Source: a virus. From it: 53,542 nt of DNA. This document shows positions 1 through 53,542 of the stretch, one piece after another. The notes under the pieces are model-generated. The model was not told the origin of the DNA and ran no database searches. It saw nothing but the letters and a program-made list of their open reading frames with translations. The DNA lies in the IMG/VR virus record IMGVR_UViG_3300031251_000024, positions 1 to 53,542 of that record. One strand, 5' to 3'. Made by a program: the position numbers and the translations under genes. Each line of letters starts with the position of its first letter. Position 1 is the first letter of the stretch.

Positions 1-420
1 GCAGCCGCGCGCGTCCACGGTCTTCGCCGCATCGGCCTTGAGCTCGGTGAGGGCGGTGCAGCCGCGCGCGTCCACGTACTCCGCCGCATCGGCCTTGAGC
101 TCGGTGAGGGCGGTGCAGCCGCGCGCGTACACGTACTTCGCCGCATCGGCCTTGAGCTCGGTGAGGGCGGTGCAGCCGCGCGCGTCCACGGTCTTCGCCG
201 CATCGGCCTTGAGCTCGGTGAGGGCGGTGCAGCCGCTCGCGTACACGTACTTCGCCGCATCGGCCTTGAGCTCGGTGAGGGCGGTGCAGCCGCGCGCGTC
301 CACGGTCTTCGCCGCATCGGCCTTGAGCTCGGTGAGGGCGGTGCAGCCGCTCGCGTACACGTACTTCGCCGCATCGGCCTTGAGCTCGGTGAGGGCGGTG
401 CAGCCGCGCGCGTCCACGGT
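1..420. repeat. 57-bp tandem repeat array (left end), about 7.4 units
   Basis: Units start at 1, 58, 115, 172, 229, 286, 343 and 400; the last is partial and merges into unique sequence. Each unit is 57 bp (19 codons). About 35 bp is essentially identical in every unit. Differences are confined to a few codons, which encode K/E, T/Y, D/Y and R/S before the GC dipeptide. KTVDARGC and KYVYASGC types alternate in units 4 to 7, which suggests recent copying or shuffling. There are no spacers, so this is not a CRISPR. Confidence 0.95.
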
Positions 421-507
421 CCTGATCTTGGACTTGTCCATCGCCGCAAACGCGGAGAGAGACACGCGCGCGCCATCAACCTGGATGAAAATCTTGTCTG
501 AATGCAT
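1..507 (-). CDS. Leucine-rich-repeat-like repeat protein, N-terminal part (gene continues across the window ends)
   Basis: Starts at ATG 507 with AGGAA upstream. About 28 unique residues (MHSDKIFIQVDGARVSLSAF...) lead into a 19-residue repeat with invariant core TALTELKADAA followed by a variable xxVxAxGC. The periodicity resembles leucine-rich or beta-solenoid repeats. The reading frame is open to base 1. The matching C-terminus lies at the other window end (53542..53086, same strand), so the gene was cut by the contig break. It follows the 84-aa gene at 520..774 in the leftward early operon. Function unknown; a binding or scaffold role is only inferred from the repeat type. Confidence 0.85.
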   Translation of the reverse strand, partial: MHSDKIFIQVDGARVSLSAFAAMDKSKIRTVDARGCTALTELKADAAKYVYASGCTALTELKADAAKTVDARGCTALTELKADAAKYVYASGCTALTELKADAAKTVDARGCTALTELKADAAKYVYARGCTALTELKADAAEYVDARGCTALTELKADAAKTVDARGC

Positions 508-519
508 GTTCTTAATTCC

Positions 520-774
520 TCAGATGATGAAGCGCAGCGGGATCGCGTCGACGGTGATGCGCGGGTCGGCCTGGCGCTTGAGGTCGCGCTCGAACTCGAC
601 GGTCAGCTCGTCGATGCGCGGGTCGGTCTTGGGGATTTCCGGGGCGATGCGGGTGACGAAGCACTGCACCGGGATGCCGCTCTCGGTGTGGCCCTGCCAG
701 ACGCGGGCTTGAATCTCGCTTCGGCCCTGGATCAAGGTGACGATCTTGGCGGTGGACTCGATGGTGATCTTCAT
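520..774 (-). CDS. Hypothetical early protein, 84 aa
   Basis: Starts MKITIESTAKIVTLIQG at ATG 774, with GGAGG about 10 bases upstream. The longer open frame upstream is discarded because it overlaps the next genes and lacks a ribosome site. The predicted protein mixes beta-strand and charged segments and has no domain I recognise. It overlaps the upstream gene's stop (771-773), as is usual in this tightly packed operon. Confidence 0.75.
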   Translation of the reverse strand: MKITIESTAKIVTLIQGRSEIQARVWQGHTESGIPVQCFVTRIAPEIPKTDPRIDELTVEFERDLKRQADPRITVDAIPLRFII

Positions 775-1055
775 GAGGATTGCGCCTCCCATTTGCTGCA
801 GGCGGGATCGCGCTTCCTCACATCGGTCCCGCCGCCGCCCGTCCAAAACGCGCGCGTCAACGCGCACTTGAGGTACGTCTTCGCCCTCTGCTTGCGATAC
901 AGATGCGCGCACGATCCGCACGTCTCGCCCTCGGGCCCGGTGCCCGGCGGCATGGCATGCAGTCCGGTCTTCCTGGCCTTGAACGACGCGAGTTTGCGGC
1001 GCTCCTGCGGGGTCAGCGCGCGCTCCATGTTCATGAGGTCGAGCATGTCTCCCAT
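771..1055 (-). CDS. Small four-cysteine protein, 94 aa (zinc-ribbon-like)
   Basis: Starts MGDMLDLMNMERALT at ATG 1055, whose first base is the last base on the TGA side of the upstream gene (TGATG overlap), implying translational coupling. Cysteines at residues 46, 49, 64 and 86 (CGSC, later two single Cys) could bind one zinc. A basic N-terminal segment (QERRKLASFKARK) precedes them. This is a common type of small phage protein; its function is unknown. Confidence 0.75.
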   Translation of the reverse strand: MGDMLDLMNMERALTPQERRKLASFKARKTGLHAMPPGTGPEGETCGSCAHLYRKQRAKTYLKCALTRAFWTGGGGTDVRKRDPACSKWEAQSS

Positions 1056-1273
1056 CAGGCGCCCTCCACCATTTCCAGATCGCCCGGCTGCACCTGTGCC
1101 AGCACCCGCGGATCCCACCCGACCGCCTCCGCGCATACGCTGCAGACCCCCGTGGGCGTGTCGATGTCGAGCAGCACCCAGGAACATCCCTCGATGCAGG
1201 CATGGGTGTCGTCGCAGCCGCAGCCGCGGCAGGTGCGGAGGTCGGGCGATCGGCGGCCGAGAATGTGCATCAT
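1055..1273 (-). CDS. Cysteine-rich zinc-finger-like protein, 72 aa
   Basis: Starts MMHILGRRSPDLRTCRGCGC with GGAGGGG directly upstream. Eight cysteines are arranged C-x2-C-x-C-x6-C-x3-C ... C-x2-C, then a WDPRVL tail. The CGC...ACIEGCSWV...LCSxC-like arrangement is a recurrent small phage protein type that probably folds around zinc. The start overlaps the TGA of the 36-aa membrane protein gene. No function is known to me. Confidence 0.75.
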   Translation of the reverse strand: MMHILGRRSPDLRTCRGCGCDDTHACIEGCSWVLLDIDTPTGVCSVCAEAVGWDPRVLAQVQPGDLEMVEGA

Positions 1274-1380
1274 CCCCTCCACACCGCTTCGACCACGACC
1301 AGGATGACAAGCAGCCCAGCCGCAGCCTGGCTCGCATAGACGGCGCCCTGGGCGAGGGCGGCCCAATCGATGATGTTCAT
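1270..1380 (-). CDS. Tiny membrane protein, 36 aa
   Basis: Reads MNIIDWAALAQGAVYASQ then a hydrophobic stretch (AAAGLLVILVVVEAV) and ends WRG. One transmembrane helix fits residues 16-33. The ATG (1380) overlaps the TGA of the upstream gene, and its own TGA overlaps the ATG of the next gene, so it is linked on both sides by 4-base overlaps. That arrangement supports it as a real gene despite its size. Function unknown. Confidence 0.6.
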   Translation of the reverse strand: MNIIDWAALAQGAVYASQAAAGLLVILVVVEAVWRG

Positions 1381-1700
1381 GGCTGCAGGCTCTCCAGGGC
1401 GCGGCGGCGGATCGCTGGTTCGCTCCAGTCCTCGGGCGGACCGAGGCCGGTCATGTGCACAGCGGCGCTGGGGTGATCGGCCCTGGCCGGGGAGAACGTC
1501 GGCCAGGGCCGCAACTCCGCGACGGCGCCGTATTTCGCCGCGAAGTTGTTCGAAAGGTCGGCGCGGGCCCGGAGGTCAGGCTCAAGCCCGCGCCGCAGGC
1601 CTGCTTCAACGTCGCCCGTGTTAAACGACGCCGCAGGACTGTCCGCGGCGCCAGCCGCACGCGCGAGCGGTCCGATGGTTTTCCAAATGTCGCAAGTCAC
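1377..1700 (-). CDS. Hypothetical protein, 107 aa, GTG start
   Basis: The start is taken as GTG 1700 (protein begins VTCDIWKTIGPLARAAG). It sits in a GTGA overlap with the upstream stop and has GGAGG seven bases upstream. The farther in-frame start at 1739 would overlap the neighbour by 40 bases. The protein is Ala/Arg-rich with no motif I recognise, ending ...IRRRALESLQP. Confidence 0.65.
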   Translation of the reverse strand: MTCDIWKTIGPLARAAGAADSPAASFNTGDVEAGLRRGLEPDLRARADLSNNFAAKYGAVAELRPWPTFSPARADHPSAAVHMTGLGPPEDWSEPAIRRRALESLQP

Positions 1701-1951
1701 GGCTGCGCCTCCGGCACATCGACAACGCGATATTCCCAAGGCATGTCACCCTTGCCGCAGTTGTCTGCATATCTCTCGGCCACGCCCCGCTGATCAAAGG
1801 CGGCTATTGTGTGCCAAGCGATACCGTCGTCCTTGCGGCGATACTGGACGACGGCGACGAGACCGGAAAAGATCGGGGCTTCGGCGGTCTCCGCCACCGT
1901 GTGCTCGTTGATGCGCATTGCCACGTCTTCCCCCGCGAAATCGGTGGTCAT
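1697..1951 (-). CDS. Hypothetical protein, 84 aa
   Basis: Begins MTTDFAGEDVAMRINEHT at ATG 1951, in an ATGA overlap with the DUF3789-like gene upstream. The middle part (LVAVVQYRRKDDGIAWHTIA) looks like alternating beta strands, followed by FDQRGVAERYADNCG. It could be a small alpha/beta phage protein. No function assigned. Confidence 0.7.
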   Translation of the reverse strand: MTTDFAGEDVAMRINEHTVAETAEAPIFSGLVAVVQYRRKDDGIAWHTIAAFDQRGVAERYADNCGKGDMPWEYRVVDVPEAQP

Positions 1952-2082
1952 GGTGTTGCTCCCGTGGGCTTGTCGATCGGCGCCTCGTCGGCGCGCTTGC
2001 CGGCGGTGAACGCGGCGCACAGCAGGAAGCCGACAGGCGCGCCCGCCATGGTGCCGAGGAGGAACCAGAGAAGGGACGTCAT
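1948..2082 (-). CDS. Small membrane protein, 44 aa (DUF3789-like)
   Basis: Reads MTSLLWFLLGTMAGAPVGFL then LCAAFTAGKRADEAPIDKP. One N-terminal transmembrane segment with Gly/Ala spacing is followed by a short polar tail. This pattern fits the DUF3789-type small phage membrane proteins, from memory. Its TGA overlaps the ATG at 1951. A ribosome site (GAGG, on the minus strand) lies a few bases before ATG 2082. Confidence 0.6.
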   Translation of the reverse strand: MTSLLWFLLGTMAGAPVGFLLCAAFTAGKRADEAPIDKPTGATP

Positions 2083-2088
2083 GGCTCC

Positions 2089-2412
2089 TCACCTCTCCCG
2101 CGGCGCATAGACGGGCGATCCGTCGAAGCGCCGCCACGCACAGATCGTGCGTGGCCGTTTGATGCTGGCGTGGAAGCGCTCACGGCGCCTCGCCCGCGCG
2201 ATCTTTCCCAGGTCCGCAGCCGTCTTCGTGCGGTGGCATGCTCGACACACAGGAAAGCAATTATCGAGATCGCTATTGCCGCCCAGTCCATGAGCAAGGC
2301 CGTGGTCATATTCGCAGTTCCCCGGAAACAGCTTGGCTGTACACACGGAACAACGACCGCCGGCACGCTTGAAGGCTTCGAGCTTGGTCTTGGGAGAGAA
2401 GGCGCGGAGCAT
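2089..2412 (-). CDS. HNH endonuclease, 107 aa
   Basis: The domain runs from CSVCTAKL (zinc knuckle pair one) through the catalytic strand CEYDHGLAHGLGG to NCFPVCRACHRTKT (second Cys pair plus terminal His). This is the standard HNH order. Start chosen at ATG 2412 (MLRAFSPKTKLEAFKRAGGR) after GAGAGGCG; longer upstream extensions are Arg-rich shadow. HNH proteins of this size act as free-standing nickases or help terminases cut DNA. Its place in the early recombination block fits DNA processing, but the exact role is unknown. Confidence 0.85.
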   Translation of the reverse strand: MLRAFSPKTKLEAFKRAGGRCSVCTAKLFPGNCEYDHGLAHGLGGNSDLDNCFPVCRACHRTKTAADLGKIARARRRERFHASIKRPRTICAWRRFDGSPVYAPRER

Positions 2413-2423
2413 CGGTTCGCCTC

Positions 2424-2852
2424 TCAGTGCCGCGCGCCGGCGGCGCCGAACGTGTGGCTCCACAGCATCCGCAACAGCTGCGTCGCCTGGCCCAGCTCGC
2501 GGGCGTCGAGGCCGACCTTGCCCGCGGCGATGAAGGCGTTGAGCGTCGCCGACACGAACCGCAGCTCCGCGTCGGCCGCCGGTGGTGGCACCGGCGCCGG
2601 CGTGGTGTCGGCGGGACCATTGGCGTTGCCGTTCGCCGCCTGTGCCGGCGCCGGCTTCGCCTTGACGATCTTGCGGATCGGCCGGCCCTGAAACTCGCGG
2701 GTCTCGACCTCGATGTCGTAGCGCTCCCCGACCTTGAGGGGCGCGGCCTTCTCGGGCCAGATCTCGAAGGCGCGGCCGTCATCGGCGACGACGGTCGCGA
2801 CCTTCTTGCCCTCCTTGGGAGGGCGGATCGCAGCGATGGCGATGACGTTCAT
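2424..2852 (-). CDS. OB-fold-like protein, putative single-strand DNA binder, 142 aa
   Basis: The N-terminal ~65 residues (MNVIAIAAIRPPKEGKKVAT... to RPIRKIVKAKP) read like a five-strand OB barrel. A Pro/Ala/Asn linker follows at about 70-92, then a helical C-terminus (FVSATLNAFIAAGKVGLDARELGQATQLL). It directly follows the exonuclease gene with a 4-base overlap. Phages often pair an exonuclease with an annealing or ssDNA-binding protein, so that role is inferred from fold and context rather than from a signature. Confidence 0.6.
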   Translation of the reverse strand: MNVIAIAAIRPPKEGKKVATVVADDGRAFEIWPEKAAPLKVGERYDIEVETREFQGRPIRKIVKAKPAPAQAANGNANGPADTTPAPVPPPAADAELRFVSATLNAFIAAGKVGLDARELGQATQLLRMLWSHTFGAAGARH

Positions 2853-3658
2853 GCCGCGGCTCCCCCGATATGGCCGTAGGCGCGCAGCATCTCGGCCATG
2901 GTGAGCGAGGGCACGGACTGGACCTTCACCCGGACGCGGGGCTTCGCGGGCCGATCAGCAGCCGCGGCCGCGCCGGCCTTCGCCACGCTCGGCGCCGGCG
3001 GCTTCTTGGTCGGCTTCTCGAACTCGTAGAGCTGCCGCTGCAGAAGGAACATCTCCCATTCCCGCGCGAGGCTGTCGAACGCGTGGTGCTTGAACACGCC
3101 GCCGTCCTTCGGCAGCACGATCAGGTGGTAGGTGTCGACCGTCATCTTGGGATTGGCCTCGTTCCACAAATTGGCGTGGGCCGAGAGCGCGATCTTCATG
3201 TTGTCGTAGATCTCGCCCTTTGCTGAGGTCTTGAAGTCCAGGATGCCGATCGTGTTGTTGATGATGGCGACGAGGTCGGGCGTGCCGCCGTACTGGTGGC
3301 GCTCGGAGACGATCGAGGTCTCCTGGCCGAGCACGCGGACGCGGTTCTGCTCGCGCCAGGCGCGGAAAGCGCGGAAGGCGTTGTTTGCCATCTCCAGGTG
3401 ATTGGGCGCGGAGAGGTAGCTGTGCAGGCTCGCCTCGATCTCGCGATCGGGCGCGCCGATCAGGTCCAGCTCGGCCATCTTGTGGACGGCGGAGCCGATG
3501 TTGATCGCAGCCTCGGGACGGAAGGGCAGGCCGTTCTTGCCGTTGTTGTAGAACCAGCGGTAGAGGCCCTCGGGGCTCTGGAAACGGCTGGTGATGTCGT
3601 TGGTGCCGGGGACGGTCTCGCCGGCGGCGTTGCGGTATCCGTTGGAAGGGCGCGGCAT
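2849..3658 (-). CDS. PD-(D/E)XK exonuclease (RecB/Cas4-like), 269 aa
   Basis: Catalytic motifs are visible: GGTPDLVAIIN (motif II Asp) and, about 12 residues later, GILDFKTSAKG (the D-x-K strand); an upstream conserved Glu lies in GQETSIVSE. This is the lambda-exonuclease/RecB family fold, which resects double-strand ends for recombination. The C-terminus is a low-complexity Ala/Pro/Lys tail. It lies second from PL in the leftward early operon beside an OB-fold-like protein, forming a probable two-gene recombination module. Confidence 0.85.
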   Translation of the reverse strand: MPRPSNGYRNAAGETVPGTNDITSRFQSPEGLYRWFYNNGKNGLPFRPEAAINIGSAVHKMAELDLIGAPDREIEASLHSYLSAPNHLEMANNAFRAFRAWREQNRVRVLGQETSIVSERHQYGGTPDLVAIINNTIGILDFKTSAKGEIYDNMKIALSAHANLWNEANPKMTVDTYHLIVLPKDGGVFKHHAFDSLAREWEMFLLQRQLYEFEKPTKKPPAPSVAKAGAAAAADRPAKPRVRVKVQSVPSLTMAEMLRAYGHIGGAAA

Positions 3659-4009
3659 TCAGGCGGCCCTCCCGTAATCACGCACGTCATCGGCCGCGTT
3701 CGTAACCGACCCCAGGATCTCTGCCGTGGCGTCATCCATGATTCGCTCGAGACAGCCGACGTCGATGCGGACGTTGGCCTGGGCCTCGATGTCCTTCAAC
3801 GACGTGCGGACGTAGTCGGCGACCGGGATCAGGATGCCCCTGAGATGCCGGGCGAGCTCCTCGAAATCATCGGCATCGGCGACGTGTGACGCCGGCAGGT
3901 AGCGCGGCTTGTTCTCGCCGATGCGCTCGGCGAGGTGGGCATGGGCCGCCTGCACGGTGGCAGGGCGGTTGTCATTGGTGGAAAAGATGGGTTGGGTGTG
4001 TGACGACAT
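3659..4009 (-). CDS. First gene of the leftward early operon, 116 aa, function unknown
   Basis: Starts MSSHTQPIFSTNDNRPATVQ at ATG 4009, with AGGGGAG seven bases upstream, about 22 bases after the predicted PL start. The alternative start at 4048 would lie upstream of the predicted transcript start. The protein is mostly helical (ADADDFEELARHLRGILIPVADYV...) with no domain I recognise. As the promoter-proximal gene it should be made early and be repressed in lysogens. Confidence 0.75.
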   Translation of the reverse strand: MSSHTQPIFSTNDNRPATVQAAHAHLAERIGENKPRYLPASHVADADDFEELARHLRGILIPVADYVRTSLKDIEAQANVRIDVGCLERIMDDATAEILGSVTNAADDVRDYGRAA

Positions 4010-4030
4010 TGGACGACTCCCCTGTGCGAC

Positions 4031-4066
4031 GGGGGAGACGTTACGCATTGTGCGTAATCATGTCAA
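4031..4066 (-). promoter_or_regulatory. Leftward early promoter PL
   Basis: On the minus strand: -35 TTGACA (4066-4061), a 17-bp spacer, -10 TAACGT (4043-4038), with a transcript start expected near 4031. A 17-bp palindromic operator occupies the spacer and -10. The -35, spacing and operator placement match PR base for base in layout. It drives 4009 leftward around the circle. Confidence 0.8.
4041..4057 (-). promoter_or_regulatory. Operator OL1, perfect 17-bp palindrome
   Basis: Minus-strand sequence TTACGCACAATGCGTAA: two 7-bp half-sites around a 3-bp centre, overlapping the PL -10. Repressor or Cro bound here would block RNA polymerase. Confidence 0.85.
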
Positions 4067-4080
4067 CGCAAAATGCGTAA
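4064..4080 (-). promoter_or_regulatory. Operator OL2
   Basis: Minus-strand sequence TTACGCATTTTGCGTTG, with one perfect half-site and one degenerate half-site that runs into the PL -35 hexamer. OR2 at PR has the same position and the same degenerate side. Confidence 0.75.
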
Positions 4081-4084
4081 TCCG

Positions 4085-4113
4085 TTGCGATATATTTTCG
4101 CTGGGAATATTTT
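4085..4113 (+). promoter_or_regulatory. Possible rightward promoter for the membrane protein gene
   Basis: TTGCGA (4085-4090), a 17-bp spacer, then TATTTT (4108-4113). It lies back-to-back with OL2 and upstream of the gene at 4132, where a GGAGG site (4121-4125) follows. It does not contain the operator, so it could be active in a lysogen. The -10 is weak. Confidence 0.4.
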
Positions 4114-4131
4114 CAGGGGCGGAGGATTGTG

Positions 4132-4638
4132 ATGAACGCCTTCGGGTTCAGCCTCATAGCATCCGCGCTCGACCCCTTGATTTTTCTGCCCGGTATCGCT
4201 CTTGGGATCTTCGTGGCCTACGCGTTCCGCAAACTTAGTCTACGGCTGGCGTTGTCGACGCTCGCGATTGTGCTTGCGTTGGGGACGGCTGTGGGTGTGT
4301 TTCATTCCTGGCTGCTGGAGGACCCGCCATTGCCCTTCGATCTCACGCGCGTAGACCCGAATTTCAAGGCGTGGGATGCGATCAAGGGGTCTAGGTATGA
4401 AGAGCATTATCTTCGCTTCGTCGGCGTCAACAATCAGCCGGCGGCCGATTTCGTGAAGCGCTCGATTGATCAGAGAGAGTCAGATTGTGTGGTATTGGTC
4501 GGACGCGGCCCGGAACTGCTTTCGCGCTGTCGCCTCTTTACTCAGGCGACCGGGGTCGCAGCTTTGTGGAGTGTCTTGACTATAGCAGGAATGGTGACGG
4601 CTCTGTTGATTGGTCGTCGTTTAATTTTTGCGACCTAG
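4132..4638 (+). CDS. Membrane protein beside the repressor, 168 aa (candidate lysogenic or exclusion protein)
   Basis: ATG 4132 sits six bases after GGAGG. Two hydrophobic segments lie in the first ~60 residues (LDPLIFLPGIALGIFVAYAF; LALSTLAIVLALGTAVGVF). A ~75-residue polar domain with several Cys follows, then a C-terminal membrane segment (VAALWSVLTIAGMVTALLIG). It lies between PL and the repressor gene, convergent with the repressor and overlapping its end by 4 bases. That is roughly where lambda keeps rex, and its base composition is less GC-rich than its neighbours, so a moron or superinfection-exclusion role is plausible. No homology is recognised. Confidence 0.7.
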   Translation: MNAFGFSLIASALDPLIFLPGIALGIFVAYAFRKLSLRLALSTLAIVLALGTAVGVFHSWLLEDPPLPFDLTRVDPNFKAWDAIKGSRYEEHYLRFVGVNNQPAADFVKRSIDQRESDCVVLVGRGPELLSRCRLFTQATGVAALWSVLTIAGMVTALLIGRRLIFAT

Positions 4639-5243
4639 CGCGGCTTGATCCAGGTCACCCGCGCGGCCCAAATTACCTTGGCGTCACGAATGGTGGGCTC
4701 CGGCGGCAGTTCGAGATCCCAGTGCTCATCATCGCGGCCCGGCTGAAGCCTACGCACCAGAACCTGGCCGCCCTCGATCTCGACGATGCATATTCTGCCG
4801 AGCAGATCGGCATTGGGTGGCCGTCGTTCGTCGTCAAAGTAAATCAGCCAACCACTGTCGGCGATCCCGCGCATGGAAGCCCCCTCGACCTCCAGCGCCT
4901 TTGTGTTCTCATTTCCGCTGGGTGGCGACTCGACCATTCCGATGCTGCCGGTTCCTGTCATAAAAATGATTTGCGCCCCAGCAGACACATTTCCGACAAT
5001 CGGAACAAGAGGTTTCACGGTCGGTAAACCTTCGCCTTCAAGCAGCCACTCCCACCTCACGCCATAGCGCTTTGCGTACTTTTTCGCCGCTGCCCTGCTC
5101 GGGTTTCGATCGCCATTTTCATGGCCGGAGTAGGTGGAGCGATTCCAGCCGAAGGCATTGGCTGCGTCGGTGGGGGTTGTGTAGAGGCCGTGGTACTCCC
5201 TAGCCCAAATTAACCGCTTCGCAATCTTGCCGTCAGTCGCCAT
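4635..5243 (-). CDS. Lysogeny repressor, HTH plus S24 peptidase-like domain, 202 aa
   Basis: Start chosen at ATG 5243 (MATDGKIAKRLIWAREYHGL), leaving the operators upstream; the in-frame ATG at 5273 would place them inside the gene. An N-terminal helix-turn-helix (DAANAFGWNRSTYSGHENG, ~26-44) is followed by an S24-type domain with a candidate cleavage pair Ala88-Gly89 (NVSAGAQ) and nucleophile Ser123 (EGASM). The usual catalytic lysine position reads VLVRRL, so Arg164 replaces Lys. It should bind the TTACGCA-N3-TGCGTAA operators at PL and PR. Whether it can self-cleave is uncertain. Confidence 0.85.
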   Translation of the reverse strand: MATDGKIAKRLIWAREYHGLYTTPTDAANAFGWNRSTYSGHENGDRNPSRAAAKKYAKRYGVRWEWLLEGEGLPTVKPLVPIVGNVSAGAQIIFMTGTGSIGMVESPPSGNENTKALEVEGASMRGIADSGWLIYFDDERRPPNADLLGRICIVEIEGGQVLVRRLQPGRDDEHWDLELPPEPTIRDAKVIWAARVTWIKPR

Positions 5244-5251
5244 GACCTGTT

Positions 5252-5305
5252 CATCGCATTTTGCGTTACGCAATAGGCGTTGACATCGTTACGCTGAATG
5301 CGTAG
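5252..5305. promoter_or_regulatory. Right operator region OR (three operator-like sites)
   Basis: Site nearest cro at 5289-5305 (TTACGCTGAATGCGTAG), middle site at 5266-5282 (TTACGCAATAGGCGTTG), and a third at 5252-5268 (CATCGCATTTTGCGTTA) just before the repressor gene. The first overlaps the PR -10, the second runs into its -35, and the third could autoregulate the repressor. The order resembles lambda OR1-OR3. The second and third share three bases, so they may not be filled together. Confidence 0.75.
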
Positions 5306-5308
5306 CGT
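5280..5308 (+). promoter_or_regulatory. Rightward early promoter PR
   Basis: TTGACA (5280-5285), a 17-bp spacer, TAGCGT (5303-5308). The expected start falls at about 5315-5316, which is the ATG of the cro-like gene, so its mRNA is probably leaderless. No Shine-Dalgarno sequence precedes either possible ATG. Confidence 0.75.
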
Positions 5309-5315
5309 GCCCGCG

Positions 5316-5534
5316 ATGAAGACGGTCTCTGAGATTCTCGATGCTTTCGGTGGGCCGAGTGCGGTTGCAGCCGCATTCAAGCTCAGCCCGTCGGTCGTTG
5401 GCTCGTGGAAAAGTCGGGGTTCAATCCCCGCTAAGTACTGGGCTCCTCTTGAAGAGTTGGCGCGCCGGAAGGGTATTTCCGGCGTCGATGTGGCTCGGTT
5501 GGCGCGAGACAAGGCGCGGAGCGCCGCCGCATGA
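5316..5534 (+). CDS. Cro-like helix-turn-helix regulator, 72 aa
   Basis: Starts MKTVSEILDAFGGPSAVAAA; the helix-turn-helix is at about residues 14-33 (AVAAAFKLSPSVVGSWKSRG), in the style of YdaS/Cro proteins. It is divergent from the S24 repressor and controlled by OR. An ATG at 5298 is also in frame but lies inside the operator and -10. The stop codon (ATGA context) once probably overlapped a downstream start, now separated from it by an inserted gene (see the 23-bp repeats). It probably shuts off the repressor to favour lytic growth. Confidence 0.8.
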   Translation: MKTVSEILDAFGGPSAVAAAFKLSPSVVGSWKSRGSIPAKYWAPLEELARRKGISGVDVARLARDKARSAAA

Positions 5535-5538
5535 TCTC
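5516..5538 (+). repeat. 23-bp direct repeat, left copy
   Basis: Spans the end of the cro-like gene and its ATGATCTC junction. It is identical over 23 bases to 5920-5942. The two copies are 404 bp apart and bracket one leftward gene. Confidence 0.85.
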
Positions 5539-5539
5539 T

Positions 5540-5887
5540 CTACTTCCTGAGGCTCACGATGAGCGAAGCGATCGAGGTTGCGAGGGACATCATCGCCGCT
5601 ACAAGCGCGGTGGCAGCGATGATATTCGCGGTCCTCGCGTATTTCAGCGCGCGCTCTGCAGCAGAGGCCTGGACTTCGGCGGCGGAGGCTTGGCGTTCCA
5701 CCGAGGAGGCCTGGGCCAAGGTTGTGGCCCTGGAGCGCTCCTCCTCTTTGGAGCGCAGCCACAGCTCGGCAAGCTCGCGCCTCGGGCCGCCATCGCCGTA
5801 GAAGCCGGTCGCAATCCTCTCCTTGACGGTCACCTCCGGAAGAGCGTCCAGCTCGGCCCAGAATTGTTCTCTGTTCCAGGTTTCCAC
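5540..5887 (-). CDS. Tail-anchored membrane protein, 115 aa (inserted moron)
   Basis: GTG start at 5887 with a strong AGGAGG six bases upstream; the protein begins METWNREQFWAELDALPEVT. A helical middle section (REL...EEERSRATTLAQASSVERQASAAEVQASAAE) is probably coiled coil, and the C-terminus (ANIIAATALVAAMMSLATSIASLIVSLRK) is one membrane segment. It is the only leftward gene in this rightward stretch and is bracketed by a 23-bp direct repeat, so it looks like a later insertion. Similar small proteins are common in rhizobial genomes as I recall. Function unknown. Confidence 0.75.
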   Translation of the reverse strand: METWNREQFWAELDALPEVTVKERIATGFYGDGGPRRELAELWLRSKEEERSRATTLAQASSVERQASAAEVQASAAERALKYARTANIIAATALVAAMMSLATSIASLIVSLRK

Positions 5888-5919
5888 TGGAATCCTCCTG
5901 AGCGTTTCCCCCGCCGCAA

Positions 5920-5942
5920 GCGGAGCGCCGCCGCATGATCTC
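5920..5942 (+). repeat. 23-bp direct repeat, right copy
   Basis: Identical to 5516-5538. It restores the ATGATCTC start context for the next rightward reading frame, as if the cro stop and the next start had originally overlapped. Confidence 0.85.
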
Positions 5943-6438
5943 CCGGCGCAAAGCGTTCACGCTGGGCTCCGCGGCCCTCGCCAGTTCGTGCGCGCCGGTA
6001 CCCGCACCGGCGCGCTCGCTGGCCAGTCGCGCACTCTCGCGGACGAAGTTCGAGCACATCGCCGAGCGGGCCAATGCGCTGATGCGACTATGGGTCGAGT
6101 CCGAAGTGGGCCCCTTCGACATCTGGCTAATCGCGATTCCGGGAGACGACGAACGCGCCGAGACTTGCGAAGTCATAGTCAAGGCCGCATCTGGCGCACC
6201 ATTCGACATAGTCCTTCGGTTTCACGATTACTTTCACGACACGGTCGCCGCGCGCCTCGAATTCCGCGACGCGCTGGTCGGCGCCCTGAAGCCAATCTTC
6301 GAAGGTCCCGGCAAATTCCGGCATGTCGGGAAGCAAGCGTCGCATCGCTTCGAAATCGTCGCGCTCGAACCAGGGGATGTTGTGTGGCGCCATCGGCGGT
6401 CCTCGTCCCCCGGGCTCCATCCTGCGGTAACCGCGTAG
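5935..6438 (+). CDS. Doubtful exported lipoprotein-like gene, probably truncated
   Basis: Begins MISRRKAFTLGSAALASSCA, which looks like a signal peptide with a possible lipobox Cys or Tat-like RR. Third-codon G/C is strong to about 6126 and then falls exactly where an antisense gene (6127..6393) begins. I read this as a gene whose first ~64 codons survive and whose remainder has been replaced. The ATG overlaps the right copy of the 23-bp repeat. Product unknown; it may not be functional. Confidence 0.35.
   Translation: MISRRKAFTLGSAALASSCAPVPAPARSLASRALSRTKFEHIAERANALMRLWVESEVGPFDIWLIAIPGDDERAETCEVIVKAASGAPFDIVLRFHDYFHDTVAARLEFRDALVGALKPIFEGPGKFRHVGKQASHRFEIVALEPGDVVWRHRRSSSPGLHPAVTA
6127..6393 (-). 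CDS. Hypothetical protein, 88 aa, leftward
   Basis: Start ATG 6393 (MAPHNIPWFERDDFEAMRRL) with GAGG eight bases upstream; ends GLDYDFASLGAFVVSRNRD. The pattern IPWFERDDF...VVKVIVKPKDYVEWC...LGAF resembles a small family I recall from rhizobial chromosomes and plasmids. It faces against the early rightward operon, a sign of later acquisition. Function unknown. Confidence 0.65.
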   Translation of the reverse strand: MAPHNIPWFERDDFEAMRRLLPDMPEFAGTFEDWLQGADQRVAEFEARGDRVVKVIVKPKDYVEWCARCGLDYDFASLGAFVVSRNRD

Positions 6439-6453
6439 TCAGAGTCGAATCCG

Positions 6454-6485
6454 TCCACAGCCGTCCTGTGGATTGGTGTGCATAA
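6454..6485. promoter_or_regulatory. Inverted repeat and DnaA-box-like site in a 120-bp intergenic region
   Basis: TCCACAG (6454-6460) and CTGTGGA (6466-6472) form a perfect 7-bp inverted repeat with a 5-base centre. Five bases on, TGTGCATAA (6477-6485) is the complement of TTATGCACA, which fits the DnaA consensus TTATNCACA. It lies upstream of the gene at 6543, so it could be a regulator site or part of an origin. Confidence 0.4.
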
Positions 6486-6542
6486 GTTGCCGGTGTTGCG
6501 TGCGTTGCGTCGTCGTCTTTCTCTCGCACGGGGCACACCGCC

Positions 6543-6776
6543 ATGGCGATCCGCCGGGCCGATCCAAACAATCCTGATCTTTCGTTCCTGCCGCGGGCGC
6601 TGCGCGAGGACCTCCTCCTCCACTGCCGCATCTGCCGCGAGAACCCGCTCGACGTCGTCGCCGACGCGCTCGCGCTCCATCTCGACGAGCTCGCCGGCAA
6701 GGCCCCGGTGGGCGACGAAATGATCGAGGCCGTCGCGGACGCCGGCGCCGAGCCGCAGATGGAGCTCGCGCTGTGA
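6543..6776 (+). CDS. Small ribbon-helix-helix-like protein, 77 aa
   Basis: Begins MAIRRADPNNPDLSFLPRAL. Residues 13-50 (LSFLPRALREDLLLHCRICRENPLDVVADALALHLDEL) read as two helices with a short turn, as in ribbon-helix-helix regulators. The C-terminus is acidic. No good ribosome site is seen upstream. It leads a run of overlapping small genes. Confidence 0.6.
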   Translation: MAIRRADPNNPDLSFLPRALREDLLLHCRICRENPLDVVADALALHLDELAGKAPVGDEMIEAVADAGAEPQMELAL

Positions 6777-6859
6777 AGCCGCGCCCCGTCACATCCGAAG
6801 ACCTCGCCTGGATGGCCGTCGTGGGCCTTCTGCTCGGCACGCTCGCGAGGCTCGTGTGA
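6773..6859 (+). CDS. Tiny membrane protein, 28 aa
   Basis: GTG start overlaps the previous TGA (GTGA). Reads VKPRPVTSEDLAWMAVVGLL then LGTLARLV, one short hydrophobic helix. Its TGA overlaps the next ATG (TGATG). The coupling on both sides is the main support. The motif before its helix (EDLAWMAVV) resembles that in the next gene (ADVAWSVAI), so the two may be related by duplication. Confidence 0.5.
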   Translation: MKPRPVTSEDLAWMAVVGLLLGTLARLV

Positions 6860-7137
6860 TGGAAGGAAGCCGCTTCAATCCCGACGGCAGCCCGCGCCGC
6901 GACCCCATCAGCCCCGCCGACGTCGCCTGGTCGGTGGCGATCGCCGTCGTCGCGACGCTCGGCGCCCTCGCCATCGTGTTTGCGATCGCGCTGGTCGGGA
7001 TGCCCTCCCGTGATTTCCGTTCGCCGGAAGACGACGCCGGCGAAATGACGGCGCCACCCCCACCGCCGTCACGGCCCCGCCTGGATTCTCCTGTCATGCG
7101 ACAACCAGGCGGGGCCATCCGCGTCACGCTGCGGTAG
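6859..7137 (+). CDS. Single-pass membrane protein, 92 aa
   Basis: Begins MEGSRFNPDGSPRRDPISPA; one membrane helix at about 25-48 (WSVAIAVVATLGALAIVFAIALVG), then an acidic segment and a Pro-rich tail (PPPPPSRPR). Translation is probably coupled to the 28-aa gene. Function unknown. Confidence 0.65.
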   Translation: MEGSRFNPDGSPRRDPISPADVAWSVAIAVVATLGALAIVFAIALVGMPSRDFRSPEDDAGEMTAPPPPPSRPRLDSPVMRQPGGAIRVTLR

Positions 7138-7143
7138 GGCGCC

Positions 7144-7830
7144 ATGGGTGCGGGACCAGAGGCGTTCGCCGACCTGCCGCTGTTCGCCTTCGACCTGGTC
7201 ATGATTGATCCGCCGTGGCCCTATAAGCTCCGCTCGGAGAAGGGCGAGGCCAAGAGCTATGCCCGCCACTACGGCGCCATGTCCTTCGCCGAGATCGCGG
7301 CGCTGCCGGTGGGCTCTCTCGCCGCCAAGGACTGCGTGCTGTTCCTGTGGTCGACCTGGCCGCTGCTGCTCGACGGCGGCGATCCGGAGTGCCACTACGC
7401 CAACGGCAACGCTTCGCGCTCGCCGATCGGCGCGGTGATGCGGGCATGGGGCTTCCGCTACGTCACCGGCGGCGCCTGGCACAAGCGCACCGTGACCGGC
7501 AAGACGAGCTTCGGCACCGGCTACCGCGCGCGCTCGTCCTGCGAGCCGTTCCTGCTGGGCATCATGGGCTCGCCCAATACGAGCCGCGCCGAGCGCAACC
7601 TGATCGAGGGCCTCGCCCGCGAGCACTCGCGCAAGCCCGGGGAGGCCTTCGCCTGGTGCGAGCGCTACCTGCCCGGCGCGCGCCGGCTCGAGCTGTTCTC
7701 CCGCCAGAACCGGCCGGGCTGGACGAGCTGGGGCCTCGAGGCCGGCAAGTTCGATCCGGTGGTGTCCATTTCTCCTCCCTCCAATGAGGACGAAAAAAGT
7801 GACATGCCGGCGCCGGGAGCCGCCGCATGA
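7144..7830 (+). CDS. MT-A70 family DNA N6-adenine methyltransferase, 228 aa
   Basis: The catalytic motif DPPW is at residues 22-25 (VMIDPPWPYKLRS). FLWSTWPLLL, GFRYVTGGAWHKR and RSSCEPFLLGIMGSP follow in family order. Such enzymes transfer methyl from S-adenosylmethionine to adenine in DNA. In phages they usually guard the genome against host restriction. The C-terminal ~30 residues are a low-complexity tail. It overlaps the next gene by 4 bases. Confidence 0.9.
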   Translation: MGAGPEAFADLPLFAFDLVMIDPPWPYKLRSEKGEAKSYARHYGAMSFAEIAALPVGSLAAKDCVLFLWSTWPLLLDGGDPECHYANGNASRSPIGAVMRAWGFRYVTGGAWHKRTVTGKTSFGTGYRARSSCEPFLLGIMGSPNTSRAERNLIEGLAREHSRKPGEAFAWCERYLPGARRLELFSRQNRPGWTSWGLEAGKFDPVVSISPPSNEDEKSDMPAPGAAA

Positions 7831-8057
7831 TCGAACCCGTGCGCGGTCGCCCCAACACTTTCGTTGTGTCGTGCGCCGCCTGCGGCCAGTGGCAACGGTT
7901 CACCGGGTGCGCCAGCCTCAAGGAGCTTCTCCAATGCGCGGAGAGGCGGGGCTGGCGCACCGGGGAGCGGACGGCGGGGAGGGGGCGGATCGATCCGCTG
8001 CGCGAGCTGCGGGCCCGGCACCTGTGCGCCGAATGCGCGCTCGAGGCGGCCGCATGA
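7827..8057 (+). CDS. Small four-cysteine protein, 76 aa
   Basis: MIEPVRGRPNTFVVSCAACG: the CAAC pair near the start and a CAEC pair near the end (RHLCAECALEAAA) could form a zinc ribbon around an Arg-rich loop. ATGA overlaps with both neighbours. No function recognised. Confidence 0.65.
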   Translation: MIEPVRGRPNTFVVSCAACGQWQRFTGCASLKELLQCAERRGWRTGERTAGRGRIDPLRELRARHLCAECALEAAA

Positions 8058-8893
8058 GCGAGCTTCCTTACATGCCGGTCAACGTCAATGACGAGATCGC
8101 CGAGACGGCGCACCTCACCAACGAGGAACTCGGCGCCCTGATGCGGCTCAAGTGGGCGCTGTGGAAATCGGGCGGCTACCTGGCCGACGACGGCAAACAG
8201 ATCGCGCGCATCGCCCGGGCCGGCAGCCGGTGGGGCAAGATCGCGCCGGCGGTCCTCGCGCTGCTCACCGTCGCCGGCGGAATGGTGTCGAGCCGGTCGA
8301 TGTTGACAACCCTGTTGATAACTCGTGAGCGGAGGGCAAAAGCCGTCAAAGCTGTCAACGTCAGGAATCGAAAACCTGAGGTGCCTTTGAATTCAAATAA
8401 CCTATTGAAAACACACAAAGTGGGTATTGCTCAAGAAGCCTCCAAGCAGTTGCTTGGAGCCTACAATCATAATCAAAAGAAAGAATCTAAGGATTTTAAG
8501 ACTCTCTTGGAGCCAAGCGCCGCTGCGGTTTGCGGCTCGGCCCAAGGGCATTCGAGCAAAGCAAGTGCCGGTTCTGTCGAGGGTCTGGCCAGATCGTCCG
8601 GAGACGAGGATCTGAACCTCAGCCTCTATGTCCACGGCACCGAGCTCGTGGTGACGCGCACGGGCGTCAACGCGCTGCAGGCGCGCGCGCAGATCAGCCG
8701 CTGGCTCATGCAGATTCCCGACGGCCACGGGCTTGCGCGCGTGCTCGCCGACGTCGACCAGCACAACCTGCAGGGTGCGGCTTTCATCAACGTGGTCGAC
8801 CAGCGGGTCGCCGAGATTGCGGCCGAAGCGGTGTTCGGTTCGAAGCTTCCGTTCGGGGCGACGGCGGTGGGCAGAAAGGCGGGAAGTTCGTGA
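8054..8893 (+). CDS. DUF1376-type replication protein, 279 aa
   Basis: Start ATG 8054 (MSELPYMPVNVNDEIAETAH). Residues 1-~95 match the DUF1376 pattern (PY/YMP.NVNDEIAETAHLTNEELGALMRLKWALW). A Lys/Asn-rich, AT-rich linker covers ~95-175. The C-terminal domain (LYVHGTELVVTRTGVNALQARAQISRWLMQIPDG) is of unknown type. DUF1376 proteins occupy the replication-initiation slot in many phages, often with a helicase loader. No helicase or loader follows here, so host machinery must be recruited. The AT-rich linker is a candidate origin. Confidence 0.75.
   Translation: MSELPYMPVNVNDEIAETAHLTNEELGALMRLKWALWKSGGYLADDGKQIARIARAGSRWGKIAPAVLALLTVAGGMVSSRSMLTTLLITRERRAKAVKAVNVRNRKPEVPLNSNNLLKTHKVGIAQEASKQLLGAYNHNQKKESKDFKTLLEPSAAAVCGSAQGHSSKASAGSVEGLARSSGDEDLNLSLYVHGTELVVTRTGVNALQARAQISRWLMQIPDGHGLARVLADVDQHNLQGAAFINVVDQRVAEIAAEAVFGSKLPFGATAVGRKAGSS
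8301..8480. other. Candidate replication origin inside the DUF1376 gene
   Basis: Repeats TGTTGACAAC (8301-8310) and TGTTGATAAC (8313-8322), with a reversed copy TGTCAAC (8353-8359), lead into the most AT-rich stretch of the window. That stretch has a 12-bp palindrome TTTGAATTCAAA (8386-8397) and a perfect 8-bp hairpin (8440-8447 with 8452-8459, loop AGTT). TGTTGATAA is one base from the complement of a DnaA box. The layout recalls lambda ori inside gene O. Confidence 0.5.
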
Positions 8894-9168
8894 GCGAGAA
8901 CGTGGTGAAATTCAGGGGCCGTCGTATCGTCCCGCGGGGCGATCAACCGCGGTGCGAAACGTGCCGGTTTTGGCAGGTCGACGCCGAGGACGATCGATCG
9001 CCGGGCGAGATCGGCGCGTGCCACCGCTATCCGCCACGTTTTTTGCCGGACAGCCATTTGGCCGATTCGATCGACGGCACCACGTCGGCGTTTACGGGGT
9101 TCTTCCCGGAGACGATGGCGGGCGAGTGGTGCGGCGAGTGGCAGCTGGTCCGCGCAGCCGAAGGCTAG
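8890..9168 (+). CDS. Zinc-ribbon-like small protein, 92 aa
   Basis: GTG start in a GTGA overlap. Cysteines occur as CETCRFWQ, then GACHRYPPRF, then GEWCGEWQL. This C-x2-C...C...WCGE pattern recurs in small phage and rhizobial proteins and probably binds one metal. Function unknown. Confidence 0.7.
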   Translation: MSENVVKFRGRRIVPRGDQPRCETCRFWQVDAEDDRSPGEIGACHRYPPRFLPDSHLADSIDGTTSAFTGFFPETMAGEWCGEWQLVRAAEG

Positions 9169-9176
9169 GAGGCGCC

Positions 9177-9431
9177 ATGTATCGTTGCATCTGTGGCGGC
9201 ACGATGCGGACGCTCGACAGCCGCCCAACCCTGCTCCGCAACGTCCCTGCGGTCCGGCGGCGACGGCGCTGCTCCTCCTGCGGGTTGCGGGTGCGAACCT
9301 ACGAAGTGCCGGCGTCGGAAACCGCGGCGCCCGCCGCAGAGCTGCGAACCGGCGTCCTCATGATACAGAGGGCGCTCGACGATCTCCGCGAGAAGATCGG
9401 GCGAGTCGCATCAGAGGGCGAGGCAACATGA
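9177..9431 (+). CDS. NrdR-like zinc-ribbon protein, 84 aa
   Basis: ATG 9177 follows a strong AGGAGG. The first 45 residues (MYRCICGGTMRTLDSRPTLL ... RRRRRCSSCGLRVRTYEV) match the zinc ribbon of NrdR: two Cys pairs, D-S-R and an Arg run before the second pair, then TYE. NrdR's ATP-cone is absent; a short helical tail follows. It could be a DNA-binding regulator, but only the ribbon is recognised. Confidence 0.7.
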   Translation: MYRCICGGTMRTLDSRPTLLRNVPAVRRRRRCSSCGLRVRTYEVPASETAAPAAELRTGVLMIQRALDDLREKIGRVASEGEAT

Positions 9432-9709
9432 GCAATCCTGCAATCAATGGGGCCGCGCGCCTGGCGCGGGGTGTGGCGTCGGCGGGCGAGTCGATCCTCT
9501 TGGCGGCAGGGCTCTCGATCGACAAGGCCGATGCCCGCTGCTGGCGTGTCACCGCCGCTGGCAAGGAGATGGTGTTCCTCTACTGGCCGGCGACAGGGTC
9601 CTGGCGCTCCGAGGACCGCGCGCGGCAGGGCTACAGCCCCACGACGCTGGTCGCCGTGATGCAGTCTCCCGCTCAAAAGCCGGATGAGGGAACGAAGTCA
9701 CCGGTTTGA
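9428..9709 (+). CDS. Hypothetical protein, 93 aa
   Basis: ATG 9428 in an ATGA overlap. MSNPAINGAARLARGVASAG, then a compact section (ADARCWRVTAAGKEMVFLYWPATGSWRSEDRARQGY) suggesting a small beta-rich fold. No match recognised. Confidence 0.65.
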   Translation: MSNPAINGAARLARGVASAGESILLAAGLSIDKADARCWRVTAAGKEMVFLYWPATGSWRSEDRARQGYSPTTLVAVMQSPAQKPDEGTKSPV

Positions 9710-9762
9710 TTTGTTTCATATTTCAGTGGTACATCTGCGGCTCCGCTGGAGGAATTGCGGGG

Positions 9763-10167
9763 ATGGAGCCGAGCTTCGCCGCCATGGCGGCGGACATCCG
9801 GGACATCGCGCTGGCAGAGGCGGTCGCCCTGCGACGGGCGGGCTCATGGGGTCATCACAGCCTTTCGGCGCTCCATGAGCTGCGAGAGCGCAATGACCGC
9901 GCCGTCGCCGCTGCGGCGCTCCTCGAGGAGCTCGCCCACCATGAGCGGCTTATCCGGGGTCTGCTGAAGGTCGGCGCGCTCGTCGACTTCCCCAATTATT
10001 CAACCAACACCTCGAACCTCTACCCGGGCCAGAAGTGGCTGATCGAGGCCATCGGCGAGGAGGTGCACCTGGAGGAGTGCCGGGCCCGGCTGGAGGCGGC
10101 AGGGATTCGGCATGCGTTCCCCATCCGGCGGGCGGCAATCGTCGGGGTCGCAAAGGATCTCCGTTAA
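9763..10167 (+). CDS. Hypothetical helical protein, 134 aa
   Basis: Start set at ATG 9763 (MEPSFAAMAADIRDIALAEA) after GGAGG about ten bases upstream; an in-frame TTG at 9706 would add an unlikely hydrophobic leader. The N-terminal ~75 residues are helical. The second half (LVDFPNYSTNTSNLYPGQKWLIEAIGEEVHLEECRARLEAAGI) may be a separate unit. Function unknown. Confidence 0.65.
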   Translation: MEPSFAAMAADIRDIALAEAVALRRAGSWGHHSLSALHELRERNDRAVAAAALLEELAHHERLIRGLLKVGALVDFPNYSTNTSNLYPGQKWLIEAIGEEVHLEECRARLEAAGIRHAFPIRRAAIVGVAKDLR

Positions 10168-10183
10168 CCCCCCGAAAACATGA

Positions 10184-10207
10184 ACCCCCGTAAGAGGGTA
10201 CGGGGGT
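10184..10207 (+). promoter_or_regulatory. Strong hairpin just upstream of the gene at 10214
   Basis: ACCCCCGTA (10184-10192) pairs perfectly with TACGGGGGT (10199-10207), loop AGAGGG. No T-run follows, so it is not a standard terminator. It ends seven bases before the ATG and would cover the ribosome site, so it could restrict translation or protect mRNA. Confidence 0.55.
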
Positions 10208-10213
10208 GTCCTC

Positions 10214-10573
10214 ATGTCCGCGTTCCCCGAACCGCCGCCCTTGCCGCGGCTGACCTTCCGGCTGCCGGCCTCGCTGGTGCTGCTGGCCCCGGTCGGCCGG
10301 CATCAGCCGTGCATCCATGGCTGCGTGCTCCGGGTCGAGCGCGGGGGGCTGGTCACCATCGACGGGCCCGACCGCAAGCAGGTCATCGACCAGGCGCAGC
10401 TGTTCCTCAAGGTGCTCGCCAAGGGCCGCTATGTCCGCGACTCCATCCCGGTGGCGATCAGCGGCCCCTGGGGCAGGGACTCGGGCTGGATCACGATCGA
10501 GGCGGGGATCCTGTTCTCGTGGGGGCCGGTGGCGCCGATCGCGGGGTCGGCGGAAACGGGAGATGCAGCATGA
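10214..10573 (+). CDS. Hypothetical protein, 119 aa
   Basis: Begins MSAFPEPPPLPRLTFRLPAS. Mostly beta-rich in appearance (LVLLAPVGRHQPCIHGCVLRVERGGLVTIDGPDRKQVIDQA), then a GW/ITIE section. The start lies immediately after the 10184-10207 hairpin. No family recognised. Confidence 0.6.
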   Translation: MSAFPEPPPLPRLTFRLPASLVLLAPVGRHQPCIHGCVLRVERGGLVTIDGPDRKQVIDQAQLFLKVLAKGRYVRDSIPVAISGPWGRDSGWITIEAGILFSWGPVAPIAGSAETGDAA

Positions 10574-10698
10574 GCGGGGCTTTTACCGAGAACCGCGGGA
10601 AGGTGAACGGCCAGCCGCAGGACCACCATGATCCTTGGCGGCCCATAGCGCGGCCCGCCGATTTCGAGACTGCATCCCGTCAGTTGTTGGCCGGATGA
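10570..10698 (+). CDS. Small polar protein, 42 aa
   Basis: MSGAFTENRGKVNGQPQDHH then DPWRPIARPADFETASRQLLAG. It is flanked by ATGA overlaps on both sides, bridging the 119-aa gene and the NusG-like gene, which is the main support. No function recognised. Confidence 0.5.
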   Translation: MSGAFTENRGKVNGQPQDHHDPWRPIARPADFETASRQLLAG

Positions 10699-11309
10699 TA
10701 TCGCCCCTGACAGCCGCGGCGGGCAAGCGCTGGCTGCTGGTGCGCACCATCCGTATGGCGCACCGGGAAAAGCCCCGCGATCCGCCGCAACGAATGGAGA
10801 CGTGGCTCGATCACCTGAGGGAGGTCGGCTACACGATCTATTATCCGATGATCCGCGAGCAGCGGCCGGTACCGAAACGGCAGATGTCACGCGCGCAGCG
10901 CGCCTCGGACTCGCGGATCGTGCGGCCGCGGGTGGTTCCATTCCTGCCGTACTGGGTGTTCGCCTCTCCCCGCGGCCCGGTTGACGTCGCCAGGCTCGCA
11001 GATCACCCCGGTGTGATCGGCTTCCTCGAGGGGGATGGCGGCGGCCCGCGGTGGCTCCCGGGCGTCGTGGTCGACCAGCTGCGCGAGCGCGAGATCGACG
11101 GCGTGATCCCCGGCGCGACCCCGAAAGAATTCATCTTCCGCCGCGGCGACAAGGTCGAGGTCACCAACGGCGCGTTTACCATGCAGACGGGAATCGTCGA
11201 GGCCGCCCCGGATGTGACGCTGCAGGACATTGACGCCTCGGCGCGGCTCAAGCTTATAATCGGAAGCTACCGGATCGACGTGTCGGTCGCCGACGCCCGC
11301 CACGCCTGA
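10695..11309 (+). CDS. NusG/RfaH-like protein, putative late antiterminator, 204 aa
   Basis: ATG 10695 overlaps the preceding TGA. The NGN-like N-terminal part (KRWLLVRTIRMAHREKPRDP ... LREVGYTIYYPMI, then PYWVFASP and DHPGVIGFLEG) is followed by a KOW motif (FRRGDKVEVTNGAFTMQTGIVEAAPDV). RfaH-type paralogues ride on RNA polymerase and suppress termination. Lying at the end of the rightward early operon, before the late genes, it sits where lambda keeps Q. The antitermination role is inferred from fold and position. Confidence 0.75.
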   Translation: MISPLTAAAGKRWLLVRTIRMAHREKPRDPPQRMETWLDHLREVGYTIYYPMIREQRPVPKRQMSRAQRASDSRIVRPRVVPFLPYWVFASPRGPVDVARLADHPGVIGFLEGDGGGPRWLPGVVVDQLREREIDGVIPGATPKEFIFRRGDKVEVTNGAFTMQTGIVEAAPDVTLQDIDASARLKLIIGSYRIDVSVADARHA

Positions 11310-11393
11310 AGGCCCAAGACCACCACGCGAGCAGCCACCTCGAGCACCACCGCAGGAGCCACCCGGCTCGCCACCGCGGAGTGCTGCCGCTTT

Positions 11394-11663
11394 TCAGATC
11401 ATCCCCAGCGCCTGCATGTAGGTATCGAGAATCGCCTCGTGCTCCTCGCGCTCCTGCTTGTCCTGCTTGCGCAGGCGGATGATGGCGCGCAGCGCCTTGA
11501 CGTCGTAGCCGTTGCCCTTCGCCTCCGCATAGACGTCCTTGATGTCGTCGGCGATTCCCTTCTTCTCCTCCTCGAGGCGCTCGATGCGCTCGACGATGGC
11601 CTTGAGCTGGTCTTTGGCGAAGCGGGTGGCGGGTGCTTCGGCGGTTGCGGTGGCGATCGACAT
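11394..11663 (-). CDS. gapR: GapR family (DUF2312) nucleoid-associated protein, 89 aa
   Basis: [20 protein letters not shown], followed by [39 protein letters not shown]: the characteristic DUF2312 signature including the EAK.NGYD stretch. GapR of Caulobacter clamps overtwisted AT-rich DNA ahead of polymerases and helps topoisomerases. The gene is leftward and isolated between the early rightward operon and the serine recombinase. Such a protein could aid phage replication or transcription, or buffer prophage AT-rich DNA. Confidence 0.9.
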
Positions 11664-11704
11664 GGTTCCCCCGGTTGGCGCGTCAGATTGGAACCATCAC
11701 CATT

Positions 11705-11723
11705 GTTGACTTTTTAAGTCAAC
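11705..11723. promoter_or_regulatory. Perfect inverted repeat between gapR and the serine recombinase
   Basis: GTTGACTT (11705-11712) and AAGTCAAC (11716-11723) separated by TTT. On the minus strand TTGACT within it could serve as a -35 for gapR. It differs from the TTACGCA immunity operator, so a different regulator is implied. The rest of the 140-bp gap shows nothing clear. Confidence 0.5.
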
Positions 11724-11805
11724 GAAGCTGCCGGCGCGCGCGGATGTACCGCCGCCGGCGGCACGAATTCTCCCGAGAAATCCTGGGCCCGTCGAGGTGC
11801 CGTGA

Positions 11806-12657
11806 GTGCATAGCTCCCGCCGGGTCGCCCGGCTCAAGGCCAAGGGCGAGGTTCGGGCGGAAGCCAAGGCGGCGATCGCCGACCGGGCGGTCGGCTATGT
11901 GCGGGTGTCGACGGATGAGCAGGCGGCGCACGGCCACGGCCTTGAAGCGCAGGAGCGCGCGATTCGCGCCTTCGCCGATTCCCAGGGCTACGCCCTCGGC
12001 GGTATTTTCGCGGATCCCGGGATCTCGGGAAGCGTACGTCCGGCCGATCGCCCCGGCTTCTCCGAGCTGCTGCGCTCGAGCGACGGGACCTCAGTGCTGC
12101 TGGTGTGGAAATTCGACCGTCTGGCGCGGCAGCTGCTTTACGCCGTCACCACCGTCAACGAGCTCGCCGAGCACCACGACATAGTCATCCGCTCGGTCAC
12201 CGAGCCGATCGACACGTCCACGCCGATGGGAAGGACCATCTTCGCCGTGCTTGCCGGCATGGCCGAGCAAGAGCGCCAGGCGATCACCGAGCGCACCTTC
12301 GCCGGCCGGCGCGAGAAGGCGGGGGAGGGCGGGTTCGCCGGCGGCGCGACGCCGTATGGCTACCGGCGCGATCGCGGCGGCGGCCTGGCGATCGACGAGG
12401 CCGAGGCCCTGGTGGTGAAGCGCGTGTTTACGCTGCGCGGCGAAGGTCTCTCCTACGAGGCGATCGCGGCGACGCTCAACGGCCAGGCGATCATGACGCG
12501 GCGCGGCAAGGCCTGGCGCGGATCCGGCATCGCCTACATCCTCGACAACCCCAAATATCGCGGCGCCGTCGAATATCTCTTCCGCTGGGGCGGCGCCGAC
12601 GCCCACGTGCTGCGCGAGGGACAACACCCGGCGATTGCACCGACGCCGCAAATCTGA
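11806..12657 (+). CDS. Serine recombinase (resolvase plus recombinase domains), 283 aa
   Basis: The catalytic domain begins AVGYVRVSTDEQAAHGHGLE (nucleophile Ser of the VRVS motif). FADPGISGSVRPADRPGFSELL, VWKFDRLARQL and TSTPMGRTIFAVLAGMAEQER follow in family order. A Recombinase-type DNA-binding segment comes next (GGATPYGYRRDRGGG...ILDNPKYRGAVEYLF). The coiled-coil/zinc region of large serine integrases is absent. The start is uncertain; GTG 11806 follows GAGG. The genome also has a tyrosine integrase by attP, so this enzyme may do inversion, resolution, or be left from another element. Confidence 0.85.
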   Translation: MHSSRRVARLKAKGEVRAEAKAAIADRAVGYVRVSTDEQAAHGHGLEAQERAIRAFADSQGYALGGIFADPGISGSVRPADRPGFSELLRSSDGTSVLLVWKFDRLARQLLYAVTTVNELAEHHDIVIRSVTEPIDTSTPMGRTIFAVLAGMAEQERQAITERTFAGRREKAGEGGFAGGATPYGYRRDRGGGLAIDEAEALVVKRVFTLRGEGLSYEAIAATLNGQAIMTRRGKAWRGSGIAYILDNPKYRGAVEYLFRWGGADAHVLREGQHPAIAPTPQI

Positions 12658-12708
12658 TCTTCCTTGCGATCTGCCGCACATCGAGCGGCGCTCACAAGGA
12701 GAGGCCAC

Positions 12709-12813
12709 ATGGCCGCAAAAGCAAAACCCAAGACGAAGGCGACCGCGAAGGCGAAGCCGGCGCGCGCCAAGACGAGCGCGAAGAAGACCACGAAGGCCAA
12801 GGCCAAGCGGTAA
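12709..12813 (+). CDS. Histone H1-like lysine/alanine-rich peptide, 34 aa
   Basis: ATG 12709 follows AAGGAGAGG. The peptide is almost only Lys, Ala, Thr, Pro and Arg (MAAKAKPKTKATAKAKPARA...), like the C-terminal tails of bacterial H1-type proteins. Such tails bind DNA non-specifically. It is just ahead of a terminator hairpin and the small terminase gene. A role in DNA condensation is a guess. Confidence 0.55.
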   Translation: MAAKAKPKTKATAKAKPARAKTSAKKTTKAKAKR

Positions 12814-12845
12814 ATCTTCGACGTCTCCTCGTTCTGTGGATTCCC

Positions 12846-12873
12846 AAGCCCCGTCAGGAATGGCGGGGCTTTC
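12846..12873 (+). terminator. Terminator-like hairpin before the packaging genes
   Basis: AAGCCCCG (12846-12853) pairs with CGGGGCTT (12864-12871), loop 10, ending in TTTC. The T-run is short. It separates the recombinase and H1-like genes from the late block, a suitable place for antitermination by the NusG-like protein. Confidence 0.6.
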
Positions 12874-12887
12874 TCGTGGGGGATCGA

Positions 12888-13079
12888 ATGCCCGCGATCG
12901 AGAGCGCCCAGCGCCGCTCCGGCTACAAGCCGGTCTATCCGTGGCTCTCGCCTGGCGCGCTCGCCATCCTCAATCGCGCCGCGCTCGAGCGCGGCCAGCA
13001 TCCCTGCCAGTTGGCGGCCCGGCTGCTCGAGCGGGTGCTCGATGACCAGCTGATCAGCGCGGTGCTCGACGAGACCTGA
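12888..13079 (+). CDS. Hypothetical protein, 63 aa
   Basis: MPAIESAQRRSGYKPVYPWL, then SPGALAILNRAALERGQHPCQLAARLLERVLDD. The second half resembles a ribbon-helix-helix or short helical DNA-binding unit. Its TGA overlaps the ATG of the small terminase (TGATG). Confidence 0.65.
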   Translation: MPAIESAQRRSGYKPVYPWLSPGALAILNRAALERGQHPCQLAARLLERVLDDQLISAVLDET

Positions 13080-13642
13080 TGCCGGCCAAATCAAAGAAAA
13101 TCAAATCCGGACGCGGCGGCGCGCGAAAAAACGCTGGCCGCAAAAAGGGTTCGGGCCGGCCGAGCGCCTACAAGCCGGAATTCGCCGCCCAGGCCAAAAA
13201 GCTCTGCGAATTGGGCGCAACCGATGCCGACCTAGCCGACTTCTTCGGTGTTTCGATCACCACGATCGCGAACTGGAAAGTCCGGCACGCAGAGTTTTTT
13301 GACGCCCTAAAGGCCAGCAAGGATGCGGCCGACGCCCGGGTCGAGCGCAGCCTCTACAACCGTGCCGTCGGCTACACCTTCGACGCCGTCAAGATCTTCC
13401 TGCCGAAGGACTCGCGCACGCCGGTGATCGTGCCGCACCGCGAGCACGTGCCGCCCGACACCACGGCCGCGATCTTCTGGCTCAAGAACCGGCAGCGCGA
13501 CCGTTGGCGCGACGTCCAGGCTCACGAGCACGCCGGCAAGGACGGCGGCCCGATCGAGACCAAGGAACTCAACGACACCGAGCGGGCGCGGCGGATCGCC
13601 TACCTGCTGCACCGGGCGGCGAACAAGAAGGACAAGCCATGA
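13079..13642 (+). CDS. terS: Terminase small subunit, 187 aa
   Basis: A basic N-terminus (KSKKIKSGRGGARKNAGRKK) precedes an HTH section (YKPEFAAQAKKLCELGATDADLADFFGVSITTIANWK, ~30-70). Then come the typical ARVERSLYNRAVGYTFDAVKIF and HVPPDTTAAIFWLKNRQRDRWRD motifs of phage small terminases. It recognises phage DNA for packaging. The large subunit is 5 kb downstream, separated by fibre genes. Confidence 0.85.
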   Translation: MPAKSKKIKSGRGGARKNAGRKKGSGRPSAYKPEFAAQAKKLCELGATDADLADFFGVSITTIANWKVRHAEFFDALKASKDAADARVERSLYNRAVGYTFDAVKIFLPKDSRTPVIVPHREHVPPDTTAAIFWLKNRQRDRWRDVQAHEHAGKDGGPIETKELNDTERARRIAYLLHRAANKKDKP

Positions 13643-13977
13643 GCGTAGATGTCCAGAGCCATCCCGTCGTGTGCTCGTCGGTCTACAAGGCCTCGCCGCG
13701 TGGCTATGCGCAGCTCAGCGTCACCACCGTGCAGACGCTGGATGCGCTGCTCGCGGCCGCGAGCGTGCCCTACACGCGCGACGGCACCGAGCGGTGGGCG
13801 CTGGTCAGCGTGGAGACCAACGGCATCCGCTGGCTCGACGACGGGCAGACCCCGACGACTTCGTATGGCCAGCCGGTCGCGGCCGCGAGCGCCGAAATCC
13901 TCGCGACCGACTTCAGCAAGGTGAAACTGGTCTCCCAGTCCGGGACGGCGGTCGTGAATGTGAGCTTCTACCGATGA
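13639..13977 (+). CDS. Small virion-associated-type protein, 112 aa
   Basis: MSVDVQSHPVVCSSVYKASP; the middle (ERWALVSVETNGIRWLDDGQTPTTSYGQPVAAASAE) matches a recurrent short beta protein of phage structural clusters, as I remember it. ATGA overlaps with both neighbours. Probably a minor structural protein. Confidence 0.65.
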   Translation: MSVDVQSHPVVCSSVYKASPRGYAQLSVTTVQTLDALLAAASVPYTRDGTERWALVSVETNGIRWLDDGQTPTTSYGQPVAAASAEILATDFSKVKLVSQSGTAVVNVSFYR

Positions 13978-14915
13978 TGACCCTGGTCCGCGCCGTCGCG
14001 GCCGCGCTGGCGATCGGCGCCGCCGTCTTCGCCTCGCCGACGCTGGCGCAGTTTCCGCCTGACGTCGGGCCAAACGTGCCGACGAATCCCGGCACCGGCT
14101 CCTCCGGCATCACCAAGGACGTCACCACCTGCACCTCCTGCAATGCCAATGGCCTCCTCTATTCGGACGGCTCGGTCGTAAAGTCCCTTGCCACCGCCAA
14201 CTCCGGTGTTTTGGTCACCTCTGCGGGAGGGGTGCCGAGCATATCGTCGACGCTGCCGGCGGGATTGATAACAGGCGGCGGCACGGCTTGTTCAGCGGGG
14301 AACCTCGGTCTCGCGATTGGTGCCAATGTCCAGGGCTTTTACTCCACCGGAACTAACATCGCCGTTTGCGCCAACGGGACCAAGCTGGACTATGGTATTA
14401 CGAACGGGTCCGGCTGGACATTTGGAGCACAAGCCGCATTTGGTGTCATGGTTCTAAGCGGAGGGACTGGACTCAATACAGGTACGCTCAATATCACGGC
14501 CGGAGGCGCTCTCATCCACACCGGCATCACGACCGACGCGACGCATACCGACGCGACGGTCTGTGAGGACACGACCAGCCACCAATACTATTTTGGCTCT
14601 GGCACCGCTGGAATTTGCCTTGGCACATCGAGCATTCGGTTCAAGGACGCGATTGCTCCGCTCTCATCGGGCCTCTCCGACCTCATGAGGCTGGACACGA
14701 TCACTTATCACTATAAGCCTGGGTATGGCGATCCGTCTCGCAAGCTGTATGGATTCACTGCCGAGCAGATGTATGGGGTAATTCCCGATCTCGTCGGGCT
14801 TGATCCCGAAGGACGGCCAAATTCGGTGGATTGGGCTGGGCTCGTGCCGGTGCTGGTCAATAGCATCAAGGAATTGAAGGGTCAGATCGAACAGCTTCGC
14901 GCAGCGCGGGGATGA
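13974..14915 (+). CDS. Tail fibre with signal peptide and C-terminal S74 chaperone domain, 313 aa
   Basis: ATGATG start; the first ~26 residues (MTLVRAVAAALAIGAAVFAS, then PTLAQ) form a clear Sec signal peptide ending in an Ala-x-Ala-like site. A Gly/Thr/Ser-rich beta region follows. The C-terminal ~95 residues (SSIRFKDAIAPLSSGLSDLM ... LVNSIKELKGQIEQLRA) match the S74 intramolecular chaperone that trimerises and then cleaves itself from fibres. Its codon usage and base composition are less GC-rich than the surrounding genes. A Sec signal on a tail fibre is unusual. Confidence 0.8.
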   Translation: MMTLVRAVAAALAIGAAVFASPTLAQFPPDVGPNVPTNPGTGSSGITKDVTTCTSCNANGLLYSDGSVVKSLATANSGVLVTSAGGVPSISSTLPAGLITGGGTACSAGNLGLAIGANVQGFYSTGTNIAVCANGTKLDYGITNGSGWTFGAQAAFGVMVLSGGTGLNTGTLNITAGGALIHTGITTDATHTDATVCEDTTSHQYYFGSGTAGICLGTSSIRFKDAIAPLSSGLSDLMRLDTITYHYKPGYGDPSRKLYGFTAEQMYGVIPDLVGLDPEGRPNSVDWAGLVPVLVNSIKELKGQIEQLRAARG

Positions 14916-14922
14916 CAAGGGC

Positions 14923-16995
14923 ATGATTCGCGCCGCTCTAATTGCGACGATCGCCGGCATCGCGATTGCTGGCGCATCCGCTCCGGGACCGATCGACGGT
15001 AGTTGTCCCAATCTGCCGGGCGCTGCGATCTCGTTTTGCCGCAATATCAACGTCATGCACTGGGGCGCGAAGTGCGACGGGCACACCGACGACGCTGCCG
15101 CGATCCAGGGGGCGAACGACTACGCTTACGAACACGGCGCGCTGGAGATCAATTTTCCTGCCACGGGCGCCTGCTGTTCGTATACGCCGCCGCTCTACAT
15201 GGATGCGCCTGGAAACTTGCGGGCCAATCTACAGGCCCCAACAATCTTTGGGTTCTCGTTGCGCTGGGTAGGCGCTGGACTGGCAGGAAATATCAATCAC
15301 GGTTCATGGCTATGCCCCAATAGCGAAGCCGCTCCTGCGCTGTGGATTGGGACTGGCGCCGGAATGACGATTTCCGGGCTCAACATTCGAGGCCCAAATA
15401 CCAACCCATTCTGTGACGCTGAGCGCAATCCTAGCGGAATTGGCATTGCTATCGCTGGCGGCCCCGGAGGGTCCACGCAGACGCTCATCGAGAACGTCCA
15501 CGTCGTAAACTTCTACACCGGGATCAAGACGGGCGCGAACGTCGATAGTCTCAGCGACAGCGTGACCCTGCACAAGACTTGGATCGAGGGCGCCTATTAC
15601 GGATTCTACGTCGGTGCGACGCAGAACTTCATCCTCGACCTCGACCAAACCACCATCACGGCAGCGAAGGCCGTCTATGTTCCGCAGAACATCCATGTGA
15701 ATGTTCGCGGGGGCTCTCAAGGCGGCCCTGGTGCCCCGCTGCTCGTGGCCCCGGTTTCCGGGATTTCCACGCTCTCTGGAAAGGGAAGCGGCCCGTACAC
15801 GTTCACCGCCGCGCTCACTCTCGCTCATCCGCTCTGCTACCATCGGGCGGCCTTCAAGACGGCCCACTTCGGAGTGGTCCCCGCGCTGTTGACGGGCTAC
15901 GCCAACGGGGTCGGTAGTTTTCAGCTTCTCCCGGCATGGGTTGTTTCGCAGTTCGGCGCACAGGATTTGGTCGCGGGCACCGATCTGCAAGCCGAACTGC
16001 AAGCTACAACGCAAGTTTTCCTCGGTGGCGATCAGACGATCTGGACCGGTGCCATCAACGCGAGCGGCGTTCACATCGAGACGCCGTGCCCCTACACGAT
16101 GCTGGACATGCAGACCGCCCAGCCTGCCGGAAACCAGCAGCAATCGGTGATCGAGCGCATCCGGTACAATGGCGATCCGGCGGGATGCTCGCTGCAAGGC
16201 AGCCTAGGGTCGGGTTCGACAAACGAAGCCGCGTTCCTTCTACAGCAGTCTCATCCGTGGATGTCTCTGAGCAATTATTCGATCAGCGCAAGGGACAGCA
16301 ATTTCGGCTCGGCGGGTGCCGATCACGTTCTTATCGATGCGTGGCATCAGGGCGCTGGATATTCGTTCTCGGGAAACGTTTACCTTGGGGCTCCCAATTG
16401 GCGCTCATGGTCCGACGTTCACAACCCCGGCCTTGATGGATTGAATGCACGCTTCAAGGGGCTCGGCACGTTCGACGCTTCGCCTTACAGCCGCAGTAGT
16501 GGCCTCGACAGTCAGTATCCGGCGGTCGGTTACCGCCCAGCCCCGTGGGCAATTCCTCGATTGAGCGCCTCGCAATTTACTGCACTCGGGTCGTTGCCAG
16601 CTCTTGGAACCTATGACCCGATCCATGGCGACACGCTCTACCAGGTACTCAGTTACGATCCTGCGGCCGGCGCGAAGTTCGTCCGGTCAGGTCATCACTT
16701 CGCATCATGGGGGCAAAATCTCTCCGTCAACTGGACCTACAAGGGCGGGTCAAACGTCGCGCTGGTAGACAGCACAGCGAATCTCTTTGCCGGCCTCTAT
16801 ATCGGATTGTCCATCGGCGGCACGACGCAGTGGATGGTCGTCACCGGGGTCTATCCGTCACTCGGCTATGTGACGGTGACGAGTGTCGGGGATGGGATCA
16901 CAGTGCCGCTCAATCCGGGAGACAAGCTCACAGTCTACACCGGAAGCGTCATTCTGCAGGAACCATACTCGTTTTCGACAATGACCTTGCAGTGA
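14923..16995 (+). CDS. Beta-helix tail spike, probable polysaccharide depolymerase, 690 aa
   Basis: After a signal-peptide-like start (MIRAALIATIAGIAIAGASA) comes INVMHWGAKCDGHTDDAAAI, the hallmark opening of pectate-lyase-3 type spikes. Parallel beta-helix sequence follows to about residue 300 (ISGLNIRGPNTNPF..., LIENVHVVNFYTGIKTG). The C-terminal ~380 residues are beta-rich and unassigned. Such spikes bind and cut capsule or LPS. The gene lies with the S74 fibre between the two terminase genes. Catalytic residues cannot be picked by eye. Confidence 0.8.
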   Translation: MIRAALIATIAGIAIAGASAPGPIDGSCPNLPGAAISFCRNINVMHWGAKCDGHTDDAAAIQGANDYAYEHGALEINFPATGACCSYTPPLYMDAPGNLRANLQAPTIFGFSLRWVGAGLAGNINHGSWLCPNSEAAPALWIGTGAGMTISGLNIRGPNTNPFCDAERNPSGIGIAIAGGPGGSTQTLIENVHVVNFYTGIKTGANVDSLSDSVTLHKTWIEGAYYGFYVGATQNFILDLDQTTITAAKAVYVPQNIHVNVRGGSQGGPGAPLLVAPVSGISTLSGKGSGPYTFTAALTLAHPLCYHRAAFKTAHFGVVPALLTGYANGVGSFQLLPAWVVSQFGAQDLVAGTDLQAELQATTQVFLGGDQTIWTGAINASGVHIETPCPYTMLDMQTAQPAGNQQQSVIERIRYNGDPAGCSLQGSLGSGSTNEAAFLLQQSHPWMSLSNYSISARDSNFGSAGADHVLIDAWHQGAGYSFSGNVYLGAPNWRSWSDVHNPGLDGLNARFKGLGTFDASPYSRSSGLDSQYPAVGYRPAPWAIPRLSASQFTALGSLPALGTYDPIHGDTLYQVLSYDPAAGAKFVRSGHHFASWGQNLSVNWTYKGGSNVALVDSTANLFAGLYIGLSIGGTTQWMVVTGVYPSLGYVTVTSVGDGITVPLNPGDKLTVYTGSVILQEPYSFSTMTLQ

Positions 16996-17072
16996 TCCGT
17001 TGAGATAGCGCCGCCCCGTCACCGTTCTGATCGCATTTTCCCGCCCCTAGACCCACAAGGTTGAATCCCACT

Positions 17073-17342
17073 ATGTCACGATCATGGTCTCTCGGCCTCT
17101 GCCTCGCCACATTCCTGGCTCCTGCGGCTTTTGGGCAACAGCCCGCCCGTCCTAACCCCAACGCAAAGCTCTCCATCGAGATGACCCGAGGCATGGCGGG
17201 AGACCTCGCCGGGGTTCTCATGCGCTTCTCGTCCCTGTGCGATCCGGCTTGCCATCTCATCATCGCAAGGGCACTGGTGGCGCTGGATAGCTCGGTGCCG
17301 GTGGAGGCGCCCGTACAGCCGCCGGCCCCGCCGCAGCAATAG
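17073..17342 (+). CDS. Small exported protein, 89 aa
   Basis: Signal peptide MSRSWSLGLCLATFLAPAAF, then GQQPARPNPNAKLSIEM. The mature part has two Cys (SLCDPACHLI) and a Pro-rich tail. ATG 17073 is preferred over the in-frame TTG 17061. Found next to the exported fibre and spike. Function unknown. Confidence 0.6.
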   Translation: MSRSWSLGLCLATFLAPAAFGQQPARPNPNAKLSIEMTRGMAGDLAGVLMRFSSLCDPACHLIIARALVALDSSVPVEAPVQPPAPPQQ

Positions 17343-17415
17343 CAATCCTCCGCCGCCGCACGGGTCACCCGCGGCAACCTCCATACAAATCCCAATCTGA
17401 CAAGGAGATCACGCC

Positions 17416-17895
17416 ATGAGCTATTCCGGCGCTTCCGTCGATTCGCCGCGCGTTTCGAACGAATTTGGTTCGCGTCGGACCGGCTACAACAATAAGGGGG
17501 CCATCACACAGGAGGGCATCCCGATCACCAGCAATGCCGCGGATGCGGTGATCACGATCGCGGCCTCGCAGACCTCTCCCCGCACGGTGACCATCCAGCT
17601 CAACAATACGGACGGCACGCCGATCTCGCACTGCCAGAGCTTCGAGATGGGAGTCTATCTCGATGCGGCCGGCGTCGCTCAGGCCGTCACCGGCGGTTCG
17701 ACCGGCATGGCCGTCGACGGCACCGCCGGCATCATCGAGGCGACCCCGACCTCGAAGAAGCGGTTCAGTTGCCGCACCAACGCGACCGGGTTGTGGTCGG
17801 GCACTTGGACCGACAGCGCCCACGAGGTCGCGTTCCTCGGCGTCATCCTGCCGTCCGGGCGCACTGTCTTCTCGGCCGCGCTCACGACGGCGTAA
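17416..17895 (+). CDS. Hypothetical structural-type protein, 159 aa
   Basis: ATG after AAGGAGATCACGCC. MSYSGASVDSPRVSNEFGSR; beta-rich with repeated Thr/Gly (ADAVITIAASQTSPRTVTIQLNNTDGTPI). It looks like a capsid- or tail-decorating domain, but no family is recognised. Confidence 0.6.
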   Translation: MSYSGASVDSPRVSNEFGSRRTGYNNKGAITQEGIPITSNAADAVITIAASQTSPRTVTIQLNNTDGTPISHCQSFEMGVYLDAAGVAQAVTGGSTGMAVDGTAGIIEATPTSKKRFSCRTNATGLWSGTWTDSAHEVAFLGVILPSGRTVFSAALTTA

Positions 17896-17923
17896 CCCCA
17901 AGGTCAAACAGGAGATATTCCCA

Positions 17924-18244
17924 ATGCTTCGCCAGACCATCGACGAGCTGATCGCCGAGTCGCACGCGACCGGCTACGGCTCCGAGCTGCCGCCCTCGGT
18001 GACGCGCCTCGTCCAGGCGCTTGCCGACGGCATCGACGCGAAGGCCGCGCCCGCGGGCCCCGTCCAGCCGGCCACACCGGACCCGGCGATCGCCGCGCTC
18101 GAGACCGAGGTGGCCGCACTGAAGGCCCAGGCTGCGGCGTTCGCCGGCGCCAAGGCGGAGGTCGACCAGCTGGTGCGGGTGCTGTCAGGCCTCGCGCCTG
18201 GGCAGCCCGCGGCACCGGCCGCGCCTGCGGCACCGGCGGCCTAA
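17924..18244 (+). CDS. Coiled-coil protein, 106 aa
   Basis: MLRQTIDELIAESHATGYGS; a coiled-coil heptad stretch at about 60-90 (IAALETEVAALKAQAAAFAGAKAEVDQLV) and an Ala/Pro-repeat tail. A good AGGAG precedes the start. The gene lies just before the holin-like gene. Function unknown. Confidence 0.65.
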   Translation: MLRQTIDELIAESHATGYGSELPPSVTRLVQALADGIDAKAAPAGPVQPATPDPAIAALETEVAALKAQAAAFAGAKAEVDQLVRVLSGLAPGQPAAPAAPAAPAA

Positions 18245-18247
18245 GCC

Positions 18248-18499
18248 ATGCGCCTGTCCGGCCCGGTGCTGATCTCCATCCTGGTGATCGCCGGGTTCAT
18301 CTCCGCGTGCGTGCTGCTGCTGCTCAAGCCGATCACGCTTTCGGACAACGCCGGGCAGATTCTCAACATCCTGCTCGGCACGCTCGGCGCCAAGTTCTCG
18401 GACGTGGTGAGCTACCACATCGGCTCCTCGGCCGGCTCCAAGGCCAAGGACGCCACGATGCAGGCGCTGACGGCGGGGCAGGGCAAGCCGCCAGCGTGA
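18248..18499 (+). CDS. Holin-like membrane protein, 83 aa
   Basis: Membrane helix at ~5-27 (GPVLISILVIAGFISACVLLLLKP) and an amphipathic or second helix at ~35-50 (AGQILNILLGTLGAKFSDVVSYHI). A GSSAGSKAKDATMQ polar tail follows, a motif I associate with phage holin-family proteins. It is far from the endolysin, which weakens the call; it may instead be a virion or inhibitor membrane protein. Its TGA overlaps the GTG of the large terminase. Confidence 0.5.
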   Translation: MRLSGPVLISILVIAGFISACVLLLLKPITLSDNAGQILNILLGTLGAKFSDVVSYHIGSSAGSKAKDATMQALTAGQGKPPA

Positions 18500-20076
18500 G
18501 CCTGATCGAGGACCTGCTCAAGCAGGTCGGCAATCCAAGCCCCGAGTTCAAGGCGCTCCTGGAGAAGGTCGGCGCCGAGCATCCCGACGAGCTCGCCGAA
18601 GCGGTCGACGCTGTCTGGGTGCCAAACCCGGGGCCGCAGACGGCGGCGTACTTTTCGCCCGCGGACGAGTTGCTGTATGGCGGAGAAGCAGGCGGAGGCA
18701 AGAGTGACCTGCTTCTCGGCCTTCCCGTCACGGCGCACGATCGTTCCCTGGTGCTGCGCCGGATCAACGGCGACGCCGTCAAGCTCGTCGAGCGCGTCGA
18801 AGCGATCGTCGGTCACCGCAACGGCTACAACGGTCAATTGCAGCGCTGGCGTCTGGATGGCCGCCTGATCGAGCTGCGCGGGTGCGAGCAGGAAGCGGAC
18901 AAGCAGAGGTTCAAGGGCGACCCTCACGACTTCATCGGCTTTGACGAGCTTTGTGACTTCCTCGAAAGCCAGTACCGATTCATCATCGGATGGAACCGGT
19001 CGGCGAAGCCGGGGCAGCGCTGCCGTGTAGTGGGTGCCACCAATCCTCCAACGACCGCGTCCGGCCTGTGGGTGTTCAAGTATTGGGCGCCTTGGCTCGA
19101 CCCCAATCACCCGAACCCGGCGAAGCCAGGCGAGTTGCGGTGGTACACGACGGTCAACGGCGTCGACACCGAGGTCGACGGTCCCGGCCCGCATGAGATC
19201 GAAGGCGAAGCTGTGCCGGTGATGGCGCGGTCGCGGTCCTTCATCCCCTCGACGCTGGAAGACAATCCCGACCTCGCGGCCACCAATTACCGCTCGGTTC
19301 TGGCGGCCCTGCCCGACGGATTACGTCGCGCCTACCGCGATGGCGACTGGTCGGTGGGCCAAAGGGATGACGACTGGCAGGCGATCCCGACAGCGTGGAT
19401 CGAGGCAGCCCAGGCCCGCTGGACGCCGAAGCCGCCGAGAGGCGTGCCGATGACGGCGATGGCCGTCGACGTGGCGCCAGGCGGCGGCGATCGCCGGGTG
19501 ATCTGCTGGCGTCACGGTGGGTGGTTCGGCCCATTCGACGCCAAAAGAGAGGTCGATAAGACCGGCCGGCGCACCGCGGCAGACGTGATCTACCATCGCC
19601 GCGGCAATTGCCCCGTGGTGGTCGACCTCGGTGGTGGTTGGGGCGGCGATGCGGTGATCGCGCTCAAGGACAACGGCGTGGTTGTCGTGGCCTTCAACGG
19701 CGTCGAGACGACGACAGAGCGGCAGCGCGGCGGCAAGCTTGGCTTCCGCAACAAACGGAGCGCCGCGGTGTGGCGTTTCCGCGAAGCGCTTGATCCAAGC
19801 CAGGAGGGCGGGTCGGTCGTCGCCTTACCTCCTGATGCTGAGCTCAAGGCCGAGCTCGCTTCCTACCGCTACGAGAACACGCATGCCGGCATCCTGGTCC
19901 GGCCCAAGGAAGAACAGCGCGAGTTGCTCGGCCAGTCGCCTGACAAGGGGGATGGTGCCGTGATGTGCCTCTCCGAAGGCGCAAAGGCAGCGGAGCGAAT
20001 CGCGCGTGCGGGACGCACGGCGACGCCGATGGTCGCGAACACGGGGGGACGGCAGATGGCGAGTGTGAGGCGATGA
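18496..20076 (+). CDS. terL: Terminase large subunit, 526 aa
   Basis: GTG start overlaps the upstream stop. Walker A LLYGGEAGGGKSD (~55-67); a Walker B-like HDFIGFDELCDF (~144); a motif III region VVGATNPPT; then an RNase H-type nuclease domain beginning MAVDVAPGGGDRRVICW with a second acidic region VVVDLGGGWGGDAV. It pumps DNA into proheads and cuts it. The order matches other podoviral terminases. Confidence 0.9.
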   Translation: MSLIEDLLKQVGNPSPEFKALLEKVGAEHPDELAEAVDAVWVPNPGPQTAAYFSPADELLYGGEAGGGKSDLLLGLPVTAHDRSLVLRRINGDAVKLVERVEAIVGHRNGYNGQLQRWRLDGRLIELRGCEQEADKQRFKGDPHDFIGFDELCDFLESQYRFIIGWNRSAKPGQRCRVVGATNPPTTASGLWVFKYWAPWLDPNHPNPAKPGELRWYTTVNGVDTEVDGPGPHEIEGEAVPVMARSRSFIPSTLEDNPDLAATNYRSVLAALPDGLRRAYRDGDWSVGQRDDDWQAIPTAWIEAAQARWTPKPPRGVPMTAMAVDVAPGGGDRRVICWRHGGWFGPFDAKREVDKTGRRTAADVIYHRRGNCPVVVDLGGGWGGDAVIALKDNGVVVVAFNGVETTTERQRGGKLGFRNKRSAAVWRFREALDPSQEGGSVVALPPDAELKAELASYRYENTHAGILVRPKEEQRELLGQSPDKGDGAVMCLSEGAKAAERIARAGRTATPMVANTGGRQMASVRR

Positions 20077-20300
20077 GATCGCGCCCCTACCTCTCCGCCA
20101 GTGAGCCGCCGCGCCCCTACAGCGAGATCGTCGCCGAGCGCCGCCGCGCCGACCCGACCCACCGCATCCTCGATGACATCGCCGAGATGGAGGCCGAAGC
20201 CGCCGCCATGACCGACCCCGTCGAACGCAAGCGGCGCCAGTGCGAGGCCGAGGAGCTGCGCTGCCAGCTCGCCCACCGGCCGCCGGCCGAGGAGTTTTGA
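20073..20300 (+). CDS. Small charged protein, 75 aa
   Basis: MRSRPYLSASEPPRPYSEIV; helical, rich in Arg/Glu (AERRRADPTHRILDDIAEMEAEAAAMTDPVERKRRQCEAEEL). It overlaps terL and the desaturase-like gene at its ends (ATGA, TGATG). A possible packaging-linked accessory; function unknown. Confidence 0.6.
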   Translation: MRSRPYLSASEPPRPYSEIVAERRRADPTHRILDDIAEMEAEAAAMTDPVERKRRQCEAEELRCQLAHRPPAEEF

Positions 20301-20758
20301 TGAACGCGCTTGAAGGGTTGCTCGGCTACGTCGTGGCCGATGCCTTGACCGGCATCTATCACGCCGCGACGGATGCCGGATGGAATGTCCGCTCACAACT
20401 GGATTTGTTTCAGAACCACCACAAACACCCGCGCAGCATGACGTTCGATTTAAGTCCGGCGGTCGTAGGCATTCCCCTGATGCTATGCGCCGCGTTGGGC
20501 TGGCATGTCGTCTTTTTTCTCGTCCTTGGGGCGGCTCTGTCTCTGTGTCAGGTGCCTCATTACTACACCCACCATCGCGGAGGCGCGGTCATCCGCTTCC
20601 TGCAGCGTTGGCATGTCATCCTGCCGCCTCGCGAACACGCGCTCCACCGTCGCCAGTTCGATCGCAACTTCTGCATCCTGTCCGGCTGGAATAACGGCTG
20701 GATGAACTGGGTGCTGGGCACGAACTCCGAAATGCGCCGGCTGAGGAGTCCTGAATGA
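20300..20758 (+). CDS. CarF/TMEM189-like lipid desaturase, 152 aa
   Basis: Histidine clusters match the lipid-desaturase (Kua/CarF) pattern: VADALTGIYHAATD (His21), FQNHHKHP (40, 41, 43), VPHYYTHHRG (87, 91, 92), LQRWHVILPPREHALH (105, 113, 116) and CILSGWNNGWMN. A membrane stretch (~53-82) lies between the His groups. Family members use a di-iron centre to desaturate ether lipids (plasmanyl-ethanolamine) or related lipids. It is shorter than usual, and an Arg follows His116 where the family tends to have a second His. It is overlapped by structural genes on both sides, so it is a settled part of the late operon. It would act in the host inner membrane. Confidence 0.75.
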   Translation: MNALEGLLGYVVADALTGIYHAATDAGWNVRSQLDLFQNHHKHPRSMTFDLSPAVVGIPLMLCAALGWHVVFFLVLGAALSLCQVPHYYTHHRGGAVIRFLQRWHVILPPREHALHRRQFDRNFCILSGWNNGWMNWVLGTNSEMRRLRSPE

Positions 20759-21015
20759 ACCCCTTCAAGATGCCAACGCCGCCGGCGATCCCGGCGCCGA
20801 AACCGCCGCCGCCGCTGCCGGACCTCAACTCGCCGGAGAACCTCGCCGCCCAGCGCCTGGCGCAGGCGAGGGCGAATTCGTCCGGCCGCTCGGCGACCCA
20901 GCTCACCACAGCCGGAACGGCGGCCGCGGGCACGCTGGCAGGCTCGGCGGGTGGCACCACGGCACCGACCACGAGCCCCGGCTCCTATGCCGGCGCCAAG
21001 GCGGGGGCGCGCTGA
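20755..21015 (+). CDS. Proline-rich small protein, 86 aa
   Basis: MNPFKMPTPPAIPAPKPPPP, then LPDLNSPENLAAQRLAQARAN and a Gly/Thr/Ala tail. Short Pro-rich proteins of this kind sit next to portal genes in podoviruses. ATGA overlap with the desaturase-like gene. Function unknown. Confidence 0.6.
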   Translation: MNPFKMPTPPAIPAPKPPPPLPDLNSPENLAAQRLAQARANSSGRSATQLTTAGTAAAGTLAGSAGGTTAPTTSPGSYAGAKAGAR

Positions 21016-21491
21016 TGGGGAAGACCGCTTCGAAGCCTGCAGCTAGCACTGCCGGCGAGAACGATCCGCTGCTCGCGGCGGTGATCTCCAAGCTGCCGGC
21101 ACCGGGGACGAGCTGGCCGGCCGAACAGCGCGTCGCCTGGCTCAAGATGATGGCGATGGCGTTCGACCTCGCCTACGGCGTCGTCGAGGAAATGCCGGCG
21201 TTTCTTGGGGAGGACCGAAGTACCTCTGCCCGTCCTGTGCCAAGCGAGGGGAGTGGCGAGCCCAAGCCGCTCCCGGTCACCGGCACCGAGCCCGACCGCT
21301 TCTACGTCGACGCCAAGGGCCACGCCCGCAAGGACCCCGGCCGCATTCCGATTACCGTCAACGACGTGCCGACCGGCGAGGTCATCTGGGACGAGCGGCC
21401 GCTCGGCAAGCGGGACCTCGATACCATCGTGTGGGCGGATGGGGAGTGGCCGCCGGGGTCGCTGCCGCCGTTGAACTTTGCAGGCGGCTGA
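21015..21491 (+). CDS. Hypothetical protein upstream of portal, 158 aa
   Basis: MGKTASKPAASTAGENDPLL; a helical first half (SWPAEQRVAWLKMMAMAFDLAYGVVEE) and a beta-rich second half (DRFYVDAKGHARKDPGRIPITVNDV...). TGATG overlap with the previous gene. Probably a head or packaging accessory, from position only. Confidence 0.65.
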   Translation: MGKTASKPAASTAGENDPLLAAVISKLPAPGTSWPAEQRVAWLKMMAMAFDLAYGVVEEMPAFLGEDRSTSARPVPSEGSGEPKPLPVTGTEPDRFYVDAKGHARKDPGRIPITVNDVPTGEVIWDERPLGKRDLDTIVWADGEWPPGSLPPLNFAGG

Positions 21492-21497
21492 GCACTG

Positions 21498-23177
21498 ATG
21501 CGCCAGCGCGTCCAGGACGTCGTCCGCATCGGGGACAAGCTGTTCTCCGACCGCTACCCCATCATGACGCTGTGGCAGGTCCAGGCGGAAAACTTCCATG
21601 TGATGAGGGCGGACTTCACGCGGCAGCGCTACATATCCGAGGAGTTCGGCTCGTTCCTGATGACCAGCATGCCGGCGCTGTGCCATCGCGAGCTGCAGGA
21701 CGCCTTCTCCACGATGCTGCGGCCCCGCGGCCAGCAGTGGTTTCACGCCAAGACGGATTCGGAGAACGTCAACAACGATCGCGACGCGAAGGTGTGGCTC
21801 GACTGGGCCTCGCGCACGCAGCGCAACGCGATGTACGACGCCCGCGCCAATTTCGTGCGCGCCTCCAAGGAAGGCGACGGGGACTTCATCGCCTTCGGCA
21901 ACGCCGCCATAACCCGCGAGATCGTCGACTACGAGCACTTTCTTTATCAAGCCTGGCACCTGCGCGACATCGCCTGGGACCAGGGGCTGACCGGCGCCGT
22001 CAACAACGTCCACTTCGACTGGAAGCCACAGGCGCGCCAGCTCGCCGAGCGCAAGAAATGGACGCTGTCGCCCAAGGTGCTGGAGCTCGCCAACTCGCGC
22101 GACCAGCAGGCGTTCCGCGAGATCAAGTGCCGGCGGATGATCCTGCGCGCCGACGAATACGATCTCCCCGCTGCGCAGACCCGCGGCAAGCCCTGGGTCT
22201 CGGTCTACGTGGACTGCGAGAACGAGACCATCATGGAGGAGATAGCGCTCCGCACCAAGCCGGTGACGATCTCGCGCTGGGCGACCGGCGGCACGATGTA
22301 CGGCAAGCAGTACGCCTATTCGCCGGCGGCAATTTACGCCCTTCCCGACGGCCGCATGCTCCAGCAGATCGTGCTCTCGATGCTGACCTCGGCGGAGATG
22401 GCAAATTTCCCGCCCTTGATCGCGGTCGGGGAGTCGATCAATGGCGCGGTCAATCTCTATGCGGGAGGCATCACCCAGGCCGACGCGGACTATGACGAGC
22501 GCACCGGCGAGGTGCTGCGCTCGCTGGACTTGCGCTTCGACGGGATCAAATACGGCGCCGAACAACTCGACCGCCTGGAGCGCAACCTCCAGAAAACTTG
22601 GTACCTGGACAAGATCAAGTTTCCCGAGATCACGAAGGACATGACCGCCTACGAGGCGTCCAAGCTCTGGGACAACTTCATCAGCGGCGCGTTGCCTCTG
22701 TTCGAGCCGGTCGAGATCGAGTTCAACGCGGCGATCTGCGAAGGCACCTTCGAGGACATGATGGACCGCGGCGCCTTCGGCCCGGTCCGGGACATGCCCG
22801 CGATCCTGCGCGGCCGCGATATCAACTGGCAGTTCGATACGCCGATCACGGTGGCAGCAGAGAAGGCCCTCGTCGGCGCGTTCCAGGCGTTCGTCCAGAC
22901 CCTGGTCGAGGGCGCGCAGGTCGATCCCGACGTGGTGCTCAACGCCGACATGAACACGGCGACGCGCGAAGCGCTCGGGGGCACCGGATCGCCGGCGAAG
23001 TGGCTCTATTCGACCGACAAGGTCAAGCAGCTGCAGGCGCAGAAACAACAGGAGAAGGCCGCTGCGGCGGCGGCGCAGCAGGTCGCAACCGGCGCTGACG
23101 TGGCGACGCGGGTCGGCAATGCGGCGCAGAGCGCCGGGGATGCGGCGCAATCGCTGCAGGGGGCAGGGGTGCTGTGA
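21498..23177 (+). CDS. Portal (head-to-tail connector) protein, 559 aa
   Basis: Size, acidic/aromatic composition and internal features (DRYPIMTLWQVQAENFHVMRADF; NAAITREI...; NETIMEEIALRTKPVTISRW; ALPDGRMLQQ) fit the T7 gp8-type head-tail connector family. A Gln/Ala-rich C-terminal tail follows at ~510. It forms the dodecameric DNA channel and seeds capsid assembly. It lies in the usual order: terL, portal, scaffold, capsid. Confidence 0.85.
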   Translation: MRQRVQDVVRIGDKLFSDRYPIMTLWQVQAENFHVMRADFTRQRYISEEFGSFLMTSMPALCHRELQDAFSTMLRPRGQQWFHAKTDSENVNNDRDAKVWLDWASRTQRNAMYDARANFVRASKEGDGDFIAFGNAAITREIVDYEHFLYQAWHLRDIAWDQGLTGAVNNVHFDWKPQARQLAERKKWTLSPKVLELANSRDQQAFREIKCRRMILRADEYDLPAAQTRGKPWVSVYVDCENETIMEEIALRTKPVTISRWATGGTMYGKQYAYSPAAIYALPDGRMLQQIVLSMLTSAEMANFPPLIAVGESINGAVNLYAGGITQADADYDERTGEVLRSLDLRFDGIKYGAEQLDRLERNLQKTWYLDKIKFPEITKDMTAYEASKLWDNFISGALPLFEPVEIEFNAAICEGTFEDMMDRGAFGPVRDMPAILRGRDINWQFDTPITVAAEKALVGAFQAFVQTLVEGAQVDPDVVLNADMNTATREALGGTGSPAKWLYSTDKVKQLQAQKQQEKAAAAAAQQVATGADVATRVGNAAQSAGDAAQSLQGAGVL

Positions 23178-23497
23178 CGAGAGCGCCCCGGAAGACCCCG
23201 CCGCGGCCGCGCTGGCCCTGGGATCAGGTCGAGCTCGAGCCCCACGAGATTTCCGCTGTCAAGGCGATCGCCAACACGCTGCCGGCGGCCTGGTCCGCGC
23301 TCGAAAAGATCACCGGCGTCGACGCCATGAGCTTCACCGCCGGTGGTCAGGACGGCGAGCGCGCCACGAACTTTGCCGAAGGCAAACGCTGGGTCGGGCG
23401 CACGCTGCGCCAGATCCGCGACATGAAGATGCCGGGCGGCCTCCCGGCGGAGCAGGGGCCGCACGCGGTGCCGAAGGGGGCGCCGCCGCCGGATTAG
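23174..23497 (+). CDS. Hypothetical protein between portal and scaffold, 107 aa
   Basis: GTG start overlapping the portal stop. VTRAPRKTPPRPRWPWDQVE; a helical middle (EISAVKAIANTLPAAWSALEKITGVDAMSF). No family recognised. Confidence 0.6.
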   Translation: MTRAPRKTPPRPRWPWDQVELEPHEISAVKAIANTLPAAWSALEKITGVDAMSFTAGGQDGERATNFAEGKRWVGRTLRQIRDMKMPGGLPAEQGPHAVPKGAPPPD

Positions 23498-23511
23498 CTA
23501 ATCCTGATTAG
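23491..23511. repeat. Overlapping inverted repeats GGATTAG/CTAATCC/TGATTAG
   Basis: GGATTAGCTAATCC (23491-23504) is a perfect palindrome and overlaps CTAATCCTGATTAG (23498-23511), also a perfect inverted repeat. They cover the stop of the gene ending at 23497 and open a 140-bp gap before the scaffold gene. The rest of the gap shows only the scaffold ribosome site (AGAGGTGATCG). Confidence 0.55.
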
Positions 23512-23638
23512 TTCATCAACGCCCGCGCCGAGCGTCGCCCGACGCCACGGACAAATCCACAATCGCCGCATTTCAAGCCGGCTGCCCCGTCGGCGCCGCG
23601 GCCGCGGTGTTCTCAAAACCAAGACCAAGAGGTGATCG

Positions 23639-24808
23639 ATGTTGCGTAACCGCTTTCTCGGCGGCGCGAGCTCGCTTGTGACCTATGCGCCGGATGATGG
23701 TACCGGCGCCGGTGCGGTTGGTGCTGGTGGCGGCGGTACCGGAGGAGGCGCAGGCCAGGGCGCCGCTGCGGCGGCCGCTGGCGCGGGATCTGGCGCAGGG
23801 CAGGGCGGCGGCTCCGGAGCGGCGGCAGGCGCTGGGCAAGGCGCGGGCGCAGCGGGCGGGGCGCAGCAAGCCGGAGGGCAGGGCGGCGCCGATGGCGGCG
23901 CCGCGGCCGCGGCTGGAGCGACCCTCGCCGGCGGCGGCACGGATCCCGCCAAGCTCGCAGCGCAGCCCGCGGGCAAGGTCCCCGACAATTGGCGCGAGCT
24001 CCTGGCCGGCGACGACAAGGCGGCCCTCAAGGACCTGCAGAAGTACACCGACCTCAACGGGGTCTATAAGGCCCTGCGCACGATCCAGGGCGACGTTTCC
24101 TCGGGCAAGCTCAAGGTCGCGCCGGAAGCTCTCCCCGCAAGCGCCACCGAGGAGCAGAAGGCCGAATACCGCAAGACGCACGGCCTGCCCGATTCCCCCG
24201 AAGCCTACGTCAAGGGCCTGGCGCTCCCCGACGGCGTCGTGATCGGCGAGGCCGACAAGCCGCTGGTCACCGAGTTCGCCAAGGACCTGTTCGCCGCCGG
24301 CGCCAGCCAGGCGGAGATGAACCGCGCGATCGCGTCGTACTACCGGCTGCAGACGGCCGCCGAAGGCATGCGCGCCGAAGCCGACGGCGGCCACAAGCAG
24401 GGCGCCATGGAAACCCTCATGACGGAATGGGGTCCCGGCGACTACAAGCAGAACATCAACGCGGTCGCGACCCTGCAGGCGAACATGCCGGAGGAATTCC
24501 GGGTGGCCCTGCTCTCGGCCCGCACGCTCGACGGCCGCATGCTGGGCAACACGCCGGAATACCTGCGCTGGGCGGCCGAGCTCTCGCGCTCAATGTTCCC
24601 GCAGGCGAGCGTGGTGGCCGCAAGCGACCCGAACCCGGGCAAGTCGATCGGCGACGAGATCAGCCAGATCGAGGCCAAGATGTACGTCAACGGCCAGCCC
24701 AACCCCGAGTATTGGCGCGGCGACGCCGGCGCGCGGATGCAGGCGCGCTACCGCGAGCTTGTCCATGCGCGCGACCAGATGGCGGCGCGCGGCGGGAAGG
24801 CGGCATGA
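23639..24808 (+). CDS. Capsid assembly scaffold protein, 389 aa
   Basis: A long Gly/Ala/Gln low-complexity segment (~22-100) is followed by an acidic helical body (VPDNWRELLAGDDKAALKDLQKYTDLNGVYKALRTIQ; GLPDSPEAYVKGLALPDG; AEADGGHKQGAMETLMTEWG). The sequence and its place directly upstream of the capsid fit podoviral scaffolds, which guide prohead assembly and then leave. The Gly-rich arm is unusually long. Confidence 0.75.
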   Translation: MLRNRFLGGASSLVTYAPDDGTGAGAVGAGGGGTGGGAGQGAAAAAAGAGSGAGQGGGSGAAAGAGQGAGAAGGAQQAGGQGGADGGAAAAAGATLAGGGTDPAKLAAQPAGKVPDNWRELLAGDDKAALKDLQKYTDLNGVYKALRTIQGDVSSGKLKVAPEALPASATEEQKAEYRKTHGLPDSPEAYVKGLALPDGVVIGEADKPLVTEFAKDLFAAGASQAEMNRAIASYYRLQTAAEGMRAEADGGHKQGAMETLMTEWGPGDYKQNINAVATLQANMPEEFRVALLSARTLDGRMLGNTPEYLRWAAELSRSMFPQASVVAASDPNPGKSIGDEISQIEAKMYVNGQPNPEYWRGDAGARMQARYRELVHARDQMAARGGKAA

Positions 24809-25059
24809 CGCGCGATCTCTATCGCAAGCTCGTCAGGCGCATCGAGGCGGTCGCCCGCGCACTTCTGCGGCTGTACGGCGGCCCGAGAGGCCTTGAATCG
24901 GCCGGGCGAAAACTCGCCCGCCGCCAGTATTCACCGGGCCAGTGGCACCGCTGGTATCAGGTCAATCGCAAACGACAACGGGAGCTGTCGGCGCTCAAGC
25001 GCGCTGGCTTCCCAATTAACCCGCGCGCCGTCGGGCTCCCCCGATGGGCCGTGCGTTAG
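24805..25059 (+). CDS. Small basic protein, 84 aa
   Basis: MTRDLYRKLVRRIEAVARAL; very Arg-rich, with RRQYSPGQWHRWYQVNRKRQRELSAL. ATGA overlap with the scaffold. A 209-bp gap follows that holds only the capsid ribosome site. Possibly DNA-binding; function unknown. Confidence 0.6.
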   Translation: MTRDLYRKLVRRIEAVARALLRLYGGPRGLESAGRKLARRQYSPGQWHRWYQVNRKRQRELSALKRAGFPINPRAVGLPRWAVR

Positions 25060-25268
25060 CCTTTTCGCGCCCGCGAGCCGGATAACCGTAGAGGCCCGGG
25101 GCCGGCGCACCCACCCCGCCAACCCAACTAGACCCGGAAGGCTGCACCGCGGCCCGCGCTCTCAGGCTCGGCTCTTGCCGATGCCTCACGCGCGGATAAC
25201 CGCACTGCTGCGGCCAGGCCGGACAATCGAACAGGAGGCTCGCTGATGCTCATTCCTGGAGCACTCAC

Positions 25269-26108
25269 GTGTCCGATACCGCTTTCCAAGTTCAGTATCG
25301 CAAAGAAGCCGTCATGGGCTTCGAACAGGGGGTCAGCTACCTCCGCCACTCGGTCCTGACCGAGGCCGAATACAAGGGCAACCAGGCCGTCTTCCTGGTC
25401 GCCGATTCCGGCGGAGCGACCCCCAACACCCGCGGCGTCAACGGCCTGATCCCGGCCCGCGCCGATGATTTGAACCAGTACACCGTCACCCTGGTCGAAT
25501 GGCACGACCTCGTCCGGCGCACCTCGTTCAACATCTTCGCGTCGCAGGGCGACGGCCGCCGCATCATGCAGGAGACCACCCGCAAGGTGCTCAACCGCAA
25601 GGTCGACACCGACATCCTGGCGGCCCTGCAGACCGGCACCCAGACTTGCGGCGCCGCGGTGACCGCGTCGCTCAACCTCGTCGTCAAGGCGAAGACCATC
25701 CTCGGCAACAACGCCGTCGACGTCGACGAGGAGGACAACATGTTCGGGGTCATCAGCTACGCCTTCGATGCGTACCTGATGCAGATCCCCGAATACACCA
25801 AGGCGGCTTACGTCGAGATCAAGCCGTTCAACATGCCGGCGAAGCGGTTCCGCCGCTGGGCCGGCGTCAACTGGATCACCCACCCGAACATCGTCGGGAA
25901 GGGCACGACCCTCGAATACTGCTTCATGTACCACCGCAACGCCATCGGACACGCCGTCAACACCGGCGACCTCAAGGCGCTCGCGGGGTACCACGAGGAG
26001 CAGGATTATTCGTGGTCGCGCACCTCCGGCTTCTTCGGGTCGAAGCTGCTCCAGAACACGGGCGTCGTCGTCATGAAGCATGACGGCTCCGCTTACGTGT
26101 CGAGCTAA
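25269..26108 (+). CDS. Major capsid protein, 279 aa
   Basis: GTG start with GGAG upstream. The position after the scaffold and a sequence with N-arm, P-domain and A-domain features (LTEAEYKGNQAVFLVADS; GDGRRIMQETTRKVLNRKVDTDILAALQTGTQT; FGVISYAFDAYLMQIPEYTKAAYVEIKPF; HNAIGHAVNTGDLK-like end) fit a HK97-fold podoviral coat. It builds the icosahedral head. Confidence 0.8.
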   Translation: MSDTAFQVQYRKEAVMGFEQGVSYLRHSVLTEAEYKGNQAVFLVADSGGATPNTRGVNGLIPARADDLNQYTVTLVEWHDLVRRTSFNIFASQGDGRRIMQETTRKVLNRKVDTDILAALQTGTQTCGAAVTASLNLVVKAKTILGNNAVDVDEEDNMFGVISYAFDAYLMQIPEYTKAAYVEIKPFNMPAKRFRRWAGVNWITHPNIVGKGTTLEYCFMYHRNAIGHAVNTGDLKALAGYHEEQDYSWSRTSGFFGSKLLQNTGVVVMKHDGSAYVSS

Positions 26109-26124
26109 GGGGAGGGCCTGACCA

Positions 26125-27720
26125 ATGGCTTATGATGGCAACAAACTCTCTGCGCTGAACACCGGGACGATCGAAAACCAGGGACCACTGCTGTGGACCT
26201 ACGTCACGACGGATAGTCTCGCGACCGTGCTGGCCGCGGGCTATATGTCCGACGCCGGCTCCCGCGGCATGAAGGTCGGCGACCTCGTCCTGGTCTTGAT
26301 CGGCGCGGCGCTCAACCCCGTGATGTACGGAACGCCCTCGACGGCGCCCGTTGGCGAGTTCGGGGACCTCACCGGGGTGCCGCAACTGGTCTGGCTGGAG
26401 TGCACCTCCGCGTCAAATACGACCGGCTTGGTGAACCTCGGCGCTACGACGAGCGGCAATGCTCAGACCGCAGTGACGCGCGGCCAGCAGTCCGGCGTGA
26501 TTGCGACCTATGTCTCGACGCAGTCTCCCTCCGCGGTCGCGCAGGGCACCAGCGCCGAGCAGACGTTGACGATCCAGTCGGGCACCGGAGGCACCATGCT
26601 TCTGGCGGCCGGCGATTTGCTCTACGTCAACAAGCCGACCTCCCAGGCGGGCCTCGGCTACGGCAACGTGCGGGTGTCGAGCGGCAACACGCTCGGCATC
26701 ACCTTCGACAACATCCCGCCAGCGGGCGGCAATATCACGCCGACCGCCTCGCAGGGCTACGTCGTGGTCGCGCTGCGTGGCCTCGGGACGCTCAAGCTCT
26801 CTGCCGTCCTGTCGCCGGCCGCGGTGCCGGCAAACACTACGGTGGAGCAGCAGTTCGCCGTCACCGGATTGCCTGCGGGCTCCCTGGTGCAGGTGAACAA
26901 GCCGACCGCCCAGGCCGGCCTCGATATCGGCGGCTGCCGGGTGGTGTCGAACAACGTGCTCGGCATCACCTTCACCAATGCGACCGCCGCGGCGATCACC
27001 CCGACCGCCTCGGAAACCTACATCGTGGTCGCATTGCCGGGCCTCGACGCCGCCAACAACGACGTCTGGTACGGCATGAATGTGGGGACGGTCGGAGCGA
27101 TCGGCCCGGGTACGGTCGTGACGGGTGGCAACACCACCCTGACGGGCGTGCTCGCCACCGACATGGTCACCGGGGTCATGAAGCCCACGCTGCAGGCGGC
27201 TGCAACCAACGCAGCCATCCCCTACAGCGCGGTCGCCACGGCGGACACCATGACGCTGTCGTTCTTCGGGGTCGGGACGGGCTACACCCCGACCGCCTCG
27301 GAGGTGTACGGCATCCGCACTGCGCGCATCGCCCCCGCCGCACCGCTGGTCCTCTACAACAGCTCGCTCGCCCCGGCCTCGGTCGCGGCGCAGACCACGG
27401 CGGAGCAGACCTTCACCGTCACCGGCCTGATCGCCGGCACGCCGGTGTGGGTCAACAAGCCGAGCGCCCAGCCGGGCCTCGCCATCCTCGGTTGCCGCGT
27501 TTCGGCAGCCAATACGCTGGCGATCAACTTCGCCAACTTCACGGGATCGGCGATCGTACCGGCGACCGAGACCTACGTGATCGGCAACTTCCAGGTTCCG
27601 ACGCCTGGCGCCGGCAACGTGGTCTACCAAAGCGTGGTTCCTGCCCAAATCCAGACGACTACGCTCGCCAATGCACTGCGGTCAGCGCTGGTCGCCTTGG
27701 GTCTGATCGCGGGCTCGTAA
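26125..27720 (+). CDS. Capsid-associated repeat protein (probable decoration or head-fibre protein), 531 aa
   Basis: At least three internal copies of an ~80-100-residue beta domain share ...VEQQFAVTGLPAGSLVQVNK.., KPTAQAGLDIGGCRVVSNN and LGITFTN.. signatures at about 140-225, 228-305 and 405-495. A more diverged copy is at 308-400. Directly downstream of the capsid gene. Repeated immunoglobulin- or jelly-roll-like domains there usually decorate the head. No catalytic motif is seen. Confidence 0.7.
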   Translation: MAYDGNKLSALNTGTIENQGPLLWTYVTTDSLATVLAAGYMSDAGSRGMKVGDLVLVLIGAALNPVMYGTPSTAPVGEFGDLTGVPQLVWLECTSASNTTGLVNLGATTSGNAQTAVTRGQQSGVIATYVSTQSPSAVAQGTSAEQTLTIQSGTGGTMLLAAGDLLYVNKPTSQAGLGYGNVRVSSGNTLGITFDNIPPAGGNITPTASQGYVVVALRGLGTLKLSAVLSPAAVPANTTVEQQFAVTGLPAGSLVQVNKPTAQAGLDIGGCRVVSNNVLGITFTNATAAAITPTASETYIVVALPGLDAANNDVWYGMNVGTVGAIGPGTVVTGGNTTLTGVLATDMVTGVMKPTLQAAATNAAIPYSAVATADTMTLSFFGVGTGYTPTASEVYGIRTARIAPAAPLVLYNSSLAPASVAAQTTAEQTFTVTGLIAGTPVWVNKPSAQPGLAILGCRVSAANTLAINFANFTGSAIVPATETYVIGNFQVPTPGAGNVVYQSVVPAQIQTTTLANALRSALVALGLIAGS

Positions 27721-27742
27721 ACCGGGGCAATGCCCCTTCCTG

Positions 27743-27766
27743 CCCTCTCCCCGCAAGGGGGGAGGG
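27743..27766 (+). terminator. Large GC hairpin with GCAA loop after the capsid-associated gene
   Basis: CCCTCTCCCC (27743-27752) pairs with GGGGGGAGGG (27757-27766) with one T-G wobble, loop GCAA. Only TT follows, so it may partly attenuate capsid-level transcription. The same CCCTCTCCCCGC-type hairpin is a common dispersed element in rhizobial chromosomes, as I remember. Confidence 0.55.
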
Positions 27767-27788
27767 TTCATGCACCTGGAGGTGACGA

Positions 27789-28328
27789 GTGTCCAATGCT
27801 GCCGCGGCTTCAGCCGCCAAACCACAACCCAATCCGGCGCCGGCGAACCCGCCCGGCAAGTCGGCGGACGAGATCAAGAAGATCCTGCCCGGCCCCATCT
27901 CGGCGCTGCTCGCCAACGAATGGAAGGCGCGCGAGTCCGGCGTCTACTTCAACACCCATGAGGTGGTGCCGCCGGCGGGGACGCCGATCGAGAACCTGCT
28001 CAAGCGCGAGTTCTGGGCGAACGTGTCGCAGAAGTTCCGCCGCAACGACACCATCATCGCCTGCCCGCGCGACGGCGCCTGGTCGGCCGAGCTCGTCGTG
28101 TGGGACGCCGGCCAGAACTGGGCGAACGTCGGGTTCAAGTGGCGCGAGATGCGGCCGGATTTCGAGGCGGTCGGTGCGGCCGACCACGATTTCGAGGTGT
28201 TCCAGGACACGCTCGACGGCATCATCGTGCGGGTCAAGTCGACCAAGCAGACGGTCAACGGGCCGTTCCCCAATTACGAGGACGCGCAGCGCTTCATCCG
28301 CGAACACCAGCGCATCCTCAAGCGCTGA
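27789..28328 (+). CDS. Hypothetical structural protein, 179 aa
   Basis: GTG start with TGGAGG upstream. After a Pro/Ala/Asn linker comes ADEIKKILPGPISALLANEW, then a beta-rich domain (WSAELVVWDAGQNWANVGFKWREMRPDF) and a helical end. It sits between capsid and tail genes; a head-completion role is possible. Confidence 0.65.
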   Translation: MSNAAAASAAKPQPNPAPANPPGKSADEIKKILPGPISALLANEWKARESGVYFNTHEVVPPAGTPIENLLKREFWANVSQKFRRNDTIIACPRDGAWSAELVVWDAGQNWANVGFKWREMRPDFEAVGAADHDFEVFQDTLDGIIVRVKSTKQTVNGPFPNYEDAQRFIREHQRILKR

Positions 28329-29247
28329 CATGCTCGCCCCCCTCAAGGTCAACGACAAGGTCGTGCAGGCGCTCGCCAAGGTGATGGCGGACGCCAAGCG
28401 CGGCCTCGTCTCCACCGTCGCCATCATCGCGGTGGGCGACGACGGCAAGCCCAACGTGCTCTACGGCGGCGAGACCGATCTCACGCCGTCGATCAATCTC
28501 GGCGCCGACATGCTCAAGGCGACGATCATGGGGCAGATATTGGCGACGCCGCAGCAATCGATCTTGCGGCCGCATCAGGACAACTGACGCCATGCCGCTT
28601 AAAGCCGGCTCCTCGTCCCGCGTCCGCAGCACCAACATCGGCGAGATGCTGCGCTCGTTCAAGCAGACGGGCCGCATCGGCAATTCCAAGCCCGGCTCGA
28701 TGAAGAAAGCGACCGCCCAGGCTTCGGCCATCGCCTCGCCGGACGCGGTCACCAGGAAATTGTCACGGCGATTTTCCGCCTGCTGCCCCGGCGTAGCCCA
28801 GCGACAATTATTCGGTTCATAGTTGCCTGCCTTGTTGGGGAAACGATCAAGGGTGTGATCGTCGCTAGGTCTTTCGCCCATATCCTCGAGGAACGCCTCA
28901 AAGCTGTGGCGCCACCGATCGCACACTTGGATGCCGCAGCCCCCATATCGCTCGTATCCGGTCGCGTTCGGATTGTAGCAACGCCCCAACATGGCCTGCC
29001 ATGAACGCCATTCCGGCGTGCCAGTCTTACCGTGGGTTCTGCTGCTTACTCTTGCGACCGCGGCCGTTCGCTCGCGCTGCAGGCAGCCGCAGGAGGCGGT
29101 CGTTCCTCCGCGCAAACGATAGCCGGTGCTGATCGATTCTCCACCGCAATCGCAACGACACCTCCAACGCACTCGCGGTCCAGGTCCGCGCTCGATCACG
29201 GTCAATCGACCGAATCGCTTTCCCACAAGATCAATGATGGAAGGCAT
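28318..29247 (-). CDS. HNH homing endonuclease inserted antisense in the late operon
   Basis: The first ~165 residues (to ~28752) carry the typical layout: GKRFGRLTVIERG, WRCRCDCGGE, ASCGCLQRE zinc pairs, EWRSWQAMLGRCYNPNATGY, YGGCGIQVCDRW, FPNKAGNYEPNNCRWATP, QQAENRRDN. After that the frame runs on antisense through neighbouring genes to a stop at 28318, so the true C-terminus was probably lost or is short. It opposes late transcription and interrupts the gene at 28592, as expected for a mobile endonuclease gene. Its cut site should be the unoccupied junction. Confidence 0.75.
   Translation of the reverse strand: MPSIIDLVGKRFGRLTVIERGPGPRVRWRCRCDCGGESISTGYRLRGGTTASCGCLQRERTAAVARVSSRTHGKTGTPEWRSWQAMLGRCYNPNATGYERYGGCGIQVCDRWRHSFEAFLEDMGERPSDDHTLDRFPNKAGNYEPNNCRWATPGQQAENRRDNFLVTASGEAMAEAWAVAFFIEPGLELPMRPVCLNERSISPMLVLRTRDEEPALSGMASVVLMRPQDRLLRRRQYLPHDRRLEHVGAEIDRRREIGLAAVEHVGLAVVAHRDDGDGGDEAALGVRHHLGERLHDLVVDLEGGEHVSA
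28330..28587 (+). CDS. Small conserved-type phage protein, 85 aa
   Basis: MLAPLKVNDKVVQALAKVMA; IIAVGDDGKPNVLYGGETDL, then TPSINLGADMLKATIMGQIL. The beta-hairpin plus helix layout (VGDDGKPNVLYGG...L..AL) recurs in small phage proteins. Function unknown. Confidence 0.6.
   Translation: MLAPLKVNDKVVQALAKVMADAKRGLVSTVAIIAVGDDGKPNVLYGGETDLTPSINLGADMLKATIMGQILATPQQSILRPHQDN
28592..28822 (+). CDS. Small basic phage protein, 3' end altered by the homing-endonuclease insertion
   Basis: The start MPLKAGSSSRVRSTNIGEML is typical of a short basic phage family (MPLKxGxSxxxxSxNIxEM). Residues to ~54 (KKATAQASAIASPDAVTRK) look native. The last ~20 (LSRRFSACCPGVAQRQLFGS) are antisense to the endonuclease gene. 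The original C-terminus was probably replaced by the insertion. Confidence 0.6.
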   Translation: MPLKAGSSSRVRSTNIGEMLRSFKQTGRIGNSKPGSMKKATAQASAIASPDAVTRKLSRRFSACCPGVAQRQLFGS

Positions 29248-29256
29248 GGTGACAGC

Positions 29257-29904
29257 TTGACCAACAAATTGCTTTTATACAAGGGCGCCCTCGCCCACCT
29301 GCGCGAGCGCACCATCGCCTCGCTCTCGGAGAACCGCGAGCCCAAGCGCGTGCTCGACGACGTCTATGACGAGGTCGTGGCCTATTGCCTGGAGCGCAAG
29401 TTCTGGAATTTCTCCTATCGCTCGATCCAGCTCGACGCCGATGCCAACGTGACGCCGGCGTTCGGCCCGCTCTATGCCTTCACGATCCCCACCGACTGGA
29501 TCAGGACCCGGAAGATATCGGCGAACCCGAATTTCGATCCGCCGCTCGAGCAGGTCCTCGAGGAGGCCGGCCGCTGGTACACCAACATCACGCCGATCTA
29601 TGTCCAGTACAATTCGAACGACGTCCAATACGGGATGAACCTCGGCAAGTGGCCGACGTCGTTCGTGGAGTATGTCGAGCTGCGCCTGGCGGTGAAGGCG
29701 GCGGGGCGGATCACCAACAAGGACGAGTTGCTTCAGGGTCCGCAGGGCCTCCTCAAGATGGAGGAGCGCGCCTACAAGATCGCCAATGCCAACTGCGCCA
29801 TGAACGAGGCGGTCGGGTTCAAGCCGCTCGGTTCGTGGGTGCGGTCGCGGCGGCTGCCGGGGCCTTATGTGGACAATCCGTCGGGGCCGGCGCTGATCCC
29901 TTAA
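29257..29904 (+). CDS. Tail tubular protein A (T7 gp11-like), 215 aa, TTG start
   Basis: Reads (M)TNKLLLYKGALAHLRERTIA then SLSENREPKRVLDDVYDEVVAYCLERKFWNFSYRSIQLD, the standard opening of podoviral gp11-like adaptor proteins, so TTG 29257 is the start by alignment. No better start is in frame. It rings the portal and docks the tail nozzle. The homing endonuclease start (29247) is only ten bases upstream on the other strand. Confidence 0.8.
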   Translation: MTNKLLLYKGALAHLRERTIASLSENREPKRVLDDVYDEVVAYCLERKFWNFSYRSIQLDADANVTPAFGPLYAFTIPTDWIRTRKISANPNFDPPLEQVLEEAGRWYTNITPIYVQYNSNDVQYGMNLGKWPTSFVEYVELRLAVKAAGRITNKDELLQGPQGLLKMEERAYKIANANCAMNEAVGFKPLGSWVRSRRLPGPYVDNPSGPALIP

Positions 29905-29940
29905 AGCTTGCGCAAGTCTCATCGGTAGAGGGGCGTTGCA

Positions 29941-32900
29941 ATGGCTAGGGGGGCCTTTCCACTTTTAGCTTTTAACAGGGGCGAGGTCTCCAAGCTCGCG
30001 CTCGCCCGCATCGACCTCGCCAAGCTGCAGCTCGCGGCGGAAGCCCAGGTCAACTGGCTGCCCTTCGTGATGGGCGCCATGATGCTGCGGCCCGGCCTCA
30101 ATTATGTCGGCGAGGTCGACGGCGACAATCCGGCCTGGCTGATCGATTTCATCTACGCCAAGACCGACACCGCGCTGCTCGAGCTGACCGCGAACAAGCT
30201 CAAGGTCTGGATCAACGACGCGCTGGTCAGTCGGGTCGCGGTCTCGACCGTGGTCCAGGACCCGACTTTCACCGGCACCGGAAGCCATTGGACCACGAGC
30301 GACACCACCGCGGGATGCACGGCGACGTATACTGGCGGCGTCGCAACGCTCACCGCATCGGCCCGCGGCGGCCTCGCCCGCATCAAGCAGACGCTGACCA
30401 TCGCCGGCGGCGACCAGAACAAGGAGCACGCGCTTCGCGTCGTCGTCACCGACGGCCCGGTCACCATAAGGATCGGTTCGTCCGATGGGCTGCAGGATTA
30501 CATGACGTCGACGGCGATCGACGAGGGCACCCATTCCCTGGTGTTCACTCCGACCGCGGGCAGCGCCTTCCTGCAGATCGAATCGACCGACACCTGGTCG
30601 AAGACGCTCACCGGCTGCACGATCGAAGCCGCCGGCGTGGTGTCGCTGCCGACGCCCTGGGGCGCGTCGACGTTGCCCAGCCTGCGCTGGACCCAGTCGC
30701 TCGACGCCATCTACGTCGCCCAGTATGGTGGCCAGCAGTACAAGATCGAACGCCGCGGGACGCGGCCGGGGGCGCGCGGCTGGTCGGTGGTGAAATACAA
30801 GCCGGCCAATGGTCCATTCCTCAACCTGCCGACGCTGCCGAACCTGACGCTCACGCCGTCGGTCTACGAGGGGAACGGCACGCTCACGGCCTCGCGGGCC
30901 TTCTTCCAGCCCGGCCATGTCGGGGCGCTGTTCCAGCTGTTCACCAACGGGCAGGACGTCAAGACGGTGCTCGGCGCGGCGGGGGCGTTCACCGATCCCG
31001 TCGAGATCGACGGGTTCGGCCCCGACCGCAAATTTGGGATTACGACCACCGGAACGTGGTCGGGCACGCTCACCATACAGCGCTCGCTGGTCGGCCCGAC
31101 CTCCGGTTTCGAGATCGCCACCAACAACGCCACCGCGCCGACGATCACCACCAACACCACCAAGGTCTTCGACGACACCTCGAGCTCGTACAATGGCGTG
31201 AAGATTTGGGTGAGAGTCGGTTTTGTCGCGGCGGCGGATTATACGAGCGGCGCGGCGACGGTGCAGTTCACCAATCCGAGCGGCGCCACCTACGGCGTCG
31301 TGACCGGCGCCGGCGTCGACAATGGCGGCCAATACGGCGTGTGCCGGGTGACGGGCTACACCTCGCCGACCCAGGTTTCGATCGAGGTGCTGTCCTACGG
31401 CGCATTGAATGGCGGCGGCGGGTTCTCCTCGCTGCGCGGCACCACCAACTGGGCGGAAGGCGCCTGGTCCGGGGTGCAGGGCTGGCCGAGCGCCGTCGCC
31501 TTCGCCGAAGGCCGGTTGTGGTGGTTCTCCGCGGCGAACTTCCCGGTGGCGGGTTCGCAATCGAACAACTACACCGGCTTTGCCTCGATCGACATGTACG
31601 GCAACGGCCTCGGCGATTCCGGCGTCATCCTGGAGAGCTTCGGGGAAGGCCCGGCGGACCGGGTCAACTTTGCGCTGGCGCTGCAGCGCCTCTTGCTCGG
31701 GCGCGAAGAATCGATCGCCTCGATCCGCTCCTCCTCGTTCGATTCTCCGCTGACGCCCACGGACTGCGCGGTCAAGGACTGCTCGGACCAGGGCGCGGCG
31801 CAGCTGCCGGCGGTCAAGGCCGGCAAGCGCGGGCTGTTCGTCCAGGCGGCCGGCCACAAGGTCTACGAGCTCGCATTCTCGCCCCAGGAAGCCGATTACG
31901 GGGAGCGCGACGTTACCCGGCTCAACACCGAGATCGGGAGCGCGGGCTTCGTCGACCTGGCCCTTTCCAGGCAGCCCGACCGCGTCCTCTATCTGCCGCG
32001 CGGCGACGGCCTCGTCGCCTGCCTGCTCTACGATCCCAACGACGAGGTCGAGGCGTGGTGGCGGATCATGACCCTCGGCATCGTCGAGAATGTCCGGCGA
32101 TTGCCGAACTATGACGCCTCGGGGCCGGACGACTATGTGTATTTCGTGGTGAAGCGGGTGGTGAACGGGGTGACGCGCCGGTTCATCGAGAAGCTGGCGC
32201 AGCGCACCAATTGCACCGGCGGGCTGCAGAACCAGCAGCTGGACTCGGCCTATGTCTATTCCGGCGTCGCCGTCTCCTCGATCACGATTTCCTGGCTGCC
32301 GAACACGACTGTTTCTGTATGGGCGGACGGCGCGTTCATCGGCACGGGAACGACGGACGGTTCGGGTAATCTTTCGGCCCTTCCGGATGGCCAGTCGCAC
32401 GCGAATATCGTAGCGGGCCTCGCCGGGGGCACCTTCAGCTATTCAGGCGCGGCCGCCAACGTCATCACCGGACTTGGTTCCTATAATGGCCTCCCCGGCG
32501 AGTTCTTCGCCGATCAGCAGCCCTCCGACCGGATGATCCGGATCGGCACCATGACGCCCTCGGGCGGATCGGTCACCTTGCCCAACGGGATCACGGCATC
32601 GAACGTCGTCGGCTTCTTCGGCTACCAGGCGCCGTTCATGTCGGCGAAGCTCGCCTATGGTGCCCGCAACGGCTCGGCACTGATGCAGAAGAAGAAGATC
32701 GACCACCTGGGGCTCGCCGCCTTCGACATGCATGCCGCGGGCCTGCAGTTCGGCCAGCGGTTCGACCACCTCGATGCGCTGCCGCTGATCGAGGACAACG
32801 CCGCGGTGGCGGCGAACGCCATCTGGTCGGAATACGATGAGCCGATGGTGGAGGTTCCCGGGGAATGGGATACCGACGCGCGGCTGTGCCTGTTGGCGCA

Positions 32901-32961
32901 GGCGCCGTATCCGGCGAAGGTCGGCGGGGTGGTCGTGGGTATGGCGACCAATGAAAAATAG
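29941..32961 (+). CDS. Tail tubular protein B-like (nozzle), 1006 aa
   Basis: Opens MARGAFPLLAFNRGEVSKLA, LARIDLAKLQLAAEAQVNWLPFVMGAMMLRPGL, as in phage nozzle proteins. Inserted beta domains cover ~105-440, then WPSAVAFAEGRLWWFSAANFP and DRVLYLPRGDGLVACLLYDPNDEV core motifs. It ends AQAPYPAKVGGVVVGMATNE. It is longer than T7 gp12 (about 800), probably because of added binding domains. It forms the tail tube tip. Confidence 0.8.
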   Translation: MARGAFPLLAFNRGEVSKLALARIDLAKLQLAAEAQVNWLPFVMGAMMLRPGLNYVGEVDGDNPAWLIDFIYAKTDTALLELTANKLKVWINDALVSRVAVSTVVQDPTFTGTGSHWTTSDTTAGCTATYTGGVATLTASARGGLARIKQTLTIAGGDQNKEHALRVVVTDGPVTIRIGSSDGLQDYMTSTAIDEGTHSLVFTPTAGSAFLQIESTDTWSKTLTGCTIEAAGVVSLPTPWGASTLPSLRWTQSLDAIYVAQYGGQQYKIERRGTRPGARGWSVVKYKPANGPFLNLPTLPNLTLTPSVYEGNGTLTASRAFFQPGHVGALFQLFTNGQDVKTVLGAAGAFTDPVEIDGFGPDRKFGITTTGTWSGTLTIQRSLVGPTSGFEIATNNATAPTITTNTTKVFDDTSSSYNGVKIWVRVGFVAAADYTSGAATVQFTNPSGATYGVVTGAGVDNGGQYGVCRVTGYTSPTQVSIEVLSYGALNGGGGFSSLRGTTNWAEGAWSGVQGWPSAVAFAEGRLWWFSAANFPVAGSQSNNYTGFASIDMYGNGLGDSGVILESFGEGPADRVNFALALQRLLLGREESIASIRSSSFDSPLTPTDCAVKDCSDQGAAQLPAVKAGKRGLFVQAAGHKVYELAFSPQEADYGERDVTRLNTEIGSAGFVDLALSRQPDRVLYLPRGDGLVACLLYDPNDEVEAWWRIMTLGIVENVRRLPNYDASGPDDYVYFVVKRVVNGVTRRFIEKLAQRTNCTGGLQNQQLDSAYVYSGVAVSSITISWLPNTTVSVWADGAFIGTGTTDGSGNLSALPDGQSHANIVAGLAGGTFSYSGAAANVITGLGSYNGLPGEFFADQQPSDRMIRIGTMTPSGGSVTLPNGITASNVVGFFGYQAPFMSAKLAYGARNGSALMQKKKIDHLGLAAFDMHAAGLQFGQRFDHLDALPLIEDNAAVAANAIWSEYDEPMVEVPGEWDTDARLCLLAQAPYPAKVGGVVVGMATNEK

Positions 32962-32990
32962 ATAAGCCCCCTGTTATCTCTGCGCCGATC

Positions 32991-33368
32991 ATGCGTGTGC
33001 GCCTCCGGCCGACCGTGGCCGCCGACCTTGCCGCGGTCACCGACCAGCCACTTCCCGCCCGCATCCAGGGCATCACCGCCGAGATAGACGGCCGCGTGCT
33101 CGGCATCGGCGGCTTCTCGTTCCGCGACGGTGTGATCGTGGCGTTCGTCGCCATGAACGACGAGGCGCGGAAATATCCCGCAGCGATTCACCGCGCCGGC
33201 CTGATGGCGATGGCGGTCGCGCGGCGCAACAGGCTTCCGATCGTGGTGGCGGAGGCGGAGCCGGGCAATCCGGCGGCGGAGCGGTGGCTGATGCGGCTGG
33301 GATTCCGGCGCACGGTGCTGATGGGACGCGAGGCGTTCGTGTGGGAGCGCAAGTTCGATGTGGAATGA
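32991..33368 (+). CDS. GNAT-like fold protein, 125 aa
   Basis: MRVRLRPTVAADLAAVTDQP; GITAEIDGRVLGIGGFSFRDGVIVAFVAMN, IHRAGLMAMAVARR, then AERWLMRLGFRRTVLMGREAFVWER. The pattern is that of GNAT acetyltransferases, ending in the usual LGF strand, but shortened. Similar proteins sit between nozzle and internal core genes in podoviruses, with unclear enzymatic activity. Confidence 0.65.
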   Translation: MRVRLRPTVAADLAAVTDQPLPARIQGITAEIDGRVLGIGGFSFRDGVIVAFVAMNDEARKYPAAIHRAGLMAMAVARRNRLPIVVAEAEPGNPAAERWLMRLGFRRTVLMGREAFVWERKFDVE

Positions 33369-33915
33369 GCGGTATCGCTTTGCCCTGGCCGATCGCGCGG
33401 CGTTCGATCCGCTGTCGATGACGGCGATCGGCCTGACCGTGGCCGGCGGCGCAGCCGCAGCGGGCGGCACGCTCGCCGGCGGCAACGCGGCGGCGCAAGC
33501 CGGCCAGATGGAGCGGGCGGCCGCAGCCTACAAGGCGACCCAATTGCGCCAGAATGCGGCCCTCGCGATCAGGGGCGGCCAGATCCAGGCGGCGGACACG
33601 CAGACCAAGACCCGCCTCTTGACCTCAGCGTCGACCGCGCGGGCGGCAGCCTCGGGAGTGGATGCAGGGGTGGGATCGCCGGCGACGAATGTAGGCGAGC
33701 TGGCGAAGCGCGGGAGCTATCTCGCCAGCATGGATCTGTGGCGGGGCCAATCCCAGGCCAGCGGGCTGCTCAATGAAGCGCAGGCGGCTACTTACGGGGG
33801 CGATGTCGCGGCGCTTGAGGGCGAAGAAAAGCAGGATGCTTCCTACTATGCCGCCGCGGGGACGCTCGCCGGATCGGCCGGCTCCGCCTTCGGTCAATAT
33901 GCGAAGCCGCGTTGA
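33358..33915 (+). CDS. Internal virion protein (T7 gp14-like), 185 aa
   Basis: FDPLSMTAIGLTVAGGAAAA (a hydrophobic Gly/Ala segment), then an Ala/Gln-rich helical body (MERAAAAYKATQLRQNAALAIRGGQIQ..., TKTRLLTSASTARAAASGVDAGVGSPATNVGE). That organisation fits gp14-like ejection proteins, which form a pore across the outer membrane. The start at 33358 overlaps the GNAT gene; a start inside (Met at SMTAIG) is possible. Confidence 0.7.
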   Translation: MWNERYRFALADRAAFDPLSMTAIGLTVAGGAAAAGGTLAGGNAAAQAGQMERAAAAYKATQLRQNAALAIRGGQIQAADTQTKTRLLTSASTARAAASGVDAGVGSPATNVGELAKRGSYLASMDLWRGQSQASGLLNEAQAATYGGDVAALEGEEKQDASYYAAAGTLAGSAGSAFGQYAKPR

Positions 33916-36900
33916 TGGCGAAGCTTCCCGGCGCGCCTGAGCTCGGCGAGACGCCTGCGGTCGGGCCTCGGCCGGTCGCGAGCATTGATGTCTCCGGGCT
34001 TGCGCGCGGCGGCGCTGCGCTTGCGGCCGGCGCCGAACGGTTGGGCCAGGGTATCTCGCGGGTCGGCCAGGAGATCGGCGAGGTCCAGCAGAAATGGAAT
34101 GAGGAGAAGACGTTCGACGCGCATGCCGGCGCGGCCTCGGAACTCCTCAACCTCCATAGCGATCTTCAGAAGAGCAAGGATTACGCTGGTCTTGACCAGC
34201 AATACAAAGACAAGTCGAAGGAGATCGTCGACCGCTGGGCGCAGACGGTTCCTCCTGGACGGTTGCGCGATCACTTTATGGCTTCGCAGGGCGAGGCGGT
34301 GGCCCGCGGCGGGGCTTCGGTTAGCCAGATGGCCTTTCACGGGATGGCGCAGAGCGACGCCGATTCCCGCAAGGCCGCACTTGCAGACATCGAAGCGAAG
34401 ATCGGCGAGGACCCGACCAACGCCTTTCTGCCCGACGCCATGAAGGGGCTGGGCCTGCGGGTCGATAGCGCAGTCGCGGCCGGGTGGGAAACCAAGGAGC
34501 GCGGCAATCTCGAAAAGCGCCAGGCGGCCGTCCAGATCGCAACTAGGACGAACGAGACCGAACTCGCACGCGACCCGACCGGTTGGTTGGAGGCGCATGG
34601 ATACTCGCCGCGGGCATCGAAGGCCCAGCTGCTGGCCGGGATCAGCAAGGCCGCAACGGCAAACGGGATAAGCCCGGAAGCCGCTGCCCGCGTCATTCAG
34701 ATCGAAAGCGGCGGCGACCCGAATGCGCGGACGGGCTCCTATCACGGCCTCACGCAAATCTCGCAGTCAGAGTTCGCGAAGTACAACAAGACGCCGGGTG
34801 CCAGCATCTACGACCCGGAAGCAAACATGAACGCGGGCTTCGCGAAGATGCGCGCGGAGGGCGATCAGTTTGCCAGCGCCACTGGCAAAGCCCCCACCGA
34901 CTTCGACCGCTACATGATTCATCAGCAAGGGCTCGCCGGGTATGAGGCGCATCTCGCCAATCCGAACGCGCCGGCCTGGGAAAACATGCTCTCGACGGGG
35001 GAGGGCAAACAGAAGGGCGAGCGGTGGGCCAGGGCCGCGATCTGGGGCAACATACCGGATCAATACAAGCGGCAGTTCGGCAGCGTCGACAACGTCAGCA
35101 GCGCCGACTTCCTGAAGATGTGGGCGGGGAAGTACGGCGGTACGGCTTCCGATTTTCGAGAGTCGAGGCCGCAGGCCGAGGATACCTCCGGCTTCCACAT
35201 GATTGATCCGCTGACCAAGATGCGGATGGTCACGCAGGCGCGCTCACTGGCGCAGCAGCAGGCCGTCGACGCCGCCGGGCGTAACAATCTCGCGATCAAC
35301 ACGCGCACCCAGGAATTCGAGCGGCTATTGATCGACGCAGGCGCCGGACGTGGCGCGATGCCGCCGCGGGAGATGATCGAGGCGGACCCGGTGCTGGCGG
35401 GAAATGAGGCGCACCGCAACACGCTGCTGCGGCAGTGGGATGCCGCCAACAAGCAGGACGAGGCACTGCAATCTGCATGGGCGCGGTTCAACAATCCGGA
35501 CGCGGGGCCTTTCAACCAGGTCAACACTGAGGACAAAAAGCAGGTCAACAAAATCTACGAACTGTTAGCGCAGGGCGACCCGGAGAAGGAATTGCCGGCG
35601 CTGCAGTCAGTGGTAAACCGCACCGGCATCGTGCCGGAGAGTGCGGCCAGCGCGCTGCGCGGCGCCCTCGTCTCGAACAGCGCCCAGCGCGTCGCTGCTT
35701 CCGCCCAAATGGCCCGCAATCTGATGGGGCAAAATCCCACCATCTTTTCCGGCGTGCCGGGCGGCAAGGACCTCGAAGACGCCGCGGTTTCCTATGCCCA
35801 GTATACCGAGCACTTTGGCATGACGCCGCAACAGGCGGCACAGAAGATCATCGAAGAGAACTCGCCGGAGTACAAGGCCAAGGTCCAGGCGAGGATCAAG
35901 AACGAGGACGTCGGAGAGATCGTCAAGAAACAATTGTCGGTCGGCGACCTGGAAAAGCAGTTCGGTGAGGGGTGGGGTGGCTTGCTGCACCCGTTCACGA
36001 CGGGCCGCCCCAATGTCGAGTTTACCGAAGGCGCAAAGGCCGCGGCCTTCAATGACTATGCTGAACTCTTCCGCGACCGCTATATGCAAACGGGCAACGT
36101 CGATACCGCCAAGGCGCAAGCGATCGAGCAGATGAAAAAGCTGTGGGGTGTGTCGCACCTCAGCGGAAGCGCGACCGGAACGCTGATGCGCTACCCGCCG
36201 GAGCGCGCACCGGCATATGCCGATATTCCGGACGTCACGAACCGCATCGCCGACGCGGCGATCTCCGCCATCAAGACAGAAGTCGCGCCATCTGGACCGC
36301 AGCTCGAAAAGGGCGCGCCGGAAGGTGAGGCGATCACCCGCGACAAGATCATCCTGACGCCGACGCCGGGCGGGGAAACCGCGCGAGCCTACATGGCGGG
36401 TCAGCCGGTGCCATACCTACTCTCCTGGTTCGACAAGGACGGGCACCTGCAGATGCTCAATCCTGGCAGGGCCTTCGTCTTCGACGGCCACGCAGAGCGG
36501 GAAAAGGTCAGCGAGGAGCGGCGGGTCGGATTGGAGAAGGGCGCGGCGCAGTCGGCCGCCGATGCCGATTATCGAGAGCGCGCGTTCGGGGTAGGGCCGC
36601 GGTCGGGGCAGATGCCGGCGGCGCCTGCAGCGGGCGAACGTCATTCCGAGATCATGTCGGACGAAGGGCCTGACACGATCCAGCCCGGCGCCCGCTACGC
36701 CGCGATGCTCAAGAACGAGCCTTTCGGCGGTAAACCGGATGCTGGCGGCGCCGCCGGGCCGATGACTCGTCCGCCAGCGGTAGGCGCCGCTTCGGCCAAG
36801 CAGATGGTGTCGCGCACGCAGGAATTGGACGGCCGGCTCACCAAGGCGCTGGAAGGTTCCGACGTGCATCCCATGGACCTGTCGATCAATCCGAGATTGG

Positions 36901-37130
36901 CGGAGCGCCTGCCGCCGGAAACCCGCGCGCTGGCGAACGAGTGGACCGCTGCGCGCGGCGCGGTCGATTCCCGGGTCGAGGCGATCGACGAGGAGGTCAC
37001 GGCCGCGCTCAAGAAGGTGAAGGGCGAGCCCCACATTATGGATGTCGTGATGCGCAAGGATTGGCGGACCAAGCTGCCAAAGTTCGTTCAAGAACTACTT
37101 GCCGAGCGGGACATCCTGACTGGGCATTAG
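33915..37130 (+). CDS. Internal virion protein with lytic transglycosylase domain, 1071 aa
   Basis: A helical N-terminal part is followed at ~235-380 by an SLT domain. Catalytic Glu264 is in VIQIESGGDPNARTGSYHGLTQIS. Helical and coiled regions continue to the C-terminus (DILTGH). Ejected proteins with SLT domains open the cell wall during DNA entry (compare T7 gp16). ATG 33915 overlaps the preceding stop (TGATG). Confidence 0.85.
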   Translation: MAKLPGAPELGETPAVGPRPVASIDVSGLARGGAALAAGAERLGQGISRVGQEIGEVQQKWNEEKTFDAHAGAASELLNLHSDLQKSKDYAGLDQQYKDKSKEIVDRWAQTVPPGRLRDHFMASQGEAVARGGASVSQMAFHGMAQSDADSRKAALADIEAKIGEDPTNAFLPDAMKGLGLRVDSAVAAGWETKERGNLEKRQAAVQIATRTNETELARDPTGWLEAHGYSPRASKAQLLAGISKAATANGISPEAAARVIQIESGGDPNARTGSYHGLTQISQSEFAKYNKTPGASIYDPEANMNAGFAKMRAEGDQFASATGKAPTDFDRYMIHQQGLAGYEAHLANPNAPAWENMLSTGEGKQKGERWARAAIWGNIPDQYKRQFGSVDNVSSADFLKMWAGKYGGTASDFRESRPQAEDTSGFHMIDPLTKMRMVTQARSLAQQQAVDAAGRNNLAINTRTQEFERLLIDAGAGRGAMPPREMIEADPVLAGNEAHRNTLLRQWDAANKQDEALQSAWARFNNPDAGPFNQVNTEDKKQVNKIYELLAQGDPEKELPALQSVVNRTGIVPESAASALRGALVSNSAQRVAASAQMARNLMGQNPTIFSGVPGGKDLEDAAVSYAQYTEHFGMTPQQAAQKIIEENSPEYKAKVQARIKNEDVGEIVKKQLSVGDLEKQFGEGWGGLLHPFTTGRPNVEFTEGAKAAAFNDYAELFRDRYMQTGNVDTAKAQAIEQMKKLWGVSHLSGSATGTLMRYPPERAPAYADIPDVTNRIADAAISAIKTEVAPSGPQLEKGAPEGEAITRDKIILTPTPGGETARAYMAGQPVPYLLSWFDKDGHLQMLNPGRAFVFDGHAEREKVSEERRVGLEKGAAQSAADADYRERAFGVGPRSGQMPAAPAAGERHSEIMSDEGPDTIQPGARYAAMLKNEPFGGKPDAGGAAGPMTRPPAVGAASAKQMVSRTQELDGRLTKALEGSDVHPMDLSINPRLAERLPPETRALANEWTAARGAVDSRVEAIDEEVTAALKKVKGEPHIMDVVMRKDWRTKLPKFVQELLAERDILTGH

Positions 37131-37131
37131 A

Positions 37132-40100
37132 ATGCCGATCGTCGATCTCGCCGCATCCCCACTCGACGCCATTACCGGCCGCCCGGAAGGCTTCGCCGTC
37201 ACTCCGGGCAAGGACGAGATTGAGCACGGCTCCGACACGCCGGATTTTCGCACGCACCCGACCATGGCCGGCGCCGACACGCCGGACGTTGGCGGTCCGG
37301 ACTCGGTTCTCGCCGCTGCTTTTCGTCAGGGGAACACTATCGGCTCGTCCGTCGCCCGCCAGGATTGGGGCTACGGCGGAGTCGATCCCGGCTTCAACCC
37401 GTGGGAAGCGATCAAGGGCACGAAGTACGAGCCCTATTGGGACAAGTTCGTCGATATCCGCAGCGCCGCCGGCGCCGACGCCCGCAAGCGGCAACTCGAC
37501 ATGGAAGAGGACGATCGCCGGACCCTCGCCGGCGCGCCCTGGTACAAGAGTTTCCCGGCGCAATTGTTGGCGGGGGCAGCGGACATTCCCAGCCTGTTGC
37601 CGGGCGGCGCATTCGTGCGGACCGCGGGCGGCGGCATCTCGATTGCGCGCTCGGCCGCCATCACCGGACTTGCGGCCGGCGCCGGCGTGACCGGGCAGGA
37701 ACTCGCGCTGCACGGCACCCAGCAGACCCGCACGCTCGGCGAGAGCGGGATGAACATCGGCGCCTCGGTGTTTCTCGGCGGGCTGCTCGGCGCCGCCGGC
37801 GCGAAGCTGCTGTCTCGGGCGGAGTGGGGTCAATCGGTCGAGGCGCTCAATCGCGACCTGGGGCGCGCGACACCCGGCGCCGTCACTCCTCTCCATGAAA
37901 CCGTGTTGTCTCACCCCGACGTCGCCGACGCCATCGCCAATCCCAAGATCAACCGCACCCAGGACGTGCCCTACACCGCGGGACCGGACAAGACCGGCAA
38001 CGGGCTCAACATCGATCGGCATTTCCCGGAATCGTTCACGGTCGAAGGTAAGACCTTCGACCCCGCCCAGCCCTTCGCCGTCCACGAATTCACCGAACGC
38101 CACGCGATGGAGAAACTGATCGCCGGCGGCATGGACCAGGAGACCGCCTACAAGGTGGCGCACTGGGAGGTCGCGGAACCGGCAGAGGGCAAGTGGTACG
38201 CGGAAAACGGCATCGACCAGGCCAAGGCGGAAGCGGCCTATCAGCCGTTCATCGACAAGATCCAGCACGAGGCGTTGGCCAAGGGCGACGGCGACGTGCC
38301 CAAAGAGTTGTTCCGCAAGCCCTATCCCCATGACAACGTCAATGCAGCGACGGGAGAAAAGGCGTCGGTTCCGAAGCCGACGGCGGAAGAGATTGCGCGC
38401 GGCCGTGAAATCCTGGCGAAGGGGGAAGGGGCGGCGGTCGGCACTGGCGCGCCGGGATCGGTAGGCGCCGCCGCCCATGAGCCGGTAGGCATCGAAGGCA
38501 ACACCATCGCCGGACGTACCGCCGGTGCCGTCGCCGCCTCGACGCGCCGCCTCAATCCCGCGCTGCGCCTTCTGCAGAGCCCGTCGGCCGCGGTCCGCGA
38601 TATCGCCGGCAAGCTGTTCGAAAACTCGATCTACCTCAAGAAGAACTTCGAGGGCGTTGCCTCCGAGCCGGCGGTCGAGACCCTGATGAAGGAATGGAAC
38701 GGCGGCCTGGTGAAGGCGCTGCAGTCGACCGAGGGCGCCTGGCGCGACTACCGCAAGGGCGGCGGCCAGCTGACCAAAACCGAATTCCGCGAGGCCGTCG
38801 GCCGCGCCATGCGCCGCGGTGATGAGAGCGATATCCCGGAGGTGGCGGCGGTCGCCAAGGCCTGGCGCAGTCAGGTGTTTGATCCCCTCAAGGAAGCCGC
38901 CATCAAGGCCGGCCTACTGCCCGAGGACGTCTCGGTCGACACTGCGGCCTCGTATTTCTCGCGGATGTGGAACCGCAACCGCCTGATCGGCCAGGAGGGC
39001 CGGTTCAAAGGGATCGTTGCCGACCATTACAGCAACGTGATCGCCAAGGAATACCAGAAGGCGACGCTTTCGACGCGGACGCGCCTGCAAAAGCTCGACC
39101 AGGAAATCATGGACCTGACGCTGTCGCCGGAAGGCCGGACCGAACAGCTCGGCAAGGTCGAGGCGGCGCTGGCGGCCCATGAGGAGGCGGGCGATGCCTA
39201 CCTCGGACTGACGGAGAAGGCCGATCGGCTGGGCGAGCTCGCCGCCGAGATGCGCCGGGCGAAGGATGCCAAGGACACGGCGGCGTATCAGGCGGCCAAG
39301 TCCGAAGCCGATACCATCCGGGAGCAGGGCGGCCAGGCGCTCAAGGATTTCCGCACGGAGCGCGCTTCGCTTCGCAAGCGGCGCGGCGATATCGATCTGG
39401 GCGCGGCAGGTCTGGCCGATCGCACCCAGCGGATCATGGAATCGCTGGCTGACCTGGAGGAGCGCAACCAGCGCAGCCTGCAGCAGCTCGTCAAGCGCGG
39501 GCAGGTCTTGGAGCGCGATCTCGACAAGCTCGATCCGGACATGCTGGCGGAGCGCATCGCCGACATGAAGGACGCCTTCGTCGAGATGGCGCGCAAGCAT
39601 GACGCCGCCGGCGACCGCGTCGACCAGGCCATCGCCAAGATCAAGGAGGATGCGGCGAAGCGCGCCGAGCGCGCGGACATCAAGGAGGACAAGACGGAAG
39701 CGGCGGCGATCGCCGCCGAAGCGCCGCCGCGCAAGGGCGGCATGTCGTTGCTGCCGTTCATTCGCAAGCGCGGCGGCATCGCTGCGGACGATCCATTGGC
39801 CGGCGATGTGAAGGGCCTCGGGCTCCGGCGCCTGCTCTCCAAGAAGGGGGTTCCACTTGATCGCCTGCGCGAGGCGGCGGTCGAAGCCGGATACCTGACG
39901 GATGAAGGCACCCACGGCGGGGTGAGCACCAGCACGATCAATGATCTGCTCGATGCGATGGGCGAGGAGACCCGCGGTCGCAAGCGCTACATCTCCGGCG
40001 AGGAGCCTTACGACCTGTTCAAGCGCGGTGAAGGGCCGCCTCCGGAAGAGGGGGCGCCGGCCCGCAAGGTTGGCCGCAGCGAGGCGGGCGCGCAAATCCT

Positions 40101-42105
40101 GACGGCCGCCGAAGAGAACATGATCGACCGGCTCGAAAAGCACGCCGAACAGCAGCGCGCCCGCGCGGCGAAGATGGAGGAAATCTCGACGCGGCTCGAT
40201 CTCGCCGAAGACTTCGACCGCGAAGGCGCCGTCGCGGAACTCCGTCGCAGCATCGACACCAGCGTGGCGCATGTCTCGAATGCGAGCCTCGGCCGCGGCG
40301 AGCGCGCCCAGCGCATGCAGGAACGCCTCGCGGCGCTTGACCCGCAGCGCATCAAGGACCGCGTCGAGACGATCGAGAAGATGAAGGCGGAGATCAAGCA
40401 AGGCTACCTCGACCGCTGGGAAATCAAGAACCTCGGCGAGAATGTCGATCTCTACGCTCCCGATGCCCAGCGCGCGGACTTCTCTGAGGCCGCCCGCGAG
40501 ATCGCCGACACCGTCTACAATTCGCTGACTGGCCGCACCGAAGCCGGTGTCCGCCCGGAGTTCATGTCGGTGGGCACCCGGGGCCCGATGAAGGACCGCA
40601 CTTTCAACATCCCGGACGAACTGGTCGAGGACTTCCTCGAGCACGACGTCGACCACGTCGGCCGACGCTATGTCCGGGTGATGGGCGCCGACGTCGAGAT
40701 GGCGAACAAGTTCGGCTCGGTCGACATGAAGGATCAGCTCGCCGCGATCCGGGCGAACTATGACCGGCTGCGCGCCGGCGTGACGGACGAGAACAAGCTG
40801 ATGCAACTCGGCAAGGCCGAGCGCTCCGACGTCGACGATGTGACCGCGCTGCGCGATCTCATGCGCGGCACCCGCGCGGAGTCGCCCCTCGAACGAGACT
40901 ACGCCAAGATCACCCGGATCGCGGGCTACATCAATTACATCCGGCAGATGGGCGAGGTGGTGCTGGCCTCGCTCACAGACGCGGTGCGGCCGGCGATGGT
41001 GCATGGGCTCGGCCAGTACATGCAGACGGCCGGGCAGCTCGCGACCAATCTCGGCGCCGTCAAGATGTCGATCGAAGAGGCGAAGCTCGCCGGCAACGTG
41101 GCTGAGCGTGTGCTCGCCCACCGCATGGCGACCCTGACCGATATCGCCGACCCCTACGCCTCCCGCGGCGCGGTCGAGGCGTTCATGGAGAACATGACCA
41201 ACGTCGCCTCCAAATGGAACGGCATTCGCTTGTGGACCGACATGATGAAATCCATCGCCGCCGTCATGACGCAGAACCGCATCCTGCAGGGGGTCGAGGG
41301 CTTCGCCAAGATCAAGCCCAGCGAGCGTGCCTATCTCGCCTATCTCGGCGTCGACCAGAGCATGGCGGAGCGCATCCAGGCGCAGTTTGCCGCCCACGGC
41401 AAGAATGTCGACGGCGTCCGCGTCGCCAATACGGAGGCCTGGACCGACCAGGTCGTGGTGCGCGCCTACCGCGCCGCCATGAACAAGGACATGGACTCGG
41501 TGATCGTCCAGGCCTCGAAGGCCGACGTGCCGCTGTTCGTGCACACGCCGACCGGCAAGGCGCTGCTGCAGTTCCAGTCATTCAACCTCGCCAGTCATCA
41601 GCGGGTGATGATGCGCGGCCTGCAGGAGTCGCCCGCTCGCTTTGTCGGCGGCACCATCGCGATGACGGCCATGGGCATGTTCATGACCTGGGCGAAGGCC
41701 GTGACCGGCAACCGGCAGGAGAAGCTCGAAGAGATCGCCAGCAATCCCGGATGGTGGGTCGGGGAGGGGCTCGATCGGTCCGGGATCATCCCGGTGCCGA
41801 TGGAGCTTGCCAACCGGATGGAGAAGATCACCGGCGCCAACCCGATCAAGGGCGCCTTGAAGATCTTCGACAAGGGCAGCGCGGAGAGCCAGAAGAACCA
41901 GAACCGGAACGACTTCGGCTCGATGCTCGGGCCGACCTTCGGTCTCGGCCAGGACGCCGCAGCCGTGCTCGGCATCCCGCGGACGATCTATGCCGGCAAG
42001 GATGTGAACCAGGCCCAGAAGAACGCCGCGGTTCGGCTCATGCCCTTCAACAGCTACTACGGCGTGCGGCAGATGATGAATTACGTGGTCAACCCGCCAC
42101 ACTGA
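37132..42105 (+). CDS. Giant internal virion/ejection protein, 1657 aa
   Basis: Starts one base after the previous stop: MPIVDLAASPLDAITGRPEG. The middle (~600-1150) is long charged coiled coil (RTRLQKLDQEIMDLTLSPEG..., EHAEQQRARAAKMEEISTRL). The end (TPTGKALLQFQSFNLASHQR, then MTAMGMFMTWAKAVTGN ... NQAQKNAAVRLMPFNSYYGV) matches the C-terminal signature of large podoviral core proteins. It probably forms the ejection tube with the SLT protein. No enzyme motif is recognised in it. Confidence 0.8.
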   Translation: MPIVDLAASPLDAITGRPEGFAVTPGKDEIEHGSDTPDFRTHPTMAGADTPDVGGPDSVLAAAFRQGNTIGSSVARQDWGYGGVDPGFNPWEAIKGTKYEPYWDKFVDIRSAAGADARKRQLDMEEDDRRTLAGAPWYKSFPAQLLAGAADIPSLLPGGAFVRTAGGGISIARSAAITGLAAGAGVTGQELALHGTQQTRTLGESGMNIGASVFLGGLLGAAGAKLLSRAEWGQSVEALNRDLGRATPGAVTPLHETVLSHPDVADAIANPKINRTQDVPYTAGPDKTGNGLNIDRHFPESFTVEGKTFDPAQPFAVHEFTERHAMEKLIAGGMDQETAYKVAHWEVAEPAEGKWYAENGIDQAKAEAAYQPFIDKIQHEALAKGDGDVPKELFRKPYPHDNVNAATGEKASVPKPTAEEIARGREILAKGEGAAVGTGAPGSVGAAAHEPVGIEGNTIAGRTAGAVAASTRRLNPALRLLQSPSAAVRDIAGKLFENSIYLKKNFEGVASEPAVETLMKEWNGGLVKALQSTEGAWRDYRKGGGQLTKTEFREAVGRAMRRGDESDIPEVAAVAKAWRSQVFDPLKEAAIKAGLLPEDVSVDTAASYFSRMWNRNRLIGQEGRFKGIVADHYSNVIAKEYQKATLSTRTRLQKLDQEIMDLTLSPEGRTEQLGKVEAALAAHEEAGDAYLGLTEKADRLGELAAEMRRAKDAKDTAAYQAAKSEADTIREQGGQALKDFRTERASLRKRRGDIDLGAAGLADRTQRIMESLADLEERNQRSLQQLVKRGQVLERDLDKLDPDMLAERIADMKDAFVEMARKHDAAGDRVDQAIAKIKEDAAKRAERADIKEDKTEAAAIAAEAPPRKGGMSLLPFIRKRGGIAADDPLAGDVKGLGLRRLLSKKGVPLDRLREAAVEAGYLTDEGTHGGVSTSTINDLLDAMGEETRGRKRYISGEEPYDLFKRGEGPPPEEGAPARKVGRSEAGAQILTAAEENMIDRLEKHAEQQRARAAKMEEISTRLDLAEDFDREGAVAELRRSIDTSVAHVSNASLGRGERAQRMQERLAALDPQRIKDRVETIEKMKAEIKQGYLDRWEIKNLGENVDLYAPDAQRADFSEAAREIADTVYNSLTGRTEAGVRPEFMSVGTRGPMKDRTFNIPDELVEDFLEHDVDHVGRRYVRVMGADVEMANKFGSVDMKDQLAAIRANYDRLRAGVTDENKLMQLGKAERSDVDDVTALRDLMRGTRAESPLERDYAKITRIAGYINYIRQMGEVVLASLTDAVRPAMVHGLGQYMQTAGQLATNLGAVKMSIEEAKLAGNVAERVLAHRMATLTDIADPYASRGAVEAFMENMTNVASKWNGIRLWTDMMKSIAAVMTQNRILQGVEGFAKIKPSERAYLAYLGVDQSMAERIQAQFAAHGKNVDGVRVANTEAWTDQVVVRAYRAAMNKDMDSVIVQASKADVPLFVHTPTGKALLQFQSFNLASHQRVMMRGLQESPARFVGGTIAMTAMGMFMTWAKAVTGNRQEKLEEIASNPGWWVGEGLDRSGIIPVPMELANRMEKITGANPIKGALKIFDKGSAESQKNQNRNDFGSMLGPTFGLGQDAAAVLGIPRTIYAGKDVNQAQKNAAVRLMPFNSYYGVRQMMNYVVNPPH

Positions 42106-42156
42106 CCCCATGAACGACGCCGCGATCCTGATCTTCGCCGCCCACGATGGTCGCCC

Positions 42157-42420
42157 TCAATCCTTCGGAGGTTCAGATGACAGCGGAAATGCGGGATCGA
42201 TTATCGTCCTCCCCACCATCTCAGCCATCGCCCTCGCCTCAGCCCGTGCGCGATTCGAAGCCCGGCCGTGCCAGCTCCGAAGATTGGTGGCGAACCGTGG
42301 AAGAAGGCTGGGATCGACTTCTCCAAGAGACTGAACGACGCAGGATACAAGGGCTGCCGCCCCTAACATGGACTCAAGCAATGCGGCTCTGAGCTCGGCG
42401 AGTTCGGCCTCATGATCCAT
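42157..42420 (-). CDS. Possible antisense protein, 87 aa
   Basis: ATG 42420 follows GGAGG on the minus strand. MDHEAELAELRAALLESMLG, AAALVSCVVQSLGEVDPSLLPRFATNLRSW ... AEMVGRTIIDPAFP looks like a compact helical protein. Codon bias is somewhat better than on the opposite frame. It faces against all late genes, so it would be a moron. The choice between strands is open. Confidence 0.45.
   Translation of the reverse strand: MDHEAELAELRAALLESMLGAAALVSCVVQSLGEVDPSLLPRFATNLRSWHGRASNRARAEARAMAEMVGRTIIDPAFPLSSEPPKD
42177..42392 (+). CDS. Possible small protein, 71 aa (competes with an antisense frame)
   Basis: ATG 42177 follows GGAGG at 42167. MTAEMRDRLSSSPPSQPSPS ... SSEDWWRTVEEGWDRLLQETERRR then IQGLPPLTWTQAMRL. 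The strand agrees with the late operon and the ribosome site is good, but third-codon GC is unusually low. An open frame with its own ribosome site covers the same bases on the other strand, so only one may be real. Confidence 0.45.
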   Translation: MTAEMRDRLSSSPPSQPSPSPQPVRDSKPGRASSEDWWRTVEEGWDRLLQETERRRIQGLPPLTWTQAMRL

Positions 42421-42525
42421 TTCAGTCCTCCGCTCCGACTCACCCCCGCAATAAGCGAACAGTCCGCCGCGGGCGCGATCTGAGTCGAGTCCCGCCGCCC
42501 CGTTATCCCCCAAAGAGGTGCAGCG

Positions 42526-43212
42526 ATGGCCGCCATCGACCGCCTGAATTCGCTCGCCTCCGAGACGACGCTCGCCATCAAGGCGCCCGTCGCCGTGGCG
42601 ACCACCGGCAACATCACGCTGTCCGGGATCCAGACCATCGACGGCGTGTCGGTCGGCAACAATTCCGAGCGGGTCCTCGTCAAGGACCAGACCGACCAGA
42701 CCACCAACAACATCTACATCGCATCGTCTGGCAACTGGACGCTCGCCCAGGATGCCGGCGGCAACACCGACTGGACCGCGGGCACCCTCGTCCTCGTCCA
42801 GCGGGGCTCCGCCAACACCGGGGTGGTGTTTGCCCAGCAGACCGCGGCTCCGGTCACGATCGGGACGAGCAACCTCGTCTTTGCCCAGCAGGGCTCGCTC
42901 ACCGGCTCGGTCGCCTCCCGCACCGCGACGGCGACGCCGGTCACGATCACGACCACCGACCGCATCGTGTACATCGACACCGCGGCGATCGCCGGCGCCA
43001 TCACGGTCAACCTGCCGCCGGCGGCGACCATGGTCGGGCTCGCCACGCTCATGATCCAGGACTCCACCGGATCGGCCGCGACTTTCAACATCACGATCAA
43101 TCCGAACGGGTCCGAGAAGATCAACAAGGTGCTTTCGTCCGTGAAGATCAACGGCGCCTGCGGGTTCTACAGGCTCAAGCCCCAGGCCGGGGGAGGGTGG
43201 CTCATCCAATGA
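42526..43212 (+). CDS. Tail fibre protein, 228 aa
   Basis: IKAPVAVATTGNITLSGIQT, then IDGVSVGNNSERVLVKDQTDQTTNNIYIASSGNWTLAQD, a repeated fibre-shaft domain widespread in phages. The C-terminus is beta-rich with a GSEKINKVL end (SAATFNITINPNGSEK...). No signal peptide. It is the first of two fibre genes after the core proteins. Confidence 0.8.
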   Translation: MAAIDRLNSLASETTLAIKAPVAVATTGNITLSGIQTIDGVSVGNNSERVLVKDQTDQTTNNIYIASSGNWTLAQDAGGNTDWTAGTLVLVQRGSANTGVVFAQQTAAPVTIGTSNLVFAQQGSLTGSVASRTATATPVTITTTDRIVYIDTAAIAGAITVNLPPAATMVGLATLMIQDSTGSAATFNITINPNGSEKINKVLSSVKINGACGFYRLKPQAGGGWLIQ

Positions 43213-44219
43213 GAAAGCTTCTTCAAATCGCGTGCGCGTGGCTGCTGCTCTTCGGGCAGGTCCATGCCCAGGGCGTCGGCAACGTGCCGGCCTGGAACGT
43301 CGTCGGCAATCCGAGTGCTAGCGCGGCGCCGATGTCGTCGGCGTCGATCACCTCGATGCTCGATGGGGCGTTCTGCCCGACCAACGGCGCGGTGCTCCAG
43401 CGCGGGGCGAGCGTGTGGGCGTGCCAGACCGCGATCTCCGGTTCGATTCTGACCGCCAACACCGTACCGCTGTCCGCGCTCCCGCAGGGGGCGGCCAACA
43501 CCACGCTCTGCAATCCGACCAATGCGACGGCCAACTTCCAGGCCTGCACCGCGGGGCAGCTCTCGGCCAACCTTTGTCAGCCGGTCGTGCACGTCTACAC
43601 GGCCACGGCGAGTTCGCCCTACACCATCGACCAGTGTAACGGCGTCAATGCCGTCTATCTCGAGTTCGAGGCCGTAGGCGGCGGAGCGGGGCCGCCGGGG
43701 TCGGGATCGACGCCGGGCACGGGTAACAACGGCAACGCTTCGACCATCACCTACAATTCGGTGACCTACACGGCCGGCGCCGGGCAAACCGCGAGCGCGG
43801 GGAATAACCAATTTGGAGGCGCCGGCGGCGCGGTCAGCGGCTGCGACGAAAATATCATCGGAGGACAGGGCGGCCCATCGCAGGCGGCCAATGCTTCCAA
43901 TCCCGGAACCTATGGTGGCGGCACGACGCTTGCTGGCCCAACGTCCGGCGGGCTCGCCTCCGGCACGCTGACCGGACAAACCGGGCCGGCCAATTCCGGC
44001 GCGGGTGGCGGCGGCGGTGCGCAAGGCGGCGCCGTTGCTTCTTCTCCTGGAGGTGGCGGCGGCGGGACGTGCCGTAAGCTGGTGGCCACCGTGGCGGGAC
44101 AGAACAGCGTCTCTTTCGTGGTCGGCGCCGCCGTCGCTGGCGGCACCCTCGGCGCCACCGGCGGGGCTGGTGGCGGCGGCGCGGCCGGCCGCGTCAAGAT
44201 CACGGCGAGGTGGCAATGA
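43209..44219 (+). CDS. Exported glycine-rich tail fibre/adhesin, 336 aa
   Basis: ATG 43209 overlaps the previous stop. Signal peptide MRKLLQIACAWLLLFGQVHA, then a fibre region. From ~155 there is a glycine-rich section (VGGGAGPPGSGSTPGTGNNG ... GAGGGGGAQGG ... GATGGAGGGGAAGRVKITAR). Poly-glycine sandwiches of this kind form receptor-binding tips in T-even adhesins. The signal peptide on such a protein is unusual. Confidence 0.75.
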   Translation: MRKLLQIACAWLLLFGQVHAQGVGNVPAWNVVGNPSASAAPMSSASITSMLDGAFCPTNGAVLQRGASVWACQTAISGSILTANTVPLSALPQGAANTTLCNPTNATANFQACTAGQLSANLCQPVVHVYTATASSPYTIDQCNGVNAVYLEFEAVGGGAGPPGSGSTPGTGNNGNASTITYNSVTYTAGAGQTASAGNNQFGGAGGAVSGCDENIIGGQGGPSQAANASNPGTYGGGTTLAGPTSGGLASGTLTGQTGPANSGAGGGGGAQGGAVASSPGGGGGGTCRKLVATVAGQNSVSFVVGAAVAGGTLGATGGAGGGGAAGRVKITARWQ

Positions 44220-44605
44220 CCAGGATCATGTTGGCGACCGCCATCGCCCTCGGCCTCATCGCTACCGCCGGCGCGCGCTGGAAGCCCGAATTCGCCCAAC
44301 TCTCTCCCGAGGTCCGCGACTGGTACAAGGGCCAGACGATGACGCCCGAGACGTGGAAGCGCCTCGGCGAGCCTTCCTGGCATTCGTGTTGCGAGCACGG
44401 CGACGTCTTCAAGACGCAGTTCCGCGTCGGGCCTGGTGCCCATGGTGAGGACGAGTGGTGGTATCTCAAGGATGGCGTTTGGAAACAGGTGCCGCCTGAC
44501 ACCATCCACTGGGGCCAGCATGCGCCCGGTGGTCAGCCCACGCTCTTCATCTACCAAAGCACCGGCCAGGAGCTTTGCTTCTACCCTCCCGACGGCGGGC
44601 TGTGA
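44216..44605 (+). CDS. Small exported protein, 129 aa
   Basis: Signal peptide MTRIMLATAIALGLIATAGA, then RWKPEFAQLSPEVRDWYKGQ. The mature part has a Cys pair in SWHSCCEHGDVFKTQFRVGP and a Trp-rich middle (DEWWYLKDGVWKQVPPDTIHW). It is similar in style to short exported proteins of rhizobial prophages. Its location beside fibre genes suggests surface or periplasmic action. Function unknown. Confidence 0.65.
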   Translation: MTRIMLATAIALGLIATAGARWKPEFAQLSPEVRDWYKGQTMTPETWKRLGEPSWHSCCEHGDVFKTQFRVGPGAHGEDEWWYLKDGVWKQVPPDTIHWGQHAPGGQPTLFIYQSTGQELCFYPPDGGL

Positions 44606-44835
44606 CCATAATCACCTTCTGGCTCGTCGTCTCGCTCTCCATTGCCGCCGGCGACTGGCAGATCATGGAGAACGTCCAGCAACCCGACCTCGAATCCTGC
44701 CTTTCCGCGGTCGCGAGCCGCGTCGAGCGCGCCGAGCAGGCCCAGTTCCACGAGGAGGACGGATCGCCGTCGCGGCGAGAATACGAGATCGCAGTCACCT
44801 GCAGCATTCACAAGTCGCCTGAAAACCCCGCGTAA
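44602..44835 (+). CDS. Short exported or membrane-anchored protein, 77 aa
   Basis: GTG in a GTGA overlap. VTIITFWLVVSLSIAAGDWQ, a hydrophobic start (signal or anchor); the body has two Cys (ESCLSAV, EIAVTCSIHK). Function unknown. Confidence 0.6.
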   Translation: MTIITFWLVVSLSIAAGDWQIMENVQQPDLESCLSAVASRVERAEQAQFHEEDGSPSRREYEIAVTCSIHKSPENPA

Positions 44836-44850
44836 CAAAGGAGCAAAGCC

Positions 44851-45180
44851 ATGAACGAGTTTCTACCGGCCCTCGCCGGCGCCGGCGGCGTCGTCGCCCT
44901 CTACCTTCTCTACCTCGCCACCACCAAAGGTCTCCCGGCCGCTTGGTCCGCCATCAAGGGCTGGTGGACCGCCGGGGCAACCGAGCTTGCGAATGTCCGC
45001 GCCGACATCGCCGCCCTCGACGCCAAGCTGCAGACCGGCCTTGCCGATATCGCCGCCGTCAAGGCGAAGGTGACGGCGCCGGCGCAGACCGGTTCCGCGG
45101 GAGCAACCGGCGCCGCGGCCTCTGGCGTGGCCGCCGCAGCGGCAGCCGTTCTCGCGGCCGCCACCAAGCCGGCGAGCTGA
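44851..45180 (+). CDS. Membrane protein upstream of the endolysin, 109 aa (holin candidate)
   Basis: Preceded by AAGGAGCAAAGCC. MNEFLPALAGAGGVVALYLL, one membrane helix (~8-26), then an amphipathic helix with heptads (TELANVRADIAALDAKLQTGLADIAAVKAKV) and an Ala-rich tail that may be membrane-active. As the gene immediately before the endolysin it is the best positional holin candidate, although the sequence does not prove it. Confidence 0.6.
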   Translation: MNEFLPALAGAGGVVALYLLYLATTKGLPAAWSAIKGWWTAGATELANVRADIAALDAKLQTGLADIAAVKAKVTAPAQTGSAGATGAAASGVAAAAAAVLAAATKPAS

Positions 45181-45182
45181 CC

Positions 45183-45920
45183 ATGGTCGATATCGCGGCG
45201 CAGAAGGTCGCCGAAGCCCGCCGCTGGGCGGGGATGCACATCAAGGCCGACCGCCTGGCGGCGTTCGACAAGGTGGCCCGCAAGCTCGTCGGCTCCAAGG
45301 CGCGCTACCAGGCGATCGAGGCGCACCTCGTCTCGGTCGGCATGGGCGTGCCGTGGTGGTTCATCGCCGTGGTGCACGAGCGGGAGGCGGACGGCGACTT
45401 CGCCTGCCAGCTCGGCCAGGGCGACCCGCTCGATCGCGTGTCGGTCCATGTCCCGGCCGGGCGCGGGCCGTTCTTCGGGCCCGACGCCTTCGACCGCTCC
45501 TGCTACGACGCGCTGATCGACTGCGATCCTCATGCTGCCAGGTGGACCGATTGGACGGTCGGCGGCGCCCTGACCATCACCGAGATGTACAACGGCGAAG
45601 GCTACGCCATGCATGGCCGGCCGAGCCCCTATGTGTGGTCCGGCACCGACCAGTATGTCAGCGGGAAATACGTGCACGACGGCCCCGACGGGTATGATCC
45701 GGACGTGGTCGACGTCCAGCTCGGCTGCGCGCCGCTGATCGCCCGGATGCAGGCGATCGACCCGTCGATCAAGTTCGCTGCGGCGCCGGGCAAGTGGACC
45801 GCGGGCGCTCCAGCCGTCCAGCCGCCGATTCCCCACACCACCGCGCCGTCCCTGGCACCGGCACCGGCGCCCCCGCCGCCGGTTACCACGACCTGGTGGG
45901 AACGCCTGTTCGGAAGGTAG
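45183..45920 (+). CDS. Endolysin (lysozyme/peptidoglycan hydrolase family), 245 aa
   Basis: Core sequence VPWWFIAVVHEREADGDFAC, then QLGQGDPLDRVSVHVPAGRG ... WTVGGALTITEMYNGEGYAMHGRPSPYVWSGTDQYVSGKYVHDG. This is a phage peptidoglycan-hydrolase family common in Proteobacteria. The acidic pair in HERE is the likely catalytic site. A Pro-rich tail ends WWERLFGR. No signal peptide, so a holin is needed for release. Confidence 0.8.
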   Translation: MVDIAAQKVAEARRWAGMHIKADRLAAFDKVARKLVGSKARYQAIEAHLVSVGMGVPWWFIAVVHEREADGDFACQLGQGDPLDRVSVHVPAGRGPFFGPDAFDRSCYDALIDCDPHAARWTDWTVGGALTITEMYNGEGYAMHGRPSPYVWSGTDQYVSGKYVHDGPDGYDPDVVDVQLGCAPLIARMQAIDPSIKFAAAPGKWTAGAPAVQPPIPHTTAPSLAPAPAPPPPVTTTWWERLFGR

Positions 45921-45923
45921 CCC

Positions 45924-46343
45924 ATGTTCGAAGCCTTCACGATCTGGCGCGAGATCCTCCACGTGAGCGAGTGGACCGGGCTTTCGGTCGGCACGCTCGC
46001 CGGTCTCGCGCTGCTCGCCTGGTACGTGCCGGGCGCCCGGACGCTGGCGGCCTGCGCCGCCGTCGCGATCGTCTGCATCTATGGCGGCGAGCTCCACGGC
46101 AACGCCGTCGGCCGCGCCGAAGTGAAGGCGGAATGGGACGCGGCCGAAGCGAAGGCCGAAGCCGAGCGCAAGGCCCGCGACGCCCAGATCGCGGCCGACC
46201 TCGAAGCGAAATACGCGCCGCAGATCGCGGCGGGAAAGGCAGACGATGCGCAAGCCCTCTCGGGTCTCATCGCGGCGATCGGTTCCGGCCCTGCTTGTCC
46301 TCTCGGGCCTGAGCCTCTCAAGCTGCGCCAGCGCTCCAAGTAG
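45924..46343 (+). CDS. i-spanin (Rz-like), 139 aa
   Basis: Two N-terminal hydrophobic segments (~19-36 and ~41-54) are followed by a long Ala/Glu/Lys helical domain (EVKAEWDAAEAKAEAERKAR ... DLEAKYAPQIAAG). The last third overlaps a lipoprotein gene in another frame, the classic Rz/Rz1 layout. It links inner to outer membrane for the last step of lysis. Confidence 0.7.
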   Translation: MFEAFTIWREILHVSEWTGLSVGTLAGLALLAWYVPGARTLAACAAVAIVCIYGGELHGNAVGRAEVKAEWDAAEAKAEAERKARDAQIAADLEAKYAPQIAAGKADDAQALSGLIAAIGSGPACPLGPEPLKLRQRSK

Positions 46344-46554
46344 CGGCGTCACGCCCAAGAGCCTCGCGGTCGCGATACCTGCGACCTGCGAGAAGCTGTT
46401 GACGGCGGTGCCGCTGCCGCCGGTGAAGGCGACGGACGATGCGCGCGCGGCGTTCCTCGCCGATGATGGGGCGCTGATCGCTGCGAACCGGCGCATCGGC
46501 TCGGGACGCAATTGCATCGCCGACGTGCGCAAGAGCTACGCCAAGGGGAAGTAG
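46246..46554 (+). CDS. o-spanin lipoprotein (Rz1-like), 102 aa
   Basis: Starts inside the Rz-like gene, shifted frame. MRKPSRVSSRRSVPALLVLS, GLSLSSCASAPSSG: signal peptide with lipobox LSLSSC, so Cys27 should be lipidated. The mature part is short with one more Cys pair. Overlap of nearly 100 bases is typical of Rz/Rz1. Confidence 0.7.
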   Translation: MRKPSRVSSRRSVPALLVLSGLSLSSCASAPSSGVTPKSLAVAIPATCEKLLTAVPLPPVKATDDARAAFLADDGALIAANRRIGSGRNCIADVRKSYAKGK

Positions 46555-46563
46555 GGGGAAGCC

Positions 46564-46866
46564 ATGTCCGCAACCGAATACACCAACGGCGACCTGATGA
46601 AGGTTCTCCTCGACATCAAGGGCGAGCAGGGCGAGATCAAGGGGACGGTCGCAACGCTCGCCTCGGGGTTCGGCGACGAAAAGCTGCGGACGCGCGCCAG
46701 CGAGCTCGCGATCGAGGAGCGGCTTCGCAAAGTCGAGGGCAGTCGCGAGCGTATTCAGGGGGAGAGGGACCACCGGAACCTATTGGGCCACGTCGCCACC
46801 GGGATCTTGTCGGCGGGCGCCGCGATCACGGCCATGTGGTCGGGGGTGTTTCACTCACCGCATTGA
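46564..46866 (+). CDS. Tail-anchored small protein, 100 aa
   Basis: MSATEYTNGDLMKVLLDIKG, then EQGEIKGTVATLASGFGDEKLRTRASELAIEERLRKVEG (coiled) and a C-terminal membrane helix (LLGHVATGILSAGAAITAMW). Last gene of the late operon. A helper of lysis is possible; no proof. Confidence 0.6.
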   Translation: MSATEYTNGDLMKVLLDIKGEQGEIKGTVATLASGFGDEKLRTRASELAIEERLRKVEGSRERIQGERDHRNLLGHVATGILSAGAAITAMWSGVFHSPH

Positions 46867-46963
46867 GTTTCGGCCAGCTTCATTTTTTCAATCCTAAGTC
46901 AGGGTCGAAAAACTGAAGCGGCCGTCCGAAGCCCCTGCGTGGGCGCGTTTCCTCCCCCTGACT

Positions 46964-46996
46964 GGCCCGCCCGGCGCCCGCTTGGCGGGCCTTTTT
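46964..46996 (+). terminator. Rho-independent terminator of the late operon
   Basis: GGCCCGCC (46964-46971) pairs with GGCGGGCC (46984-46991), loop 12, followed by TTTTTG. It closes the rightward late genes against the leftward block ending at 47000. Confidence 0.85.
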
Positions 46997-46999
46997 GTT

Positions 47000-47389
47000 T
47001 CAGGCCGCGGCCAATTTCTCGCGAAGCGCAAATCCCATCAGCGGCCAGATTTGGCGGACGGCATCCTCATACGCAAACTTCCTCCCCAGCTCGGCATTGA
47101 AGTTCTCCGCCGATGCCGGCGCGCTCTTGCCGATGATGGTGAAGCCGTTGCGCATGACGAGGATGCAGATGGAGAGGCGAGACAACGGGTCGGGGGTTCG
47201 ATCCTTGGGTAGCCTGTCATGATCGAGGGTGCCCCAGGACATCGCGCCCGCCGCGGCGATTGCGTCAACAGCATCCGCCCCGGTGAAATCGTAGCGGTTG
47301 GCGATCGCCGCCTCGATATCCGCCAGGGTGACCCGCGGCGCCACTGCGACGGCTGCGGCTTCGGCGTCGGCTTGCTGTAGGGTGGTCAT
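47000..47389 (-). CDS. Gp49 family phage protein (N4 gp49/Sf6 gp66), 129 aa
   Basis: ATG 47389 in an ATGA overlap. TLADIEAAIANRYDFTGADA, LSRLSICILVMRNGFTIIGKSAPASAENFNAE, then LGRKFAYEDAVRQIWPLMGFALREKLA match the family from start to end. The family is widespread; function is not established. Confidence 0.85.
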   Translation of the reverse strand: MTTLQQADAEAAAVAVAPRVTLADIEAAIANRYDFTGADAVDAIAAAGAMSWGTLDHDRLPKDRTPDPLSRLSICILVMRNGFTIIGKSAPASAENFNAELGRKFAYEDAVRQIWPLMGFALREKLAAA

Positions 47390-47760
47390 GAGAGGGCCTT
47401 CACAACAGCGCGAAACAGCGCGTCCTTCGCCTGCTGCTCGCGCGGCAGCTGGTCGAAGGGAACGAGGCACGGGTGCGTCTTCGCCTCGGCGTCCTTGATC
47501 TCGCCATAGCGCCAGCCATCGGCGATCTTGTCCGCCATCCAGGCGTCGTGCTCGGCGCTGTCCGGGGCGTCGGGGTGATCGATCGCGAAGCGCACGCCCA
47601 TGCGGGCCGAGCCTCGTTGCCAGTCGGCGGCAATTTCCCAAGGCTTCTGAGAAAAGTCGCCGTTGGCCTCGCACCACGCGCGGTTCGCCTCGTGACACAC
47701 CTTGGCGATGCGATCGATGTCGTGCTTCAGTTTGGCTGGTGCCGCGGCGAGGTCGGTCAC
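47386..47760 (-). CDS. RyR-domain protein, 124 aa
   Basis: GTG start at 47760 (GTGA overlap). IAKVCHEANRAWCEANGDFS, then KPWEIAADWQRGSARMGVRF, HDAWMADKIADGWRYGEIKD and HPCLVPFDQLPREQQAKDALF are the RyR domain landmarks. Phage RyR proteins are common; ligand and role unknown. It is coupled to the Gp49-family gene. Confidence 0.85.
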   Translation of the reverse strand: MTDLAAAPAKLKHDIDRIAKVCHEANRAWCEANGDFSQKPWEIAADWQRGSARMGVRFAIDHPDAPDSAEHDAWMADKIADGWRYGEIKDAEAKTHPCLVPFDQLPREQQAKDALFRAVVKALS

Positions 47761-48056
47761 GCGCCGGCTCCGAGCTTCTGCTCCAGGGCCTCCGCCTTGG
47801 CGGCCTGGCCCTTCTGGTAGGGCATCCAGACCGCATACCGCTCGATCGGCGTGGCGTCGCCGTCCTGCACCAGGGTGACCGAGGTGACCCCGAAAGGCGT
47901 CCCATTCGGCGTGACCGCCATCAGGTTCACCATCCGGTCGCCCCACACGTAGGTAACGTCGGCCTTCAGCGGCTGATCGTTGGGCTGGCCGGGGATGCGT
48001 TGGTCGGCGGGCGGGTAGTACCAGACGACTCGGCCAATGGTGGGCTGGATGATCAT
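47757..48056 (-). CDS. Small phage protein, 99 aa
   Basis: MIIQPTIGRVVWYYPPADQR; DVTYVWGDRMVNLMAVTPNG, TPIERYAVWMPYQKGQAAKA. The Trp-Tyr-Pro opening and the beta pattern recur in small phage proteins. Overlaps Ku and the RyR gene by 4 bases each. Confidence 0.7.
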   Translation of the reverse strand: MIIQPTIGRVVWYYPPADQRIPGQPNDQPLKADVTYVWGDRMVNLMAVTPNGTPFGVTSVTLVQDGDATPIERYAVWMPYQKGQAAKAEALEQKLGAGA

Positions 48057-48898
48057 GCTTTCCCCTTTTTCTTGGTTTCCGCGCGCCCCTTCACGCTCGG
48101 CGCCGGCGGCTTCTTCTGCACGCTGTCGATCGAGGCCTGCAAAGCGTCCATGAGTCCGACGACGCGGTGCGGCGCCGGCGTGCGGTCCTTTACCGGCTCG
48201 AGCGCATGGCCGGCCTGCTTGCGGCGGACGAGCTCGACCAGGGCATTTTCGTACCGGTCCTCGAACGTCTTGGGGTCGAACGGACCCACGAGCGCATCGA
48301 TGACCTGGCCGGCGAGCCGCGCCGTCGCCGGCGGCAGCTTGAGCTCGGGGATTTCATCGAAGTAGGAGGCCTGGTCGCGCACCTCGTAGCCGTAGCGCAG
48401 CGCGGTTGCCAGCAGACCCTTGTCCCGCGCCTCGAGCATCAGGACGCGCTCGCGCCTGGCCAGCACCACGCGGCCCAGGCCGACCACGCGCTTGGCGCGG
48501 ATGGCGTCCCGGATCGCGGCGAAGGCTTCCTGGCCGACCTGGTCGGCCGGGACGATGTAGTAGGGCGAGTCGAGGTAGCGATCGTCGACCTCGGCGCGGG
48601 CCGCGAAGCTCGTGATCTCGATCGTGTGGGTGGAATCGAGCTGGATGGCCTCGATGTCGGTATCGTCGATCAGGAGATATTGGCCCTTGGCGATCTCGAA
48701 GCCGCGCCCGACGTCGTCGGCTTCGACGAGCTCGCCGGTCTCGGCGTCGACGAGCTGCTGTTTGAGCTTGTTCCCGGTCTTCTTGTTGACGCGGTTGAAG
48801 GAGATGCGCTCGGCGCTCGAGGCGGCCGGGTAGAGCGCGACCGGGCACGAAACGAGCGACAGCTTGAGGTAGCCCTTCCAGGACGCACGCGGGGCCAT
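48053..48898 (-). CDS. ku: Ku DNA end-binding protein (non-homologous end joining), 281 aa
   Basis: MAPRASWKGYLKLSLVSCPV is the standard bacterial Ku start (KGYLKLSLVSCPVALYPA). RISFNRVNKKTGNKLKQQLV, then GFEIAKGQYLLIDDTDIEAI, YIVPADQVGQEAFAAIRDAI and MLEARDKGLLATALRYGYEV follow in order. Lysine-rich C-terminus as usual. Ku rings DNA ends and recruits LigD; no LigD or ligase is seen in the window, so the host's would be used. It lies beyond attP from PL, within a block of overlapping leftward genes. Confidence 0.9.
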   Translation of the reverse strand: MAPRASWKGYLKLSLVSCPVALYPAASSAERISFNRVNKKTGNKLKQQLVDAETGELVEADDVGRGFEIAKGQYLLIDDTDIEAIQLDSTHTIEITSFAARAEVDDRYLDSPYYIVPADQVGQEAFAAIRDAIRAKRVVGLGRVVLARRERVLMLEARDKGLLATALRYGYEVRDQASYFDEIPELKLPPATARLAGQVIDALVGPFDPKTFEDRYENALVELVRRKQAGHALEPVKDRTPAPHRVVGLMDALQASIDSVQKKPPAPSVKGRAETKKKGKA

Positions 48899-48988
48899 GG
48901 CGACTCTCTTTGGAGGTGGCGCCCGGGGAAAATCGCAGTTTGGGGTTAAAAGTTCCTGACAAGGGGCTGGCGGGGCTGGATTATCGAG

Positions 48989-49375
48989 TCAAGACAGGGG
49001 TTTCCGGCGGCATTTGCCGCTCTCATATTCGATGACGCCCTTGTCGGCGAGCGCGTGCATGACGTCGAACGGATAGGCCGGGTCCTTGCGCAGGTCGGTC
49101 CATTCGGCGGGCACCTTGTCGAAGAGGACCTGCTGCGCCGCGGTGAGCACAACGGGCGAATTGAGCGCCGCGATCGCGGCATCGAAATCGGCGACCTGCG
49201 CGCCGTCGACCCACCATGAGACCTCGACGGACCGCGTTTTTCGGATGCACTTGTCCATCCGCTGTAGCCGTGGGTGCTCGATGCAGCGGTACATGTGGCC
49301 GAAGAAGCCGTGGCCGCGAAAGTGCATCGACTGAACCATCTTGCAGGTCTTGAGCGTTTCGGCGGTGATTGTCAT
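48989..49375 (-). CDS. Hypothetical protein, 128 aa
   Basis: MTITAETLKTCKMVQSMHFR, GHGFFGHMYRCIEHPRLQRM; a Cys/His-rich start, then DAAIAALNSPVVLTAAQQVLFDKVPAEW. It might bind metal through its early Cys and His. A 90-bp gap to Ku holds no visible feature. Function unknown. Confidence 0.6.
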   Translation of the reverse strand: MTITAETLKTCKMVQSMHFRGHGFFGHMYRCIEHPRLQRMDKCIRKTRSVEVSWWVDGAQVADFDAAIAALNSPVVLTAAQQVLFDKVPAEWTDLRKDPAYPFDVMHALADKGVIEYESGKCRRKPLS

Positions 49376-49419
49376 GCCGCCGCTCCCTTCAACTCCCGCG
49401 CACCGATCAGTTCCGCCAT
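49372..49419 (-). CDS. Remnant 15-codon frame resembling the end of the 44-aa gene at 50473
   Basis: MAELIGARELKGAAA; ATGA overlap with the gene at 49375. The same tail (VELIGARDEALKGVAA) closes the gene at 50473..50607. It looks like a duplicated gene end retained only for coupling. May not be functional. Confidence 0.3.
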   Translation of the reverse strand: MAELIGARELKGAAA

Positions 49420-49423
49420 GGCG

Positions 49424-49714
49424 TCACCGCTCCCCCAGATCGCGAAGGATGTTCCAAATCTTCTCGACCGCTTCCTCGTGGTGGCGCAGATGGCTCAAGA
49501 GGCCCCGCTCCGATTTCAGAACGCAGGCCGGGCCATAGTCAGGGTCGCGCCCAAAGTGATCGCGCGCCAGGTCGTGGCTCTTGAAGGTCTCGCCGCAGTG
49601 GAAGCACGTCCAGCCATGCCGTGGCGTCTCGTAGCTGTCGCGGACGGCGAAGCGGTCTTCCATCTTGATCGCGAAGCGCCGCAGCCATCGGAAGTAGCGG
49701 GTGGTGGGGTTCAT
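49424..49714 (-). CDS. Zinc-finger-like small protein, 96 aa
   Basis: MNPTTRYFRWLRRFAIKMED; a Cys pair and His cluster in TCFHCGETFKSHDLARDHFG followed by GPACVLKSERGLLSHLRHHE. Pattern C-x2-C...H...H/C suggests a C2H2-like finger. ATGA overlap with the ASCH-like remnant. Confidence 0.7.
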   Translation of the reverse strand: MNPTTRYFRWLRRFAIKMEDRFAVRDSYETPRHGWTCFHCGETFKSHDLARDHFGRDPDYGPACVLKSERGLLSHLRHHEEAVEKIWNILRDLGER

Positions 49715-49851
49715 GCTGGGTCCAACCCCCGCTGGGCCGAGAGGGCGACGCGGGCAGTGTCAGCCATGTATTCGGCGATGTCCTCGGCGGGCGTCTTGGC
49801 GCCGACCATGATCAGGGATGCCCAGGGCTGCCAGATCGTGAGGGCTTTCAT
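49711..49851 (-). pseudogene. Truncated ASCH-domain gene, 46 aa
   Basis: The first 19 residues, MKALTIWQPWASLIMVGAK, are the classic start of phage ASCH-domain proteins, which are normally well over 100 aa. The frame then runs into an unrelated short tail (TPAEDIAEYMADTARVALSA QRGLDPA). An internal deletion probably fused two genes. The short product may still be made, since starts and stops overlap with its neighbours. Confidence 0.6.
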
Positions 49852-49853
49852 GG

Positions 49854-50099
49854 TCAGACCTTCTCCACGACGCGCCGGGTCGTGAACTCCTCGAGCGCGC
49901 CGACGGCATCGCGGAAGCCCAGGTGCGGATCGCCCTCGAGGGCGCGCTCGAAGCGACGGTCGGCGAGCTTTGCCGCGATCGCCGCCCGAATCTCGTCGAT
50001 GCCGATCTTGGGGATGGTTCGGGCTTTGAGGGCGGCGAGCAACTCGTCGGCGATGGCGTTGGCCAGGGCCTTCAATTCGACGCGGGTTTCGTGGCGCAC
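49854..50099 (-). CDS. Hypothetical protein, 81 aa, GTG start
   Basis: Start assumed at GTG 50099 (VRHETRVELKALANAIADEL) after GAGG; an overlapping frame upstream belongs to the next gene. Helical, ending DAVGALEEFTTRRVVEKV. Function unknown. Confidence 0.55.
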   Translation of the reverse strand: MRHETRVELKALANAIADELLAALKARTIPKIGIDEIRAAIAAKLADRRFERALEGDPHLGFRDAVGALEEFTTRRVVEKV

Positions 50100-50476
50100 C
50101 TCGTCCTCGCTTTCCGCCGCCGCCCAGCCCACTGCCGCCGCCGCGTCTTCGGCCTCTTGTTGATCTTCACGCAGTGGAACCGCGCCATCCGGCGCATCTC
50201 CGGGGACCGCATCAGGTCGGTCATGACGGCGGCCTGGACGGCGCGATAGGCCGGCGATCGGCGGACCCGCTTCTGGCCGCGGACGCACTTGCGTTTGAGC
50301 GCCCCGTCGTCGCGCATGCGCATGTTGAGCGTCTTCATGCGGGCCGAGCGGGCGGCCCGTTCGGCGGTATCGATCCTGGCGGGCGATCGCCTGGCATAGA
50401 CGCCGCCGCGCCAACGCTTGCGCATGGCCAAGCTGAAGGCGGCCTTGCGCTCGACGGTCCAGGGTTTGCCGCTCAC
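50072..50476 (-). CDS. Basic small phage protein, 134 aa
   Basis: GTG 50476 (MSGKPWTVERKAAFSLAMRK) in a GTGA overlap. Strongly Arg/Lys-rich with repeated motifs (RMKTLNMRMRDDGALKRKCV; PAYRAVQAAVMTDLMRSPEM). It resembles a recurrent basic phage protein with short repeats that may bind nucleic acid. It overlaps the next gene by 28 bases. Confidence 0.6.
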   Translation of the reverse strand: MSGKPWTVERKAAFSLAMRKRWRGGVYARRSPARIDTAERAARSARMKTLNMRMRDDGALKRKCVRGQKRVRRSPAYRAVQAAVMTDLMRSPEMRRMARFHCVKINKRPKTRRRQWAGRRRKARTRCATKPASN

Positions 50477-50607
50477 GCCGCCACTCCCTTCAGCGCCTCG
50501 TCCCGCGCACCGATCAGCTCGACCTTGAAGTTGGCCGTGCGGGAGCCGCCGCGCATGCCGCGGGGCCAGCCGGCCGGCCAGGCGAGGGGGTAGCGGGAGA
50601 CGCTCAT
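50473..50607 (-). CDS. Small protein, 44 aa
   Basis: MSVSRYPLAWPAGWPRGMRG, GSRTANFKVELIGARDEALK. The SRYPLAWPAGWPR opening is that of short phage proteins that are usually longer, so this may be shortened. It is the first gene after attP in the leftward direction. Confidence 0.55.
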   Translation of the reverse strand: MSVSRYPLAWPAGWPRGMRGGSRTANFKVELIGARDEALKGVAA

Positions 50608-50619
50608 GGGCGCCCCCAA

Positions 50620-50847
50620 ATCAGAATCACAGGGGGCTTACAGCCGGGGCGCGGGCGGGCTATAAGGCCCCCGGTCAGAATCAGCCATTGAAATCGTTGA
50701 GGTTGTCGCAGGTTCAAATCCTGCTGCCCCGACCACTTCCCAAAAGCGGCATCAACGGTTTGATTCGTCACCGAGAATCTCCAATTTTTTGACGCGGTGA
50801 TTCTGACAGCGATTCTGACTAGAAAAATGCGCCCGCCCGTCAGAATC
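50620..50847. other. attP: attP region with five arm-type repeats around a tRNA 3' end
   Basis: The 9-mer GTCAGAATC occurs at 50674-50682 and 50839-50847 on the plus strand, and as GATTCTGAC at 50799-50807 and 50811-50819. A near copy TCAGAATC lies at 50621-50628. They flank the tRNA-derived core (50705-50735): two on one side, three on the other. This matches P and P' arms bound by the N-terminus of a tyrosine integrase, whose gene ends at 50865. No promoter is clearly visible here. Confidence 0.8.
50705..50735 (+). other. tRNA 3'-end fragment (attP core)
   Basis: GCAGG-TTCAAAT-CCTGC (50708-50724) is a perfect T-arm, followed by acceptor strand TGCCCCG, A, and CCA (50733-50735). There is no 5' half, so it is not a tRNA gene. 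Integration would rebuild the host tRNA. The acceptor strand would pair with CGGGGCA, as in tRNA-Pro-like genes, but identity is not certain. Confidence 0.8.
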
Positions 50848-50864
50848 GTTTTTGCTCCGTTCCA

Positions 50865-52118
50865 TCACTCCTCCGCGTCCGCCGCACGCTTCTTGTTCCG
50901 GGCGTCCGCAACCTCCTTGGTCCGTCCTTTGACGTTGCGGATGTAGCGCACCGTCATGCGCGTCTCGCTGTGCGTCAGGTGATCGGAGATCGCCTTAAGA
51001 TCGGCGCCCGCCTCGTCGGCCTCGGTGGCGCCGCCGGCGCGGCTGTCCATCAGCCACACCTCGTCCGGAATGCCGGTAGCGCGGGCGATCTGGCGGAACC
51101 ATTTGCGGTAGCTGCGCTCCCGGATCGGGAGGCCGTGTTCGCCGATGACGATGGCACCGAGGCGCTCGGCGTGGGGCACCGCCTCTAGGAGCGGAAACAA
51201 CAGCGAATAATTGGTGAGGTCGAACTCGATGGCGCTGCGCGTCTTCGAAGTCTTTAAACGCAGGCGCCAGCCGGGAAGATTGTCCCAGCGAAAGCGGCCG
51301 GTCCACATTTCCTTGCCGCTGTAGATCGCACCGGCCACGTCGGGCTGCCGCGGCGCCCATTCTCCGATGATGTCCTTCTGGCGCAGCAGAAGGTCGAATT
51401 GCGCGGCGACCCCGATCGCCATCGCGCGTGCCCGATCCGAGGGGACCGCTCCGGAGGCCCCGAGTTCGAGCGCCTTGCGCACGAACGCCGTCGCCTGGGC
51501 GAAGGTCATCTGCTGCTCGCGGGCGCCGCCGCGCTCGAACCGGATCATCGCGAGCTCGCGATCGAGCGCCCCGCATTCCTTGAGTCGCAGCGCCGCCCCG
51601 AAGCGGAGTACCGTGCGAAACATCGACACCGCGTCATGGGCGCGGTCGATGCGCTCGCGGGCCCCTTCGGCCTTCGGTGCCTTCCACGAGCGATACCAAC
51701 GCCGCACGTCGAGTGTCGTCACGTTGCGCACAAGTCGCGCCGCGACGGTCGCCTCGATGACTTTCAGGCTGTCAGTATATGTTTTTTGGGTATTGCGTTT
51801 TACGTCGCGGAACGGCGATTCGGGATGTTGTTGGTAGAGCCGGCACAAGCTGCCGATCGTCCCGTCGTAGAGCGCGCGCGGGGCGGGTTTCTCGGCGTTC
51901 TCACGGTGTGTTTCCAGCCAAGCAAGAAGCCTCGCGGTATGCTGGTGGCACAAGAGATCGATTGTCGCCTCGTCGGCGTCGACGGGCAGCGCAATGCAGC
52001 GGTCGGGAAATCCGGCGAGATTACGCACGACGTTCCCGGCGATCCAGTAGGGCAGGCGCGTGCCGTCCCGCAGGGTGCGGCCTATCTTGAAGCCTGGCCT
52101 CTTGCCCCTCGGTGGCAT
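50865..52118 (-). CDS. int: Tyrosine integrase, 417 aa
   Basis: Start taken at Met 52118 (MPPRGKRPGFKIGRTLRDGT); a farther ATG at 52175 is possible. An arm-binding N-terminus and core-binding segment (~80-170) precede the catalytic domain. First Arg in FDLLLRQKDIIGEW; box II reads MDSRAGGATEA (Arg present, His replaced by Asp in the HxxR position); then LTHSETRMTVRYIRN with His and nucleophile Tyr. It integrates the phage at the tRNA. The gene runs toward attP and overlaps the xis-like gene by 98 bases. Confidence 0.9.
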   Translation of the reverse strand: MPPRGKRPGFKIGRTLRDGTRLPYWIAGNVVRNLAGFPDRCIALPVDADEATIDLLCHQHTARLLAWLETHRENAEKPAPRALYDGTIGSLCRLYQQHPESPFRDVKRNTQKTYTDSLKVIEATVAARLVRNVTTLDVRRWYRSWKAPKAEGARERIDRAHDAVSMFRTVLRFGAALRLKECGALDRELAMIRFERGGAREQQMTFAQATAFVRKALELGASGAVPSDRARAMAIGVAAQFDLLLRQKDIIGEWAPRQPDVAGAIYSGKEMWTGRFRWDNLPGWRLRLKTSKTRSAIEFDLTNYSLLFPLLEAVPHAERLGAIVIGEHGLPIRERSYRKWFRQIARATGIPDEVWLMDSRAGGATEADEAGADLKAISDHLTHSETRMTVRYIRNVKGRTKEVADARNKKRAADAEE

Positions 52119-52383
52119 CGAAATGCTCCGGGCCGTCCTGGGTGTCGCCGACATAGCCATCGTTTCGGACCCCATTGTCGTTGTCCAGCCAAGCCTTCAC
52201 CGCGGGCCAGTATCTCCCGCCCCATAACGTGCGAATCCTGGGGAAACCTCGATCCTCGGCCTCGCGGACGGTGGCGCGGAAGCGATCCCAGCCGATCTTG
52301 GGGTTGATTCGCCGGTGCAGTTCCCGGTCGTCGACAAAGGCGGCGTCGACGGGATCGGTGGCGTCCGGCGAGGCGGCGGTCAT
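52021..52383 (-). CDS. Excisionase-like protein, 120 aa
   Basis: VDDRELHRRINPKIGWDRFR, ATVREAEDRGFPRIRTLWGG, RYWPAVKAWLDNDNG: a small winged-helix/AlpA-like region typical of genes paired with rhizobial integrases. The C-terminal ~45 residues overlap the int start. It probably directs excision at induction. Function by position and pattern. Confidence 0.65.
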   Translation of the reverse strand: MTAASPDATDPVDAAFVDDRELHRRINPKIGWDRFRATVREAEDRGFPRIRTLWGGRYWPAVKAWLDNDNGVRNDGYVGDTQDGPEHFDATEGQEARLQDRPHPAGRHAPALLDRRERRA

Positions 52384-52392
52384 GAGCTTGAC

Positions 52393-52518
52393 CTACTCGC
52401 GGTCCGGAAACGGATGAAGGCAAGCGACCGAGCCCTGCTCGTATCCGACATGCCAGGTGAAGGCCGGGGCGCCGAGCGCCAGCAGGACCAGGATGAGGGC
52501 GATGGCGAGCTTGGTCAT
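52393..52518 (-). CDS. Tiny exported or membrane protein, 41 aa
   Basis: MTKLAIALILVLLALGAPAF, TWHVGYEQGSVACLHPFPDR: a hydrophobic start and a short polar end with one Cys. It is followed ten bases later by the xis-like gene. Function unknown. Confidence 0.55.
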   Translation of the reverse strand: MTKLAIALILVLLALGAPAFTWHVGYEQGSVACLHPFPDRE

Positions 52519-52523
52519 GCCGA

Positions 52524-52868
52524 TCACACCCCGTGGTGCCGTACCGGCATTTCGCCGTCCGGCGGCTCGGTCCACGCGCCCTTCTCTCGCAGGGCCGATT
52601 CCCAGGCGCGCTTCACGGCACCATCGCAATGCGCAACTGCGTCAGCCCACGTCGGCGCGCGGCCGACCATGCCGTTGAACGTCATCTGGTAGTAGAGCGA
52701 CTGCGCATTGTGGGGCTCGCCCCGTTCATGCTTCACGGCACAGACTTGGCACTTGTTGGCCGCGGGAGGCACCACGTTCCAGGCCATGGGTTTGTGCGTC
52801 TCCTTGCCGGTCGCAAGGTCAACTTCAGTGACGGTGCTCGGGATTTGGTTGACCGCTTTCGGCTTCAT
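52524..52868 (-). CDS. Small Cys/His phage protein, 114 aa
   Basis: MKPKAVNQIPSTVTEVDLAT; CQVCAVKHERGEPHNAQSLY, YQMTFNGMVGRAPTWADAVAHC. The CxxC...H...PHN..SLYYQ..F pattern recurs in short phage proteins and may bind metal. ATGA overlap with the RHH-like gene. Confidence 0.75.
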   Translation of the reverse strand: MKPKAVNQIPSTVTEVDLATGKETHKPMAWNVVPPAANKCQVCAVKHERGEPHNAQSLYYQMTFNGMVGRAPTWADAVAHCDGAVKRAWESALREKGAWTEPPDGEMPVRHHGV

Positions 52869-53074
52869 TGCGATTCCGCCTCCGCTTCCGCGGCCAGCCG
52901 CATGCCGTCCGCCGCGAGCTTCTCGCTGATCGCGGCACGCGCGAAGGCGGACATGGTGATGCCGAACTGATCGACGTGGTCCTTGAGCCGGTTGTAGCGG
53001 CCGATCGGTATCTTCACGACGATCTTGACCATGCCTTCGGGGATCATGTCGGCGCTGCGCTTGTAGATGGTCAT
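52865..53074 (-). CDS. Ribbon-helix-helix-like protein, 69 aa
   Basis: MTIYKRSADMIPEGMVKIVV, KIPIGRYNRLKDHVDQFGIT, MSAFARAAISEKLAADG: a beta strand (VKIVVKIP) then two helices, as in Arc-type repressors. Start at 53074 with GAGG nine bases upstream; another ATG at 53089 is in frame. It may regulate the int block. Confidence 0.65.
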   Translation of the reverse strand: MTIYKRSADMIPEGMVKIVVKIPIGRYNRLKDHVDQFGITMSAFARAAISEKLAADGMRLAAEAEAESQ

Positions 53075-53085
53075 GGGGAGATACC

Positions 53086-53542
53086 TCATTCCGCCGCCCG
53101 CTGCCGTTCAATGAACGCCGCGCATTTCTCTACCAGCGCCAAGCAATCAGGACGGTCACTATTGCCGCCCGGCCCCCAATGTCTGCGCGCGTCGGGCAAG
53201 GACAAATTTCGACAGCCGGCGAGCACTCGCCATTGGCCGCGGATTGCGACACCCTCGAACACATATCCGCGGGAATCGACGCCCGCGAAAACGTAGTCAT
53301 TCCCTTTTTCTATTTTTGCTTTGGAAGCCTTGAGCTCGGTGAGGGCGGTGCAGCCGCGCGCGTCCACGGTCTTCGCCGCATCGGCCTTGAGCTCGGTGAG
53401 GGCGGTGCAGCCGCGCGCGTCCACGGTCTTCGCCGCATCGGCCTTGAGCTCGGTGAGGGCGGTGCAGCCGCGCGCGTCCACGTACTCCGCCGCATCGGCC
53501 TTGAGCTCGGTGAGGGCGGTGCAGCCGCTCGCGTACACGTAC
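53086..53542 (-). CDS. Leucine-rich-repeat-like repeat protein, C-terminal part
   Basis: Continuation of the gene at 1..507. Repeats of TALTELKADAA plus variable xxVxAxGC run from the window end to ~53330, where the last unit changes to KASKAKIEKGNDYVFAGVDS. A ~75-residue unique C-terminus with Trp/Cys (RGQWRVLAGCRNLSLPDARR, HWGPGGN) follows. The frame at base 53542 is one base into a codon, so direct fusion with base 1 is out of frame and at least 35 bp of repeat are missing. Confidence 0.85.
   Translation of the reverse strand, partial: YVYASGCTALTELKADAAEYVDARGCTALTELKADAAKTVDARGCTALTELKADAAKTVDARGCTALTELKASKAKIEKGNDYVFAGVDSRGYVFEGVAIRGQWRVLAGCRNLSLPDARRHWGPGGNSDRPDCLALVEKCAAFIERQRAAE
53350..53542. 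repeat. 57-bp tandem repeat array (right end)
   Basis: Units start at 53350, 53407 and 53464, with a partial 22-bp unit from 53521. They are the same repeat as at 1-420 with the same variable codons. They explain why an assembler would break a circular genome here. Confidence 0.95.

Follow-up and report, generated by a model that had tools for sequence, protein, structure and literature searches.

The window analysed here, a stretch of 53,542 bases that makes up the whole of an IMG/VR virus record, carries in its late gene cluster a small ORF that the original prediction read as a lipid desaturase. The locus raises two questions: does a phage gene at this place belong to such a family, and can this copy still work as an enzyme? 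The ORF, its histidines and the motifs LQRWHVILPPREHALH and CILSGWNNG were all found as predicted, and the location between terminase and portal was confirmed (Table 1). The reading frame is intact over 152 codons, with no stop or frameshift; its ATG overlaps the upstream stop as TGATG, and an ATGA at its end holds both its own stop and the ATG of the gene that follows. The overlaps of start and stop with the neighbours had thus been described correctly, but the neighbours, which had been taken for structural genes, are not proven to be such: both are small conserved reading frames with no known function, the upstream one overlapping the TerL stop in its turn. No promoter-like site was detected in 17000-23200 and no terminator-like site at the gene. 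Since the region 17000-23200 lacks a promoter-like site, the gene is most simply assumed to be transcribed together with the late genes, and late expression is plausible from the operon position. We also considered the gene as part of a lysis cassette and rejected this, the endolysin-like and spanin-like genes of the window being far off, at about 45.1-46.6 kb.

Table 1. Features of the window and conserved residues of the 152-residue protein, with the mouse PEDS1 equivalents
Feature	Position	Strand	Remarks
Serine recombinase	11806-12657	+	
Terminase large subunit (TerL)	18499-20076	+	phrog_979, E 2e-29
Upstream flank, 75-aa conserved small ORF	20073-20300	+	function unknown; homologues in L009, L028, L030 and L031
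PF10520 lipid-desaturase-domain gene	20300-20758	+	152 aa, compact membrane protein; Pfam E 7.9e-17
First motif HxxxD: H21, D25 (PEDS1 H96, D100)	20360-20374	+	invariant in 25/25 aligned
Second motif FxxHH: F37, H40, H41 (PEDS1 F118, H121, H122)	20408-20422	+	histidines invariant in 25/25
D50, nine residues past H41, at the place of PEDS1 H131	20447-20449	+	Asp in the window protein and four close phage relatives
HxxxH: H87, H91 (PEDS1 H187, H191)	20558-20572	+	invariant in 25/25
Third motif HxxHR: H113, H116 kept (PEDS1 H215, H218), R117 at the place of H219	20636-20650	+	His in 24/24 other aligned members
Downstream flank, 86-aa Pro/Ala-rich ORF	20755-21015	+	in relatives, its counterpart comes straight after the 75-aa ORF (empty site)
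Portal/head-tail connecting protein	21498-23177	+	PF12236, E 1.3e-43
Putative tyrosine integrase	50865-52175	-	PF00589, just over cut-off

A profile search of the protein matched residues 10-136 to Pfam PF10520 (Lipid_desat) with 62.3 bits, over the curated cut-off of 26.4 (E 7.9e-17), which establishes the homology to lipid desaturases that had been proposed. PHROGs held no family for the protein. A scan of the window for the DNA pattern of the catalytic motifs gave one occurrence, and none of 100 shuffles contained it. For a comparison of residues, we aligned 25 sequences of the family, taken from phages, Spirochaetes and a Rhizobium plasmid, and mapped the numbering onto mouse PEDS1 (PMC8960569). 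Membership in the PF10520 family is supported by the profile, the order of the motifs, the tree and, weakly, the fold. AlphaFold models reached a pLDDT of 80.3 for the window protein and 85.6 for the related phage protein L019. In a comparison limited to chains that could be re-aligned (VIA second look), the best solved fold for both was the hydroxylase domain of Scs7p, with Z 5.7 and rmsd 4.3 over 137 residues for the window protein (next 2.3) and Z 8.0 and rmsd 3.5 over 131 for L019 (next unrelated 4.0), a range in which a common helical arrangement alone can explain the match of the models. Foldseek found no significant match for the window protein in the PDB. For comparison with the CarF/TMEM189 type, which has four transmembrane helices, the window protein was modelled with helices at residues 2-28, 52-68 and 71-81, and only one long hydrophobic stretch, 46-89, passed the hydropathy cut-off. 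The L019 model also matched the fold of a lipid desaturase domain protein of Harvfovirus (A0A3G5A308, E 1.6e-5), which differs in belonging to a giant virus of eukaryotes and in its length of 220 aa. With Scs7p as the top solved fold and a weak FA_hydroxylase Pfam match (E 0.13, 13 bits, below cut-off), the protein might instead be a fatty-acid or sphingolipid hydroxylase that has the fold superfamily in common but catalyses another reaction. This is quite unlikely, as PF10520 scores 62 bits against 13 and the PF10520 motif spacing is followed throughout.

Within the alignment, the motifs are conserved in the window protein with one exception. The Asp and Phe that are essential in PF10520 desaturases (D100 and F118) are present as D25 and F37, and the eight conserved histidines known to be essential in PEDS1, together with D100 and F118 (PMC8960569), are kept save one. 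An active PF10520 desaturase would be expected to carry all eight; the window protein keeps seven, and H219 is R117. The arginine beside His116 had been noticed correctly, and it fills the place of a histidine that is otherwise invariant. Two histories may lie behind it, a change from His to Arg or the deletion of one His codon: the close clade is one residue longer at the third motif (HALH-RRQFDRNFC versus HASHHQGDFDRDFC), and the alignment puts the gap one residue later. R117 is known from a single metagenomic contig, and an error of assembly or a variant strain could lie behind it. Replacement of the H219 counterpart abolishes PEDS1/CarF activity (PMC8960569). By analogy with these enzymes, which lie outside the window clade, H219 would be essential here too, and the window copy is probably impaired, its catalysis lost or much reduced, because an otherwise invariant metal ligand has been replaced by Arg (or its codon deleted). 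The window protein deviates at 9 of 48 clade-conserved columns (the other four members of the clade at 1-4 of 40-43), which relaxed constraint could explain, but so could a deeper branch. Against impairment, the ORF is intact and perfectly spaced and does not look like an old pseudogene.

The same intact and precisely coupled ORF, in which all other catalytic residues are kept, would suit an enzyme with full activity and a remodelled di-metal site, where Arg117 or an extra histidine (H43 or H92) compensates and the chemistry or substrate has changed. A viral member of the family has also lost a third-motif histidine, the neighbouring H218: in L086 (434-949), HGRLHA stands in place of HxxHH as read by eye, and such losses would seem to recur at low frequency. 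Compensation is nonetheless unlikely, because every other aligned member keeps H219, its loss abolishes the activity of PEDS1 and CarF, and neither H43 nor H92 is conserved across the clade.

We then looked at which lipid the family members of this clade might act on. The family part of the proposed CarF/TMEM189-like lipid desaturase stands; the ether-lipid label does not, as the clade lacks H131 and H219 is Arg in the window protein. FAD4, the palmitate delta-3-trans desaturase of phosphatidylglycerol, resembles the window protein in belonging to PF10520 and in lacking H131, the place being usually Arg in plants. Its activity is enhanced by PRXQ. FAD4 lies outside our alignment, and the window protein differs from it in having Asp rather than Arg at this place, in lacking the eighth histidine and in a setting with no plastid. 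PEDS1 has the extra histidine H131 that is absent from FAD4, and its CarF counterpart, H113, is required for function (PMC9131029, PMC8960569). Neither the window protein (D50) nor its four close phage relatives, which have Asp, carry this PEDS1-specific residue. Since H131 is absent from the window clade, plasmalogen synthesis by it is unlikely as judged from the alignment, and any activity would more probably be on acyl chains, as for FAD4, a preference that rests mainly on the absence of the PEDS1 diagnostic residue. CarF/TMEM189 (PEDS1, the plasmanylethanolamine desaturase) and the window protein have the Pfam family, the motif order and the D100 and F118 equivalents in common. These likenesses could argue for a true plasmalogen (vinyl-ether) desaturase, but we hold this very improbable: the H131 equivalent is missing from protein and clade alike, H219 is missing from the protein, and homologues of plants and alphaproteobacteria, in which the counterpart of CarF H113 is missing, fail to complement CarF (PMC9131029). 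The window protein is also shorter, without the N-terminal region of the cellular homologues, and unlike CarF/TMEM189 its gene sits in a phage late gene cluster.

Two jumbo-size phage records, of 595 kb (L002 7980-8435) and 395 kb (L021 1222-1866), encode proteins with the full set of eight histidines and a His at the H131 place. Counted as nine residues past the H41 equivalent, this His is present in both jumbo-phage proteins (LR756511 and L021). Going by these residues, the jumbo-phage proteins are more promising than the window gene as candidate plasmalogen desaturases of phages.

The window protein is not the only phage member of its family. A third-motif pattern with 7-residue spacing retrieved 11 viral contigs, all confirmed as PF10520, and the same pattern with 6-residue spacing retrieved 0 viral contigs. 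No relatives came from direct peptide-pattern scans of viral contigs with a single query or the three-row alignment A1, nor from such a scan of genomes with the window protein alone. Alignment-guided scans added L065 and a clade of 34 contigs, 7 of them among the first 11. In total, at least 41 viral records besides the window carry the gene, some of them near-copies of each other: 39 IMG/VR contigs, the uncultured 595-kb phage LR756511 and the cultured Erythrobacter phage vB_EliS-L02, whose laboratory host is E. litoralis DSM 8509. None of these relatives is annotated as a desaturase; in vB_EliS-L02 the copy (UIS25202.1, at 2337-2873) lies between PhoH and portal and is labelled only a hypothetical protein. 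The statement that no phage enzyme of this type had been described thus fails as to uniqueness and seems to hold for the papers that could be searched. Our literature search found no paper linking PF10520 or Kua to phages, and the main text of the Erythrobacter phage paper mentions no desaturase (PMC9127768). Myxococcus phage Mx9, whose size and GC are comparable, was dropped as a desaturase or plasmalogen lead, the terms having come from the reference list of the paper. Roitman et al. (2018) reportedly described lipid/fatty-acid desaturases in cyanophages and proposed that they alter host membrane lipids, as is proposed for the window gene; we take these to be of the ordinary fatty-acid desaturase family and not PF10520. 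Lipid desaturases carried by cyanophages are also cited in PMC11480375 and PMC8228385.

Like the window protein, the other phage members (L019, L022, L024 and L065, the Mu-like phages and vB_EliS-L02) are of a short phage form; unlike it, nearly all have HxxHH intact, and their genes lie in other genomic slots. A second clade consists in part of Mu-like phages (Portal_Mu, Mu Gp27). The Phe of the second motif is Asn in this Mu/Erythrobacter clade, and its members L018, L020, L023, L025, L026 and L067, with Asn at the F118 place, form a distinct subfamily; changing F118 to Ala in mouse PEDS1 leaves 6% activity. Pairs in the clade gave dN/dS values of 0.04-0.36, which are evidence of purifying selection, so that the phage copies there are maintained as proteins. 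In L076, L077 and L101, the PF10520 gene stands immediately after an amidase endolysin and before a lipoprotein; several other contigs have, by eye, a spanin-like lipoprotein or small membrane protein just upstream. This adjacency to lysis genes is a plain observation, and further contigs hold the gene in unrelated slots (methyltransferase, glutaredoxin-like, tail genes). Three close relatives have, beside or near the desaturase gene, a gene that looks by eye like a papain-like cysteine peptidase, with no Pfam hit (L056 11045-11617, L057 8416-9246, L065 5078-5977). L057, a 74-kb phage contig, also encodes a GroES-like cochaperonin directly 3' of the terminase (11117-11455; PF00166, E 1.3e-14).

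To place the phage itself, we compared its TerL, which was nearest to those of Acidovorax phage AP1 (45%), Bordetella phage BPP-1 (41%) and Limnohabitans phage DC33 (40%); it is a BPP-1-like podovirus. Its serine recombinase and putative tyrosine integrase suggest that it is probably temperate. In the region 13079-17895 (+ strand), the small terminase (13079) is set apart from TerL by a tail-fibre gene bearing an endosialidase chaperone domain and by a possible depolymerase of large size. A Ku70/Ku80 beta-barrel protein (48053-48898, - strand; PF02735, E 1.5e-39) is 48-51% identical to Ku proteins of Bradyrhizobium and Microvirga plasmids, a resemblance that hints at a Hyphomicrobiales host. 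Seven IMG/VR contigs share the portal, at 44-68% identity, and none of them, some being fragments, carries PF10520. In all four relatives that span the junction (L009, L028, L030 and L031), the ORFs on either side follow each other directly, overlapping or with few bases between, and the desaturase is absent, which fixes the exact insertion point. Since the flanks are joined in these relatives, the window gene is a single-gene insertion. A small secreted or membrane protein gene of the window (44210-44605, + strand) has a homologue in L009 (4365-4775) between TerL and the 75-aa ORF; its closeness to the desaturase insertion site would point to a variable region.

The window protein forms one clade with the four close phage relatives L019, L022, L024 and L065 (support 100/99), at 41-46% identity. 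In the parts compared, which left L065 outside, the phages of this clade share almost no other gene with the window; the only one seen was a weak TerL match in L057. By these comparisons, the desaturase in the window phage is a horizontal gain of one gene. As with a phage moron in the strict sense, a single gene stands between two genes that are joined in relatives (4/4); since it shows no promoter-like or terminator-like site of its own, we call it an accessory insertion and not a strict-sense moron. Its GC content is 0.595 and its GC3 0.73, both lower than in the five neighbouring genes that were measured (0.65-0.76 and 0.80-0.91). This composition, the absence from close relatives and the lost catalytic histidine could mean that the gene is a neutral passenger, recently gained, already degenerating and without a role in this phage. 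We give this some weight as a minority view, but the absence of stop and frameshift, the compact, coupled position and the purifying selection seen in other phages speak against it.

On balance, we lean towards a singly acquired accessory late gene from a genuine lipid-desaturase family of phages, with an acyl-chain role in the intact relatives and a copy in the window that is probably impaired. A temperate BPP-1-like podovirus would have gained a compact PF10520 membrane protein as a single gene lodged between two late genes that are coupled to each other. The intact relatives would use a histidine-bound di-iron centre, with O2 and host electron donors, for the desaturation, or other oxidation, of an acyl chain in a host glycerophospholipid at a late stage of infection, in a chemistry nearer to that of plant FAD4 than to that of CarF/TMEM189, and membrane packing may change around assembly and lysis. 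The window copy, with little or no catalysis left, may be decaying or may have a residual or altered role.

A bolder reading is that PF10520 is an undescribed, widespread phage tool that desaturates host phospholipid late for lysis or assembly and has repeatedly been taken up next to genes of endolysin, spanin-like and holin-like type, the window gene being an altered-site variant still active on the membrane; this we regard as speculative and rather improbable. The scattered phage family with a cultured representative is apparently undescribed and is more interesting than the possibly defective window copy. Its carriers range over Mu-like phages, the window podovirus, other unrelated contigs, two jumbo-size records and a cultured Erythrobacter phage. 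The window protein, as a natural variant without one metal ligand, is a helpful reference for judging how much of the site can be spared. If active, PF10520 proteins would be a route for phages to remodel host membranes, an idea that the cultured Erythrobacter phage and its host make testable.
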